DNA of 64,000 nt from Stropharia rugosoannulata (taxonomy: Eukaryota > Basidiomycota > Agaricomycetes > Agaricales > Strophariaceae), in assembly GCA_028532985.1 (NCBI GenBank), contig JANCIK010000007.1, forward strand, positions 372,001 to 436,000, written 5' to 3'. Position numbers and translations under genes: made by a program. The notes under the pieces were generated by a model. It did no database searches. It was not told the origin of the DNA and worked only from the letters and a program-made list of their open reading frames with translations. Below, piece by piece: positions 1-64,000 of this stretch (the stretch's first letter is position 1; the number at the start of each line of letters is the position of its first letter).

Positions 1-1610
1 TCCAACAATCTCTTCAAAACCTTCTGAAGAAGTATATGGTTGCTGATGCCATACTTGCCTTAGAAGCAATGGCTATCCAAGACAATATTTTTGTTGAGAA
101 CATTCTTGACTTGTGCACCAATTCTAAACATGTCTGTGACAAGCTCAAGCTGCCCTATCAGCTGACACAGAAAGAGGGATCCAAGGATAAGCCAGTGTTT
201 ACACAGGTATGCAAACAGAAGCCCAGAAAAGCCATTAATGTTACATCAGACACAATGTTGGCTGATATTCCTAAAGACAATGTTGATAATGATGATGCTG
301 CTAGCAACAATGATGATGTTAATGCTAATGATGATGATGATGCTAGGCCTGATAATACTGGCCTGTTTACCAAGGCCACTAACAAGTGCACCTGAGCCAA
401 TGTTGCTGGTAGCAATGATGAATCTGGTGCTAGTGCCAATGACTGTGATGCAAAGCCAGCAGCAGCAGGCCCCTCTACTACCAAGCCCACTACCAAGCCC
501 ACCTGAACCCCACAAGAAAGTATACTGATGAGCACTGCTGCATTTCATGGCTATCTTATAAAGCTCAGAGAGATTCTTGGCTTCATAGACATGGCTTTCA
601 ACTAAATTTATATTTGTTGTCCACTAATATTACTGATAGGCTTGACATCCTGTGCTTTCCAATATGTGTTTGTTACAATGATGCTCAACAAAATGAAGGA
701 GGCTCATCTTAAGTACTCACTTGGGCACTCTCATACAACAGACCTGGTTGGCTCTGTATATCAGGCACCCAACTGCAATATTGATGTTGGCCATCTGCAA
801 TTTAGTACTGGCCTGGATGATACTACCATGATCCAAGCACACTCTTCTATTGTGTGGAATAGATTGGAGTCATCTCTGGAACAGAGCTTGTTATCTCTTG
901 AAGCTCTCCAGAGCAACCCAAGAGGAAAGGAGTGCTTGGCCACAGTGCAAGATGCCCACGAAAAGATCATGTCCATGTTTCCTAACAAGTCAATTGAGCA
1001 AGTGATAGAAAAGGTATGCCAGTTTGTAACATAAGGGTTTTGTTTCTAACATGTTTTTTAGCATGCCCAACACTCACTTGTCCAGCAATTCATTGATATG
1101 GTTTCCAAACTGTCAGATACCTATGCAGACCTTGCTGTTCAAGTAAGCTATACCAATTCCATAGTTTTACTACAAGTTCTCAACATGCATAGAGAAACTA
1201 CTCCAAAATCATGGCCATAAAATCAGCCAATAAAGATACATCATTGTTTTGTGCTACTGTCAATGAATCCATTGCTACTTTGGAAATCAAAGAAAATCTT
1301 ACTGCTGCCCCAGCTGCATTGGAAGGCAATGACTTTAGCAAGGCTATTGTCACAGAACTGTCCAATGCTCATGCCATTTATCCTCTGAACCTCATAATCA
1401 ACTCTCTTGGGTGTAAAAATATCTGGCTCTTGGTTCTGAAGTGCTATATTGGACTCTACAAGAATGACAAGAGCAGTAAAAAAGGTATATGCATGTATTG
1501 CTTACATGATCTGGAGCTCTTGGAGGCCAAGCAAATCAAAAGCCACAGTGTCAACTATGCACCTCACATCAATGCATGCTGCCAGCATCATATTGGTAAA
1601 GAGTTGTTTG
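1..1610 (+). pseudogene. Decayed multi-exon gene of unknown function
   Basis: One reading frame can be followed from about base 24 to 1018 through three stops (TGA near 393 and 510, TAA at 603-605), then across two plausible introns: 1015-1062 (GTATGC...TTTTAG) and 1142 to about 1193 (GTAAGC...GCATAG). Both joins keep the frame and lead into a further coding stretch to about 1600. The protein has an Asp/Asn-rich low-complexity stretch near residues 75-115. Two of the three stops are TGA preceded by C, compatible with CGA to TGA decay, and the region is almost free of CpG. The frame is lost where LINE sequence begins on the other strand, near 1610. I recognise no domain; it could be a dead host gene or part of another mobile element. 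Confidence 0.4.
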
Positions 1611-2902
1611 CACTTTTTCCTGAAGATGGGGCAGGTGTGATCCATTGCTGACTGGCCCTCTTTGCCACATGGTTTACAGCATCTGCTGGTTTTATTAGTA
1701 CATTCACTGCTACAATGATTCTGCACACAGTATTTGCATGTTTCATGTGTCTGCTTGCAGTCTCTGGCAAAGTGACTGTAATATTGGCATTTGTGACATC
1801 TGGTTGGTTCTGCTTTCAGTTTCTCTGTGGGGTGTCTTGCTAAATGAACAAACAGCCCTCTTGTCGTGAGGTAGTTGGCCTGTTCCTCATTGGTGAGTGA
1901 GTAGTACATTTGCAACTTGTTGTGTGTTGTTTCTGTATCCTACAGCTTTTGTCCATTTGATCTTGTGGACCATGTCCTCCATTAGGTTGTTGTCTTTGAG
2001 GATGTTGTCCCTTTCCTTTTCCTGGTCACATGTTATTGGGACACATTTGACTACAAGCTGGTACTTCCATGGTGTGTATTTGATGCCCTATCTCTTCATG
2101 ATTTCCTCTGTGCATGTCTGTTGCTTTAGCCAGTTCACTCTATCCTCTGTTATTATTTCAATTAGGATTGTTTTGAATTTGATGCTTTTCTCTATGTGGT
2201 AAACCTTAAAATCTGTGTTAGTGAGTCCATTGATTGTTTGTTGGATTACCTGTTTCATTGATTTGTTGTCCTGTTCAATTTTTAGTTCTCCTTGGTCTCC
2301 TTCTAGTGTTATTTTCACTTGTCTTGCTGCGATGGCTGCCTGTGCAGCAATGATTGGGTTTGCTTTAGCCAGGGCTCTGCTGGCCACTGCTATCTCACTC
2401 CATGTCCTTGGCCCTTTGCTCATAGCAGTGGGTTGCTGCTTTGTTTGTGAGTTGTGGTGGATCAAAGTCCAGGTGTCCATTGCATTTTTGAGTTGGGCTT
2501 TAATCATGTCTTCTGTCACTGCTTTGATTGTGGCAATCTCTGTTTGTAGCAACATCATAACATCAGTTTTAATTTGTGCTGCCACTGAGGCAATCAACAT
2601 TTTAATGATGTCTTCAGTGTTACCCTGAGCCATGAGCATTTCTGTCATCACTATTGCTATTGCTGAGATGGTGTGTTTGTAGTCATTGTTCGATTTAGCA
2701 TCTGTTGGTGTCTCTGATGTGGTGAATGTTCTGAGTGCTGCCAGGAATGTTTCAATATTGGTAATGTTATCATTTTGGTTGATTATGTTGAGTCTTTCTA
2801 GTATTTCTGTTGCTTCTTTTGTATCCTGTGGTAAGTATAGCTTGCTTCATGTGCTTAGTTGCACCATGTTTTGTGGCAGCACCCCATTTTTGGGTGGCAT
2901 GT
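1600..2902 (-). pseudogene. LINE (non-LTR retrotransposon) ORF1 remnant
   Basis: On the minus strand, from an ATG near 2902, a frame runs with one early TGA (about 2848) through an alpha-helical and coiled segment to a stop at 2088. A shifted frame (1915-1600) then supplies the C-terminal part: a zinc knuckle, CHKCQYYSHFARDC (C-x2-C-x4-H-x4-C), followed by further Cys pairs. An RRM-like segment followed by CCHC knuckles is the usual plan of ORF1 (Gag-like) proteins of fungal Tad-type LINEs, which bind the element RNA. The endonuclease/reverse transcriptase ORF2 that should follow is absent: homology stops near 1610. A fragment keeping the 5' part and lacking the 3' part is opposite to normal LINE 5' truncation, so a later deletion or insertion removed the rest. 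Confidence 0.6.
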
Positions 2903-3071
2903 ATTGAGTTATTGACAATTGAATATTGGTTTATTATGCTTAGATGTGTGTATATATGGTGTATTATATGCTACTATGATGCTCTACATGTCACTGAGGG
3001 CCTAATGTGGCTGTGCAATGTCATGGTATGAGATCAAGGAGCCTCTAGTAATGTTGTTTAGTTAGGTATTA

Positions 3072-3097
3072 CAGTTGTCATGCTCATAATGCATAAG
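3072..3097 (+). repeat. Left terminal inverted repeat of pogo-like element
   Basis: This 26-bp end starts CAGTTGTCATGC and runs through CATAATGCATA. Compared with the inverted right end it differs at only a few positions. TA precedes it. Confidence 0.88.
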
Positions 3098-3181
3098 CTC
3101 GGTTCCCATGAAATATCTATGCATTATGAGATTTATGCGGAACGACAATTGTGACATTGTGACTACGTTACGTTACATAAT

Positions 3182-5449
3182 CTACTGCCTGCGAAAGAAC
3201 CCATTGATCTTTGTCTGCTTAGACTGCTTTCCCTGTTCCTTTGCTAAATGTACCCTATACTTCTGCAGAAGACGAGAAAGGCTAAGAGAATCCTCATAGT
3301 TTCCATGCTCTATGCACAGCCCCTCAAGCTTCTGGCAGAGACCAATGACTTCAGAAGTGGAGGAGGATACAGTCTGTTCTTGTTGATCTTCGTCGGTTGC
3401 ATCATCTGATTCATCAACCTCGATTACCTTTCCAGCCTGAATATCCTGCTTGTGTATCACAGTTGCAACAATCTCTTTGTCTCCTCCTTCAAACCGATAA
3501 GGATTCTCCCCAACTTCCTGTTCTTCAATAGGATTGAGCATTTCTTCCAAGGTAAGTGGTGTTCCGATAATTCTCTTCCTAATTTTCAGCTTATTGACGC
3601 TTTCCTGTAGCTCCCTTTCCACTTGCTGCAACTGTGGGGCTGGAGGTGGTTTAGTGGCAGGGTTGGTAGTCGATAAAGAGATAAATGCCGCATTGGTAAG
3701 TTTGTCAAGTGCATCAAGGGCTTTTAACTCGTTGTTCTCAGCTTTGAGAACACAGTCCAGTCCTTGTTGCCAGTCCGAGTCCTTATAAGCAGCTCCAAGT
3801 GTTAGCTTAAGCTTCTCCTCGGCCTGTGGAAGTGTCATGGCTGTTGTGGCAAATTCACGAAGGATCTCCCAGCCTTTCTGAGGCAAAGAGTCCTTTGGCG
3901 AGTCAGCATGTCCTTCTTTCTCCGGAATAACCATTGGTTGAGTGCTTGTTGTCGGTGTTGGCAGGATACCTGTGTGTTTCCAGCAGTGTTCAATTGTTTC
4001 AGGTGTAATGGAATCCCATGCATCTTTCATCATGAGCATAGCTTCGAGTAAGTCCAGCTTATATACATCCTGTTCATCAGCCTCATCCAGGTCAATTGCA
4101 CGCAAACAAAAAGCACGCCGGTAATGTGCTTTAAGGCAGCGAATAATCCCGGTGTCACATGGCTGGATGAAAGCAGTCAAGTTGGGTGCAAAAAATTCAA
4201 TTCGAACATTTCAGGGCTCATATTTGATGACATGTCCAAAGAAGTTATCGATAAGCAAGATGATCTTCCGGTTTGCATTGCACATTTTAAGGTCCAGGTA
4301 TTTAATCCACCTAGTGAGTAGCAATGTCAGTCGTTGAATGCATTTAATTACTTATTGAAGTGCTTACTCCTCAAAGAGGTCAGAGGTCATCCAAGCACTC
4401 TGGTTATTCCGGTAATAGAAGCCTCTCCTCTGTGGACTAATTTTCTGGAAGCACCGGGGCTGCTTAGACTTTCCGATGAAGACCAATGGTAGCTTTTCAC
4501 TGCCATCTGCATTGCAAGCAACACCAAGGGTGAGTCTGAATTTGTTCTGTTTCTTTCCACTCATTTGCTTTGTGGATAGACCACGATTCAGAGTTGCACT
4601 GTAAGAATTTAAGCTAACAATGTCTATGTCCATTTATTGAATGACTTACAAAGCAAACAGGCCTGTTTCATCGAAGTTGAACTGGTCTCGAGGTGCGTAG
4701 TCCTCGAGAATCTTTTGCACGTGTACATGCTCAAGCTCGACATCTTCTAGGTTGACCGACCCTGCTTCTCCGTGACACACAAACTGCCTGATTTTGTAGT
4801 TTTTGCAAAAGTTCTGAACCCAACTCTCGCCAGTAAGCTGTTCTTCTTTAGGAACTTTGAACATTTCTTCGAAAACATTTCGCTTTGTGACAAGCATTTT
4901 CCCGCTGACATTCGCACCTCTGACATCTTCCATATGCCTAACCCATAAAAACAAAGCATGCTCGACATCAGGGCATGTGACTACATGCGGCTGTTTTGAT
5001 GACAGTGCATTGGGAGTTTCGGACGCGCATGCTTCTAATTCTGCTCGGTCACGAAGTCTGCGTGAGAGCTGCTCCTGTGAAAAAAACAGTGCTCCATCAG
5101 CTTTTGTTGCGAAGTAATTGCTGACAGCCTGCTGTGTTATGTCTCCATTGTGAGCATCTATAAACTTGAAGACTGTCAACCAATCGTGTAAAGTAAGGTT
5201 TTTGCGCTTTGGCTTCGTAAGTGGTACAGCAGATGACTTTGGTATATCTTTGGACTTGGACTGCTTTTGAGGTTTGCGGTGCTGGTATGGTGCTGTATTT
5301 GGGCGAGGTTTACGCGTAGGAATGTGAGGCATTGGTGGTGCATGTATCAATAGTGTAGCAATAGTGGTTTTTTTGCTGCTGACATGTCGCTTTCTCATAA
5401 AATCAAATGTTATGTCTAAATGCACATAAAATAAAACATAAAAAGGCAT
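3182..5449 (-). pseudogene. pogo/Fot1-type transposase, three exons, one nonsense codon
   Basis: Exons 5449-4650, 4598-4368 and 4310-3182 join in frame to a 720-codon protein; a start at 5398 (703 codons) is likelier because the first 17 residues are an uncharged leader unusual for this family. The introns are 51 nt (GTAAGT...ACAG) and 57 nt (GTAAGC...CTAG). The N-terminal half resembles the CENP-B/pogo helix-turn-helix DNA-binding region. The DDD catalytic signature is visible: FNFDETGLF at the end of exon 1, LLIDNFFGH in exon 3, and FIQPCDTGII about 45 residues later. A single in-frame TGA (4211-4213) lies between the second and third Asp, at a place where CGA (Arg) would restore the reading, so the enzyme would be cut before its third catalytic Asp. 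It would cut and paste the surrounding element. Confidence 0.85.
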
Positions 5450-5576
5450 CTCAATGTGCCAAAAATTGAGTTTGACCCCACATCATAATGCATAATTTTC
5501 CCAAAAAGTCTATGCATTATGCCATATGAGAAAATGATGCATAATCCCTGCCTCCCGAGCTCATTCCCGCCCAAAT

Positions 5577-5602
5577 CCTATGCATTATGAAAATGACGAC
5601 TG
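5577..5602 (-). repeat. Right terminal inverted repeat of pogo-like element
   Basis: Read inward on the minus strand it starts CAGTCGTCATTT and runs through CATAATGCATA, pairing with 3072-3097. TA follows at 5603-5604. Confidence 0.88.
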
Positions 5603-5604
5603 TA

Positions 5605-7019
5605 TCCACATTTGAGCATGGGATATGATCACTACAGCACACTTTAATTTAGTTAAAAAATAGAACTGGTCAATGCTCATGGGCCTGATGTTGCCCAGGA
5701 ATAACATTCAGAACATTCAAGGCCTGGTCCAAAACTGTTCCCTGCCCCAACCCTGCCTATTTGTTCCTCTCCTCCCTTCCACCATCTTGTTCAAAACATT
5801 GGATCCGTCTGATCCTGACCTGACCTGTGACCTGTGACCTCAGCCAACCTTCAGCAGCACAGCAATTACTAATCCAATTAAATGTCCGCCATACTACAGT
5901 AACTGGTTCATGAACTAGTAAGTACAAGCAGTAGGCTTATCAATAGTCCCTGCATCAGTAAAATATAATTTTGCTAGTATTATAGCACTTCCCTCCTTGT
6001 GGATAGCCATTTTTTCTTATCTATATATAGCCTGTATAAGCTGTAAAACACTAGACACTTTTCTGAGCTTGCTGCTTGCTTGCTGCCAGACACTTGACAG
6101 ATATACAATTTGAGAGATGAGACATCTGATTTCATCTACTAATGAGCTACATAAACACTACAAACATAGACTATCTATGGAGTACTATCATGATACTAGT
6201 ACCTATGAGAGCTTTGCTAGGGCTTAAGCAAGGCTTAGCATAAGTGCCTTGCTAATGTGCACACATGTTGCTAGTATGTAAATAAGTTGCTAGTGCTCAA
6301 ACACCTTGCTAGTGCACACTCATATTGCTAGGACACTGTCCACAGTGCTACAACTTGGCTATAATATTGCTATCATGGAATAATGATAAATAAATAAATG
6401 AATATCAAATAATTTAAATGACATAATCAATCCAGAACAATGGCAATAATATTTCCCTAAGCCTTCTTTGCATGCTCAATAATGTTCAATTTTCTCCTTG
6501 AATAGTTTCAGTTATAGGCAAGAGGCTTGAATACAACAAATGGGACATCCTGGGGAACTGGGAACATCATGGATATTTGATGTTGTGTTGCTTCAAAGGC
6601 AGTTGCCAAGCTTGGCTGGCCGGTGATAGGGCGCCTAAGTGCCTGGCTGTGAAATTTTGCAATTTTACTATAAATCCTATCATTTCAGTAGTCTAGACTA
6701 TTAAAGCTGTATTAAAGACTTTGGTATGACCCAATGAGAGACAGAGAATAACAAAGACAAGTGTAGACCTCCACTTAATCAATCAAGCAGGCTATTTTAA
6801 CTATAAGCAAAACCACACTGAAAGCTTAAGTAAAAGTGACGATGGTAACTGTTCACATTAAAGAACTTAACTGAAGAGTAAACCAAGAGACTTTAAACAA
6901 GCAGGTTAATAAGCCTTTACGGTCGGACTTAGTTGCAGGACCAGTATGGCTTATAAGCGCATCTGACCAGCTTAAAGTTAGAATAATAATAAGCCTGCCA
7001 CAAAGGAGAGCACAGGTAT
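5605..7019. other. AT-rich, gene-free repeat remnants
   Basis: I see no convincing coding region. A CTGACCTGACCTGTGACCTG stretch near 5812-5850 has an imperfect inverted counterpart near 8497-8535. A TATATATAG box lies near 6023. Around 6220-6360 the phrase TTGCTAGTG and variants recur several times. These look like worn LTR or transposon debris, but no boundaries can be set. Confidence 0.4.
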
Positions 7020-7440
7020 GCTTTGCATTTAACCTGGTATAATTATACTGGGCTAAATGTAAAGTTACTGCCCAAGAAATACACTTAGTAATGTCTTCAA
7101 TTTCAAGGAAGTCAGATAAGTGTGTTAAGCAGAGTGCAAAGGCAGAGGCATTATACCGGGCTAAACTATACCAGGTCAACTGACACCAACCATGATGACA
7201 AAACTCGACTAGAGATTTATAGTGGGTCAGTCTTCTAAAAAGCCAGCCATTAAAAACAAGAGATTAGGAAAAGCAGATTATTATGCCGGGTTATTTAACT
7301 CAAGTAATTATACCAGGCTATTTGACTTAGACATTATACCGGGCTGTTTGACTGAACATTATACCGGGTTAATTAGTAAAAGGTCAATAAGCCGGGCTAA
7401 TAAACCCAGGCAATTCTACCGGGCTAATTAGTGAAGCCTC
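7020..7440. repeat. Field of dispersed TATACCGGGCTA motifs
   Basis: About nine copies or near-copies of (AT)TATACCGGGCTA are spread irregularly over 400 bp (near 7035, 7150, 7285, 7310, 7337, 7360, 7390, 7420). All are in the same orientation with unequal spacing, so this is a motif cluster and not a simple tandem array. It may be the U3 region of an old LTR, since a TATA-like TATAAATACC follows near 7840. There is no coding potential. Confidence 0.55.
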
Positions 7441-7989
7441 GTACCAGCTATACAGAGGGGATATAGCAGGCTATTTGGCAGAAGCCTAATAGACCCTGAA
7501 AAGCAGGAACAGTCGGGAGCAAGGTGACTCACCAGTGGGGTAACTCTGTCCCAGCTTACATTCCAAAAAGCCAAGGCATAGTAAAACTGACTGTACTCAG
7601 GAGGCAGGCATGTGCCCAGGCACCAAAAGACAGTTTAACTGTTCTAAAAATAGGCTTGTTCCTGACAAGCCTCTAGAATCTATCCTTTTTCAGTTATTTC
7701 AAATTCTTACTCCACTCATCTAGAATGCCTAAAATGTAATTAAATGGGCAGAACTGTATGGACCTACAAACCAATCAGGTGCAAGGTTTTAGTAGAGAAT
7801 GTCTCCAGGCACCTACAAAAACCTGTCTCCCAGAAATGTATAAATACCCCAGCATGTAATGTAGAATAGTAGGTTCCCCCGAGTAGATTTACCCAGAGTG
7901 AATATATACAGTTTAAAGTCCTCACTGCAAGTTTAGAGAGAGTCAAAGCTTTTGACAGATTACTTGACTAAGTCTTGAGTCTGGAAGCA

Positions 7990-8151
7990 GTTTTGCAGGC
8001 AATGTTTAACATATACCTGGAGTGGTTTAATTTTGCAGGCAGTGTTGTTGTGCACATACCTGGAGTGGTCATTTTGCAGGCAACACTATGTGTATACCTG
8101 GAGCGGTTATTTTGCAGGCAGTGTTGTTGCACACATACCTGGAGCGGTTAA
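7990..8151 (+). repeat. Tandem repeat, four units of about 40 bp
   Basis: Four head-to-tail units each begin with ATTTTGCAGGCA (first unit AGTTTTGCAGGCA) and end with ATACCTGGAG(T/C)GGTT. Units are about 38-42 bp and start near 7990, 8031, 8072 and 8110. Units 2 and 4 share an inner GTGTTGTTG that units 1 and 3 lack, suggesting amplification as pairs. Confidence 0.8.
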
Positions 8152-8941
8152 ACAGTTTTCAGTTCTCTTTCTGATCATTGTGTCAGACTAAGTCTCATTC
8201 AAGCACCTTGCATTATATGCATACAAACTACACTTATCACACTATACCACCATGCCCCTTAGGCTGAGTCTTTGTGTTAAGAGAACATTTACCCAGCTTA
8301 TATTATAAAAGACAACTGTGTCTTTCTTTTGTACATAGACCCCCGACTTTGCATTAAAGAAGCATTTGTTTGAGATTGGTTGTGTGTTTTGTTGTGGTTG
8401 TTGGTTGTGTTGTGTTAGATCATTTCTAGCAAGACATACAAACAGGCCATCACTGAGTGCTTGACCAGACCCAAACAAGGTCCTTCACCAGTTTTGCTAA
8501 GGTCACAGGCCAGAGGTCAGGTCAGGACCTGGCAGACCTGATGTTCTCATCTCATTTGCTACCTGAGAGTCTCATATATACAATCAGTTTCTTGCACTCA
8601 TAAGTGTCTTGTTCTCTCTGTCAATGAACTTAGTGTTTGTAACATCCCATACACTATAGCTCTCAATTTACTTAAGGTTGCCAGTTACCTTTTTTTTCAG
8701 ACTTGAATTGATTATAAGTTGGTTATAAGGAGCCCAGCTGGTGTGCTAATACTGTACATATATATCACAACAGTAAATCATTACTGGTACCTCTGGGGGT
8801 ATGTCATGTGGACAGGTAATGCATCTGTGCACTAGTCCATGGCCCCATCTGGGGCTTGCTGCCCGTTGTTCACCATGAATGGTGCATGCACAGCAATGCA
8901 CACCAAATCAAGGAAAAATAGCCCTGTCACCGTGTGCTGCA
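8152..8941. other. Gene-free spacer
   Basis: I see no supported gene. An inverted counterpart of the 5812-5850 sequence lies near 8497-8535. The rest is unremarkable AT-rich sequence up to the solo LTR. Confidence 0.4.
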
Positions 8942-8946
8942 GTACA

Positions 8947-9464
8947 TGTTAGGACTTCAAAGACAAAGTCTATAAGTCCTGGACAATCAATCTAATCTCT
9001 TGATTGTACAATTGAAGATTCAGGATAATCTCTTGACAAATGTCTTATCAAGTGATGAGACAGAGTCGTAAAGAGAGAGCTAGCCAACTTATGAGCCCTA
9101 AGTCAAGGAAAGGTAGAAGAGATAAGATTCTTAAAGAACTAACTGGGGAGTTAGCTCAGTAACTACTACATCTTATATACCTGTCAATTGTATGGTATAA
9201 ATAACTGTTCAACTTACACAGAGTTTGAAGGGGAGAGGAATGGAGGTAAGAAGTAAGTGCTACTCGGGTTCTGTTACCACAGGTGTGAGACCCAGGTTCT
9301 GTGAGCATGGGAGCAAGAACTTGTCCTTGTTCTCACTTTGGGAAGGGTTTAACAGGTAAGAATACAGATGCAAGGTTGTTTGCTAAATAAAGGGGAAGCA
9401 GTGGTATGATAAGATAAGGATGATGAGATTAAATAAGGGAAAAGATAGTATGGAATTCATAACA
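8947..9464. mobile_element. Solo LTR, 518 bp, with 5-bp target duplication
   Basis: The segment starts TGTTAGGAC and ends TTCATAACA, so it has TGTTA/TAACA inverted termini. It is flanked on both sides by GTACA (8942-8946 and 9465-9469), a perfect 5-bp target site duplication. A TATAAATAAC box lies near 9197. There is no internal region, so this is the product of LTR-LTR recombination. The TGTTA terminus and short length fit Ty1/Copia LTRs, but the superfamily cannot be proved from an LTR alone. Confidence 0.8.
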
Positions 9465-9520
9465 GTACAGCTGTGCCGGTTTTGCATCAGAGAGAGCAGA
9501 GAGAGCAGTGAAGTTTAGTA

Positions 9521-9542
9521 CATCAGGAAAATCACTTTTTTG
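9521..9542 (+). repeat. Left TIR of the 8-kb element
   Basis: This 22-bp terminal inverted repeat starts CATCAGGAAAAT and is preceded by TA. It matches the inverted sequence 17526-17547 at 21 of 22 positions. Confidence 0.75.
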
Positions 9543-9823
9543 CCGAGAGCTATTTAAAGACATTTTAGTAACTTTTAGTCCATCGTTTCAAACTAGATTT
9601 AATTAAAGCCCCAATCATATCTTTAAATAGCTTGATAGGTCTTCGGCAGTCTTTTTAGCCTTGCCTTAAACCAAGTATAGCTTTGTAGGTCTCTGTAGGT
9701 CTCTTTAGGTCTCTACAAGTCTTTTTTATGTACATTTTCTTATAACCATATAAAACTTGTACATTCCACTGTAAAACCATAAATTCTATAGCTATAGGGT
9801 AAATTCTAATCTAATTACAAAAA

Positions 9824-11069
9824 CTAACTAAAGAAAAGTTGCAACTGGTGGTCATTTCTATGCAGGTCTTGTCGGGCTCTATTATAGTACAAGTTGATTG
9901 GTCGGCAAACCCACCCATTCCAACTCTGGGTATTCTGATCTAATACTTGTCGTTCTGCTAGAAACTGTATGCCATCACTGTAACTTTGATCGTCCTTTTC
10001 ATGCTTATCCTGGATTGTCAGAAAGTAGACTCGTTCCAGTTGAGGCATTGTCGGCGACCAAACAACAGACACAAGTGAGGAAACAAAGTCCCTCATATAA
10101 CCCATACTAGGATTGGTGTCGTACATATGGTAATGTAGCAACCGAGGAGTATAGATAATGACCGATTTCAGAAATGAAAGACGACCTAAAGCAGAGGCCC
10201 AGTCTCTAGAACACCATGGATATAGTCCAAGATGATTATCCTAATATAAAGAATATGAGTAAAGATAGGGTAACATAGAAGTATACAACTAACCTGTATC
10301 GGTAGTATTGGCATACGACAGTCATATATAACCTGAAGGTTGACTAAATGGGGACCCAATGAATCGACCCATTTATCCAAAACCTCCGAAACCAACCAAG
10401 CAACATCACCACAGTGAATTTGTAAGGCTTTTACTTGCATATTAGAGAACATAATCGCATAGAGTTTCACAATTGTATTCTGTTGGTTGTTAACTCTGGG
10501 AATTCGGAACTGCAATGCCCAAATGTTAGCAAATGCATTGGTGCAGCTGGAAAGGCGATGCTGTCGGTAGAAACTAGTAAAGTCTTCACAGAATTGGAGC
10601 TGGGTTGCATACTGGTCCAGTGATGTCAGCAAAGGCATAGTGTTTCGGCTTGCTAACCAAGCCTTATATCCCAACTGCCGAAAGACACATCCTGACTTGT
10701 AGCTAGGCAGCTCCCAAAACAAAGCTTCTAAAATAATATCCCGAAGCTCAAAGGGAACTATTACATTTCACTACATAAGAATGTATATCACAATCCAAAA
10801 TAAATACAACATACTTTTTGTCCATCCAGGAGCAATAAGCTCCTGAATCTCTTGCAGTGTTGAGGATAATATGTATAGCCATGAAAATATATAAGCTATA
10901 AGGTGAATGCTATGTATTCCGACTAATAGCAGCAGATACGATCAGTAAAGCTTATATTGAGCTGGCATATAAACATACACTTAGAAAACAGTTCAAAATA
11001 CACCTGGTGGGTTTGCCGACTAGCTACTATGGGCATTTTGATAGAAAGACAAGAAGTTGTTGTAGACAT
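9824..11069 (-). CDS. Unknown protein with F-box-like start (multi-exon)
   Basis: Exons on the minus strand run from about 11069 (or ATG at 11036), through a second exon ending before a donor near 10818 (GTATGTTG), a third from about 10760 to 10301, and a last from about 10247 to 9824. The last two are joined by a 53-nt intron (GTTAGTTG...ATTAG) with the frame kept. Early in the protein, APGWTKIPFELRDIILEALF looks like the start of an F-box (proline, ELRDII core). The rest is Leu-rich with spacing reminiscent of LRR-type F-box proteins, which tether substrates to SCF ubiquitin ligases. That reading is inference; no decisive motif is present. The first intron is uncertain. The gene lies in the 8-kb TIR element and reads away from the oxygenase-like gene in the same direction. 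Confidence 0.45.
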
Positions 11070-11271
11070 TGTAAGAAATGTATGGGTCGATTGAAACAGC
11101 ACAGAATATAGTAAGCCTACAGCGAAAAACATTTACTATTTGTGTAACTATAATGATCACCTGATTATTTACCCAACTTCGCTATACCAGTACATAATGG
11201 GTATCGTTCGCAACCATAGTACAATAGTAGAATGTACTTTGTAAATAATAATGACTAGGAGATTTAGTCTA

Positions 11272-12832
11272 CTAATTATTGCCTTCGTGATTCAAAGGCC
11301 CCTCAGCTTCAACTTCATCAACCATATTCTCAAACTCCTTTAGGTTTACCTTTCCCTCACAATACTTCCTCCAAGCTGCTGCTAAAGTGTTTGAAGTGAC
11401 GATAGCAGCGACAAGCTGCTGGAAATCAGGGTCTTCAGTGGTCAGATCAACATTGGGGACTCCTGTTCCATGAAGCCTTTTAGGCTGCCAGACAATACAA
11501 GTGTTTGTTGCTTGCTGGATACGAATCCCATATTCTGGAAGAAAGAAGTTTCCTCCATACGACACACAGTTATGGGAACGATGCAGGGTAAGCATTGCTC
11601 CATATGTGTGGGGGTGACCTTCCTTATGCATATGCCTATAAGTTAAAGTGGATGATCAGAAATGGCGATATAGCGACAAGAGAAATATACCTTGAATAAT
11701 TTCTTGTGATAAAAGCTCCTGGTGGGGCAAGACCAGTACCAAAGAAATCATATGACTCATGGGGCAGAGACACAGTATACTTTGTAACATTGGTAGTTGT
11801 TACCTTCTCCATCGTTTGAAGGAATTTTAAGCACCTTTGAAAAGTTCTTGATATTAGTCGTCACCTCCTCAGGAAGCTGTTTCTCCATAAGCTGCCATAT
11901 AAAGGCAAACAAATTGGAACCCTTGATGTTGGCCTCAACCCTTTTATCGTCCAAAAGTTTCTTCTTTGATGCAACGATGTTTCGGACCCAGCCAAACTCG
12001 CATCGGCTTCTGGCACCTGCAGACCAACCAAGCTGAACAAGCTTCCCAGGATCTTCTTTCTATAAGAAATATTAGTATAAGTTACAAAGACAGTAAACAA
12101 GAATACCCTAAGATTTTGGCGAATGTTAGTCTGAAACTCGGCAGTATCCTTCGCCCATTTGAGAGCACCCTTATGCTTGCAAAAGCCATGAATAACAACC
12201 CCAACAATTTCGCCAGTTTCAGAGTCTTCGAGAATCACATTCTCATCAGGACCAATGTCCAAAGAAAGTCTAGAAGGATCGAGCAGATGTAATGGCTTTC
12301 GAGGAATCCTAGCATCGGCCTGTTTGCCTACTGTAAAATGGTCCCTCCATTTGTCCATGATTTCCTGATTCTCGGTGATGATATGCATAGGGGGCGGGTA
12401 GTAGTCGCTTTCAGCCAGTTTCTGAACCTTTACCCTCTTGATGCCTTTAAGAAACTCGTCCCGATCCTTGTTAGTCCAGTTAAGTCTAGTTGCTTTGGTA
12501 CAGTTGGATTTTCTCTTTTTATACGACTTTGCTGCAGTTTTTCCAGCTTTATAGGCAGCAAACAAAGTAGGGAAGCGTGTATGGCGAGGTGGAAGAGCAG
12601 ATGTGATTGTTTCATATATGCTAGGAAAGGAGCTACCAGAGAAATAGACTGCACCGAGTTCGGAGGCTTTGGCAGAAGCTGCAAAGGCAGCTCTATTATT
12701 AGATTTGAGATAGCGAAGAGCAGTAGTGTCAGATTCTAGAAACTGAAGTAAGGATTCCAGGTCTTTCTTGGAAATAGTAGAAACAGTAGATTGGGCAATG
12801 CGAGCTTTGGCTGGCTTCGAAAGGCGAGCCAT
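11272..12832 (-). pseudogene. JBP/TET-like 2OG-Fe(II) dioxygenase, probably frameshifted
   Basis: The start is ATG at 12832. Exons are 12832-12107, 12059-11691 and 11635-11272, with GT-AG introns of 47 and 55 nt. The basic N-terminal half (Lys/Arg-rich, about residues 95-160) could bind DNA. The C-terminal half carries an oxygenase-like fold signature: an HKE (H-x-E, usually H-x-D) iron site, then GGNFFLPEYGIRI (the strand seen as GGxLxLPxLGIxI in JBP/TET proteins), then a distal RLHGTG histidine. Such enzymes oxidise 5-methylcytosine or thymine in DNA, and basidiomycete copies often travel with transposons. Exon 2 is one base out of register around 11815-11830: the early part reads one frame and the SYDFFGTG part another. 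So this copy has a 1-bp indel or an unresolved splice. H-x-E in place of H-x-D is atypical. Confidence 0.5.
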
Positions 12833-14885
12833 TCTGGCAATGTGGTGGTTGCTGATGAAGATTAGATAAAGAATTAAATTTGGCGATCAAGCTTGAACAT
12901 CGATCAGGTAAGCGACACCAGCCAAATACCACCACTGCTGTTACTCTTTCTGTCCTGTTTCTGTCTTTTTACTGGCTTTGGGCCCACTCAACCCTTTCCT
13001 GCTAGTGGATCTAAAGACATTGGTTATACACTTCTTACAGGCTATAGTGGGGTTTTAATCTTGCTTAAGTCATAGTAAGATGTGGATTGCTAGTGTCTGG
13101 GAGATAACCATAGTGCAAAGGGTGTAGGCTGGGGATATAGCATTCTTCTCACATTTGCACCTTCAAGAACATCTTAGTCCTCTGCAAACCATCTCCAAGA
13201 TCATGCCAATCCATCCTGTACTAGACAAGTACCATCTTATAGGTGTCAAGTGCCCTTAGGACACAATTTTCGTCATATATCTGCCAATAACCAACCAAAC
13301 AGTATGATTTTAGCATTTCCTGATTCGTCTCATTAATACCTATCCAACAGTACCATTCATTGCACGATTTAGTGGGTATAAAGGCGATGTCGATACAGGT
13401 GTCCTCCTTCCCTAGATGGGACAGATTAATTCATAGGTGCGCTTCCAGCTGTCCTGAGTCCTTCAAACTTTGGGAACACTTACTGAACTACATTAGGTAC
13501 CTGCCTCTACAACGGCTTAATTTATGGAGCAACCAAGCATCCTGCATCTAAAGTTGTGTCCAACTTCGGAGTTTTGAGGTATCCCATTGATTCTGGCATA
13601 GGTTCGTCTTCCATCTCTTCAATTCTTGCAATGCTGAATTCACCTTGATTTTAGCTTTCCAACGAGCCCTCAAACGCTTCATATCATTGCTTGGAACCCG
13701 AAATCACTTATGTGCTCCTCCTCCTCCTCCCTCCCCCAGGTAAAGTACTTCATATCTTGGGTTCCTGTTCGTATTTTTACCTAATTCTTTTTAGAGTCTT
13801 TTACTACACATAGTTATAGACTATTCGTCTAGGTTTTGGCAGCCGATAGGCCCTCAATATCCGACCTCCCTAATGACCATATGACTACTGCTGCAGAGTT
13901 GAATATCATCTCCTTCCTTCAATTTTCAACAAAGGCTTTCGCAACTTGGCATGTTTATTCACCATCTATGTGGGGTTTGAACGTGTTCCTTACACAAATT
14001 TTGAGATTCCTGGATGCCTGTGAGTAGCTATGTCCTCCTCCATCTCCCTGTCTTGGACTAATTTTGCTCTAAGTCAAGAACAACTTCCTCAATTGCCTCG
14101 CGGTTTTTTGGAGCATCTTCATGTTGATTCAAGCTTTCTAACGAGCCCTTGAACGCGTTATTCCGAGCAGAATTATCATCTTCATAAGCGCCCTATCAAT
14201 GTTTTGTATAATATGTATCTAGTCTTGTTAGGGTCAATATATAACTTGTTTTGTATAAGAATTTTGAATAGTACTTGTTAAATGGCAAATGCATTTCATG
14301 TATTTTGCATACCAAATCAATCAATATTACATTCGCAACTCTGCCCAAAGTTTCCTGTTGTAGTCCCGGAATCATTAACAATAATCACATGATTTATTTA
14401 CCAGCTTGAGACCTTTCACTTGACTTCGCTTTCGAAACCCCAAATTTCATGCTTCCCAATAGTGATGAGGTTGAAAGCTCAGTTTACTATGAACAAGAAA
14501 GAGTAATTACTATAACCTTGCCATTCCCGAAACAGCCTGCTAATTACTAGTACTTATAGTATTTGCTTGCTCCTGCTACTTCCGATGATGCAGCTCCTGA
14601 GAACATTGACTCTTCCGACTCTTCCCAAGTATGTATTTCTCTACACATCCTTTTTAATTAATAACTGGTCTAGTAAATATGTATACCAAACTATATGGTA
14701 GAGCTGTACTCGGTAGTCGCTATCTTTTTATATTATATAAGCCATTCCAGCTTAGTCAGACCGGAAATAGTTGCTCGTATCGTGTCTTTCCCTTCGTAAA
14801 ATATACACCTGGCAATTACTTCCTGCTTATAAGCATTCATTTTTGCAAGCTTACTCATACTGCTTTCTATTTGTTTTCTATCCCT
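12833..14885. other. Spacer between divergent genes of the 8-kb element
   Basis: This two-kilobase interval separates the left-reading oxygenase-like gene and the right-reading DUF6532-like gene and must hold both promoters. I see no supported gene. A phrase AGCTTTC(C/T)AACGAGCCC occurs twice (near 13660 and 14130), in similar contexts ending in (A/G)AACGC. Positions 14249-14287 recur in the insert within A2 pol. Clear GT-AG exons could not be assembled from the short open frames here. Confidence 0.5.
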
Positions 14886-16821
14886 ATGGCCAACACCAGA
14901 AGCACTACCTCCCAAGCGAAGTCTGGTTCCAGCAAGTCGGCAGCATCGAAAAGGAAGCCAAGAGCTTCTAACAAGGGAAAGAATTTAACTATAAATGATA
15001 TACCTCAGGACATGATACAACAGATACTCAAGCAGCATGCGAGTACTTCAAAGCAAGCTGAGGCTGAGAAAGAAGAAGGTATGTATTTGTCTCCTTGCTG
15101 AAACGATACTAATGGGTTTGGCTAGAGATTACTGCTCGCAACAAAAGACTTATGGGCGAGGAAAACAAGAATGAAAAAGACTCTGATGGTAATGAAGAAG
15201 ACAGCAATAGAGCAGCTAAATGACCAAGAGTTGACAATCTCAACAGGGAAGAACTCGACATAGGCAATCAGGTTTTTGGCGAAGCGACAAATACTAACAG
15301 GCATGATGGGGATACTACTGACAATAGTTTGGAAGATGGGGAAAATGAAGGCAATGAAGAGGATCATGACGATGGGGTTAATGATATTCCTATGGCCGGA
15401 AATGAGGTATGTTCTCTACTAGTACTATCGGTATATACTATACTTATTCTTCTTATCATATATAGATTATTATTTTATCGGATTCCGAGCATAAAGTAAG
15501 CACTTTGTAGCTATTCAATATAGAACTAATCTTGAATAATATTCTATAGTCATCGAAGAGGCTTGGGACTCGGCAATCCCAGGAGTCTGTGGCAACCTCT
15601 TTCAAGAGCTCTGCACTGTTGTCAACAACCTCCTCTAAGACTTCTGCTTCGTTTTTGGAAAGTCAGAACAGTGGGTTTTCCTTGCACTCAAAGAAGGTGA
15701 CGAAGCATAGTTTGCCACCATATGTTATGGATACAGCTATAGAGGCAAAGAAGTATCTTCGCTTTAACATGGTGTATAGCCCAAGCTTCTGGACTGCTGG
15801 GGTAGGTCCAGACCGAATCGATGCTTGCTGGACAGCTTTCTGTGAAGCTGCTAAGCAAGGCGATAATACCCCCCTTGTTATCCAGGTTTCAAAGGAAAGA
15901 GCTACAAAGCCACTCGTCATTCGCTATGTGAGTACAAGTTATATTATTTCGTTTGGTTAAGTATTTTGACTAGTACTAGATCTCCTATGCTCGTTCACAA
16001 TTCATGAGCTCGGTAATTACTGCTGCCCGAAGTGCGACCCAGAATGCATATGGGCTTGGTATCAATAAGAAGAAAGATCAAGAAATTATCACCTGGCTCC
16101 TGGAAAAGGCGAAGTTCATGTACGATCAAGTTGATACAACTGTAAGTAATATTTTTTCATAATTTAACATACTAATAGGAGTATTAGGCCAAGACGACTG
16201 GAGGACAGCCATTCAAGTCAGAGAAGATGCTTCATATAATTGAAGAGTTGTGGTTCAAGACTGCAACACGAGCAAATAGTTCGACAACTCTGGTTACTCG
16301 GCAATTAGCAATAGACAAGGCATTACCACCATCGATGTTTGCGATTACTTTAGCAGCTGTATGTTTCTATTAATGTTACTTTATTGCTAGTCTATCCTTA
16401 CTCACAATTGGTTTAGATGGAGCATTCGTTACAAGAGCTCAAGGAAGGCCATGGTACAAAGAGTCGGAAGAATTTTGACGAAACGACTATTAGAGTTTTG
16501 TACAGTGCTTCTGCTATTACTTATTACCTTGCACTACTAATCATATTGCTATAGATATAGTCGCCATATGGGTAACTGGATGGTTCTCGAGCAGAAGTCT
16601 AGTGGATGGGCTTTAAAGTGGAGGCAAGATGCTTTCCAACAGCTATGGTAGGTTTAATTTGTTCGCTGGTTTTTTCCCTTACTAATTATGTTTATAGCTC
16701 GTCAGATATGTTTATTGGGTATGACGAAACAGATGATTTAGCAGATTTTGATTTCGGAACTTTGAATGCGACTATACCAGTACTACCAGAGGCAGAGCCA
16801 GCATTACCACTGGATTTGTAG
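14886..16821 (+). CDS. DUF6532-like protein, nine exons, one in-frame TGA
   Basis: Nine exons join with phases that all agree: 14886-15078, 15126-15406, 15466-15495, 15550-15927, 15980-16141, 16188-16358, 16417-16499, 16555-16647 and 16698-16821, giving 504 residues. The N-terminus is Ser/Lys/Arg-rich, followed by a long acidic, disordered stretch. From about residue 220 a helical domain resembles the DUF6532 family abundant in Agaricomycetes (RSQFMSSVITAARSAT, then TWLLEKAKFMY, then PPSMFAITLAAMEHSLQEL). The function of that family is not established. TGA at 15221-15223 interrupts the acidic linker, and CGA (Arg) would restore it; with the frameshift in the neighbouring oxygenase-like gene this suggests mild decay of the element. 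The family call is by eye only. Confidence 0.55.
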
Positions 16822-17525
16822 TTTATACTGTTATCTAGCCTTCTTTTATAATGCCTTCTTTTATAATCGTTCTTTTGATTCCTCGTATACTTATTTTAGA
16901 TAAAAGGCTACAATTAATACACTATTTTGAGCGATTGCAAAGTCTCATAAGATCTCTAAATAGCTTTCTAAGGTTGCTAATGTGCTATAGAGAAGTGTTT
17001 TAAAGATACTACGAGATATCACAAGAGTCTTCTTTTGTACTCTTTTAGGTCTTTCTAAAGCTCTAAAAATGTTTATATTTTTTAAAAAAAGACATTATGT
17101 TGTGCCTTTATATCTTTAAGTGGGTTTATTTGTTTCTCTTAGTGTCTACAAAAGCTATTAATATGCTATATAAAGACCTTGTTTGAATCTTTTAGGATCT
17201 TTAAATATGCCTGATAATGTATTAATGTGGTTTTTATATATCTTTTAAATGTTTAGCAAGGTCTTTTATTATACTTTATTTGAAGCACTTGATGTCTTTT
17301 GATTGCTTCAAGAGCGCTTTAAATTACTTTTTTTTGCTTTTTTTTAAGAACTGTGATGTCTTAAAGTACACTTTTTATTGTCTTTTATTGCTTCATAAAG
17401 TCTTTTTAATGTCTTTTTAACTTTTATACCTGGAGACTTTGCTTTTTAAGTCTCCTAGAGACCCAGGTCTCCTGGGGTCTTTTTAAGTCTTTTTAAGTCT
17501 TTTTGAAAAATTAAAAGACTTTTTT
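16822..17525. other. AT-rich arm with CTTTTTAAGTCT repeats
   Basis: This gene-free stretch is dominated by variants of TCTTTTTAAGTC and AAGTCTTTTT, matching in style the left arm of the element (9545-9780, AGTCTTTTTAGCC, AGTCTTTTTTATG). Close to the TIR, TTTTTGAAAAA and TTTTTTCAAAAAA can form small hairpins. Repetitive subterminal sequence of this kind is typical of transposase-binding arms. Confidence 0.5.
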
Positions 17526-17547
17526 CAAAAAAGTGTTTTTCCTGATG
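17526..17547 (-). repeat. Right TIR of the 8-kb element
   Basis: Read inward on the minus strand it starts CATCAGGAAAAA and continues CACTTTTTTG. TA follows at 17548-17549. Confidence 0.75.
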
Positions 17548-17673
17548 TACAGCCGTGCGCAGCTGCACAAAAGGCAAGCATGCCCATGCTTGGGCATGCT
17601 CTGCTCACATGTCCTTGTCCTTAAGTAGATTGTAGGTAACCATAAAGAATAAATTGTAGAGCAGTCACTAGCC

Positions 17674-18314
17674 TTAGCTAGCAGTATCTGTGCCTGCAGT
17701 ATCATCTGCACTGGTGGTCTCACCCCGCCCACTTTCACTGCTACTGGTATTTACATCCATGTAAGTAAGCACAACCTTTGCTTTCTTTTGTTGGCTGGCC
17801 AGAAGGAGAGTTTCCATGTGAGCAGGCTGACCAGTTTCTGAGGGCATTGTGTAAAGTAAAGGAGTAGTAGGAGCAGTCAATAATAGTAAACCAGGACCAT
17901 CAAGTACTTCAGCATTCATTGACACAGTTCTGAGGCTTGCATTTCTGCCTTTTGTGTGAGGTACAAGGGCCCAATGAACTTGTGAGTGCTTCAAAATATA
18001 TTGGTACTGTCATGACTCTACTACATGGGTAAGTTATTATTTGTGAGCGCATGCTCTGGTGATGTGAGCCGGCCCCAATAATCTCAATACATTGCCAAGC
18101 AATCTGTGTATCAGAGCAGTAACATTACCTGAAGGTCACCACACTCAAAAAAGGAGTATATACTAAAGTAGTAGTAGTAGAAGCGGCCGGTGGCAATGGG
18201 ACTGGGCAGTTCCACTGGCAGCTTGTGTTTGTCAGCGCAATAACATGCACGGTCCCACGCTGATGAGGTTATCCTGCTGCTTGTTGCTTGCCTGTTATTG
18301 TCGTCAACATCCAT
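17674..18314 (-). CDS. Small two-exon gene of unknown function
   Basis: On the minus strand an ATG at 18314 opens a 60-residue exon ending before a donor at 18128 (CAG|GTAATG). A second coding stretch from about 18007 to 17674 follows an acceptor such as GACAG. It ends in a Ser/Thr/Asp-rich tail. The second exon has an ordinary soluble-protein composition. I recognise no domain. It lies just left of the A1 LTR and just right of the 8-kb element, and could be a host gene fragment or part of an older element. Confidence 0.35.
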
Positions 18315-18496
18315 CCAACATTCATCTGTTCTTCATCTCACTACTTGAATTTTTGAAGAATAGGGACCTAAGGTATATTGAATATTGAGGTGAGTCTTGG
18401 TATACAATACATATACACTGAGTTTTCATGTACATTCTTTACAGATAATTTACAGATCAGAGATGAGTAGTATGGTGGCTTGGAGAGTCACTACAT

Positions 18497-19698
18497 TGAG
18501 AGGTCTACTGCGTAGCTAGACTTGAATTTGCGAAACACAACACACACACAAACCCAGCGGAGCGAGATCCTATCCCTTAGATCGAGCAAACACCCTCAAC
18601 TAAACAGCTAGTATAATCTATGCTCTGCTCTGGTTCCCGTTCTGGGCATGCAATGCACGCACCTCGTGTCCTCTAGTCTTTGTAATAGCAAGTAGTGCCT
18701 GCAAGTTCGTTTGTAAGGAGGGGTTTAATTCTAGTAAATCTCGGATAGAGCCCAGTTGCTAGTGGCGTGTGCTAGGCAAAATTATAAATGAAATAAGTTG
18801 TTTTTAGCGAACAGCTTTGCTGTGCGCACTTCCGGGTCCGGTGACCTCGATGCGATGTGCAGACTCTCCAAAGTCCAGAAATCCAAGACTCTCCAAAGTC
18901 TTTCACCCGGCAGTGCAGTCTCACAGTCTAAACACTACAGTGCAAGTTTCCGTACACGGTTGTACTGACTCCTCACTGAGCTCTCCAAATGACCCGGTGG
19001 CCAGAAGCTATCCAAAACTCCTATGATTCACAAATACTTCACAGTTAAAACCCTAACAAAAGCTAAACACAGCCCGCTGACGGCCTGGGACGGAACCCAG
19101 CACACAGATCTAGTGGGTAGACAATTGCTTAAATTACTATAGACAAGGATACAGGTTTATATGTGATGCACGCATGTGTACTAATATAATAATAAGGTAA
19201 AGTAAATACTAGCAACACACGGCCAAAGGTCCGCGCATCGCATCCGGGCTTCCCTCTAGTGTCCCAGCCCCTTGGCATTCGCTGCGCGCATGTCGTTCAT
19301 TCCCTCGGGCTTTTGCGCATCTTTTGATGCGCGCCGCCACGGTCACATGATGTGTGGACTTAGACAAATTCTGCCTTTGCGATGCGCGCACAGCCCTTCA
19401 CACCGCCCTTGGTACTCGCTCAGCTGTACTCACACCGCACTTCGCTGGTGCTTAACCGTTCTACGCCTCTCCGATTGCTCGCACAGATGACCAGACTATG
19501 CACTTTAGACTGTGCAGCTCGCTGACTGATCCCTCTCGCAATACGGTGCGCGCAGGCGCTTACAGTCATAAAAGCGCGCTGATAGCTATAGACTATGAGG
19601 CAGGCTCAACTCTAGTCTCTCTGTGTTTCCCGCGCGCAGCTATCCCACTAACGGACCTTCTAACTGTTTACACCCGTAGCCAAAAAGCAGCCCTGTCA
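18497..19698 (-). repeat. LTR, family A (outer left)
   Basis: The LTR is 1202 bp, starting TGAGAGGTCTAC and ending GCCCTGTCA on the plus strand. It keeps an ATTACTATAGACAAGG segment (about 19133-19215) that is deleted from the middle LTR (33221-34365) but present in the right outer LTR. Several CG dinucleotides of the middle LTR are TG or CA here. TGCGCGCA-type motifs recur throughout. Confidence 0.93.
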
Positions 19699-19735
19699 TC
19701 TCCCCCCCACTAAAATCTTGACTGTCCTCAGTCAA
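19699..19735 (-). promoter_or_regulatory. Polypurine tract and adjacent palindrome (A1, LTR-proximal copy)
   Basis: Directly inside the LTR the plus strand reads TCTCCCCCCCAC, which is a polypurine tract on the element strand and the expected primer for plus-strand DNA synthesis. A palindrome follows at once (19718-19735): TTGACTG, four bases (TCCT), CAGTCAA. The same pair of elements recurs before ORF2. Confidence 0.85.
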
Positions 19736-20237
19736 TTTCAGGTGCGCGCATCGCATCCTCGATAGCAATTCACCATTATCCCGTTTCCCTGCCTACGGCT
19801 CAGCTACTGCCTTACGCGGCTACTACGGCGCCTCCGCCGGAGTCACTATCTCTATCCATCCTCTTTCCTTCCTTTTCAGGCATCCCCGCCCGATTTTTCT
19901 TGACTAGCTTATTTTAGGCAACCGCCACCGCGCTCATACGCGCACCGCACTTCCTGCTGACTTCCTTCTTGAGTCATTCGCCTAGGCAGGTCTTTTCTTT
20001 TCCTTTTCGGAGCCTTGCCGGACCTTCTTTTGGCGTTACACTGTTCTAGCATATTGCCGGTAAGTTTACTCGACATGCGCTCATCGCCGTCCGCTTCTCC
20101 CATACTCCAGAATTTTCCTTCGCCATTCTCTCCTGCGTATATAACCAGTTCCCTTGCCCTTCTCGTTCTCTCTTTCTCTCGCTTCCCTTTCTTAGTCCCT
20201 ACTGCTTCCCTTTATCGTGGCTTCTCATCAGGACTTC
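19736..20237 (+). promoter_or_regulatory. Upstream region of ORF1 (A1) with TATA box
   Basis: This 500-bp pyrimidine-rich spacer is conserved with A2 (34403-34918). TATATAA at 20138-20144 lies 100 bp before the ORF1 start codon and is present at the same place in A2 (34805-34811). Identity between A1 and A2 falls abruptly just before the ORF1 ATG. Confidence 0.65.
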
Positions 20238-22360
20238 ATGGCTTTTAATCAAATTAGCGCGTTTCGCAAGCAAAGGACCGCCGACCGTGCGCGCGAGCTA
20301 ACCGACCACTTCCACCATCTTCGGCCCGCTCTTGCTCAGTACAATACTTTAGAAGACTTGAGCGCGCGCAGTGAACTGTCGCCAGCCGAAATTACACAGT
20401 TCCATTCCCTGCGCGAACAGTTCGGTTTTGCGCTCGAGCACCACCTCTTGGCTTTCCCAGTTGACGCTTCCCACCACGCGGGCACTCGCGAGCTCGTACT
20501 CATCCTGTCACTGCTCGCCTTTGAAAACGATGACCCCGTGTATGGCTGGGCTTCTACTGACCCAACCCAGCGATCCGTGTGGTACACGGAGTCGGATGTT
20601 GAGCCGGTACGTTCTGTTTTCTTTGCATTACTGCGATGCGCTTATTTCCTCTCTCAGCTTCCTTCTTACAAAAGCGCGTTTCTCACCGCCTTTCCAGCCT
20701 CCTGGTCACCTGGGGCTGAACCCGAGCCGCGCCTTCAGTACTCGCCACCTCCCGCAATCGAGCAGGACGTGGTCATGGACGAGCCCGAGGCGGAGGCGAA
20801 CCCCCTCGTCATAGAAGAGTCCGCGCACCCAACTGAACCGGGGCGCGCTTCTCCCTCGTCGACTCCCCTGCCTCCTTCTCCTGACGCACCTTCGAGATCC
20901 GTATCTCCCATCATTGTCGACTCGGTGCCAGCGGTGCCTCCCAAACGTAAGCGCACCTCGCCCGTCGCCACTCCGCCGCCTTCTTCTGTGCGCGCATCTC
21001 CCGCTATTGTCGACTCCACCATCGCCGCTTTCGTCAAACGTAAGCGCACCTCGCTTGTCCCTATTTCGGCCTTGCCCATCCCACCCGTTCCTACGGCAAA
21101 GCGGGCGCGCAAGGTCGCTACGGCTTCAGGTAATGTATCCTGCTCACCCCTTTTATTCTTGTTCCTAATACCTTTTTAGCACTTCCGCCGGCCCCAGCCG
21201 GGTCTTCCAAGAAGCGCGCACCCGCCTCAACTTCCTCTTCTGGTGCGCGCACCAAAGTCGCCCCTGTGGTCCCCTCCTCTAGTGGTGTAACTGAGCTCTC
21301 CCGCCTCGAGGGAGTAGATTCTTCTAAGTCTGCCTACCAGTCGACCTACCCCGTGTATAACATACTTCCGGGTGTCTACTCAGCCTCTCTTGCTCTAGCT
21401 GGCAAGCCCCTTCCTGACGCTATCTCCATGTCTCAGCTCCCTTCTGAGAATCAGCTAGAGGCTGCGGTCGTGGTAAGTTTCCCCTTTTTCTTTCTTTTGT
21501 TATCTTCTCTTCTAATTTCTGCTTATCTAGCCTGGGCTCTCCTGCTCCCTCTGCGATCGTTCTTCCAACAGTTCGGGCAAATTGGCGCCTCATAGAATAT
21601 TTTGTTTGCTGCGCGGCCCTGGCAAGAAGTGCGCCAAATGCCGCCTCAATAGCCGCGGTCCTTGTTTTCAGGCGATGACGGGTCCTGAGCTCGACCGCGC
21701 CTTGGAGGGGTCTGCCGGTTGGCATCGTACCTCCCCAAGTGGTGAGCGCATTCCCTTTTCTTTCTATTCTTTTCCTTTTGTATTGACCTGATCTTTTTAG
21801 AACTGCGCGCATCGTTCGCCCGCCTTGAAGCTTACCGCCAACAGGCGCGCGCCGTGGAGGAGACCCGTCGCGGCCTCCAGCGCCTGCACTTCGCTGAACT
21901 TATTCAGCTCGTGCAATTGGCCCAGGCGATGGCAGCGACTATGCCCACGAACGTCATCATTGGATCCCGCTTTGCTGACTGCGAGACCTTTGATGCGCTC
22001 CGGTCAATGGATCTCACAGCTCTCTGCACGTCGTACGATGCGCTTTGCCAGCCCTTGGATCCCGAGCATCCTATCGAATTCGTTCCTCGCTCTTCTTTTT
22101 ACGATCCCGCGCATCCCCGTCACGAACCTTCCACCTCTGGGTCCGCAGAACAATCCTCTGATGCTACTAAAACCGTCCCGCGCGCGCAGCGCACCTCCAG
22201 CCCTGCCGCCTCCAAGGCGAGTTCTTCGAAAGGCAAGGGGGCGAGTTCTTCGAAGGGCAAGGGGAAAGCTCCCTCTCGTCCCTATAAGTCCGCGTCCGTT
22301 GTTCCCGAGTCGAGCCCTGAGGCTTCCTGTGATGAGGACGGGCACGCTACGGAGGCTTAG
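20238..22360 (+). CDS. Antisense ORF1 (A1): Cys-rich zinc-binding-like protein, five exons
   Basis: Exons 20238-20606, 20658-21129, 21180-21472, 21531-21741 and 21801-22360 give 634 residues with all phases matching. The start is the ATG of MAF, shared by all three copies. The N-terminal domain (about 1-125) is helical and ends near the conserved LPSYK that opens exon 2. A long Pro/Ser-rich, acidic linker with two PKRKRTS/VKRKRTS basic patches (possible nuclear localisation signals) follows. A conserved module then contains YQSTYPVYNILPGVY and a Cys cluster in exon 4 (CSLC, CLLRGPGKKCAKC, GPC) that could bind zinc. A helical segment (FAELIQLVQLAQAMAAT) and a Ser/Lys-rich tail end it. No known family is recognised. 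It may be a nuclear nucleic-acid-binding protein; that is inference. Confidence 0.85.
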
Positions 22361-22807
22361 GTGTTTCGCGATGCGCGCATTGAACGCCCCCTTCTGGACT
22401 TCTTTTCTTTTCTTGCCCTCTCTTTTCCTCTTTGTCTTGTCCCTGTTTTATCTAGCATATGTAAAATAGGCCTGCATTATGTCTTTAGATATGCTTCTAT
22501 ATATGCGTTTCTTTTCTCTTCCTTGTGTGAACCTAAGTTCTTTCTGTCTTTTTAAGATGTCTAATAGCCTGGTTCCTCTTGAGCGGTTACAAGTGCCATG
22601 TGCGCATATGACCAATGTCCACTTGCTTGTATGTGTCCACCAACTTTTGCTTCTGTCTTTCTACTGTGGGCGAGTATAAGTGCGATGCACGCATATGAAA
22701 GACATGCATGTGTGTATGCGCCAGCCAGCTTTTACTTCTGCCCTGAGCTCCTGTTCTTCCTGCAGTATCTCCTTAAGCACCTAGATTTATCCCTGCTTGG
22801 CTAGGTC
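22361..22807 (+). other. ORF1-ORF2 spacer (A1)
   Basis: There is no gene. A CTAGCATATGTAAAATAG phrase shortly after the ORF1 stop (near 22451) is conserved in A2 and B and is a candidate 3'-end signal. Sequence identity with A2 becomes high again from about 22550 rightward. Confidence 0.5.
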
Positions 22808-22847
22808 GTCTCTCCCCCCCACTATAAATTCAACTGTCCCCAGTTGA
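22808..22847 (+). promoter_or_regulatory. Internal PPT-like tract, TATA box and palindrome before ORF2 (A1)
   Basis: GTCTCTCCCCCCCAC, TATAAA (22823-22828) and a palindrome TCAACTG-TCCC-CAGTTGA (22830-22847) repeat the layout found beside the LTR (19699-19735). The palindrome arms differ from the LTR-proximal copy (TTGACTG) but change on both sides, so pairing is kept. The ORF2 start codon follows 20 bp later. Confidence 0.75.
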
Positions 22848-22867
22848 CAGTTTCTTTACTGCCTTCC

Positions 22868-23348
22868 ATGGCTCTCCGATATCAGCGCACCGCAGTCGCT
22901 CGCCAGTTTACTGCTATATTGAGACAACTCGCCGTTCATGTGGAGCTCGCAGAGGACTGCAACAACGGCCCTTTTCACTTTCCTCTACAGTCTGCTCAGT
23001 CCCTCGTGCGCGCACTGGTAAAGTCCTTATGTTCATGCAAGCGCTTCCTCTGCTGACGTTTTCCTCCAGGATCGCATTACACTGCCTTTGCGCTTTATCG
23101 ATTTCAATCGCCAATTCCTGTCTTTAGTCATGACGATCGTGTTTTACGAAGGCCGCGCTCAGCGCAGATTCAGCGATGATCATTTCGATGCGCGCATGCT
23201 CAGCAACGCCGCTCTTCACATTCTCGATCGGTACAGCCATCTTGGCATGCCTTTTCACAATCTCCCGCCCTCGGAACCAACAGGGACCGCCATTCTAGAC
23301 GTAGATCCCGACGCTGCCCTTGTAGTAGATGATATTAGCTACGATTGA
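22868..23348 (+). CDS. Antisense ORF2 (A1): conserved small protein, two exons
   Basis: Exons 22868-23017 and 23070-23348 give 142 residues. The intron (GTAAAG...TCCAG) is in the same place in A2 and B. The protein is helical: RTAVARQFTAILRQLAVHVE near the start, LPLRFIDFNRQFLSLVMTIV after the intron, and an acidic end (DPDAALVVDD). The second exon is nearly identical between A1 and A2 and clearly conserved in B. No membrane segment or catalytic motif stands out, and no family is recognised. A TATA box and palindrome lie 20-45 bp upstream; ORF3 begins 70 bp downstream, so the two may be a linked pair. Confidence 0.82.
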
Positions 23349-23417
23349 GCCCGTGCGCGGCTCTGATGGATCGTTTAGTGCTATATATGATCCTTCAAAT
23401 GAATGTCTTTTATCATT

Positions 23418-23965
23418 ATGCCCTCCTTCGATACCGAAAGTAATCTCCTTCAACGCGCAAGGTCCGATCCTTCCTTCTTGCGCTTAGCTGCTCTACCCAA
23501 GCGGGCGCTAGCTGATATTCCGCTCGATGATCATGAGCACATCTGCCGCATCTACATAGGCGCCCTTCATTTTATTCTTGAGGCTGCAAGTGAACCACTG
23601 CTTCCCATGACCATCTGCCTAGACATGATGCATCACGTTCAAGACCATGCGGTGTGCACATGTCCCCCTTCTCCAGCCTTTTCGTGCGCAGCTCTGACAT
23701 CCTTGTAGCGGGCTCTGGCGCTGACCGAAGCTACCTGTCACTCGCCTCGCATCTCGCACTTGTGCGCTCAGCTTCACTATAGCGAGCTCGTCCTGCGCTT
23801 GTGTGGTACTACAGATGCTGAGCGCTACGGCACCCTTCCTCACTCTGAACACTTCCAACAACTCCACTATGCCGCCCAGGTCTTTTACCAGGAGGAATTC
23901 TTTCCTGTGGGTTTTTCTCCTCGTGCGCTGCGCTGACCCTGACAATCACTTCTTAGGATGTTTAA
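23418..23965 (+). CDS. Antisense ORF3 (A1): conserved small protein, three exons
   Basis: Exons 23418-23651, 23709-23906 and 23957-23965 give 146 residues. The last exon encodes only Asp-Val before the stop, and the same two-residue last exon is found in A2 and B, which supports the model. Conserved segments are MPS at the start, HICRIYIGALHFILEAA, LTEATCHSP after the first intron, LVLRLCGTTDAERYG and FYQEEFFPDV at the end. TATATAT (23382-23388) lies 36 bp before the start. The 3' splice site of the first intron is inferred from frame agreement. The family is unknown; the composition is soluble and helical. Confidence 0.78.
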
Positions 23966-24463
23966 TTCCCGAACTGACATTTTGCTGTCTTTCCATTGAT
24001 AACTATCTATAGTCATAGCTAGCATCTATTCCTTGGTACATGTGTCATGACCCTGTATTTGAAATAAGACTGTCGGGTAACATTGTTATGCATTTTCGGC
24101 ATCAATTCCCAAAGCGGACATCATTTTGCCAAACGGGGAAAGACCTGCATCTCCTTTGATGCGCGCACCCTTTTGCTGCAATGCACGCACGATCCTCCCA
24201 TCTCATGTTGCTATATGGGCTCTTGTATTCAGGTCCCTTCCATCCCACTCAATCTCCGTGAATGTAACGTCGGACAGGTGTAGCCCTGTGCTATGACCCT
24301 TCTGGACCTTTTGTAAAGTCCCTCCTTCCTTAACTCCTTGGGCCTGCTGTTCGGTCGGTCACCAGCTGCGCGCAGCGCTGATCATCCCAGTGAATGCTAT
24401 ATAAGCGCTCGCCGTTTCTGTATGAGCGCATCGCATTTTATTCCTACTTTCTCAACCACCACT
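23966..24463 (+). promoter_or_regulatory. ORF3-ORF4 spacer with TATA box (A1)
   Basis: This 500-bp spacer is conserved with A2 (38512-39011). TATATAA at 24398-24404 lies 66 bp before the ORF4 start. TTTGATGCGCGCACCC (near 24157) and other TGCGCGCA-type motifs occur. There is no gene. Confidence 0.55.
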
Positions 24464-25780
24464 ATGGCTACTACTCATGCTCCTCTGTTTAACTTCACCA
24501 ATGTCAAGCATCAACTCTCACTGATCCAGGACATTCGTGGGTTGGCCTCTGCCACTCCTGCGAATTACACCGGCAGCCTGGAGCTACTTGCTGTCGATTT
24601 GGTGCGCGCATCGCGCGGTTCCCTTGTTGTATGTTACTGACTTCGTCTGGCACGATTGCAGAACCGCTGGCGCGACGCGCACGGCGGTATCACTCGCGTT
24701 ATAAACAACAATGAAGCTATCGAGATCCTTAATGAGACTCGCGCCATATATACGTCGCTCGAGGCTGACCACCACATTCGCTCTTTCTCCCCTGCCGCCA
24801 ACGCATTTATCAACTTGCATGAACAAGTCCTCAAGGCCAAGGCTGCCGCTTCTCGTCAGCGCACCCATACCCCTACTGGACCGGTGCGCTCATCTTCCTC
24901 TCCTAACCCTTTCTATACTTAATCTCCTTTTTGGTGCGCGCAGCGCAACATTCGCGTTCTTACGCGCTCCGCAACTGCGGATCTTGAGACCGCCTCCGCG
25001 CCTGGAGGTACTACATCTCCCGACTCTGACGATGACAAGGTGTGGCTAACCTTGGTTCCTTTACCAGACATCACTAACATGCAACTTTACATGCTTCTCA
25101 AAAAGATGGCCCTTGACGATAAAGTTGAAGCCGCGACTGAGGGAGGTCCTCCCAGCAGGCAGCATACACCTGAGCCGAGTCCTAACAAGAAACGCGCCGC
25201 GCCTCCTGATACTCCTAAACAGGTGTGTGTTTGACCCTTCTCCGCTGCGCGCACTTAGATTCTTATAGAAATACCAGCACGAGCGCGGAGACACTCCTGG
25301 TTACCGCTCTCGTCCCCTTGGTCGAGGCATGACTTATCGTCAGACCTAGCTTCGTCGCTCATTCCGTGACGCCGCCGCAGGTGAAGCCTCTCCTAAGAAA
25401 GCCAGGCTGGGCTCAGAGGGCGTTCCTACGTTCCCCGACTCTCCTTTTATTATGCAAGGTGCGCGCACCGCACCACTCTCTTACTAATCTTTTCTAACCC
25501 TCCTTCTTCAGGCACTTCTCTCGTTTTGGACAATGACAAGGTCAATGCTTGTCTTGATGCCGCCACTAACCTCCTCAAGGAACCCCTTAATACGGGTAAC
25601 CCTTCCGAGTTGGTGACGCGCCGCCTCATTGGTGATTTACAAGCAGAGATCATTTGCGATCTCCACAAGGTCGATTTCATCCTCAAACGCCGCGCGCTCC
25701 TCGTCGAGCAGCTTGTCATCTTGCAGCGCAGCCTCGACGTTACTGGCATTACTGCCACCGAGGACAAACCGGCCCAGTAG
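24464..25780 (+). CDS. Antisense ORF4 (A1): conserved protein, five exons, one nonsense codon
   Basis: Exons 24464-24601, 24662-24883, 24944-25222, 25269-25458 and 25512-25780 give a 365-residue frame with all phases agreeing. A TAG near 25347 in exon 4 replaces GAG in A2, so this copy is truncated. Conserved parts: FNFTNVKHQLSLIQDIRGLA at the start, a helical domain through NETRAIYTSLEADHH, a Ser/Pro-rich middle (TPEPSPNKKRAAPP), and a C-terminal helical domain (KVNACLDAATNLLKEPLN, then LIGDLQAEIICDLHKVDF) that is the best conserved part among copies. No family is recognised. The gene meets pol tail to tail, with 126 bp between them. Confidence 0.82.
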
Positions 25781-25860
25781 ATAGCCTGGCTCAATGTGCG
25801 CTGAGCGCCTTAAAGGGGCGTCTGTAGCTAGCTCTCTTTGTATTCCCCATCTTCTTTACC

Positions 25861-25875
25861 CAATATATTATATTG
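25861..25875. terminator. Palindromic AT element between ORF4 and pol (A1)
   Basis: CAATATATTATATTG lies between the convergent 3' ends of ORF4 and pol. It is almost perfectly palindromic and is kept in A2 (56452-56466) and, with one change, in B (47051-47065). The position suggests a two-way transcript end signal; that is inference. Confidence 0.5.
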
Positions 25876-25906
25876 TGGTCGCTTTCTTCCTACAGTGCTC
25901 GCGCAT

Positions 25907-28900
25907 CTAAGTGTCTTCTTCGCCCCAGTCATCATCATCTTCTTCATCCTCTTCTACTGTAAGCGCACCGCTACCCGAGGGTACACCGGGCTCATCAAAG
26001 ATATAATCTTTGGGAATGGCTGGTTCATAGTCCGGTGCCTCTAACATTTTAGCGAGGTTCTCCTTGGTCTGATCAATTATATCATCCAAACCGTCCGGTA
26101 AGCGCAGCTGCCTTCTTGCAAAGTAGGGAATGAGGCGGAACGCCGCCACCTTATCCTTCAATACAGAGCCATCCATCTCTGCCACTAAGTACGCTCCACC
26201 ATCTTTTCGTGCGATAATGATGTAAGGCCCGTTCCACCGTGCGAGCATCTTACGGTTCAGACTGGATTCTATGCCCGAGTTCCTCATTAGCACTACATCT
26301 CCTGGCTTAAACACATAGTCACGGATTTTAGCCGAGTGCTTCCTTTCAAATGCCCTGATCGCATCTCTTTTCGTCTTTGATACTCGTGCGCGCATCTCCT
26401 CTACTGTGTCGCGATGTTTGGCTAGTGCGCGCGCGCGATACCCTACTAACTCCTCCGTAGTCAGTACGCGATCTGGCAGCTTCACCAGCCACGTTGCTTC
26501 TGCTATGTCGAATGGTAGTATGGGATGCGCGCCCGTCACCATGAAGAATGGGGAACACCCGAATCCTCGTCGCACAGTGATACGATCCACCCACAACACA
26601 TGGTAAAAGAATCTACTCCAACGCTTATGCGCGCCTTCTGTCCCTCCACACGCTTTCCACCACATCTGTCTTATGTCCCAATGAGGACGCTCTATTTTTC
26701 CATTTGCTTGCGAGTTGTACGCGGAGATAGTAATCCCTGTAATCCCATACTTCTTTTCTAAATACTTGAGCGCTGCGCGGAACGGTCCACCATTGTCTGT
26801 GATGATTTCTTGCAGACAGCCCCAACGGCAGATGATGTCCTCGAATATCCACTGCGCTATCGCACGGGCATTCTCTTTCTTTAATGGCCGCCCTTCCGCC
26901 CATGAGCTCAGCGCACATCTTCCGTGCACTATGTAATTATATCCATTGGAGGCCGGGGACATGTGCATAGTGTCCGCGTGTAGTTGCTGGAAGATAGACG
27001 GCGTGTGTGTCTCGGTGCGCGGGATCTGGATGATCGTCTTCTGCCTTAACTGACAGACATGACATGTTTTCACATACCAGTAGACATCCCTTTCCAACTC
27101 AGGCCACCAGAAGTGCTCAGCTAGCAGTTTGCGCATAGCGTACGCTCCTCTGTGCCCCAAGCTGTCATGCGCTGAGCGCAGCATGCGTGTCCGCTGCGCC
27201 TGATCTATCACCAACTTATGCGCGTCATCTATGGATCTCCGGTACATTCGCCCATCCTTGTCTAAGAAGAAGTTACGAGCATTCCTCGTAAAGTTCTGAT
27301 ATTCTCGCTCCGTCATGCCTTTAGGCCTAGTGGTTGGATTCTGCAACCAGTAGCGTATCATCGGCAATTTCTCATCCATGTCTTTTCCTGCAGACGTCCT
27401 GTTGCGCTCATCGTACTCTTCATCCTCCAGATCCTCTATTCTGGAGTCGGGTATCGCATGCGCCAGTATGAATTTCTCTAAGTACTCGCGCTGCGCGAGC
27501 GGCACACTCTCTTTCTGTATGAAGTCCCGCACGGCCCGCTTTTCCGCTTCTGTCTCTTTCTGTGTGCACTCGAGCTCCTGCTGGAAACAGCCTATAGAGC
27601 GCACTTCTGGTAACTTGCGTGCAGTGGGACCTTCAAACAACTTGTTTAGGAGTCCGGTGTATAGATACCCACCACGATCATCGATCTGTTCCTTGAATTC
27701 CTCAAAGTCCAGGGGATCCGGGTCATCTTCATAGACTTTCTCATATTCGAGCGGTCCCACCTCCTGATCATCATCTTCTTCGGAGTGTGCGTACGCCTCA
27801 TCTCCAGGTTGCCCTTCCCTACGCGATAAACCATCTGCACCAAAGGTTTTGCCCGCAACATGTTTCAACTGGAAGTGATACATAAGTATTTTATCTATCC
27901 AGCGATTAATAGTCGCATTAGGGCCCATGCCCGGATTATCCAACATGCCCTTCAAGTATTTGGCATCCGTTTCCACCACCAGCTTGCGCGCACCGATGAG
28001 CCAGTAATAACAGGCTTGTAGCGCACGTAAGAGTCCATACAACTCCCGTTTGGGCTGTGAGAAACACTGCTCGCGTTCCGTTAACAGTATTGATCCGAAG
28101 CGCGCATATACCCTCTTCTTCGAATCTTGTGGGTCCTGCTGGTAAATATAGAATCCTACTGCCCTCCATGACGTGTCTACAGCCAAAGTAATCGGTCCTG
28201 GTAGGGTGTAATCCAGTGGTTTCACGCAATGTGCGTTGCGCGCACTGTCTTTCAACGAGTCCATGCTAGCTTGCTGAGCGGGCCCCCACTCAAAGGGCTC
28301 TTTCCCACGCAATAGCCGCTGTATGTGCTCTGCTCGCTTCGCATAATCTGAGATGTAAATACGGAGCAGACCCATTGTACCCATGAATGCGCGCACATCA
28401 CTGATGTTCTTGCATGGCCCCCAATTGAGGATCGCCTGCACTTTATCAGGTGCTGGCTTTCGCCCTTCGTATGTGCACAAGTGCCCCACCACTACTATCT
28501 CAGCCGCGCACAGTATGGACTTCTTTCCACTAAATGTTCCTCCCGAGTACTTCATGCGCTGCACGATTCTGTTGACATTCAACATGTGTTCCCATACGAA
28601 TCTCCTTATTCCCTTATTCTCTGGTATCGTCTCATATCCTCCTCCTTCTAACTCATAGCGCGTTTTAGGTCCCCTAATAGGTACATCGTCTATATAGGGC
28701 TCGGTAACTTCAGGTATTTCATCGCGTAATATATATGCGACATCCTCGTGAAAAATGGGCACGGAATTCGTCCATCCCATAGGTAGGGTTACTAAGCGCA
28801 GCGCACCGAACGGCGTCTGGAATGTAGTCAAGTCTCTAGAGGACTCAGCTAACAGCCGCTCATCGTACCCAACATACAAGTCCAGGATGCCGCCACATGC

Positions 28901-29842
28901 GCGCCCCGCAAAGTGTTCTGCTAGACTCTCCGCTGCTGGAGGTAGTCCTGAATGTGCAATGGTTACTGCATTTAACAGTTCTAGACTGTGCACAATTCTG
29001 AACGAGACCCCGTCTTTCTTGGTCACTGTAAACCAGCGCGACCGGTATGATGAGCTCGAGGGCTCATACGTGCCTGCGCGAATCTTGGTGGCGATGAATT
29101 CACATACGCACTCATACATCCCAGGTGGTATTGGAATGTTCTTCAATACCCAAGGCGTGTGCTCTACAGTGGGAATGTCTACTGGGGGGAAGAAGTCCGT
29201 GCGGAATCTACCCTTCTCTGTGTCATCCCACGCGAACGCCTCGTTCTGCTGCATGAAAACTTGATGCACCAACTTGCGCTCCTCGGGCCACAGGAAATCC
29301 CCTTCATGCGCTTTGTCAATTCCCTCCATACACTCAGCAGTGTACCGACCTGTAGGTACGAAGTCTGGCGGATGTGGTGACAATTGCGGCATGTCCTTTA
29401 GTGGGTCTCCTTTTATCTCCCTCACTATTCTAAACTTCTCTGGTAAATCTTGATAAACGGGCCTTGACTTTCTCAGCCACTGGCTTATACTTCTTTCCTG
29501 CGAGCACCGTAACGGTTGTGGCATTCTTGCCAGTCAAGCGCTTACGCATTACTCCTTGTCGCTTAATAGGGACCTGTTCCTCGTGCGATGCGCGGAACTG
29601 CCCTCTAGGTTCTCCCTTGACTACTTCCTCTTTGCGCCATTCGCGCTGCTGAAAATACTTGTATATTCTTTCTTTCTCATCATCCTCCATCTTTGCCTCA
29701 TGTACTGCTTGAGCCATGTATACATCCCTGAGCTCAGCGCTCCCAAACCGCTTCTTATTCTTTGGTAGCGCGTACCCCGCTATCTCTATTTTCCCGTGCG
29801 ATCATCTCTGTCAAACATCAACGCGACCTCTCCTTGACGCAT
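25907..29842 (-). pseudogene. pol: pol (A1): RT, RNase H and integrase, frameshifted
   Basis: The minus-strand frame 29524-25907 codes for 1205 residues of a Ty3/Gypsy polyprotein. It contains RT with YIDD, an RNase H-like domain (AVDTSWRAVGFYIYQQ, then ETDAKYLKGML), an integrase HHCC finger (HDSLGHRGAY...CHVCQ), a D,D,E core (HADTMHMSP, TDNGGPF, NGKIERP) and a GPY/F module (RWNGPYIII) before an acidic tail. There is no chromodomain. Against B it has two lesions: a missing base near 29791 (shared with A2) that puts TAG soon after the pol entry, and an extra T near 29463 (absent from A2 and B) that splits the region before RT. The protein would make and integrate element DNA if intact. Confidence 0.9.
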
Positions 29843-31119
29843 CAAATCATCGAGGATTGAAAATCCTGATCTGCGTTAGGGTTTTCCGTTGTGCCAGGGT
29901 CCTGCAATTTCGGTTCGCGCTGCACAATCTTGGGACCGCACCCTCGGTTATAGGTGGGTACTACCAGCTTGCGCTGTGTGTTGGGATCGGTGAGCGTAAG
30001 CTCAACCGTTCCATCGCCGCGCGTCTTCACATTGCTCTCCGTGAGGATCTCGAACGGCCGGCCCAAGAGCACCTCGTAAGCCGCTGCGCTGATGACATGC
30101 ACTTGTAAATACACTGTCAGTCCGTTAAACACAAACGGTACATTGCGCGCTAAGCCCTTGGTGGATTCCACCTGCTTATTCGCGCTCTGCATTCGTATAG
30201 TGAAGTCCGGGTCCCAACTAAGTCCTAAGCGCTCAGCGGTGTCTTGTGCCATTGACACAATCTGCGACCCACTGTCGAGCAACGTCTCCGCGTGTCCCTT
30301 GCCGTTGATGAGCGGAAATACCGCCTTTAGATGGTGCGATTCACACACCACAATAAGTCCCTTAGGCTTTTCCCCCGGTTGCAGAGTCGAAACGTACTGC
30401 TTGTACAGGTCTTCCATGATGATGGTCCCCGGTTGCAGTCCGCTGCGCTCATCTGAGCAAGTAAGGAAGGTGGCCACTGGTAGCTCATCCATCTGCATGA
30501 ACTCCTCTTCCTCTTCTTCTTCTGCTAACCGCGCGATAGCCTCATCTACTTCGCGCTCTTCTTCATCGTAGTCTAATTGTAGTACGCGCATCGTGTTCAG
30601 ATCCAATGGTACCTTTCTTGGTACTATGCGCTCAACGAACTTTCTTCTGAAACCTGCAGTCGAGATTCCCAACAACTGGCCCTGCGTGATCTCAATTTTC
30701 TGATTTTCTAAGTGCTTGAGGACTGCGTCAGCCTGCGCCTCATCTTCGATAGGTGCGCGCAGCTTATAAGCAGGTTTCCTCTTCTCTACTACAGGTATGG
30801 GTTCTTCCCTAACCTTAGGTTTTACTTTCTCCGGAACGCGCAGCGGAGGTACCATTACATATGGCACTGCTGCAGGCCGTGCACTAGGCACAGCTTTTGC
30901 AGGAACCTCAAACACTACTTTCTTCTTTACTGGTGCGCTGCGCGCACCTTGCTCCTCCACTACTTCTCGCAACTCATCTTCCTCATCATCACTCGCGTCC
31001 TCAACTGATGCTCTGGGTATATTTCTGATTGGTAACTTCTTATTTGCGCCCTCCGGGTTCTTGGGTTTATCAGAGCCGCTACGCATAACTCTGCCCGCGT
31101 TTCCCTTCATCAGACTCAA
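29842..31119 (-). CDS. pro: Retropepsin-like protease region (A1)
   Basis: This 425-codon frame lies in the -1 frame relative to gag and overlaps its stop. A Pro/Lys-rich, acidic N-terminal part precedes the aspartic protease, whose active site is LLDSGSQIV near residue 278 (D-S-G in place of the commoner D-T-G). The flap and hydrophobic strand follow, with AAYEVLLGRPF near residue 347 (the usual ILG motif). The first in-frame ATG is four codons in, so translation is probably by -1 frameshifting from gag, as in many Ty3 elements; no slippery site was proved. It would cleave Gag and Pol inside the particle. Confidence 0.88.
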   Translation of the reverse strand: MSLMKGNAGRVMRSGSDKPKNPEGANKKLPIRNIPRASVEDASDDEEDELREVVEEQGARSAPVKKKVVFEVPAKAVPSARPAAVPYVMVPPLRVPEKVKPKVREEPIPVVEKRKPAYKLRAPIEDEAQADAVLKHLENQKIEITQGQLLGISTAGFRRKFVERIVPRKVPLDLNTMRVLQLDYDEEEREVDEAIARLAEEEEEEEFMQMDELPVATFLTCSDERSGLQPGTIIMEDLYKQYVSTLQPGEKPKGLIVVCESHHLKAVFPLINGKGHAETLLDSGSQIVSMAQDTAERLGLSWDPDFTIRMQSANKQVESTKGLARNVPFVFNGLTVYLQVHVISAAAYEVLLGRPFEILTESNVKTRGDGTVELTLTDPNTQRKLVVPTYNRGCGPKIVQREPKLQDPGTTENPNADQDFQSSMI

Positions 31120-33164
31120 TCGAAACCCTGACTGAGCGCAGCGTCGCGTTCGGCTTTCATAGTCGCTATTAGCTGACGCTGTTCCTCTATCACCTCTTCA
31201 GGCGTCTTCGCTGATGCGCGCTCCTTCAGGAACGCCTTCTTACTCTCTAACTCTTGCTGAAGTGCGCGTATCTGCTCCTCATATGCCTCGTCCAAGGAAC
31301 TGGCCGGTTGGTACATCTGCGAGTATACCATGCTAGGAGGCATACTCATGTACGAGGGATGGACGGGTGCCATATACGCTTGCTGCGCGGGCTGCCCATT
31401 CTTCTTATGCCATTCATCGACGCGCTCTTTGATCGCGCGCGAAGGGTCCCAAGGTATCGATGACCCGTCAGGTAGCTGTAAGCGCCCTGCCTCTGTGATG
31501 ACAATCCTCCCCGCTGACAAGTCTTGCTGCCTTACGATGCACTCAGCAACCACATGTCCCGTCTGCTTGCAGTAGAAGCAGCGAGGCTCCGGGCGTTGTT
31601 GGTATTGGAAGGGCCTAGGTGGCGGCCCACCAAAACTCGGTGCGCTCATGGGCATCATGGGGGCTACTGGTTGCACAGGCACCGACATCGGTGCGGCGCG
31701 CGCAGCCATGACATTGCGAATAATGTCCTCCAGTTCTTTCTTACTCGACTCCTTCGACTTCGCCACCGTCTTCTCTACTAGCGACAAGGTATCCTTGAAG
31801 GAGGCGACGAACCCTTTTAGGTCCTCAATCTCTCCGCGCAGCGAACCAACATCCGCGGCCTCAGTCTTGATGGCGGGCACCGGCATAAGTCCATCAGTGC
31901 TATCGCGCCCTAGGCTCAGCGTAGTGCTTGGGTTCTTTGTGCGGGCCATTTGTTCCGCCATCTCGGCTACTTGTTTGAGAGGGTACATGTCCTCGGTGCG
32001 CGCTTCTACCGTCACCCCAGTAGGTGCAGTGAACTGTATATTGCGCTCAGTCAAGAACTTGTCGAACGATGCGCGCGTCGTGTAATCAATGTCCAGTTTA
32101 TTAAACAAACGATCCCTGAACCCCGCAGTGAGACTATTGGTGAAGTAAGTCACCAGGGTATGATTCGCGAGCAGAGTAGGTGCCTTCGTGAGCTTAGCGG
32201 CCTCGGCCAAGAACGCGCGCTTGAAGTCTAGCAACACCTGGAGGTCTTCCTCCGAGATGCGCTGATTCTCCTTGCAGAGCTTCTTGAGCTGCGCGATGGA
32301 CCCCGTCTGAATGCTGATCACCTCCGGGTACTCGTTGAGAATCATTTTCTTGAGCTCCGCGTACCCCTTGGTATCATAACCTGGTAAATTCTTCCACTCC
32401 TCCGCCGTCTGCATGGGTACATATTTTATTACATATCCCCTCTTTTCATCGTCCTCCGTCACCTCCGCGCGCTTAAACCAATCCTCCAGATCCTCGAAGT
32501 ACCGCGGCAGCTCATCGCGCTCTGCAGCAGGATCGAAGCTCGGCGCGCCGCGCGCACCGCGTACTGGCATGGACATATCCTTAGGCATAGTTTCTGTTGC
32601 TCGAGGGGGTGAATTTTGTTCGCTTTCTGAAAGATCTGACAAGTCTCCTTCAAATATATCTCTCGCTACGCGCTCTGCTTCACTTTCGCTATTTTCCGCC
32701 GTGCACTGCATGGACGTCTTAGCAGTCCCAAATACTTCCGAGAATGGAGGAGGGGTGTCTTGGGTAGCTTGGCTATCAGAAGTACCGAATGGTGCGGTTT
32801 CAAGTGTAATATCACCGTCCACTAATTGGTCTTCTGATTCAATGCCAGATGGTGGTCCCCAAAATCCACTAGTCCCTACTCTTAATTCCGAGTCGCTTTC
32901 GGTGAGCGCACCTGGGATGCGCTGCGCTAATCCCTGAGTCTCAATATGCAACTGAGCTTCCTCCCTCGCTCTTTTCTTTGCTTTTCTGTCTCGCGTCGGT
33001 GTAATTACCAACGGCTCTACCAGCTCAGCGTCTTTCTTGCTCCTCGTGGTTCTCTTGCGTGAAGGCACCGTTCCAAAGGATGGTCTGGCTTCTTCTGGCT
33101 CGGCGAGCGATGAAGGCGCAGGAAATTTGCCTTTTTGTAATTTATTGTAATAGGCGCAAGCCAT
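31116..33164 (-). CDS. gag: Gag (A1), capsid and nucleocapsid
   Basis: The 682-residue frame starts at ATG 33164, 55 bp inside the LTR. Order: a basic, charged N-terminus with TRSKK; an acidic Ser-rich segment; a Ty3-type capsid domain from about residue 215 (ELPRYFEDLEDWFKRAE onward, ending near DRLFNKLDIDYTTRASFD); a coiled-coil-like stretch; one CCHC zinc knuckle, CFYCKQTGHVVAEC; and a Gln-rich coiled-coil end. Gag packages the genomic RNA. The 5' end differs between copies: A2 and B carry about 30 extra bases after YYNKLQK that change the frame, and B has lost the ATG, so the start used by the family is uncertain. Confidence 0.9.
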   Translation of the reverse strand: MACAYYNKLQKGKFPAPSSLAEPEEARPSFGTVPSRKRTTRSKKDAELVEPLVITPTRDRKAKKRAREEAQLHIETQGLAQRIPGALTESDSELRVGTSGFWGPPSGIESEDQLVDGDITLETAPFGTSDSQATQDTPPPFSEVFGTAKTSMQCTAENSESEAERVARDIFEGDLSDLSESEQNSPPRATETMPKDMSMPVRGARGAPSFDPAAERDELPRYFEDLEDWFKRAEVTEDDEKRGYVIKYVPMQTAEEWKNLPGYDTKGYAELKKMILNEYPEVISIQTGSIAQLKKLCKENQRISEEDLQVLLDFKRAFLAEAAKLTKAPTLLANHTLVTYFTNSLTAGFRDRLFNKLDIDYTTRASFDKFLTERNIQFTAPTGVTVEARTEDMYPLKQVAEMAEQMARTKNPSTTLSLGRDSTDGLMPVPAIKTEAADVGSLRGEIEDLKGFVASFKDTLSLVEKTVAKSKESSKKELEDIIRNVMAARAAPMSVPVQPVAPMMPMSAPSFGGPPPRPFQYQQRPEPRCFYCKQTGHVVAECIVRQQDLSAGRIVITEAGRLQLPDGSSIPWDPSRAIKERVDEWHKKNGQPAQQAYMAPVHPSYMSMPPSMVYSQMYQPASSLDEAYEEQIRALQQELESKKAFLKERASAKTPEEVIEEQRQLIATMKAERDAALSQGFD

Positions 33165-33200
33165 AGTTCCCGAAACACTAATTGAGATTTCTGAACCTTC

Positions 33201-33218
33201 CCCTCGCGGTGGGCTCCA
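33201..33218 (-). promoter_or_regulatory. Primer binding site (A1)
   Basis: On the element strand, TGGAGCCCACCGCGAGGG starts two bases after the end of the LTR. TGG at this place pairs with the CCA end of a tRNA primer for minus-strand DNA. The same sequence is found in A2 and B. The tRNA was not identified. Confidence 0.85.
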
Positions 33219-33220
33219 GA

Positions 33221-34365
33221 TGAGAGGTCTACTGCGTAGCTAGACTCGAAATCGCGAAACACAACACACACACACACCCAGCGGAGCGAGATCCTATCCC
33301 TTAGATCGAGCGAACGCCCTCAACTAAACGGCTAGTATAATCTATGCTCTGCTCTGGTTCCCGTTCTGGGCGTGCGATGCACGCACCTCGTGTCCTCTAG
33401 TCTTTGTAACAGCAAGTAGTGCCTGCAAGTTCGTTTGTAAGGAGGGGTTTAATTCTAGTAAATCTCGGATAGAGCCTGGTTGCTAGTGGCGTGCGCTAGG
33501 CAAGATGATGAATGAAATAAGTTGTTTTAGCGAACGGCTTCGCTGCGCGCACTTCCGGGTCCGGTGACCTCGTACGATGCGCGGACTCTCCAAAGTCCAA
33601 CAATCCCAAGACTCTCCAAAGTCTTTCACCCGGCGGTGCAGTCTCACAGTCTAAACACTACAGTGCGAGTTTCCGTACACGGTTGTACTGACTCCTCACT
33701 GAGCTCTCCAAATGACCCGGTGGTCAGAAGCTATCCAAAACTCCTATGATTCACAAACACTTCACAGTTAAAACCCTAACAAAAGCTAAACACAGCCCGC
33801 TGACGGCCTGGGACGGAACCCAGCACACAGATCTAGTGGGTAGACAATTGCTTAAATTACTAGCAACACACGGCCAAAGGTCCGCGCATCGCATCCGGGC
33901 TTCCCTCTAGTGTCCCAGCCCCTTGGCATTCGCTGCGCGCATGTCGTTCATTCCCTCGGGCTTTTGCGCGTCTTTTGATGCGCGCCGCCACGGTCACATG
34001 ATGTGTGGACTTAGACAAATTCTGCCTTTGCGATGCGCGCACATGAGATGCGCGCACAGCCCTTCACACCGCCCTTGGTACTCGCTCAGCTGTACTCACA
34101 CCGCACTTCGCTGGTGCTTAACCGTTCTACACCTCTCCGATCGCTCGCACAGATGACCAGACTATGCACTTTAGGCTGTGCAGCTTGCTGACCGATCTCT
34201 CTCGCAATACGGTGCACGCAGGCGCTTATAGCCATAAAAGCGTGCTGATAGCTATAGACTATGAGTCAGGCTCCACTCTAGTCCCTCTGTGTTTTCCCGC
34301 GCGCAGCTGTCCCACTAACGGACCTTCTAACTGTTTACACCCGTAGCCAAAAAGCAGCCCTGTCA
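33221..34365 (-). repeat. LTR, family A (middle, shared by A1 and A2)
   Basis: The LTR is 1145 bp, starting TGAGAGGTCTAC and ending GCCCTGTCA. On its left side lies a PBS (A1) and on its right side a polypurine tract (A2), so one LTR serves as the 5' LTR of A1 and the 3' LTR of A2. It lacks a segment of roughly 80 bp (between AATTACTA and GCAACACACGG) present in both outer LTRs and has more intact CG sites than either. Confidence 0.93.
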
Positions 34366-34402
34366 TCTCCCCCCCACTAAAATCTTGACTGTCCTCAGTC
34401 AA
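34366..34402 (-). promoter_or_regulatory. Polypurine tract and palindrome (A2, LTR-proximal copy)
   Basis: TCTCCCCCCCAC next to the LTR is a polypurine tract on the element strand. The palindrome TTGACTG-TCCT-CAGTCAA is at 34385-34402, identical to A1. Confidence 0.85.
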
Positions 34403-34918
34403 TTCTAGATGCGCGCACCTCATCTTTGAAAGCAGTTCACCATTATCCCGTTTTCCTGCCTACGGCTCAGCTACTGCCTTACGCTGCTACTACGGCGCCT
34501 CCGCCGGAGTCACGATCTCTATCCATCCTCTTTCCTTCCTTTTCAGGTATCCCCACCCGACTTTTCTTGACTAGCTTATTTTAGGCAACCGCCACCGCAC
34601 TCATACGCGCACTGCACTTCCCGCTGACTTCCTTCTCGAGACATTTGCCTAGTCAGGCCTTTTCTTTTCCCTTTTGGAGCCTTGCCGGACCTTCTTTTGG
34701 CGTTACGCTGTTCTAGCATATTGCCGGTAAGTTTACTCGACATGCGCTCATCGCCGTCCGCTTCTCTCATACTCCAGACTTCTCCTTCGCCATTCTCTCC
34801 TGCGTATATAACCAGTTCCCTTGCCCTTCTTGTCCTTTCTTTCTCTCGCTTCCCTCTCTTATTCCCTACTGCTGCCTTCTTATCACTCTACTCTCTCATC
34901 CTGGACCACAAGAGCTTC
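34403..34918 (+). promoter_or_regulatory. Upstream region of ORF1 (A2) with TATA box
   Basis: It is nearly identical to 19736-20237 of A1 until the last 60 bases before the ATG. TATATAA is at 34805-34811. There is no gene. Confidence 0.6.
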
Positions 34919-36929
34919 ATGGCTTTCCGAGGCGTCAGCAAACTGCTCAAAGTCGAAAAGGAAGAGTGCGCCCTTGCCTGCGCTGATCATTTCCATCGAC
35001 TCCGCCCCGTCTTGGCGCAATACGACATTTTTGAAGACTTGGGCGCCCGCAACGCCATGGAGCCTGACGAACTTGCCCAGTTCAAGTCCCTCCGCGAACA
35101 GTTTGGTCTCGCCGTGGAGAAGCACATGCGCGCATTTCCTCGCGATGGTACTCATCACGCGGGAACGCGCGAGCTAGCTCTCCTCTTGTCCCTCATGGCC
35201 CTCGGTGACGATGATCCCATCTTCGGATGGGATTCTGAAGATATTTCTCGGCGCGCCGTCTGGTTCGCTGAGCCCGAACTGGAACTAGTAAGCTCCGTTT
35301 CTTTTGTCTTTCTTTTCCTTGTTGATTTTAAACCTGCGCTGATCGCTTCTTACAGTTACCTTCTTATAAAATTGCCTTTGCCACCTCTTTTCCCGCGTCA
35401 TGGTCGCCCGGGGCTCTCCCAGAGCCCCGCATCCAGTACATCCCCCCCGAGTCATCTGAGCGCGACGTGGAGATGGCTGAGCCCGAAGCCGCGACCACGG
35501 GCCCTCTCAAAACGATCAGCGCACCCCCACCCGAGCCACCGCACGCCTCGTCAACTCCACCACCCCCTTCTCCTAGCCCAGCTCCTTCTGCGCGCGCCTC
35601 GCCCGCTCCCCCTGCCCCTGCCCCTGCGACGCTTACCAAGCACAAGTGCGTGTCTCCTGTCCCTTTATCCAGTCTGCCCATCCCCCCCGTCCCTAAGGCC
35701 AAACGCACGCGCTCTGCCGCTTCGACCCCTGGTACAGTACCTCTTCTTACAGGTCTGTGCTTATTACTTGACGCCTTTTTAGTGGTCCAGGAGGCCGTGG
35801 CAGGCCCTTCTCGACAGCCAGCCCCCCTTGCCCCTAAGGTGCGCGCATCGCGTACCAAGGTCGTTCCTGTGAAAGCTACCTCCAGCGACCTGACTGAGCT
35901 GCCCCGCCTCCATGGCATTGATTCTTTGAAATCCCAGTACCAGTCGACATATCCCGTATACAACCTTCTGCCTGGCGTTTACCACGCATCTCTGGTGCTG
36001 GCTGGTAAAGCTCTGCCGGGCACTGTACGCATGGCTGATCTGCCCCCTGAAGAGGCGCTGCGCGAGGCCATCGTCGTGCGTCTCTTTATTTTTATTTTAT
36101 TTCCTCCTTAGTTCTCAATTGCTTTTCTTTTTAGCCCGGGTTTACCTGCTCGTTGTGCGAGCGCCCTCAGGACAGCTCCTCTGCTGCCCCTTCCCCGAAG
36201 CACTTCTGCATCCTTCGTGGTCCTGGACGGAAGTGTTCCAATTGCCGCCTAGGTGGCCAAGGCCCTTGTATGCATACCATGACCGGCCCCGAGCTTGACA
36301 GTGCGTTGGAAGGCACTTCTGGTTGGCATCGCACCTCCCCCCATGGTGTGCGCATCTCCTTTTCTTTTCTTCTGTCCCTTCTCATCTCCTCCTTTTTCTT
36401 AGAACTGCAGGCTTCTTTTTCCCGTCTCGAAGCGTTCCGTCAGCAAGCGCGCGCCGCGGAAGAGACTCGTCGAGGGCTTCAACGCCTTTATTTCGCCGAG
36501 CTTATCCAGCTTGTGCAGCTCGCGCAAGCTATGGCCGCAACTTTGCCCACCAACGTCATCATTGGCTCTCGTTTCTCTGACTGCAAGACCTTTGATGCCC
36601 TCCGTTCCATGGATCTTGAGCAGCTCTGCGCCGCATACAATGCGCTCTGCCAGCCTCTTGACTCCGACGAGCCGACCGACTTCGTTCCCTCTTCCTCCTT
36701 TTACGATCCCGCGCACCCTCGTCAAGATCCTTCATCTTTCATCCCCGCCCCCCAACCTTCTAAAGCCTCCAAGGCCCGTGCATCGGCTCCTAAAAGCAAA
36801 GGCAAGGGTAAAGGCAAAGGCAAAGGCAAGGCTCCCGTCCGGTCTTACAAGTCCTCCCCCGTCGTTGTCGACGACTCGAGCCCCGAGGTCTCCGCTGAGG
36901 AAGAGGATGGCGATAATATGGAGGCCTAG
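34919..36929 (+). CDS. Antisense ORF1 (A2), divergent allele, five exons
   Basis: Exons 34919-35287, 35356-35731, 35783-36075, 36135-36345 and 36403-36929 give 591 residues. The exon lengths of exons 1, 3 and 4 equal those in A1 exactly. The N-terminal domain shares only about half its residues with A1 (common: HFHRLRPVLAQY, SLREQFGL, HHAGTREL, LPSYK), and the Pro-rich linker is shorter with a different order. The TYPVYNLLPGVYHASL module, the Cys cluster (CSLCERP, CILRGPGRKCSNC, GPC) and the FAELIQLVQLAQAMAAT helix are better kept. The tail has a run of GKGKGKGK. The reading frame is intact. The divergence stands out because neighbouring DNA on both sides is almost identical between A1 and A2. 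Confidence 0.85.
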
Positions 36930-37411
36930 TCTTGCTGCGGGGCACGCATTTGGGCGCTGGTTTTCTCTTACGTTTCCTTCTTGTTCCCTTCCTACTATTC
37001 TATCTGGCATATGTAGAATAGTTGTGTTTTATTATTATATGCTTTCTAATGATTTTCTTGTCTCCTTCTTGTGTGATCTTAAGTTCTCTGTCTTTTTAAG
37101 ATGTCTACTAGCCTGGTTTCTTTTGAGCGGCTACCAGTGCCATGCGCGCATATGACCAATGTCCACTTGCTTGTATCTGCCCACTAACTTCTGCTCCTGC
37201 CTTTCTACAGTGGGCGAGTATAAGTGCGATGCACGCATATGAAAGACATGCATGTGTGTATGTGCCAGCCAGCTTTTACTTCTGCCCTGAGCTCTTGTTC
37301 TTCCTGCCGTATCTCCTTAAGCACCTAGGTTTATCTCTGCTTGGCTAGGCCATCTCTCCCCCCCACTATAAATTCAACTGTCCCCAGTTGAGAGTTTCTT
37401 TACTCTCTGCT
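36930..37411 (+). promoter_or_regulatory. ORF1-ORF2 spacer with internal PPT-like tract and palindrome (A2)
   Basis: A GGCATATGTAGAATAG phrase follows the ORF1 stop. CATCTCTCCCCCCCAC, TATAAA (37367-37372) and the palindrome TCAACTG-TCCC-CAGTTGA (37374-37391) lie just before the ORF2 start, as in A1. Confidence 0.7.
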
Positions 37412-37892
37412 ATGGCTCTCCGATATCAGCACACCGCTGTTGCTCGCCAATTTGCCGTGCTATTGAGGCGACTCGCCATTCATGCGGAGCTCGCAGAGGA
37501 CTGCCACAACGGCCCTTTTCACTTTCCTCTACAGTCTGCTCAGTCCCTCGTGCGCGCACTGGTAAAGTCCTTATGTTCATGCAAGCGCTTCCTCTGCTGA
37601 CGTTTTCCTCCAGGATCGCATTACACTGCCTTTGCGCTTTATCGATTTCAATCGCCAATTCCTGTCTTTAGTCATGACGATCGTGTTTTACGAAGGCCGC
37701 GCTCAGCGCAGATTCAGCGATGATCATTTCGATGCGCGCATGCTCAGCAACGCCGCTCTTCACATTCTCGATCGGTACAGCCATCTTGGCATGCCTTTTC
37801 ACAATCTCCCACCCTCGGAACCAACAGGGACCACCATTCTAGACGTCGATCCCAACGCTGCCCTTGTAGTAGATGATATTAGCTACGATTGA
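37412..37892 (+). CDS. Antisense ORF2 (A2), two exons
   Basis: Exons 37412-37561 and 37614-37892 give 142 residues, the same lengths as A1. Differences from A1 are concentrated in the first exon (FAVLLRRLAIHAE against FTAILRQLAVHVE); the second exon is almost unchanged. This places the right border of the divergent ORF1 block inside or close to ORF2 exon 1. The frame is intact; function unknown. Confidence 0.82.
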
Positions 37893-37962
37893 GCCCGTGC
37901 GCGGCTCTGATGGATCATTTAGTGATATATATGATCCCTCAACGAACATGTCTTTTATCATC

Positions 37963-38511
37963 ATGCCCTCCTTCGATACCAAAAGTAATCTCCTTCAACG
38001 CACGAGGTCTGATCCTTCCTTCCTGCGCTTAGCTGCTCTACCCAAGCGGGCGCTAGCTGATATTCCGCTCGATGATCATGAGCACATCTGCCGCATCTAC
38101 ATAGGTGCCCTTCATTTTATTCTTGAGGCTGCAAGTGAACCGCTGCTTCCCATGACCATCTGCCTAGACATGATGCATCACGTTCAAGACCATGCGGTGT
38201 GCACATGTCCCCCTTCTCCAGCCTTTTTGTGCGCGGCTCTGACATGCTTGTAGCGGGCTCTGGCGCTGACCGAAGCTACCTGTCACTCGCCTCGCATCTC
38301 GCACTTGTGTGCTCAGCTTCACTATAGCAAGCTCATCCTGCGCTTGTGTGGTACTACTGATGCTGAGCACTACGGCACCCTCCCTCACTCTGAACACTTC
38401 CAACAACTTCACTATGCCGCCCAGGTCTTTTATCAGGAGGAATTCTTTCCTGTAGGCCTCTTCTTCCCATACGCTGCGCTGACCCTGACAATCACTTCTT
38501 AGGATGTTTAA
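37963..38511 (+). CDS. Antisense ORF3 (A2), three exons
   Basis: Exons 37963-38196, 38254-38451 and 38503-38511 give 146 residues, with the same phases and the same Asp-Val final exon as A1. TATATAT is at 37926-37932. The frame is intact and almost identical to A1 (AERYG is AEHYG here, a CG to CA change). Function unknown. Confidence 0.78.
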
Positions 38512-39011
38512 TTCCCGAACTGACACTCTGCTGTCTTTTCATTGATAACTATCTATACTCATAGCTAGCATCTATTTCTTGGTACATGTGTCATGGCCCT
38601 GTATTTGAAATAAGACTGTCGGGTAACATTGTTATGCACTTTCGGCATCAATCCCAAAACAGACATCATTTTGCCAAACGGGGAAAGACCTGCATCTCCC
38701 TTGATGCGCGCACTCTTTTGCTGCGATGCGCGCACAATCTTCCCCTTTCTTCTCGTTGCTATATGGGCTCTTGTATTCAGGTCCCTTCCATCCCACTCAA
38801 TCTCCGTGAATGTAACGTTGGACAGGTGTAGCCCTGTGCTATGACCCATCTGGACCCTTTTGTAAAGTCCCTCCTTTAACTCCTTGGGCCTGCTGTTCGG
38901 TCAGTCACCAGCTGCGCACAGCACTGATCAAACCAGCGAATGCTATATAAGACGCTTGCCGTCTCTGTGTGAGCACATTGCACTTTATTCCTACTGTTCT
39001 CAACCACTACC
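38512..39011 (+). promoter_or_regulatory. ORF3-ORF4 spacer with TATA box (A2)
   Basis: Conserved with 23966-24463. TATATAA is at 38944-38950, 68 bp before the ORF4 start. There is no gene. Confidence 0.55.
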
Positions 39012-42000
39012 ATGGCTACTACTCATGCTCCTCTTTTTAACTTCACCAATGTCAAGCATCAACTCTCACTGATCCAGGACATTCGTGGGTTGGCCTCTGC
39101 CACTCCTGCGAATTACACTGGTAGCTTGGAGCTACTTGCTGTCGATTTGGTGCGTGCATCGCGCGGTTCCCTTGTTGTATGTTACTATCTTCATCTGGCA
39201 CGATTGCAGAACCGCTGGCGCGACACGCACAGCGGTATCACTCGCGTTATAAACAACAATGAAGCTGTCGAGATCCTCAACGAGACTCGCGCCATATATA
39301 CGTCGCTCGAGGCTGACCACCACATTCGCTCCTTCTCTCCTGCCGCCAATGCATTTATCAACTTGCATGAACAAGTCCTCAAGGCTAAAGCTGCCGCTTC
39401 TCGCCAGCGCACCCATACCCCTACTGGACCTGTGCGCTCATCTTCCTCTCCTAACCCTTTCTATACTTAATCCCCTTTTTGGTGCGTGCAGCGCAACGTT
39501 CGCATTCTTACGCGTTCCGCAACTGCGGACCTTGAGACCGCCTCCGCACCTGGAGGTACTACATCTCCCGACTCTGACGATGACAAGGTGTGGCTAACCT
39601 TGGTTCCTTTACCAGACATCACTAACATGCAACTTTACATGCTCCTCAAAAAGATGGCCCTTGACGATAAAGTTGAAGCCGCGACTGAGGGAGGTCCTCC
39701 CAGCAGGCAGCATACACCTGAGCCGAGTCCTAACAAGAAGCGTGCCGCGCCTCCTGATACTCCTAAACAGGTGTGTGTTTGACCCGTCTCCGCTGCGCGC
39801 TGAGAGGTCTGCCGCTGGGCTAGACTCGAATCACAAGAAACACAACACACACAACCCCAGCGGAGCGAGATCCTATCCCTTAGATCGAGCGACGCTCTTC
39901 AGCTAAGCGGATTATAGATGTCTTCGCTTCTCCTGGTCCTCTCCGCTGAGCGGACTGTGATGTTTAAGAGTCTCGTAAATTCAGTCCGGATGTCCGCTGT
40001 ACAGTGCCTGCAAGTTCGTTTTTAAGGAGGGGTTTAATTCTAGAAGTCTCAGATTAATGTCTGGGCGATCTCCGCTGAGCACAGGGTATCGATAGTAATG
40101 TATAGTTCTGATGGTGGCTCCGCGGGGCTTATTCTGCTGAGTGGGTTTGAGGTCCGGTGACCGATGCAGATGCTCACACAAGCTGGTATTCCAATTGTGC
40201 CTCGCTCCGCTGACTATCCAAAGTCGTTCCGCTGGGACTGTCCAAAGTCCTATTCCGCTGAGGCTATCCAGAACCTCGTTCACCCGGTGGTGCAGTCTCA
40301 ATTCACAAAACACTACAGCGCGAGTTTTCGTACACGGTTGCACTGACTCCCCGCTGAGCTCTCCAAATGACCCGGTGGCCAGAAGCTATCCAAAACTTCT
40401 ATGATTCACAATACACTTCACAGTAAAGACCCTAACAAAAGCTAAACACAGCCCGCTGACGGTCTGGGACGGAGCCCAACACACAGATCTAGTGGGTAGA
40501 CAATTGCTTGATTTCCGTAGTTACAATTACAAGTTTATATAGACGCGCGCTGTGTACTAATTTAGGTGGAGAGTAAATACTAGCAACGCCGGACCAAAGG
40601 TCCGCTGAGCGCATGTGCCTCCGCTGGGCGTTTTGATGACTACCCCGCTGAGCGCGACCTGACCTCGTTGTGTTGCCAGCCTCCGCCGAGAGACGCCATT
40701 GAACTCCGCTGAGCAGTTCCTTCTGGGTTATTGAGATCTGGTTACTGCTGCCAAAGTTCCCCAGCGGAGTCTGTGCTGTGTGCATTATTCATTCCCTCGG
40801 GCATCACACGCTCCCGCGCGTGCGCCACGGTCACCTGACGAGTGGACTTAGGCAAATCTCGCCTTCGTGATGTGTTCCGCTGAGCCCCCTTTGGGACACC
40901 GTCTACACACAGTCCTGCTCGTCGCCTTTGATATTTCTCGCTCAGCTGTACTCCTGCCTTCCGCTGAGAAGACAGTAACCGTTATGTGCCCCGCTGGCAG
41001 TTATTCCGGGTCCTTCAACTGTGTACTTATGACTGGTACAGTCCGCTGAGCCCCCACACAACCGCCCGCTGAGCACACGCGTGATGATTTGTGATGCATG
41101 CGCTGAGTGCCGAGACGGCTGACCAGGCTAGTCACTGCCCCGCTGTACCCTTGCACTTCAGCCCAAAACGCCCGCTGTGGCTATATTACAGCCTTGGTGT
41201 AAACGCAGGCCTGTCATCTCCCCCTCACTAAAAATTTTGACTGTCCCCAGTCAATGCATCCCAACCGCCGGACTTAGCGTGATCAGCTACCCTCTAGCGC
41301 CTCATCCTCTATTTTTAGCCCTCAGGCGCTTATCTGGCCTATTTTTAGGTCCGGTTACTCATTGTTCGTCATTCCTACACATATAGTAGATCTCTGCCCA
41401 ATTTTGTTTTCAGGTCTCCGCTTTCCTTTCTGAGAAGTTCACCGCTGCTTCTCGTCTCCGCTTTCTAAGTGAATTACCGCCGAGCCTATTGGACGCCGCC
41501 ACTACTTCGTTTTCTCTTTTCCCGCTTTTCTGTGTGCCAGAATCTTCTGGCATTCCGCTCCCGCCCGCTTTCTATTTAATGGGCTCTATTTTTCTCTGCG
41601 CTCCCCATCCTCTACCTTTCTTCTCTCTCTGCTTTCTTCCTCTCTCTCTTTTAAATGGCCTTCAGAAACTTCGACCGCAAGCGCCGCGCACAGGAGGCTG
41701 AAGACGCCCGCTTGGACGCCCAGGACCGCTTTCGCCGCCTGCACCCCGCTCTCGACGTGTATAACGAATTTGAAGACCTCGCTGGCACCGCGCGGATTTC
41801 CAGCGCCGGGTCCGCTCGCCTGGACACCCTACGCGATCTTTTCGCGTCCTGTCTAGAACACCACATCGCCCTCTACCCCACCGACCCGGTCTTCCACTCT
41901 GGAGTCCGCGAGCTTTGTACTATTTTGTCCTGCATCGCCAACATGCTAGAGGACGACGAATTCGGCTGGAACAGCGAGGACCCTTCCGAGCGGAGCGTCT

Positions 42001-45000
42001 GGTATCTGGAGGAGGCTCTCGATCCTGTAAGTCCCATTTTCTTTCTCTTTTTCTTCGTGCGCGCTCATCTAATGATCTTTCTTCAGCTCCCTTCTTACAA
42101 GGTCATATTCTTGACCGCTTTTCCAAAGCAGTGGTCTGGGTCCCGCATCCCCGCCACCCGCCCCTCCTTGGCCGCCCTCCCGTCCGATGACGACGACATT
42201 CAGATGACCTCGGGGCCCGGCTCTCCTCGTACCTCGTCCCCTGTTCCCTCCCGCGGCGCGGACAAACGTAAGCGCTTGTCGTCCCCCGCGCTAATGCCCC
42301 CTCCCCCAGTCCCCAGCGGACAGCCTTCTAAACGTCAGCGGAGTGCCGCTGTAGCAGCCAATGCTGCTATCTCGGGTAACATCCCCTTGCTCCATTTTCT
42401 GCAAGGTCTACTGACCTGTTTCCTAGCCGCCCAAGCGCAGCTGGCGTCCAGCTCTGATTCCTCCGACTCTCCCGTCTTCGTTTACAGCGGGGTCGAAGAA
42501 CTCCCCCTTCTTTCTACTCGAGACAGCGGACGGTCCGCTTACAAGTCCACCTATCCCATCCTCAACGTAGTTCCTCCCGTATTTTCTGCCAAGATGGCTC
42601 TCGCTGGTGCTCCTCTTCCTGGGGCCATCGATATGTCCCAGATTCCTTCTGAGAATCGTCTCCAGGGGATAATTATTGTAAGTTTTCTCTCTCCCTCCCT
42701 TGCTCTGCTTTCTAATTGTTATTTTACTTTCTTATTTCTAGAAGGGTATGGTGTGCAGCTTGTGCAACCGTCCTTTCAACGAACGCGTCGACAAAAGCTT
42801 TCACCAATGCATTTGCCGTGGCTGGGCGAAGACTTGCTGCACTTGCAGCGTACAAGGCAAGGGCCCCTGCCTGTTCTGCTGTGAGCCCGCTGAGTTGGAC
42901 AAGTCCATCGCAGACTCTACTCTTTGGCACCAGACGTCCCTTTCTAGTAGGTCTTCTCTTCTTCTTCCTTCTTATGTTTTACTAATGTCTCTGTCTTGTA
43001 GATCTTCAGCTGGGCTTCGCGCGCCTGTCTGTTTTCGAAGATCAAGCCCGCGCCGCGGAAGAACAGCGCAAGAGCGCTGAGCGTCTATACCTCGCCCAGC
43101 TGATGGAACTTGCGCAACTCGCGCGCGCCATGGCTGCCACCCTCCCCACCGGTGTTCTCATCGGTCGACGCTTTTCAGACAGCGAGACTCTGGACGCCCT
43201 CCGTTCGCTGGACTTGGACCTGCTCTGCGATACCTACACTCGCCTTTGCGCCCCCGTCGACCTGGAACCCCCGCTCAGTACTACCCCCGTGGCTCGCTTC
43301 TATGACCCCGCGCATCCTCGTTTCGATCCCTCCTCTTTTACTCCCGCTCCACAGCCTCTCACCGCTCAGACCTTGGAAGAATTCTCGTCCACGGAGAAGC
43401 GCAAGAAGAAGAAGAAGACCAGCAAGAAGATCGCGTCCGAGCTCGCCTCCGATGAAGACCAGAATGCTTCGCGCTCCGCTGGCAAGAGTGCTACGCGCCC
43501 TGTCCCTAGCCCCGCTCCTTTGTCTTCCAAAGGCAAGAGTGTTGTGCGCCCTGCTCCTAGCCCCGCTCCTTCGTCTTCTAAAGGCAAGGGTGTGGCCACA
43601 CCTCGTCCTACGCCTCGCCCCCGCGTACCTAAGTTGACCCCTTCCCGCATCCCCAGCGAAGCGGACGCCGAGGAGGCTCCCGAGGATGACGTCTGATCGG
43701 TGCGCGCTCTCAGCGGACTATTGTTCTCTCCTATTTTGTACCAGTCTTTCTTTCTTCCCTACTTTATCTAGCATATGTAAAGTAGATTATGTCCAATATC
43801 AAATATGCTTCTTGTTGTCTCCCTCTGTGTTTGTGTGACCTTGCCATTTCTGGAGTCGTTGTTAAGATTTCCGCTCCGCTGAGCAGCCTGCAAACTTTTG
43901 AGGAGGTATCTTAATTGTTGCCCGGGCTCTCCCACAGCCAATTCTCTTCCGCTGCATGTTTGCTGGTTTCTTTCTCTCTTCTCAGGTCTGCTCAGCGGAC
44001 TTCTTTTCTTCGCACGTGCTCCGCGGTCATATATTTTAGCGGGCTCTCTCCCCCTCACTATAAAATCAACTGTCCTCAGTTGACAGGCTCATTAGCCTTC
44101 TCCTTCATTCTGTCATGCAACGCTACCAGCGCACCAATGTCGCCCGCCAGTTCACCACGATCCTCAAGCAGCTGGCTGTCCATGCTGAGCTCACCGAGGA
44201 CTCCGCTGAAACTACGATTCACCTGCCTTTGCAGTCAGCGCAGGCCGTTGTCCGCGCGCTGGTAAGGCTCAGTTTCGTAGATTCCCCTCTGCTGACTATC
44301 TCCACAGGATCGCATCGCCCTTCCGCTGAGATTCATCGACTTTAATCGCCAGTTTCTGGTGTTCCTCATGACCATCGTGTTTTACGAGGCCCGCGCTCAG
44401 CGGAAGTTCAGCGATGATCACTTCGACCCACGCCTACTCAGTAATGCCGCCTTACGGGTCCTCGACCGATACAGTCATCTGGGCATGCCATTCCATCTGC
44501 TGCCTTCTTCTGAGCGAATTGCAGCCGATGTTCAAGAAGCGGACCCTGATGCCGCGCTCATCGTAGACGACGTGTGCTCTGATTAGGGTGGTCCGCTGCG
44601 CTGACCATCTTCGTATATAATATAACTCCCTCGGTCTGTATTCGTATATGCCAACATGCCCTCCATGTCCGCTGAGAGTAACCTCTTATTACTTGCACAT
44701 TCCGATCCTCGCATCCTTCGTCTCGATGCTTTGTCTAGACGTCCGCTGAGCGACATTCCTCTCCATGATGTAGCCCGAGTATGCCGAATCTATATAACTG
44801 CCCTTCACTATATTCTGGACTCCGCTGCAGAGGAACAGCTACCCATGAGTGTCTGCCTCCCGCTGCTTAACCGAGTTCAAGATCACGCTGTAAGCCCATT
44901 CTCTGCTGACCATGCGCTCCCACTGAGTAGTCCGCGCAGCGCGGCCTAGAGCTGACCGAGTCCACCTGTCATTCACCGCTTCTTTCTCATCTCTGCGCTC

Positions 45001-48000
45001 AGCTGTATTACACCGAACTTGTGCTGCGTCTGTGTGGTACCAACGACGCTGAGCGCTACGGCGTTCTTAATCACACCGAACACTTTCAACGCCTCCATTA
45101 TGCCGCCCAGCATTTCTACCAGGAGGACTTCTTCCCCGTCTGTCCCCTTTTCTCTTCCTTCTCCGCTGCGCTGAGACCAGGATTATGTCAGGACGTTTGA
45201 GGCATTGCGCCCCTTCCTTGGTTTACTCCGTAGGGTACCTTTGTTACAGTAACCAGAGTAAATGGCTCTACATGTGGTGCCTCTATAGCTATTTGAAATG
45301 ACAAGTATCTAGTTAGGCACTATGTATTGTCGGTGCCAATACCTGATTTGGACATAATTTTTCCAAATGCGGTAATCACACGATCAGCCTCCGCTGAGCG
45401 CTTCCGGCTAGGCGCGCCTCTCCGCTGGATCTCATTTCGTCTCTCAACTGCTCCCGCTCTGCACCCTGTTTTATGCGAGCTTGCATGTGGTGGTCTGTTT
45501 CTACCTCCAGCGTTCATACCATAACTCCGCTGGGAGTCTGGTCCGCTGGGATGCCACATTCCTCGCCACTGGACGCCCCTCATTAGGTCCTCAGCACTCC
45601 GCTGAGCCTATATATATGCCCTACTCTCATACTTTCAATCACTCAGCCACTCATGTCTAACGCACCCGCTCCGCTGTACAACTTTAGTAATGTCAAGCAT
45701 CAGCTGGCATTAATCCAAGATATCAGAGGCTTGGCTTCCGCCATGCCTTCCAACTATACCGGGAGCCTCGAGCTTCTGGCTATTGACTTAGTACGCACAA
45801 CACTCAGCTGGTCCGCTGGGCCTTTTACTCCGCTGACCACTCGAACTTTTTAGAACCGCTGGCGTGATCCCCACGGCGGCATTACTCGTATTATCAATAA
45901 CAGCGAAGCTGTTGATATTCTCAACGAGACGCGTGCCATCTACACCTCCTTAGAGGCGGATCACCACTTCCGCACTTTCTCTCCCGCTGCCAACGCTTTT
46001 ATCACTCTGCATGAGCAAGTTTTAAAAGCGAAAGCCGCTGCCTCGCGTCAGCGCATGCACACTCCCACTGGACCAGTACGCTGTATGCTTGCTGCCTCTC
46101 TTTATCTTTTTACTAACCGTCCGCTCAGCGCAACGTTCGCCTCCTCTCGCGCTCCGCTGCCGACCCTGAGACGGTCTCTGCCCCTGGAGGTACCTCATCC
46201 CCCGATTCCGATGATGACAAGGTGTGGCTGACTTCCTTCACCCCTTTAGATATTACTAACATGCAGCTGTACCTCCTCCTTAAAAAGATGGCCCTTGATG
46301 ACAAGATCGAGGCTGCCACTGAGGGCGGAGTACCTAGCCGCCAGAATACCCCAGAGCCTAGCCCTTCGAAGAAGCGCTCAGCGCCTCCTCCCGACACTCC
46401 TCGTCAGGTTCGTTTTGTTGCGTTTTCCCTCCCTCGTTACTTTCTCACTTCTATGTCAGCGGGAGCGTACTGAGGCCAGCGGACATCGCACTCGTGCGCT
46501 TGGCCGCGGCATGACACTCCGCTCCTCTGACAACCGGCGCTCTCCGCGCGACACACCGTTCCACGATGCTTCCTCTAAGAAGGCCCGTCTCGGCGCTGAC
46601 GGCATTCCTACTTTCGCCGATTCTCCTTTCATTGTACAGGGTGCGCTCTTTGCCCTCACTCTTCTCCGTTGCGTCCGCTGAACTACTTCATCTTCTTTTA
46701 GGTACCAATCTTACTCTTTCGAATGACAAAGTCAATGCCTGTCTCGACGCTGCTACCAACCTCATTAAGGAACCGCTGAACACCGGGAACCCATCCGAGC
46801 TCGTCACTCGCCGTCTCATCGGAGACTTGCAAGCTGAGATCATCTGTGACTTGCACAAGATTGACTTCATCCTGAAGCGCCGCGCTCTGCTCGTTAAAGA
46901 GTTAGAGACTTTACAGCACAGCTTGGATTTGACTGGGACCAGCCCCGCTGAGGAGCCCGCGCCACAGTGACGGCCTTCTTAATTACTCCGCTGAGCGCCT
47001 CAAAGTGGTCCTTAGCTAGTTCCTTTTTTACCTTTCTCCTTTAGTTTACCCAATATATTCTATTGTGGTCTCCTTTTCTACTTTGTGCCTCTAAGCATCG
47101 GGCTCCGCCCACCCATCCTCACCATCATCTTCTTCATCTGCTGAGACTTGGCCGCTGCCTGAAACCACTCCTGGTTCATCAAAGATGTAGTCTTTAGGTA
47201 TGGCCGGCTCGTAGTCTGGCGCTGCCATCATCTTGTTGAGGTTCTCGCGCGTTTGATCAACGATATCGTCTAAGTCCGCTGGCAGCTTCAGCTGACGCCT
47301 GGCAAAGTAGGGTATTAAACGGAATGCTGCGACTTTGTCTTTCAGCACCGACCCATCCAGCTCAGCGACTAGATAAGCGCCTCCTTCCTTCCGCGCGATG
47401 ACGATGTATGGTCCATTCCAGCGCGCCAACATTTTGCGATTTAAGCTGGACTCAATGCCAGAGTTACGCATCAGTACAACATCGCCAGGTTTGAATGCAT
47501 AGTCTCTGATCTTAGCGGAGTGTTTCCGCTCGAACTCTCTGATAGCATCCCGCTTTATCTTTGACACCCGCTGACGCATCTCCTCCACTGTGTCCCTGTG
47601 TTTGGCCAGCGCGCGCGCACGATACCCTACTAACTCCTCGGTGGTAAGTACCCGATCTGGTAACTTGACCAGCCACGTCGCTTCAGCGATGTCCAGCGGT
47701 AGTATCGGGTGCGCGCCAGTGACCATGAAGAAGGGTGAACACCCAAATCCTCGGCGGACTGTAACACGATCCGCCCACAGCACATGGTAGAAGAACTTGC
47801 TCCAGCGCTTATGTGCGCCCTCGGTACCTCCACACGCTTTCCACAACATTTGTCTGATGTCCCAATGGGGCCGCTCTATCTTTCCGTTCGCCTGAGAGTT
47901 GTACGCTGAGATTGTAATCCCTGTAATACCATACTTCTTTTCTAAGTACTTGAGCGCTGCGCGGAATGGTCCACCGTTGTCTGTGATTATCTCTCTAAGA

Positions 48001-51000
48001 CATCCCCAGCGGCAGATAATATCCTCAAACATCCACTGCGCTATCGCCCTTGCGTTCTCTTTCTTCAGCGGACGACCTTCCACCCATGAGCTCAGCGCGC
48101 ACCGCCCGTGCACTATGTAGTTGTACCCATTCGAGGCAGGTGACATGTGCATAGTGTCCGCGTGTAGCTGCTGGAAGATGGACGGCGTATGTGTCTCTGT
48201 CCGCGGAATCTGGATAATCATCTTTTGCCTCAGCTGACACACATGGCATGTCTTGACATACCAGTAGACATCCCGCTCCAGCTCTGGCCACCAGAAGCGC
48301 TCCATCAGCAGTTTGCGTGTGGCGTATGCGCCTCTGTGCCCCAGACTGTCATGCGCAGCGCGCAACATGCGCGTCCGCTGAGCGGGATCAACTACCAGCT
48401 TATGTGCCTCGTCCACTGAGCGCCGATACATCCGCCCATCCTTGTCTAAGAAGAAGTTTCGTGCGTTACGGATGAAATTCTGATACTCCCGCTCGCTCAT
48501 ATCCTTGGGTCTTGTACTGGGATTTTGCAGCCAATACCTTATCATAGGCAGCTTATCATCCATGTCCTTCCCCGCTGACGTTCGATTCCGCTCATCGTAC
48601 TCTTCGTCTTCCAACTCATCTATCTTTGACTCTGGAATTACATGTGCCAGAACAAATTTCTCTAAGTACGCCCGCTGAGCGGGCGACACCTCCTCTGTCT
48701 GTAGGAAGTTACGCACTGTCCGCTGCTCTTCTCTCGTCTCTTTTCTCGCCCGCTCCAGTTCTAACTGGAAGCAGTCAACCGAATGTGCCTCCGTTCTAGC
48801 TGGCTCAGCGGGACCATCAAACAACTCGTTGAGGAATCCAGCTTGGAGATACCCTCCGCGGTCGTCAATCTGGTCCTTGAACTCTTCTAAACTCAGCGGA
48901 TCGGGATCCTCTTCATACACTTTTGCGTACTCCAGCGGACCTACTTCTTGGTCATCATCCTCCGCTGAGTGCTCATACTCTTCATCTCCTGGTTGTCCTT
49001 CTCGTCGCGACAGGCCGTCCGCGCCAAACGTTTTGCCTGCTACATGCTTCAGCTGAAAGTGGTACATAAGGATCTTGTCTATCCAGCGGTTAATGGTAGC
49101 GTTAGGTCCCATGCCTGGATTATCCAACATCCCCTTGAGATATTTGGCATCCGTCTCGACTACCAACTTCCGCGCTCCGATGAGCCAGTAATAGCACGCC
49201 TGCAGCGCTCGCAATAGCCCGTATAGCTCTCTCTTTGGTTGTGAGAACCGCTGTTCCCTCTCAGTTAACAGAATTGACCCAAAGCGGGCATACACACGCT
49301 TCTTCGCGTTCAGCGGATCTTGCTGGTAGATATAAAATCCTACAGCGCGCCAAGACGTGTCTACTGCCAGCGTGATTGGTCCTGGCAGTGTATAGTCCAG
49401 CGGCTTGACACAGTGTGCGTTCCGCGCTCCATCCTTCAATGCGTCCATACTGGCTTGCTGCGCTGGCCCCCACTCGAAGGGTTCTTTCCCACGCAACAAT
49501 CGCTGTATGTGCTCCGCTCGCTTAGCGTAGTCTGAGATGTAAATACGCAGGAGCCCCATCGTACCCATGAAGGCGCGCACATCGCTGACGTTCTTACACG
49601 GTCCCCAGTTGAGGATGGCGTGCACTTTATCTGGCGCTGGCTTTCGACCTTCGTAGGTACATAAGTGTCCCACCACTACAATCTCCGCTGCACACAATAT
49701 GGATTTCTTTCCGCTGAAAGTCCCTCCTGAGTACTTCATCCGCTGAACTATCCTGTTCACATTCTGCATGTGTTCCCACACAAAACGCCTGATTCCGCTG
49801 TTCTCTGGAATCGTCTCGTACCCTCCATCCTCTAATTCATACCGTGTCTTCGGTCCGCGGATAGGCACATCGTCAATGTACGGCTCCGTGACGTCTGGTA
49901 TTTCATCGCGAAGAATATAAGTTACATCTTCATGGAAGATGGGTACAGAATTGGTCCAGCCCATTGGCAAGGTCACTAAGCGGAGCGCACCAAACGGTGT
50001 CTGGAATGTTGTTAAGTCGCGAGACGACTCCGCTAAGAGCCGCTCGTCGTAGCCTACATACAAGTCCAGTATTCCGCCACACGCGCGCCCAGCGAAGTGT
50101 TCTGCCAAACTCTCCGCTGCCAGCGGCAATCCTGAGTGTGCGATGGTAACAGCGTTCAGCGGCTCTAAGCTGTGTACTATTCTAAAGGACACCCCGTCTT
50201 TCTTTGTTACTGTGAACCAGCGCGACCGGTACAATGAACTGGATGGTTCATAAGTCCCAGCGCGGATCTTAGTAGCGATGAACTCGCACACCCGCTCGTA
50301 CATGCCTGGCGGAATGGGTATATTTTTCAGTACCCACGGCGTATGTTCTACCGTTGGAATATCTACCGGCGGGAAGAAGTCTGTTCTAAACCTCCCCTTT
50401 TCCGTGTCATCCCACGCAAACGCCTCATTCTGCTGCATGAACACCTGATGTACTAGCTTGCGCTCCTCTGGCCACAGGAAATCTCCTCCGTGCGCTTTAT
50501 CTATTTCCTCCTTCCGCTCCGCTGTGTACCTTCCCGTGGGTACAAACTCTGGTGGGTGTACTGTCAGCGGAGGCATTTCTTTCAGCGGATCTCCCTTTAT
50601 CTCCCTCACTATCCTGAATTTCTCTGGTAGCTCTTGATAAACGGGCCTGACCTTGTCAGCGACCGGCTTATATTTTTTTCCTGCAAAGACGGTTACGGTA
50701 GTGGCATTCTTACCACTTAACCGCTTTCTAGTTACTCCTTTCCGCGCTGACTGGCCTTGCTCGGGGTCCGCTGAGCGGAATTGCCCCCTAGGCTCTCCTT
50801 TCACCGTCTCTTTTTCTCGCCATTCCTTTTGCTGAAAGTACTTATAAATTGATGCTTTCTCTTTATCCTCCATCTTAGCCTCGTGCACAGCTTGAGCCAT
50901 GTACACATCTCTCAGCTCAGCGGAGCCAAATCTCCCTCCCTTCTTTGGCAATGCATACCCCGCTATCTCTATCTTTCCAGTCCTATCATCCCGCTCAAAC

Positions 51001-54000
51001 ATTAACGCGACCTCTCCTTGACGCATCAAATCATCGAGGACTGAAAATCCTGGTCGGCGTGCAGCTCCCCCGCTGCGCTGGAGTCCTGCACATCTGGTTC
51101 CCGCTGAAGTATCTTCGGCCCGCACCCTCGATTATACGTAGGTACCACTAGCTTCCGCTGAGTGTTTGGGTCCGTCAGCGTAAGTTCCACTGTGCCATCC
51201 CCGCGCGTCTTCACATTGCTTTCAGTGAGAATCTCAAACGGCTTCCCCAACAGAACCTCATAGGCGGCCGCGCTGATAACGTGCACTTGTAGGTACACTG
51301 TCAGTCCGCTGAACACAAAAGGTACATTCCGCGCTAAACCCTTAGTCGACTCGACTTGTTTGTTAGCGCTCTGCATCCTAATGGTAAAGTCAGGATCCCA
51401 GCTTAAGCCTAGTCGCTCCGCGGTATCTTGCGCCATGGACACTATTTGCGATCCGCTGTCGAGCAGAGTCTCTGCACGGCCTTTCCCATTGATCAGCGGA
51501 AATACCGCCTTGAGATGGTGCGACTCTCGTGCCACAATTAATCCCTTGGGCTTTTCGCCTGGTTGTAGCGTCGAGATATACTGCTCATAGGGATCCTCCA
51601 TGATTATTGTGCCGGGTTGTAATCCACCGCGCTCCTCCGCGCAAGTGAGGAACGTCGCTGCTGGGAGCTCGTCCATTCGCATGAACTCTTCTTCTTCATT
51701 CTCCTGCTTCAGCTGGGCGATGGCCTCGTCCATCTCCCACTCCTCTGCCTCATAATCCAGCTGCAAAACCCGCATGGTATTTACATCCAGCGGAACTTTG
51801 CGCGGTATGATACGCTCGACAAACTTTCTCCTAAACCCCGCTGTAGAGATCCCCAATAATTGCCCTTGAGTGATCTCTATTTTCTGGCTCTCTAAACGCT
51901 TAAGGACTTCGTCCGCTTGTGCTTCATCCTCAATGGCCGTGCGCAACTTATACGCTGGCTTCCTTTTCTCTATCACTGGCACCGGCGCTTCTCTTACAGG
52001 CGGCCGACTCTTTTCTGGTACGCGCAGCGGAGGAACCATTACATACGGCACCTGCGCTGGCTTTTTATTCTCCCCAACTTTCTGCGCTGGCGCTGCGAAG
52101 CTTACTTTCTTTTTCTCCGCTCCGCTGGGCGCCTGTCTACTAATCTCTTCTATAAACTCTTCCTCATCTCCGCTGTCGACCTCCTCGATAGTTGTCCTTG
52201 GTGTACTTCTTACTGGTAGCTTCTTATTTACGTCTTCCGGGTTCTTGGGTTTATCAGAGCCGCTACGCTGAACTCTGCCCGCGCTTCCCTTCATCAGACT
52301 CAATCGAAACCCTGGCTCAGCGCTGCATCCCACTCCGCTTTCATGGTCGCGATCAGCTGCCGCTGTTCCTCTATCACCTCCTCTGGCGTCTTGACCGCTG
52401 AGCGCTCCTTTAAGAACGCCTTCCAACTGTCCAGCTCCTGTTGTAGTGTTCGAATTTGCTCCTCATAAGTCTCATCGAGAGAGCTGGCTGGTTGGTAGAC
52501 CTGGGCGTACACCATGCTCGGCGGAGTCCCCATGTACGCGGGGTGTACCGGCACCATGTAGGTCTGCTGCGCTGGCGGCCCATTCTTCTTATGCCACTCG
52601 TCTACACGTTCTTTGATAGCGCGCGAAGGGTCCCAAGGTAATGACGATCCATCTGGCAACTGGAGCCTTCCAGCTTCCGTAATGATTATCTTCCCAGCGG
52701 ACAGATCCTGTTGCCTCACAATACACTCCGCTACAATGTGTCCCGTCTGTTTACAATAGAAGCACCTCGGTTCAGGTCGCTGTTGGTATTGAAACGGGCG
52801 CGTCGGCGCTCCGCTGAAGCCTGGTCCTCCCATTGGCATCATAGGTACCGCTGGCTGGACTGGCGCAGCTACAGGCGCTGCCCGCGATGACATTACATTG
52901 CGCAGAATATCTTCCAACTCCTTCTTATTGGTCTCCTTTGACTTCGACACCGTCTTTTCTACCAGCGACAACGTATCTTTAAACGACGCTACAAAACCCT
53001 TCAAGTCCTCAATCTCCCCGCGCAGTGTATGCACCTCCGCTGACTCGGTCTTGATGGCAGGTACAGGCATGAGCCCGTCCGCTGAGTCTCGAGTCAGGCT
53101 GAGCGAAGTGCTAGGATTCTTGGTGCGCGCCATCTGCTCCGCCATTTCCGCCACCTGCTTCAGCGGATACATGTCCTCAGTCCGCGCTTCCACCTGAATT
53201 CCGCTGGCGCCGTAAAGGGTATATTATGCCTTTAGGTACTTGTCAAACGACGTTCTCGTAGTGTAGTCGATATCCAGCTTGTTAAACAACCTCTCCCTGA
53301 ACCCCGCTGTGAGACTGTTGGTGAAGTAGGTCACCAGCGTATGATTGGCCAGCAAGGTAGGCGCCTTGGTCAACTTCGCTGCCTCCGCTAAGAATGCCCG
53401 CTTGAAGTCCAACAGCACCTGGAGGTCTTCCTCCGAGATGCGCTGGTTCTCCTTGCACAGCTTCTTTAGGCGCGCGATGGACCCCGTCTGAATACTGATC
53501 ACCTCAGGATATTCATTGAGGATCATTTTCTTCAGCTCAGCGTAACTCTTGGTGTCATAGCCTGGTAAATTCTTCCACTCCTCCGCTGTCTGCATGGGTA
53601 CATATTTGATTACATAGCCTCTCCTCTCATCATCCTCCGTCACCTCAGCGCGCTTGAACCAGTCCTCTAAGTCCTCGAAGTAGCGTGGGAGTTCATCACG
53701 CTCAGCGGAGGGGTCGAAGCTTGGTGCACCGCGTGCTCCGTGCACAGGCATAGACGTTTCCTTAGGCATGGTGATAATTTCAGGGGGCGGTTCGTGTTCA
53801 CTTGTGGAAAGGTCTGACAAGTCTCCTTCAAATATATCTCTGGCCACGCGCTCGGCCTCACTCTCACTATTATCTGTCGTCCGCTGAGCGGATCTCTTAG
53901 CAGTCTCGAATACTTCCGAAAACGGAGGAGGTGTGTCTTGAGTAGCTTGGCTATCTGATGAGCCAAATGGTGCAACTTCAAGCGTAATGTTTCCGTCCGC

Positions 54001-56372
54001 TGAGCGGTCGTCTGTTTCAATTCCAGAAGGCGGTCCCCAGAATCCGCTGGGCCCGTCCTCCCGCTCTGAGTCACTCTCTGTAAGCGCTCCTGGTACGCGC
54101 TGAGCAAGATCCTGCGTTTCTATCTGTAGCCACGCCTCTTCCCTTGCTTTCCTCTTCGCTTTTCTATCTCGAGTAGGTGTAATCACCAATGGTTCCACAA
54201 GCTCAGCGTCTTTCTTGCTCCTAGTCGATCGCCCGCTTGGAGGCAATATACCAAATGATGGTCTAGCCTCCGCTGGTTCTGCTAGCGACGACGGTGCAGG
54301 AAATTTGCCTCGCTTGTTACTCGTCCCCGTTGTTTTTGAAATTTTTGAAATGTTTTGTAATAGGCGCTAAGCCGTGGTCCCCGAAACACTATATGAGATT
54401 TCTGAACCTACCCCTCGCGGTGGGCTCCAGATGAGAGGTCTGCCGCTGGGCTAGACTCGAATCACAAGAAACACAACACACACAACCCCAGCGGAGCGAG
54501 ATCCTATCCCTTAGATCGAGCGACGCTCTTCAGCTAAGCGGATTATAGATGTCTTCGCTTCTCCTGGTCCTCTCCGCTGAGCGGACTGTGATGTTTAAGA
54601 GTCTCGTAAATTCAGTCCGGATGTCCGCTGTACAGTGCCTGCAAGTTCGTTTTTAAGGAGGGGTTTAATTCTAGAAGTCTCAGATTAATGTCTGGGCGAT
54701 CTCCGCTGAGCACAGGGTATCGATAGTAATGTATAGTTCTGATGGTGGCTCCGCGGGGCTTATTCTGCTGAGTGGGTTTGAGGTCCGGTGACCGATGCAG
54801 ATGCTCACACAAGCTGGTATTCCAATTGTGCCTCGCTCCGCTGACTATCCAAAGTCGTTCCGCTGGGACTGTCCAAAGTCCTATTCCGCTGAGGCTATCC
54901 AGAACCTCGTTCACCCGGTGGTGCAGTCTCAATTCACAAAACACTACAGCGCGAGTTTTCGTACACGGTTGCACTGACTCCCCGCTGAGCTCTCCAAATG
55001 ACCCGGTGGCCAGAAGCTATCCAAAACTTCTATGATTCACAATACACTTCACAGTAAAGACCCTAACAAAGCTAAACACAGCCCGCTGACGGTCTGGGAC
55101 GGAGCCCAACACACAGATCTAGTGGGTAGACAATTGCTTGATTTCCGTAGTTACAATTACAAGTTTATATAGACGCGCTGTGTACTAATTTAGGTGGAGA
55201 GTAAATACTAGCAACGCCGACCAAAGGTCCGCTGAGCGCATGTGCCTCCGCTGGGCGTTTTGATGACTACCCGCTGAGCGCGACCTGACCTCGTTGTGTT
55301 GCCAGCCTCCGCCGAGACGCCATTGAACTCCGCTGAGCAGTTCCTTCTGGGTTATTGAGATCTGGTTACTGCTGCCAAAGTTCCCCAGCGGAGTCTGTGC
55401 TGTGTGCATTATTCATTCCCTCGGGCATCACACGCTCCCGCGCGTGCGCCACGGTCACCTGACGAGTGGACTTAGGCAAATCTCGCCTTCGTGATGTGTT
55501 CCGCTGAGCCCCCTTTGGGACACCGTCTACACACAGTCCTGCTCGTCGCCTTTGATATTTCTCGCTCAGCTGTACTCCTGCCTTCCGCTGAGAAGACAGT
55601 AACCGTTATGTGCCCCGCTGGCAGTTATTCCGGGTCCTTCAACTGTGTACTTATGACTGGTACAGTCCGCTGAGCCCCCACACAACCGCCCGCTGAGCAC
55701 ACGCGTGATGATTTGTGATGCATGCGCTGAGTGCCGAGACGGCTGACCAGGCTAGTCACTGCCCCGCTGTACCCTTGCACTTCAGCCCAAAACGCCCGCT
55801 GTGGCTATATTACAGCCTTGGTGTAAACGCAGGCCTGTCAGCGCACTTAGATTCTTATAGAAATACCAGCACGAGCGCGGAGACACTCCTGGTTACCGCT
55901 CTTGTCCCCTTGGTCGAGGCATGACTTATCGCCAGACCGAGCTTCGTCGCTCATTCCGTGACGCCGCTGCAGGTGAGGCCTCTCCTAAGAAAGCTAGGCT
56001 GGGCTCAGAGGGCGTTCCTACGTTCCCCGACTCTCCTTTTATTATGCAAGGTGCGCGCACTGCACCACTCTCCTCCTAATCTTTTCTAACCCTTCTCCCT
56101 TAGGCACTTCTCTCGTTTTGGACAATGACAAGGTCAATGCTTGTCTTGATGCCGCCGCTAACCTCCTTAAGGAACCCCTTAATACGGGTAACCCTTCCGA
56201 GTTGGTGATGCGCCGCCTCATTGGTGATTTACAAGCAGAGATCATTTGTGATCTCCACAAGGTCGATTTCATCCTCAAGCGCCGTGCGCTCCTCGTCGAG
56301 CAGCTTGTCATCTTGCAGCGCAGCCTTGACGTTACTGGCATTACTGCCACCGAGGACAAACCGGCCCAGTAG
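39012..56372 (+). CDS. Antisense ORF4 (A2), five exons, intron 4 split by element B
   Basis: Exons 39012-39149, 39210-39431 and 39492-39770 lie left of B; exons 55861-56050 and 56104-56372 lie right of it. They join with the same phases as A1 to 365 codons, without the TAG that truncates A1. Intron 4 begins at 39771 and ends at 55860; without B it would be about 46 nt, but now holds 16 kb, so normal splicing is unlikely. The conserved parts are as in A1. Function unknown. Confidence 0.8.
39801..41216 (-). repeat. LTR, family B (3' LTR of the element)
   Basis: The LTR is 1416 bp, starting TGAGAGGTCTGC and ending GGCCTGTCA. About twenty CCGCTG hexamers (either strand) occur in it. It shares with family A the ends, an AGCGGAGCGAGATCCTATCC block and an ACACAGATCTAGTGGGTAG block. 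Confidence 0.95.
41217..41254 (-). promoter_or_regulatory. Polypurine tract and palindrome (B, LTR-proximal copy)
   Basis: TCTCCCCCTCAC adjoins the LTR (polypurine on the element strand). The palindrome TTGACTG-TCCC-CAGTCAA is at 41237-41254. Confidence 0.85.
41255..41654 (+). promoter_or_regulatory. Upstream region of ORF1 (B)
   Basis: This 400-bp pyrimidine-rich spacer has TATTTAA at 41573-41579, 76 bp before the start codon. There is no gene. Confidence 0.5.
41655..43696 (+). CDS. Antisense ORF1 (B): Cys-rich protein, five exons
   Basis: Exons 41655-42026, 42087-42375, 42427-42677, 42742-42946 and 43002-43696 give 603 residues. Intron positions match A1 and A2. Kept features: MAF start, RFRRLHPALDVYNEFEDLA, LPSYK at the start of exon 2, KSTYPILNVVPPVFSAKMAL, a Cys cluster in exon 4 (CSLC, CICRGWAKTCCTC, GPCLFCC) with more Cys than in family A, and a LMELAQLARAMAAT helix. 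The tail is basic and Ser/Pro-rich with repeated PAPLSSKGKSV-like units. Cys spacing C-x2-C...C-x2-C suggests zinc binding, which is inference. The frame is intact. Confidence 0.85.
43697..44114 (+). promoter_or_regulatory. ORF1-ORF2 spacer with internal PPT-like tract and palindrome (B)
   Basis: CTAGCATATGTAAAGTAG follows ORF1. CTCTCTCCCCCTCAC, TATAAAA (44059-44065) and the palindrome TCAACTG-TCCT-CAGTTGA (44066-44083) precede the ORF2 ATG by 31 bp. Confidence 0.7.
44115..44586 (+). CDS. Antisense ORF2 (B), two exons
   Basis: Exons 44115-44261 and 44308-44586 give 141 residues; exon 2 is exactly as long as in A1 and A2. LPLRFIDFNRQFL, MTIVFYEARAQRKFSDDHFD and LDRYSHLGMPFH are almost identical to family A, a stronger conservation than for ORF1. 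The frame is intact; no family is recognised. Confidence 0.82.
44656..45200 (+). CDS. Antisense ORF3 (B), three exons
   Basis: Exons 44656-44889, 44952-45137 and 45192-45200 give 142 residues. Exon 1 has the same length as in A; exon 2 starts four codons later, directly at LTESTCHSP; exon 3 again encodes only Asp-Val. TATATAA lies at 44614-44620. The persistence of a nine-base last exon in both families is good support for real splicing. Function unknown. Confidence 0.78.
45201..45652 (+). promoter_or_regulatory. ORF3-ORF4 spacer with TATA box (B)
   Basis: TATATATA at 45609-45616 lies 44 bp before the ORF4 start. Several CCGCTGAG and CCGCTGG motifs occur. There is no gene. Confidence 0.55.
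45653..46970 (+). CDS. Antisense ORF4 (B), five exons
   Basis: Exons 45653-45790, 45854-46075, 46129-46407, 46460-46640 and 46702-46970 give 362 residues. Lengths of exons 1, 2, 3 and 5 are identical to family A. The C-terminal domain (KVNACLDAATNLIKEPLN, LIGDLQAEIICDLHKIDF) is nearly unchanged between families, while exon 4 varies. The frame is intact. It ends 120 bp from the end of pol, tail to tail. Function unknown; the strict conservation suggests a protein-protein or nucleic-acid interface. Confidence 0.85.
47091..51125 (-). CDS. pol: pol (B): reverse transcriptase, RNase H, integrase (intact)
   Basis: The open frame is 1344 codons, overlapping the protease frame by 100 bases in the -1 frame, so it is probably reached by frameshifting. 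Landmarks: RT YIDD near residue 416; RNase H-like AVDTSWRAVGFYIYQQ near 588 and ETDAKYLKG near 655; integrase HHCC finger (HDSLGHRGAY near 925, CHVCQ near 958); D,D,E core at HADTMHM (987), TDNGGPF (1047) and NGKIERP (1080); GPY/F module RWNGPYIVI near 1240; an acidic tail and no chromodomain. It copies the RNA genome into DNA and inserts it. All catalytic residues that can be checked are present, so this copy is the likely active source for the family. Confidence 0.95.
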   Translation of the reverse strand: MRAEDTSAGTRCAGLQRSGGAARRPGFSVLDDLMRQGEVALMFERDDRTGKIEIAGYALPKKGGRFGSAELRDVYMAQAVHEAKMEDKEKASIYKYFQQKEWREKETVKGEPRGQFRSADPEQGQSARKGVTRKRLSGKNATTVTVFAGKKYKPVADKVRPVYQELPEKFRIVREIKGDPLKEMPPLTVHPPEFVPTGRYTAERKEEIDKAHGGDFLWPEERKLVHQVFMQQNEAFAWDDTEKGRFRTDFFPPVDIPTVEHTPWVLKNIPIPPGMYERVCEFIATKIRAGTYEPSSSLYRSRWFTVTKKDGVSFRIVHSLEPLNAVTIAHSGLPLAAESLAEHFAGRACGGILDLYVGYDERLLAESSRDLTTFQTPFGALRLVTLPMGWTNSVPIFHEDVTYILRDEIPDVTEPYIDDVPIRGPKTRYELEDGGYETIPENSGIRRFVWEHMQNVNRIVQRMKYSGGTFSGKKSILCAAEIVVVGHLCTYEGRKPAPDKVHAILNWGPCKNVSDVRAFMGTMGLLRIYISDYAKRAEHIQRLLRGKEPFEWGPAQQASMDALKDGARNAHCVKPLDYTLPGPITLAVDTSWRAVGFYIYQQDPLNAKKRVYARFGSILLTEREQRFSQPKRELYGLLRALQACYYWLIGARKLVVETDAKYLKGMLDNPGMGPNATINRWIDKILMYHFQLKHVAGKTFGADGLSRREGQPGDEEYEHSAEDDDQEVGPLEYAKVYEEDPDPLSLEEFKDQIDDRGGYLQAGFLNELFDGPAEPARTEAHSVDCFQLELERARKETREEQRTVRNFLQTEEVSPAQRAYLEKFVLAHVIPESKIDELEDEEYDERNRTSAGKDMDDKLPMIRYWLQNPSTRPKDMSEREYQNFIRNARNFFLDKDGRMYRRSVDEAHKLVVDPAQRTRMLRAAHDSLGHRGAYATRKLLMERFWWPELERDVYWYVKTCHVCQLRQKMIIQIPRTETHTPSIFQQLHADTMHMSPASNGYNYIVHGRCALSSWVEGRPLKKENARAIAQWMFEDIICRWGCLREIITDNGGPFRAALKYLEKKYGITGITISAYNSQANGKIERPHWDIRQMLWKACGGTEGAHKRWSKFFYHVLWADRVTVRRGFGCSPFFMVTGAHPILPLDIAEATWLVKLPDRVLTTEELVGYRARALAKHRDTVEEMRQRVSKIKRDAIREFERKHSAKIRDYAFKPGDVVLMRNSGIESSLNRKMLARWNGPYIVIARKEGGAYLVAELDGSVLKDKVAAFRLIPYFARRQLKLPADLDDIVDQTRENLNKMMAAPDYEPAIPKDYIFDEPGVVSGSGQVSADEEDDGEDGWAEPDA
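51026..52426 (-). CDS. pro: Retropepsin-like protease region (B)
   Basis: The frame is 466 codons and overlaps gag by about 127 bases in the -1 frame; the part homologous to A begins near residue 42 (SLMKGSAGRV). The protease active site LLDSGSQIV is near residue 320, and AAYEVLLGKPFEIL follows. The Pro/Lys-rich leader (VPYVMVPPLRVPEK) is shared with A. It would process the Gag-Pol polyprotein. Confidence 0.88.
   Translation of the reverse strand: MEGVLKGALSGQDARGGDRGTAAADRDHESGVGCSAEPGFRLSLMKGSAGRVQRSGSDKPKNPEDVNKKLPVRSTPRTTIEEVDSGDEEEFIEEISRQAPSGAEKKKVSFAAPAQKVGENKKPAQVPYVMVPPLRVPEKSRPPVREAPVPVIEKRKPAYKLRTAIEDEAQADEVLKRLESQKIEITQGQLLGISTAGFRRKFVERIIPRKVPLDVNTMRVLQLDYEAEEWEMDEAIAQLKQENEEEEFMRMDELPAATFLTCAEERGGLQPGTIIMEDPYEQYISTLQPGEKPKGLIVARESHHLKAVFPLINGKGRAETLLDSGSQIVSMAQDTAERLGLSWDPDFTIRMQSANKQVESTKGLARNVPFVFSGLTVYLQVHVISAAAYEVLLGKPFEILTESNVKTRGDGTVELTLTDPNTQRKLVVPTYNRGCGPKILQREPDVQDSSAAGELHADQDFQSSMI
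52300..54300 (-). pseudogene. gag: Gag (B), interrupted by one TAA
   Basis: The same frame runs from about 54300 to 52300 with a single TAA at 53224-53226, just after the capsid domain (DYTTRTSFDKYLKA, stop, then GASGIQVEARTED). Upstream are the charged N-terminus (RSTRSKKDAEL), the acidic Ser-rich part and the capsid (ELPRYFEDLEDWFKRAE). Downstream are the coiled region and the zinc knuckle CFYCKQTGHIVAEC. The stop lies in a short stretch that is poorly conserved with A. No ATG corresponds to the A1 start (ACG here), so the initiation point is unclear; a spliced leader is possible. If the stop is real, B would need Gag from elsewhere or read-through. Confidence 0.85.
54412..54429 (-). promoter_or_regulatory. 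Primer binding site (B)
   Basis: TGGAGCCCACCGCGAGGG on the element strand, two bases from the LTR end, is identical to that of family A. Confidence 0.85.
54432..55840 (-). repeat. LTR, family B (5' LTR of the element)
   Basis: The LTR is 1409 bp. Compared with 39801-41216 I find no substitution, only five short losses: GCGCGC to GCGC, CCGGA to CCGA, ACCCC to ACCC, GAGAGA to GAGA and AAAA to AAA. Confidence 0.95.
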
Positions 56373-56451
56373 ATAGCCTGGCTCAATGTGCGCTGAGCGC
56401 CTTAAAGGGGCGTCTGTAGCTAGCTCTCTTTGTATTCCCATCTTCTTTACC

Positions 56452-56466
56452 CAATATATTATATTG
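56452..56466. terminator. Palindromic AT element between ORF4 and pol (A2)
   Basis: CAATATATTATATTG, as in A1, lies between convergent gene ends. A variant with one change is at 47051-47065 in B. Confidence 0.5.
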
Positions 56467-56497
56467 TGGTCGCTTTCTTCCTACGATGCTCGCATCC

Positions 56498-59400
56498 CTA
56501 AGTGTCTTCTTCGCCCCAGTCATCATCGTCTTCTTCATCTTCTTCCACTGTAAGCGCACCGCTACCCGAGGGTACACCAGGCTCATCAAAGATATAATCT
56601 TTGGGAATAGCTGGTTCATAGTCCGGTGCCTCTAGCATTTTAGCGAGGTTCTCCCTGGTCTGATCAATTATATCATCCAAGCTGTCCGGTAAGCGCAGCT
56701 GCCTTCGTGCAAAGTAGGGAATGAGGCGGAACACCGCCACCTTATCCTTCAACACAGAGCCGTCCATCTCTGCCACTAAGTATGCTCCACCGTCTTTTCG
56801 TGCGATAACGATGTACGGCCCGTTCCATCGTGCGAGCATTTTACGGTTCAGACTGGATTCTATGCCCGAGTTCCTCATTAGCACTACATCTCCTGGCTTA
56901 AACACATAGTCACGGATTTTAGCCGAGTGCTTCTTTTCAAATGCCCTGATCGCATCTCTTTTCGTCTTTGATACTCGTGCGTGCATCTCTTCTACTGTGT
57001 CGCAATGTTTGGCTAGTGCACGCGCGCGATACCCCACTAACTCCTCCGTAGTCAGTACGCGATCTGGCAGCTTCACCAGCCACGTTGCTTCTGCTATGTC
57101 GAATGGTAGTATGGGATGCGCGCCCGTCACCATGAAGAATGGGGAACACCCGAATCCTCGTCGCACAGTGATACGATCCACCCACAACACATGGTAAAAG
57201 AATCTACTCCAACGCTTATGCGCGCCTTCTGTCCCTCCACACGCTTTCCACCACATCTGTCTTATGTCCCAATGAGGACGCTCTATTTTTCCATTTGCTT
57301 GCGAGTTGTACGCGGAGATAGTAATCCCTGTAATCCCATACTTCTTTTCTAAATACTTGAGCGCTGCGCGGAACGGTCCACCATTGTCTGTGATGATTTC
57401 TTGCAGACAGCCCCAACGGCAGATGATGTCCTCGAATATCCACTGCGCTATCGCACGGGCATTCTCTTTCTTTAATGGCCGCCCTTCCGCCCATGAGCTC
57501 AGCGCACATCTTCCGTGCACTATGTAATTATACCCATTGGAGGCCGGGGACATGTGCATAGTGTCCGCGTGTAGTTGCTGAAAGATAGACGGTGTGTGTG
57601 TCTCGGTGCGCGGGATCTGGATGATCGTCTTCTGCCTTAACTGACAGACATGACATGTTTTCACATACCAGTAGACATCCCTTTCCAACTCAGGCCACCA
57701 GAAGCGCTCAGCTAGCAATTTGCGCGTAGTGTACGCTCCTCTGTGCCCCAAGCTGTCATGCGCTGAGCGCAGCATGCATGTCCGCTGCGCCTGATCTATC
57801 ACCAACTTATGCGCGTCATCTATGGATCTCCGGTACATTCGCCCATCCTTGTCTAAGAAGAAGTTACGAGCATTCCTCGTAAAGTTCTGATATTCTCGCT
57901 CCGTCATGCCTTTAGGCCTAGTGGTTGGATTCTGCAACCAGTAGCGTATCATCGGCAATTTCTCATCCATGTCTTTTCCTGCAGACGTCCTGTTGCGCTC
58001 ATCGTACTCTTCATCCTCCAGATCCTCTATTCTGGAGTCGGGTATCGCATGCGCCAGTATGAATTTCTCTAAGTACTCGCGCTGCGCGAGCGGCACACTC
58101 TCTTTCTGTATGAAGTCCCGCATGGCCTGCTTTTCCGCTTCCGTCTCTTTCCGTGCGCGCTCGAGCTCCTGCTGGAAACAGCCTATAGAGCGCGCTTCTG
58201 GTAACTTGCGCGCAGTGGGACCTTCAAACAACTCGTTGAGGAGTCCTGTATATAGATACCCACCGCGATCGTCAATCTGTTCCTTGAATTCCTCAAAGTC
58301 CAGGGGATCCGGGTCATCTTCATAGACTTTCTCATATTCGAGCGGTCCCACCTCCTGATCATCATCTTCTTCGGAGTGTGCGTACGCCTCATCTCCAGGT
58401 TGCCCTTCCCTACGCGATAAACCATCTGCACCAAAGGTTTTGCCCGCAACATGTTTCAACTGGAAGTGATACATAAGTATTTTATCTATCCAGCGATTAA
58501 TAGTCGCATTAGGGCCCATGCCCGGATTATCCAACATGCCCTTCAAGTATTTGGCATCCATTTCCACCACCAGCTTGCGCGCACCGATGAGCCAATAATA
58601 ACAGGCTTGTAGCGCATGTAAGAGTCCATACAACTCCCGTTTGGGCTGTGAGAAACACTGCTCGCATTCCGCTAACAGTATTGATCCGAAGCGCGCATAT
58701 ACCCTCTTCTTCAAATCTTGTGGGTCCTGCTGGTAGATATAGAATCCTACTGCTCGCCATGATGTATCTACAGCCAAAGTAATCGGCCCTGGCAATGTGT
58801 AGTCCAGTGGTTTCACGCAATGTGCGTTGCGCGCACCGTCTTTCAGCGAGTCCATGCTAGCTTGCTGAGTGGGCCCCCACTCAAAGGGCTCTTTCCCACG
58901 CAATAGCCGCTGTATGTGCTCTGCGCGCTTCGCGTAATCCGAGATGTAAATCCGTAGCAGACCCATTGTACCCATGAATGCGTGCACATCACTGATATTC
59001 TTGCATGGACCCCAATTGAGGATCGCATGCACTTTATCAGGTGCTGGCTTTCGCCCTTCGTATGTGCACAAGTGCCCCACCACTACTATCTCAGCCGTGC
59101 ACAGTATGGACTTCTTTCCACTAAATGTTCCTCCCGAGTACTTCATGCGCTGCACGATTCTGTTGACATTCAACATGTGCTCCCATACGAATCTCCTTAT
59201 TCCCTTATTCTCTGGTATCGTCTCGTATCCTCCTCCTTCTAACTCATAGCACGTTTTAGGTCCCCTAATAGGTACATCATCTATATAGGGCTCTGTAACT
59301 TCAGGTATTTCATCGCGTAATATATAGGCCGCCTATGTTTTTTATAAGAAGTTTGAATAGTACTTGTTAAATGGCATTATATATAAACATCTTTGAATGA

Positions 59401-60720
59401 TACAAGGTACATCTGGTGGATCCTAGGATGCCTTGAGCTGCCCTGGATTGCCTTGGGAAAGTTGTACCTGGTTGTTTGCAGAGGGACCTTGCCCTGAGTG
59501 CACCTAAGGGCCCTGGCTGCTTTGCATGCCCTGGCTGCCTTAGGATCTCTAAGGCTGTGCCAGGGAGATACAAAGCCCCTGGGGACAAAAGTCATTTTCC
59601 TGATGGCGACATCCTCGTGAAAGATGGGCACAGAGTTCGTCCATCCCATAGGTAGGGTTACTAAACGCAGCGCACCGAACGGTGTCTGGAATGTAGTCAG
59701 GTCTCTAGAGGACTCAGCTAACAGCCGCTCATCGTACCCGACATACAAGTCCAGGATGCCGCCACATGCGCGCCCCGCAAAGTGTTCCGCTAGACTCTCC
59801 GCTGCCGGAGGTAGCCCTGAATGTGCAATGGTTACCGCATTTAATGGCTCCAAACTGTGGACGATCCGGAACGAGACCCCGTCTTTCTTAGTTACTGTAA
59901 ACCAGCGCGACTGGTACGATGAGCTCGAGGGCTCATACGTGCCTGTGCGAATCTTGGTGGCAATGAATTCACATACGCGCTCATACATCCCAGGTGGTAT
60001 TGGAATGTTCTTCAATACCCATGGCGTGTGCTCTACAGTGGGAATATCTACTGGAGGGAAGAAGTCCGTACGGAATCTACCCTTCTCTGTGTCATCCCAT
60101 GCGAACGCCTCATTCTGTTGCATGAAGACTTGATGCACCAGCTTGCGCTCCTCGGACCACAGGAAATCCCCTTCATGCGCTTTGTCAATCCCTTCCATGC
60201 ACTCAGCGGTGTACCGACCTGTAGGTACGAAGTCTGGCAGATGTGGTGACAATTGCAGTATGTCCTTTAGTGGGTCTCCTTTTATCTCCCTCACTATTCT
60301 AAACTTCTCTGGTAAATCTTGATAAACGGGCCTGACTTTCTCAGCCACTGGCTTATACTTCTTTCCTGCGAGCACTGTAACAGTGGTGGCGTTCTTGCCA
60401 GTCAAGCACTTACGCGTTACTCCTTGTCTCTTACTAGGGACCCGTTCCTCGTGCAATGCGCGGAACTGTCCTCTAGGTTCTTCTTTGACTACTTCCTCCT
60501 TGCACCATTTGCGCTGCTGAAAATATTTGTATATTCTTTCTTTTTCATTATCCTCCATCTTAGCTTCATGTACTGCTTGAGCCATGTATACATCCCTGAG
60601 CTCAGTGCTCCCAAACCGCTTCTTATTCTTTGGTAGCGCGTACCCCGCTATCTCTATTTTCCCGTGCGATCATCTCTGTCAAACATCAACGCGACCTCTC
60701 CTTGACGCATCAAATCATCG
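56498..60720 (-). pseudogene. pol: pol (A2), split by a 279-bp insertion
   Basis: The right part (to 59606) covers the region before RT through the first RT motifs up to PIFHEDVA. The left part (59326-56498) resumes just upstream of YIDD and covers the rest of RT, RNase H, integrase and GPY/F. The inserted sequence 59327-59605 brings its own stop. The 1-base deletion near 60659 is shared with A1; the extra base of A1 near 29463 is absent. Many changes relative to A1 turn Arg into Cys or His (RDTVEEMRARV against CDTVEEMHARV), as expected of CG to TG or CA decay. Confidence 0.9.
59327..59605. mobile_element. 279-bp insert in A2 pol related to the 8-kb TIR element
   Basis: A1 and B are continuous here. 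The insert ends with TTTTCCTGATG (59595-59605), the inverted terminus of the 8-kb element. Near its left end 59337-59376 matches 14249-14287, inside that element, at about 37 of 39 positions (TTGAATAGTACTTGTTAAAT shared). The left terminus CATCAGG is missing and no TA duplication is seen, so it is a truncated or rearranged derivative. The remainder is a CCAGGG/GCCAGGG-rich stretch that I do not recognise. Confidence 0.6.
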
Positions 60721-61987
60721 AGGATTGAAAATCCTGATCTGCGTTAGGGTTTTCCGTTGTGCCAGGGTCCTGCAACTTAGGTTCGTGCTGCACAATCTTG
60801 GGACCACACCCTCGGTTATAGGTGGGTACTACCAATTTGCGCTGTGTGTTGGGGTCAGTGAGCGTAAGCTCAACTGTTCCATCGCCATGTGTCTTCACAT
60901 TGCTCTCCGTGAGGATCTCGAACGGCCTGCCCAAGAGCACCTCGTAAGCTGCTGCGCTGATGACATGTACTTGTAAATACACTGTCAGCCCGTTAAACAC
61001 AAACAGTATGTTGCGCGCTAAACCCTTGGTGGATTCCACCTGCTTATTCGCGCTCTGCATTCGTATAGTGAAGTCCGGGTCCCAATTAAGTCCTAAGCGC
61101 TCAGCGGTGTCCTGTGGCATTGACACAATCTGCGATCCACTGTCGAGCAACGTCTCTGCGTGTCCCTTGCCGTTGATGAGCGGAAATACCGCCTTTAGAT
61201 GGTGCGATTCGCACACCACAATAAGTCCCTTAGGCTTTTCCCCCGGTTGCAGAGTCGAAACGTACTGCTTGTACAGGTCTTCCATGATGATGGTCCCCGG
61301 TTGCAGTCCGCTGTGCTCATCTGAGCAAGTAAGGAAAGTGGCCACTGGTAGCTCATCCATTTGCATAAACTCCTCTTCCTCTTCTTCCTCTGCTAGCTGC
61401 GCAATAGCTTCATCTACTTCGCGCTCTTCCTCATCATAATCTAATTGTAGTACGCGCATCGTATTCAGATCCAATGGTACCTTTCTCGGTACTATGCGCT
61501 CAACGAACTTCCTTCTGAAACCTGTAGTCGATATGCCTAACAACTGGCCCTGCGTGATCTCAATCTTCTGATTTTCTAAGTGTTTGAGGACTGCGTCGGC
61601 TTGCGCTTCATCTTCGATAGGTGCACGCAGCTTATAGGCCGGCTTCCTCTTCTCTACTACAGGTATGGGCTCTTCCCTAACCTTAGGTTTTACTTTCTCT
61701 GGTACGCGCAGCGGGGGTACCATTACATATGGCACTGCTGCAGGTCGTGCACTAGGCCCAGCTTTTGCAGGAACTTCGAACACTACTTTCTTCTTTACTG
61801 GTGCGCTGCACGCACCTTGCTCCTCCACTACTTCTCGCAATTCATCCTCCTCATCGTCACTCGCGTCCTCAACCGATGCTCTGGGTATATTCTTGATTGG
61901 TAACTTCTTGTTTTCACCCTCTGGGTTCTTGGGTTTATCAGAGCCGCTACACATAACTCTGCCTGCATTTCCCTTCATCAGACTCAA
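60710..61987 (-). CDS. pro: Retropepsin-like protease region (A2)
   Basis: The 425-codon open frame is nearly identical to A1, with the active site LLDSGSQIV kept. The next residues change from MAQDTAERLGLS to MPQDTAERLGLN. The frame is intact although gag and pol of this copy are broken. Confidence 0.85.
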   Translation of the reverse strand: MSLMKGNAGRVMCSGSDKPKNPEGENKKLPIKNIPRASVEDASDDEEDELREVVEEQGACSAPVKKKVVFEVPAKAGPSARPAAVPYVMVPPLRVPEKVKPKVREEPIPVVEKRKPAYKLRAPIEDEAQADAVLKHLENQKIEITQGQLLGISTTGFRRKFVERIVPRKVPLDLNTMRVLQLDYDEEEREVDEAIAQLAEEEEEEEFMQMDELPVATFLTCSDEHSGLQPGTIIMEDLYKQYVSTLQPGEKPKGLIVVCESHHLKAVFPLINGKGHAETLLDSGSQIVSMPQDTAERLGLNWDPDFTIRMQSANKQVESTKGLARNILFVFNGLTVYLQVHVISAAAYEVLLGRPFEILTESNVKTHGDGTVELTLTDPNTQRKLVVPTYNRGCGPKIVQHEPKLQDPGTTENPNADQDFQSSMI

Positions 61988-63156
61988 TCGAAACCCTGAC
62001 TGAGCGCAGCGTCACGTTCGGCTTTCATAGTCGCTATTAACTGACGCTGTTCCTCTATTACCTCCTCAGGCGTCTTTGCCGATGCACGTTCCTTCAGGAA
62101 CACCTTCTTACTTTCCAGCTCTTGCTGAAGTGCGCGTATCTGCTCCTCATAGGTCTCGTCCAAGGAACTGGCCGTGCTTGAAGTCCAGCAACACCTGGAG
62201 GTCTTCCTCCGAGATGCGCTGATTCTCCTTGCAGAGCTTCTTGAGCCCCGCAATGGACCCTGTCTGAATGCTGATCACCTCCGGGTACTCGTTGAGAATC
62301 ATTTTCTTGAGCTCCGCGTACCCTTTGGTATCATAACCTGGTAGATTCTTCCACTCCTCCGCCGTCTGCATGGGTACATATTTTATTACATATCCCCTCT
62401 TCTCATCGTCCTCCGTCACCTCCGCGCACTTAAACCAATCCTCCAGGTCCTCGAAGTACCGCAGCAGCTCATCGCGCTCTGCAGCAGGATCGAAGCTCGG
62501 CGCGCCGCGCGCACCGCGTACTGGCATGGACATATCCTTAGGCATAGTTTCTGGTTCTCGTGGGGGTGAATTTTGTTTGCTTTCTGAAAGATCTGACAAG
62601 TCTCCTTCAAATATATCTCTCGCTATGTGCTCTGCTTCACTTTCGCTATTTTCTGCTGTGCACTGCACGGACGTCTTAGCAGTCCCAAATACTTCCGAGA
62701 ATGGAGGAGGGGTGTCTTGGGTAGCTTGGCTATCAGAAGTACCGAATGGTGTGGTTTCAAGTCACGTAATATCACCGTCCACTAATTGGTCTTCTGATTC
62801 AATGCCAGATGGTGGTCCCCAAAATCCACTAGTCCCTACTCTTAATTACGAGTCGCTTTCGGTGAGCGCACCTGGGATGCACTGCGCTAATCCCTGAGTC
62901 TCGATCTGCAACTGCGCTTCCTCCCTCGCTCTTTTCTTTGCTTTTCTATCTCGCGTCAGTGTAATTACCAACGGCTCTACCAGCTCAGCGTCTTTCTTGC
63001 TCCTCGTGGTTCTCTTGCGTGAAGGCACTGTTCCAAAGGATGGTCTGGCTTCTTCTGGCTCGGCGAGCGATGAAGGCGCAGGAAATTTGCCTCGCTTATT
63101 ACTCGTCCCCGTTTTATTTGAAATTTTTGTAATTTATTGTAATAGGCGCAAGCCAT
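61984..63156 (-). pseudogene. gag: Gag (A2), deleted and interrupted
   Basis: Relative to A1 about 911 bp (A1 positions 31307-32217) are missing at the junction 62173/62174, removing the second half of the capsid, the coiled region and the zinc knuckle. Two stops lie upstream: a TAA near 62846 (GAA to TAA) and a TGA created by three extra bases near 62763. A segment near 63095-63125 (GGGGACGAGTAATAAGCGAG on the element strand) is present here and in B but absent from A1. Confidence 0.88.
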
Positions 63157-63192
63157 AGTTCCCGAAACACTAATTGAGATTTCTGAACCTTC

Positions 63193-63210
63193 CCCTCGCG
63201 GTGGGCTCCA
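63193..63210 (-). promoter_or_regulatory. Primer binding site (A2)
   Basis: TGGAGCCCACCGCGAGGG on the element strand, two bases inside the LTR, is the same as in A1 and B. Confidence 0.85.
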
Positions 63211-63212
63211 GA

Positions 63213-64000
63213 TGAGAGGTCTACTGCGTAGCTAGACTCGAAATCACGAAACACAACACACACACACACCCAGCGGAGCGAGATCCTATCCCTTAGATCG
63301 AGCAAACGCCCTCAACTAAACGGCTAGTATAATCTATGCTCTGCTCTGGTTCCCGTTCTGGGCGTGCGATGCATGCACCTCGTGTCCTCTAGTCTTTGTA
63401 ATAGCAAGTAGTGCCTGCAAGTTCGTTTGTAAGGAGGGGTTTAATTCTAGTAAATCTCGGATAGAGCCTGGTTGCTAGTGGCATGTGCTAGGCAAAATTA
63501 TAAATGAAATAAGTTGTTTTTAGCGAACAGCTTTGCTGTGCGCACTTTCGGGTCCGGTGACCTCGATGCGATGTGCAGACTCTCCAAAGTCCAGAAATCC
63601 AAGACTCTCCAAAGTCTTTCACCCGGCAGTGCAGTCTCACAGTCTAAACACTACAGTGCAAGTTTCCGTACACGGTTGTACTGACTCCTCACTGAGCTCT
63701 CCAAATGACCCGGTGGTCAGAAGCTATCCAAAACTCCTATGATTCACAAATACTTCACAGTTAAAACCCTAACAAAAGCTAAACACAGCCCGCTGACGGC
63801 CTGGGACAGAACCCAGCACACAGATCTAGTGGGTAGACAATTGCTTAAATTACTATAGACAAGGATACAGGTTTATATGCTATGCACACATGTGTACTAA
63901 TGATAAGGTAAAGTAAATACTAGCAACATGCAGCCAAAGGTCTGCACATTGCATCTGGGCTCCCCTTCGAGTGTCCTGGTCCCTTGGCATTTGCTGCACG
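63213..64000 (-). repeat. LTR, family A (outer right, cut by the window end)
   Basis: The first 788 bp of a family A LTR. It shares with the left outer LTR the ATTACTATAGACAAGG segment and many TG/CA variants of CG sites, but has further ones near its right end (TCTGCACATTGCATCTGGGC where the middle LTR has CG-rich sequence). Confidence 0.93.

Follow-up and report, generated by a model that had tools for sequence, protein, structure and literature searches.

In the fungus Stropharia rugosoannulata, each of three families of transposable element carries genes antisense to pol and is strewn with a short DNA word of its own, and we tentatively propose that the antisense proteins recognise the word of their family and counteract the silencing of, or activate, their own copies, a reading we hold to be possible rather than probable. 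The window, that is the whole stretch of DNA analysed, comprises 64,000 nt of assembly GCA_028532985.1 (contig JANCIK010000007.1, positions 372,001-436,000 of the forward strand) and contains three Ty3/Gypsy-type elements that are related to one another: A1, A2 and, nested inside A2, B.

Element B (39801-55840; 16,040 bp, sense on the minus strand) has both LTRs, the 3' LTR at 39801-41216 and the 5' LTR at 54432-55840, which are 99.5% identical and are bounded by a 4-bp target duplication, GCGC, at 39797-39800 and 55841-55844. A primer-binding-like sequence, CGCGGTGGGCTCCAGA (54416-54431), adjoins the 5' LTR at its left, and a polypurine-tract-like stretch, TCTCCCCCTCACT on the plus strand, lies at 41217-41229, with CCCCCTCACTA from this stretch occurring a second time at 44050; both sites were called by eye. 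The pol frame (47091-51131, minus strand) contains a YIDD reverse transcriptase (YIDD at residue 418), RNase H (554-690) and an H2C2 integrase (H2C2 at 914-969), although a Pfam search with RVT_1 gives no match in it despite the YIDD motif. The protease and gag-like frames (51026-54366, minus strand) hold an aspartyl protease above cut-off, located in the frame 51026-52462, and a zinc knuckle slightly below cut-off. The domain order of protease, reverse transcriptase, RNase H and integrase is that of the Ty3/Gypsy type, and is accompanied by the LTRs, target duplication and priming-site-like sequences of such an element. A1 (18497-34884) and A2 (33221-64000), both likewise on the minus strand, have their middle LTR in common, the LTRs starting at 18497, 33221 and 63213; the last of these extends beyond the window, and A2 is split by B at 39800/55841.

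Between the minus-strand end of pol and the 3' LTR, A1, A2 and B each have the four plus-strand spliced genes, here G1 to G4, that the initial annotation had described, with the reservation that G4 is partial in A2 and carries a stop in A1. In B these are G1 (41655-43696; exons 41655-42026, 42087-42375, 42427-42677, 42742-42946 and 43002-43696; 603 aa), G2 (44115-44586; exons 44115-44261 and 44308-44586; 141 aa), G3 (44656-45200; exons 44656-44889 and 45003-45200; 143 aa) and G4 (45653-46970; exons 45653-45790, 45854-46075, 46129-46221, 46267-46407, 46460-46640 and 46702-46970; 347 aa). The total of 11 introns given at the outset holds for B under these final models, and of the accompanying exon counts (5, 2, 3 and 5) those for G1 in B and for G2 stand, while G3 has two exons and G4 six. 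A three-exon G3 was rejected, as the stretch taken for its additional intron, 44779-44838, encodes protein sequence (CxIYxxxLHxxL) that is conserved in both A and B and in all 20 copies, and a five-exon G4 was rejected, as an intron with the branch site TACTAAC occupies 46222-46266; this intron has a stop inside it in six of ten B copies and is 46 nt long in two more, and reading G4 requires removal of the 45/46-nt intron in eight of the ten. The A1 genes span about 20238-25777, with G1 at 20238-22342 (about six exons, the internal ones uncertain), G2 at 22871-23345 (exons 22871-23017 and 23070-23345), G3 at 23418-23922 (exons 23418-23651 and from 23772) and G4 at 24464-25777, where intron positions are as in B and the single in-frame stop falls in the penultimate exon. 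A2 has G1 at 34919-36920, G2 at 37415-37889, G3 at 37963-38508 and, from 39012, a G4 cut by the insertion of B. For the A type, the models of G1 are uncertain, as is the 3' end of G3. The recurrence of exon lengths noted earlier was borne out between A and B for G2 (147 and, before the stop, 276 nt), G3 exon 1 (234 nt) and G4, but not for G1, in which exon number varies with the model (five in B, about six in A, four in other B-type lineages).

Intron positions are conserved well beyond the window. Among 20 further genomic copies (10 B-type and 10 A-type), the G2 and G3 introns are each present at their position in all 20, and introns 1, 2 and 4 of the final G4 model in all 18 copies still having that gene; as the aligner permits only GT..AG introns, it is the position and not the dinucleotides that is tested here, and the zero exon gaps of one G4 count, for which models had been picked for equal exon lengths, arose by construction and were set aside. 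The simplest reading, already offered in the initial annotation and contradicted by nothing found, is that retrotransposition leaves the introns in place, the genomic RNA being of the opposite strand. Selection for the proteins, which had been deduced from the persistence of introns and open frames in two families, is shown by median dN/dS values well below 1 within B and within A, respectively, of 0.17 and 0.17 for G1, 0.12 and 0.19 for G2, 0.12 and 0.22 for G3, and 0.12 and 0.07 for G4 with its third intron removed. These medians exclude three B G1 models (C10:65k, C12:2246k and C1:4883k), for G4 also L059 and L077, three B copies whose piece lacks G2, and pairs with dS at or below 0.02 or saturated, A-B dS being near saturation; the copies are kin, and counts over them are not independent events. 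The gene block accompanies the elements: of 91 G2 places from among the matches listed, 62 have an opposite-strand integrase match 3-6 kb downstream and one a same-strand match (three G2 fragments were excluded, and the integrase set consisted of 150 scored of 256 candidates). Chance capture of host genes was rejected as an origin for G1-G4 in view of their many copies, tied to pol.

Each family also has its own word, which occurs dozens of times: TCCGCTGA(G) in B, the palindrome RTGCGCGCAY in A and TCGGAAA in a third family, C. The words are spread over LTRs, introns and spacers and, in A and B, over coding DNA as well. Copies sort by family word, with the exception of an A word in L033 and L037, which are two overlapping pieces of a single B locus. 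Genome-wide, TCCGCTGAGC occurs 789 times against 80 for the reversed control, and GRTGCGCGCAYC at 255 sites against 2. On contig C1, where the neighbourhoods of B-type and A-type G2 make up 3.0% and 3.6% of the sequence, 69 of 97 B words have a B-type G2 within 15 kb and 11 are near an A-type one, and 26 of 31 A words are near an A-type G2 and two near a B-type one. Within pol, B has 32 CAGCGG/CCGCTG sites against a mean of 5.6 in synonymous shuffles and A1 has 13 of its word against 2.9; in the coding DNA of the antisense genes the counts are 24 against 4.8 for B G1-G4 and 13 against 1.9 for A1, and in all four cases none of 200 synonymous shuffles reaches the count. The word of the other family has no clear coding enrichment, at least 16 of 200 shuffles reaching its count. 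The A and B words had been picked from the same DNA in which they were counted, and with a correction for this selection the pol test gave 0/100 for B and A2 and 1/100 for A1.

The letters of the words are constrained. Outside CpG, only one of their 319 cells in the noncoding DNA of B holds a mismatch, where the comparison rate is 7.2%, and only one of 160 in A, where that rate is 5.4%, a divergence roughly ten- to twentyfold below that of their neighbours. The words are single sites in differing flanks rather than tandem repeats, and the core word is unchanged between B lineages whose G1 genes differ at a dS near 1.9. Flanks tracking G1 lineages within a family were sought and amounted only to a CAGCTGAG addition (8-9 copies) confined to one B lineage; such fine-scale co-evolution of word and G1 is weak, and the reader of the word could therefore be another gene. 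CpG retention was dropped as an indicator that the elements evade methylation, as they are no richer in CpG than other young elements of the Gypsy type and the sequence is thus without sign of reduced methylation.

Family C had been picked on the strength of its pol, when its antisense region was still unseen, and it proved to have antisense genes and a word of its own. Of 25 antisense gene places entered, 11 have an opposite-strand integrase match and none a same-strand one. The 1-kb end of its pol is not enriched for the word, and homology of its antisense genes to G1-G4 was rejected, there being no profile match at E <0.01 in 12 pieces (the best, to G3 at E 0.011, is on the wrong strand). 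No such word was found in 16 pol frames of other Gypsy copies, a set of controls that are partly kin (L004-L007 are one family, L089 and L096 another, and L087 agrees with L088 to 92-97%); within this sample, antisense genes and words mark one and the same clade. Of the 17 control pieces, L093, which has GCGCGCA seven times (p 2e-6), is not a pol frame and so falls outside the 16, and L094 was counted after its pol frame had been substituted, scoring 32/100 in the word test. L089 was considered as a fourth family and rejected, since its element stops at about base 1690 (99% identical to L096 up to there) and the ACCGGCGG words and 480-aa frame beyond belong to a different repeat.

G1 is the most variable of the four genes and appears to be the best candidate for the reader. 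Its fourth exon in B holds six cysteines, invariant in 6 of 6 sequences (CX2C-X14..16-C-X8-CX2C-X7-C), which could form a zinc cluster. The Zn2Cys6 spacing is CX2CX6CX5-12CX2CX6-8C, so that the second half of the G1 pattern fits, but the first loop, at 14-16 residues against 6, is too long; Pfam Zn_clus has no match in G1, and a low-confidence model of the exon from three sequences (pLDDT 61, pTM 0.41), with strands and one helix, lends no support to that fold and was too poor for a fold search. A PDB search with the cysteine domain found no relative, nor did a search for G4 in IMG/VR. Pfam, which includes a TRP28 model, gave no match for G1, G2 or G4 and only a sub-threshold, unrelated one for G3, and thus none to TRP28.

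Under the explanation that we tentatively favour, plus-strand promoters within the 3' LTR or close to it would give rise to the antisense proteins, and one of these proteins, G1 being the best candidate, would recognise the family word and thereby locate the family's own copies, there counteracting silencing or activating them; families would be kept apart by word and reader having changed together. The integrases of A and B are 95% identical, whereas their G1 proteins are about 40% identical and their words wholly different, and the presence of an unrelated word in each of three families suggests that reader and word are replaced jointly at the birth of a new family. Of the three roles first guessed at, namely movement, anti-silencing and host interaction, the family-specific words favour anti-silencing as the putative one. 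The words might instead be ordinary transcription-factor sites, bound by a host factor or by G1 and driving the LTR and antisense promoters without relation to silencing. Their density, which is 15.6 per kb in the B LTR against 6-8 elsewhere, and which in A1 falls from 6-8 per kb in the LTR and in antisense DNA that is noncoding to 3-4 in pol and the exons, agrees with this, but enrichment also over pol and antisense exons, distant from promoters, makes it rather unlikely.

A reading in RNA, in which UCAGCGGA of the genomic RNA, or the complementary sequence of the antisense RNAs, would be bound by an element protein so that the RNA is packaged, exported or shielded from RNA silencing, is unlikely too. 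It draws on the strand bias of the B word, which follows the strand of the element and not the direction of coding, with ratios of 20:2 in the LTR (20 CCGCTG and 2 CAGCGG on the plus strand of the 3' LTR), 23:3 in the G2-G4 region (44115-46970) and 38:20 in pol, and, upstream of G1 in other B copies, of 10-18 to 0-1 in 11 of the 12 pieces with more than 1 kb there, the twelfth being without the word. Such a bias is unlike a plain double-stranded site, and RNA recognition therefore keeps some probability; it is no rule, however, because the A word is palindromic, family C has near-even ratios (11:7 and 10:8) and B G1 is unbiased (3:4). The words are also dense in LTRs and, for A, in the introns of the antisense genes, which likewise speaks against a reading in RNA. 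That the antisense proteins act otherwise, in host interaction, movement or the regulation of retrotransposition, in line with proposals for antisense ORFs in plants, with the words a separate matter, would suit the greater conservation of G2-G4 relative to G1 and their want of known relatives, any link between a gene and the word being putative; the coincidence of the antisense-gene clade with the word clade in the sample speaks against it, and we consider it quite improbable. Very improbable is a functionless product of mutational or copying bias: nothing in its favour was found, although a copying bias shared by a whole family might conceivably write one word many times, and against it the word letters are constrained, the 20 sites of the B 3' LTR each sit in a different context, and elements with 95% identical integrase have differing words.

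The closest parallel to recognition of a family word comes from the VANDALs, which are Mutator-type DNA transposons of plants, whereas A and B are LTR retrotransposons. In the literature as far as it was available, sequence-specific anti-silencing has been documented for transposons of this one plant group, where binding by the VANC protein and loss of methylation were shown in Arabidopsis (PMC5735166, PMC10398659); the fungal system is known here from its DNA. As in A, B and C, each VANDAL family has its own enriched short word (YAGTATTAY; AGTTGTCC or AGTTGTAC) (PMC5735166, PMC10398659), and VANC, like the antisense genes, is described as having conserved and variable protein regions and a diverse exon-intron structure, but the VANDAL words are tandem repeats in noncoding DNA (PMC5735166) and those of A and B single sites, also in coding DNA. 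The plant Gypsy elements Retand, Grande and RIRE2 resemble B in having antisense ORFs between pol and the 3' LTR; in the published descriptions available these are mostly TRP28-domain ORFs, with no account of a four-gene spliced block or of words (PMC11963269, PMC7264820). The initial annotation knew of no fungal case, yet brtn of the Boty-like elements of Botrytis cinerea, an additional gene carried antisense by LTR elements of a fungus, has already been published; compared by description only, it is one gene, in an ascomycete, against four spliced genes here (PMC7264820, PMC8365987). Transposon-borne TET/JBP dioxygenases offer a further likeness, as genes of fungal transposons thought to counter methylation, but they are enzymes and are carried by DNA transposons, unlike the LTR elements A and B (PMC12730594). 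In the open-licence literature, as far as its available text goes, no element of a fungus that combines a block of antisense genes with words was found; the family words in these elements are new.

More generally, a private DNA word laid over each family, together with antisense spliced genes for its reader, could act as a password system that keeps only the family's own copies active, an idea that we regard as plausible while giving it less than an even chance. If true, it would be a second case of sequence-specific anti-silencing, this time in a fungal retrotransposon, and would suggest a general strategy; it would also explain the spliced antisense genes in long-lived elements, and each family would predict its own binding site. 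The words that lie in coding DNA against codon choice may represent an unusual DNA- or RNA-level code that shapes protein genes.

Element B (39801-55840, minus strand) is a Ty3/Gypsy-type retrotransposon whose two LTRs, 1416 and 1409 bp long, share 99.5% identity. It is set in a genome of 48 Mb in 20 contigs, probably that of a basidiomycete to judge by the shortness of the introns and the style of the genes. Its pol frame carries a YIDD reverse transcriptase, RNase H and an H2C2 integrase, although Pfam RVT_1 gives no match to the reverse transcriptase despite the YIDD. B is nested within the related element A2, which it interrupts, and A2 is arranged in tandem with A1, the middle LTR being common to both. 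The insertion point, whether by chance or by targeting, lies exactly within one A-family word, TGCGCGCA, of A2, with the duplication GCGC at 39797-39800 and 55841-55844. The polypurine-tract sequence of B, CCCCCTCACTA at 41220, occurs again at 44050, before G2 and adjoining TATAAAA, possibly as an extra priming site or promoter. Positions 1-18400 of the window are AT-rich and CpG-depleted (CpG o/e 0.36), with remnants of a DDE_1/Tc5-type transposase.

Gene models in B bear out the four spliced plus-strand genes, antisense to gag-pol and between the end of pol and the 3' LTR, that the initial annotation had proposed, namely G1 (603 aa, 5 exons), G2 (141 aa, 2 exons), G3 (143 aa, 2 exons) and G4 (347 aa, 6 exons); the proposed exon numbers match the models for G1 and G2, while the three exons of G3 and five of G4 required correction. 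When A1, A2 and other genomic copies were examined with a purpose-written spliced protein-to-DNA aligner that admits only GT..AG introns, the single introns of G2 and G3 each fell at an identical codon position in 20 of 20 pieces (10 B-type, 10 A-type), and the supposed extra intron of G3 proved to be conserved protein in all 20. Introns 1, 2 and 4 of G4 are present in all 18 copies scored (19 pieces, one without G4), and its sixth exon results from an extra 45-nt intron, which contains a stop in six of ten B copies, is 46 nt long in two more and has a CTAAC branch site in 18 of 18 A- and B-type copies. The claim that exon lengths are alike across copies holds for G4 in 14 of 18, the exceptions being pieces L066 and L067, split at the further intron, L059, with a shortened end, and L074, with one codon fewer. 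Intron length, by contrast, changes from copy to copy in 10 of the 12 sets, usually by between one and a few bases. The exon number of G1 varies in the models, from five in B to four in other B-type lineages. B-type G1 models at C5:306k, C10:2592k, C12:1632k and other places lack one or two introns of the window copy.

Selection on the proteins was assessed by NG86, with G4 computed without its third intron. Median dN/dS within B and within A was 0.17 and 0.17 for G1, 0.12 and 0.19 for G2, 0.12 and 0.22 for G3, and 0.12 and 0.07 for G4, such that the value near 1 that had been set against selection is not the rule (medians 0.07-0.22), with individual copy pairs as high as 1.20. The position antisense beside pol was recovered at 62 of 91 G2 places, where an integrase lies 3-6 kb away on the opposite strand, and one place has it on the same strand; as the integrase list covered 150 of 256 candidates, the other 28 G2 places may still have one. 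Pfam gives no match to G1, G2 or G4 and one sub-threshold match to G3, and none of 7992 candidates scored in a protein-database search with G1 passed. In the same element pairs, synonymous difference is greater in G1 than in G2 (27 of 28 A pairs, 86 of 91 B pairs) and than in G4 (20 of 21 A pairs, 10 of 10 B pairs), with 69% of synonymous sites differing between A1 and A2 in G1 and 8% in G2. From this excess we infer that old alleles of G1 are retained or exchanged as the remainder of the element is homogenised.

Both families also carry a short family-specific DNA motif, or word, first seen in B as repeated recurrences of TCCGCTGAG. The LTR and antisense region of B contains 19 plus-strand copies of CCGCTGAG where 0.25 would be expected, and 22 when both strands are counted; the corresponding counts of CCGCTGAG, CCGCTGA and TGCGCGCA are 0, 1 and 16 (0.29 expected for the last) in A1, and 1, 3 and 12 in A2. 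Fetched pieces divide by word as the window copies do. The 30 B-type loci L009-L038, many of which overlap, each contain 1-13 CCGCTGA, with the A word solely in L033 and L037, overlapping pieces of a single place; L039-L048 and L059-L068 carry the B word only, and among 19 A-type pieces (L049-L058, L069-L077) 17 have TGCGCGCA and none the B word. Across the whole genome there are 789 matches to TCCGCTGAGC and 80 to its reversed control, and 255 sites of GRTGCGCGCAYC compared with 2. On contig C1, for which every place was listed, a B-type G2 is found within 15 kb of 69 of the 97 B words and an A-type one near 11; of the 31 A words, 26 are close to an A-type G2 and two to a B-type. The 20 CCGCTG sites in the B LTR differ in their flanks, so local duplication did not spread them. 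One B G1 lineage (C1:2293k, C12:1632k, C1:2387k, C12:2246k, C1:4883k) has 8-9 copies of a variant, CAGCTGAG, plus the common word. The B-type copy at C13:2201920-2206958 (L010, L012, L025) combines a CpG o/e of 0.62-0.65 with a reduced number of words, suggestive of word decay with age.

Composition or codon use as the source of the excess is ruled out by synonymous-codon shuffles, in which none of 200 met the observed CAGCGG counts of B (32 in pol, shuffle mean 5.6; 24 in G1-G4, mean 4.8) or the GCGCGCA counts of A1 (13 in pol, mean 2.9; 13 in G1, G2 and G4, mean 1.9). In a word-blind test, the commonest 7-mer of each coding piece was compared with the commonest in each of its 100 shuffles; B reached 17 against a shuffle maximum of 7 (0/100), A1 13 (1/100) and A2 11 (0/100), none of 16 pol frames of other Gypsy copies stood out (at least 11 of 100 shuffles match), and a 1-kb piece of family C was not enriched (93 of 100 match). 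The A and B integrases are 95% identical as proteins, so the words differ across a short protein distance. They also came at some cost, the A1 amino acid being retained at 79% of 56 B-word codons and at 89% of 1153 elsewhere. The words are constrained in A and B. Judged against the window copy in alignments of 8-10 copies, the non-CpG letters of the words differ in 1 of 319 cells for B noncoding DNA, where non-CpG sites outside the words differ at 7.2%. The corresponding figures are about 3 of 646 and 3-6% for B coding DNA, and 1 of 160 and 5.4% for A noncoding DNA, from the G4 region only; CpG letters in words decay about as other CpGs do, a few points up or down by region.

As a test of a third family, C was chosen by its integrase and the remainder of the element viewed afterwards. 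It has a pol frame of 1228 aa, and antisense frames between pol and LTR, one with 21 near-full stop-free genomic matches; this gene seems to begin within the LTR (L087/L088, antisense strand, about 799-1778), its first 30 residues having numerous short matches, and lies on the strand opposite to the integrase for 11 of 11 integrases assigned to C by score. The C word TCGGAAA has 18 copies, against about one expected, in each of two pieces (92-97% alike). The C antisense proteins have no recognisable relation to G1-G4. The integrase tree unites A, B and C in a single clade (support 1.000) that excludes ten further Gypsy pieces (L089-L098). In these ten, no word-bearing antisense block could be linked to pol; L090, L092, L094, L096 and L098 have long frames on either strand, L089 has words solely past its element's end, L093 has seven GCGCGCA (p 2e-6) and L098 CT-rich repeats (p 4e-7). 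Word p values are 2e-33 for A, 6e-44 for B and 1e-17 for C, against best values of 1e-7 or weaker elsewhere in L089-L098. L089:1691-5265 is a different repeat, possibly another word-bearing element, with 18 ACCGGCG-type words and an intact 480-aa frame that has 38 genome-wide matches (36-100% identity), some within 562-aa open frames.

The best candidate for a reader of the word is G1, on account of six cysteines invariant in six of six sequences (CX2C-X14..16-C-X8-CX2C-X7-C). Their spacing is like that of a Zn2Cys6 cluster apart from the first loop, which is long. Proteins of the Zn2Cys6 class often recognise CGG triplets, and CGG is within the B and C words and absent from the A word. The predicted structure of the cysteine exon has low confidence and lends Zn2Cys6 no support; Pfam gives this part a weak DIL match in two of six members (E 0.004), and a PDB search nothing below E 0.4. 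As the common word persists in B despite very different G1 alleles, the reader would be the conserved cysteine part of G1 or another gene. The B word is also strand-biased relative to the element, G1 excepted, a bias that a symmetric DNA reader would not need and an RNA reader would. The CpG content of the elements shows no sign of reduced methylation. All three points weigh against the anti-silencing reading given below.

In plants, antisense ORFs between pol and the 3' LTR are described in PMC11963269 and PMC7264820, and brtn is a single antisense gene in a fungal element according to PMC7264820 and PMC8365987; a search of open-licence papers turned up neither a block of spliced antisense genes nor family words in any fungal element. 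The likeness of A and B to the VANC/VANDAL system of Arabidopsis lies in a family word over much of the element, its constraint and an accessory gene more variable than the rest, with shifting introns. As PMC5735166 and PMC10398659 describe, VANC21 binds YAGTATTAY and VANC6 targets bear AGTTGTCC or AGTTGTAC, with loss of methylation. By this analogy the antisense genes and words of A, B and C could, tentatively and at somewhat less than even chance, constitute an anti-silencing system.
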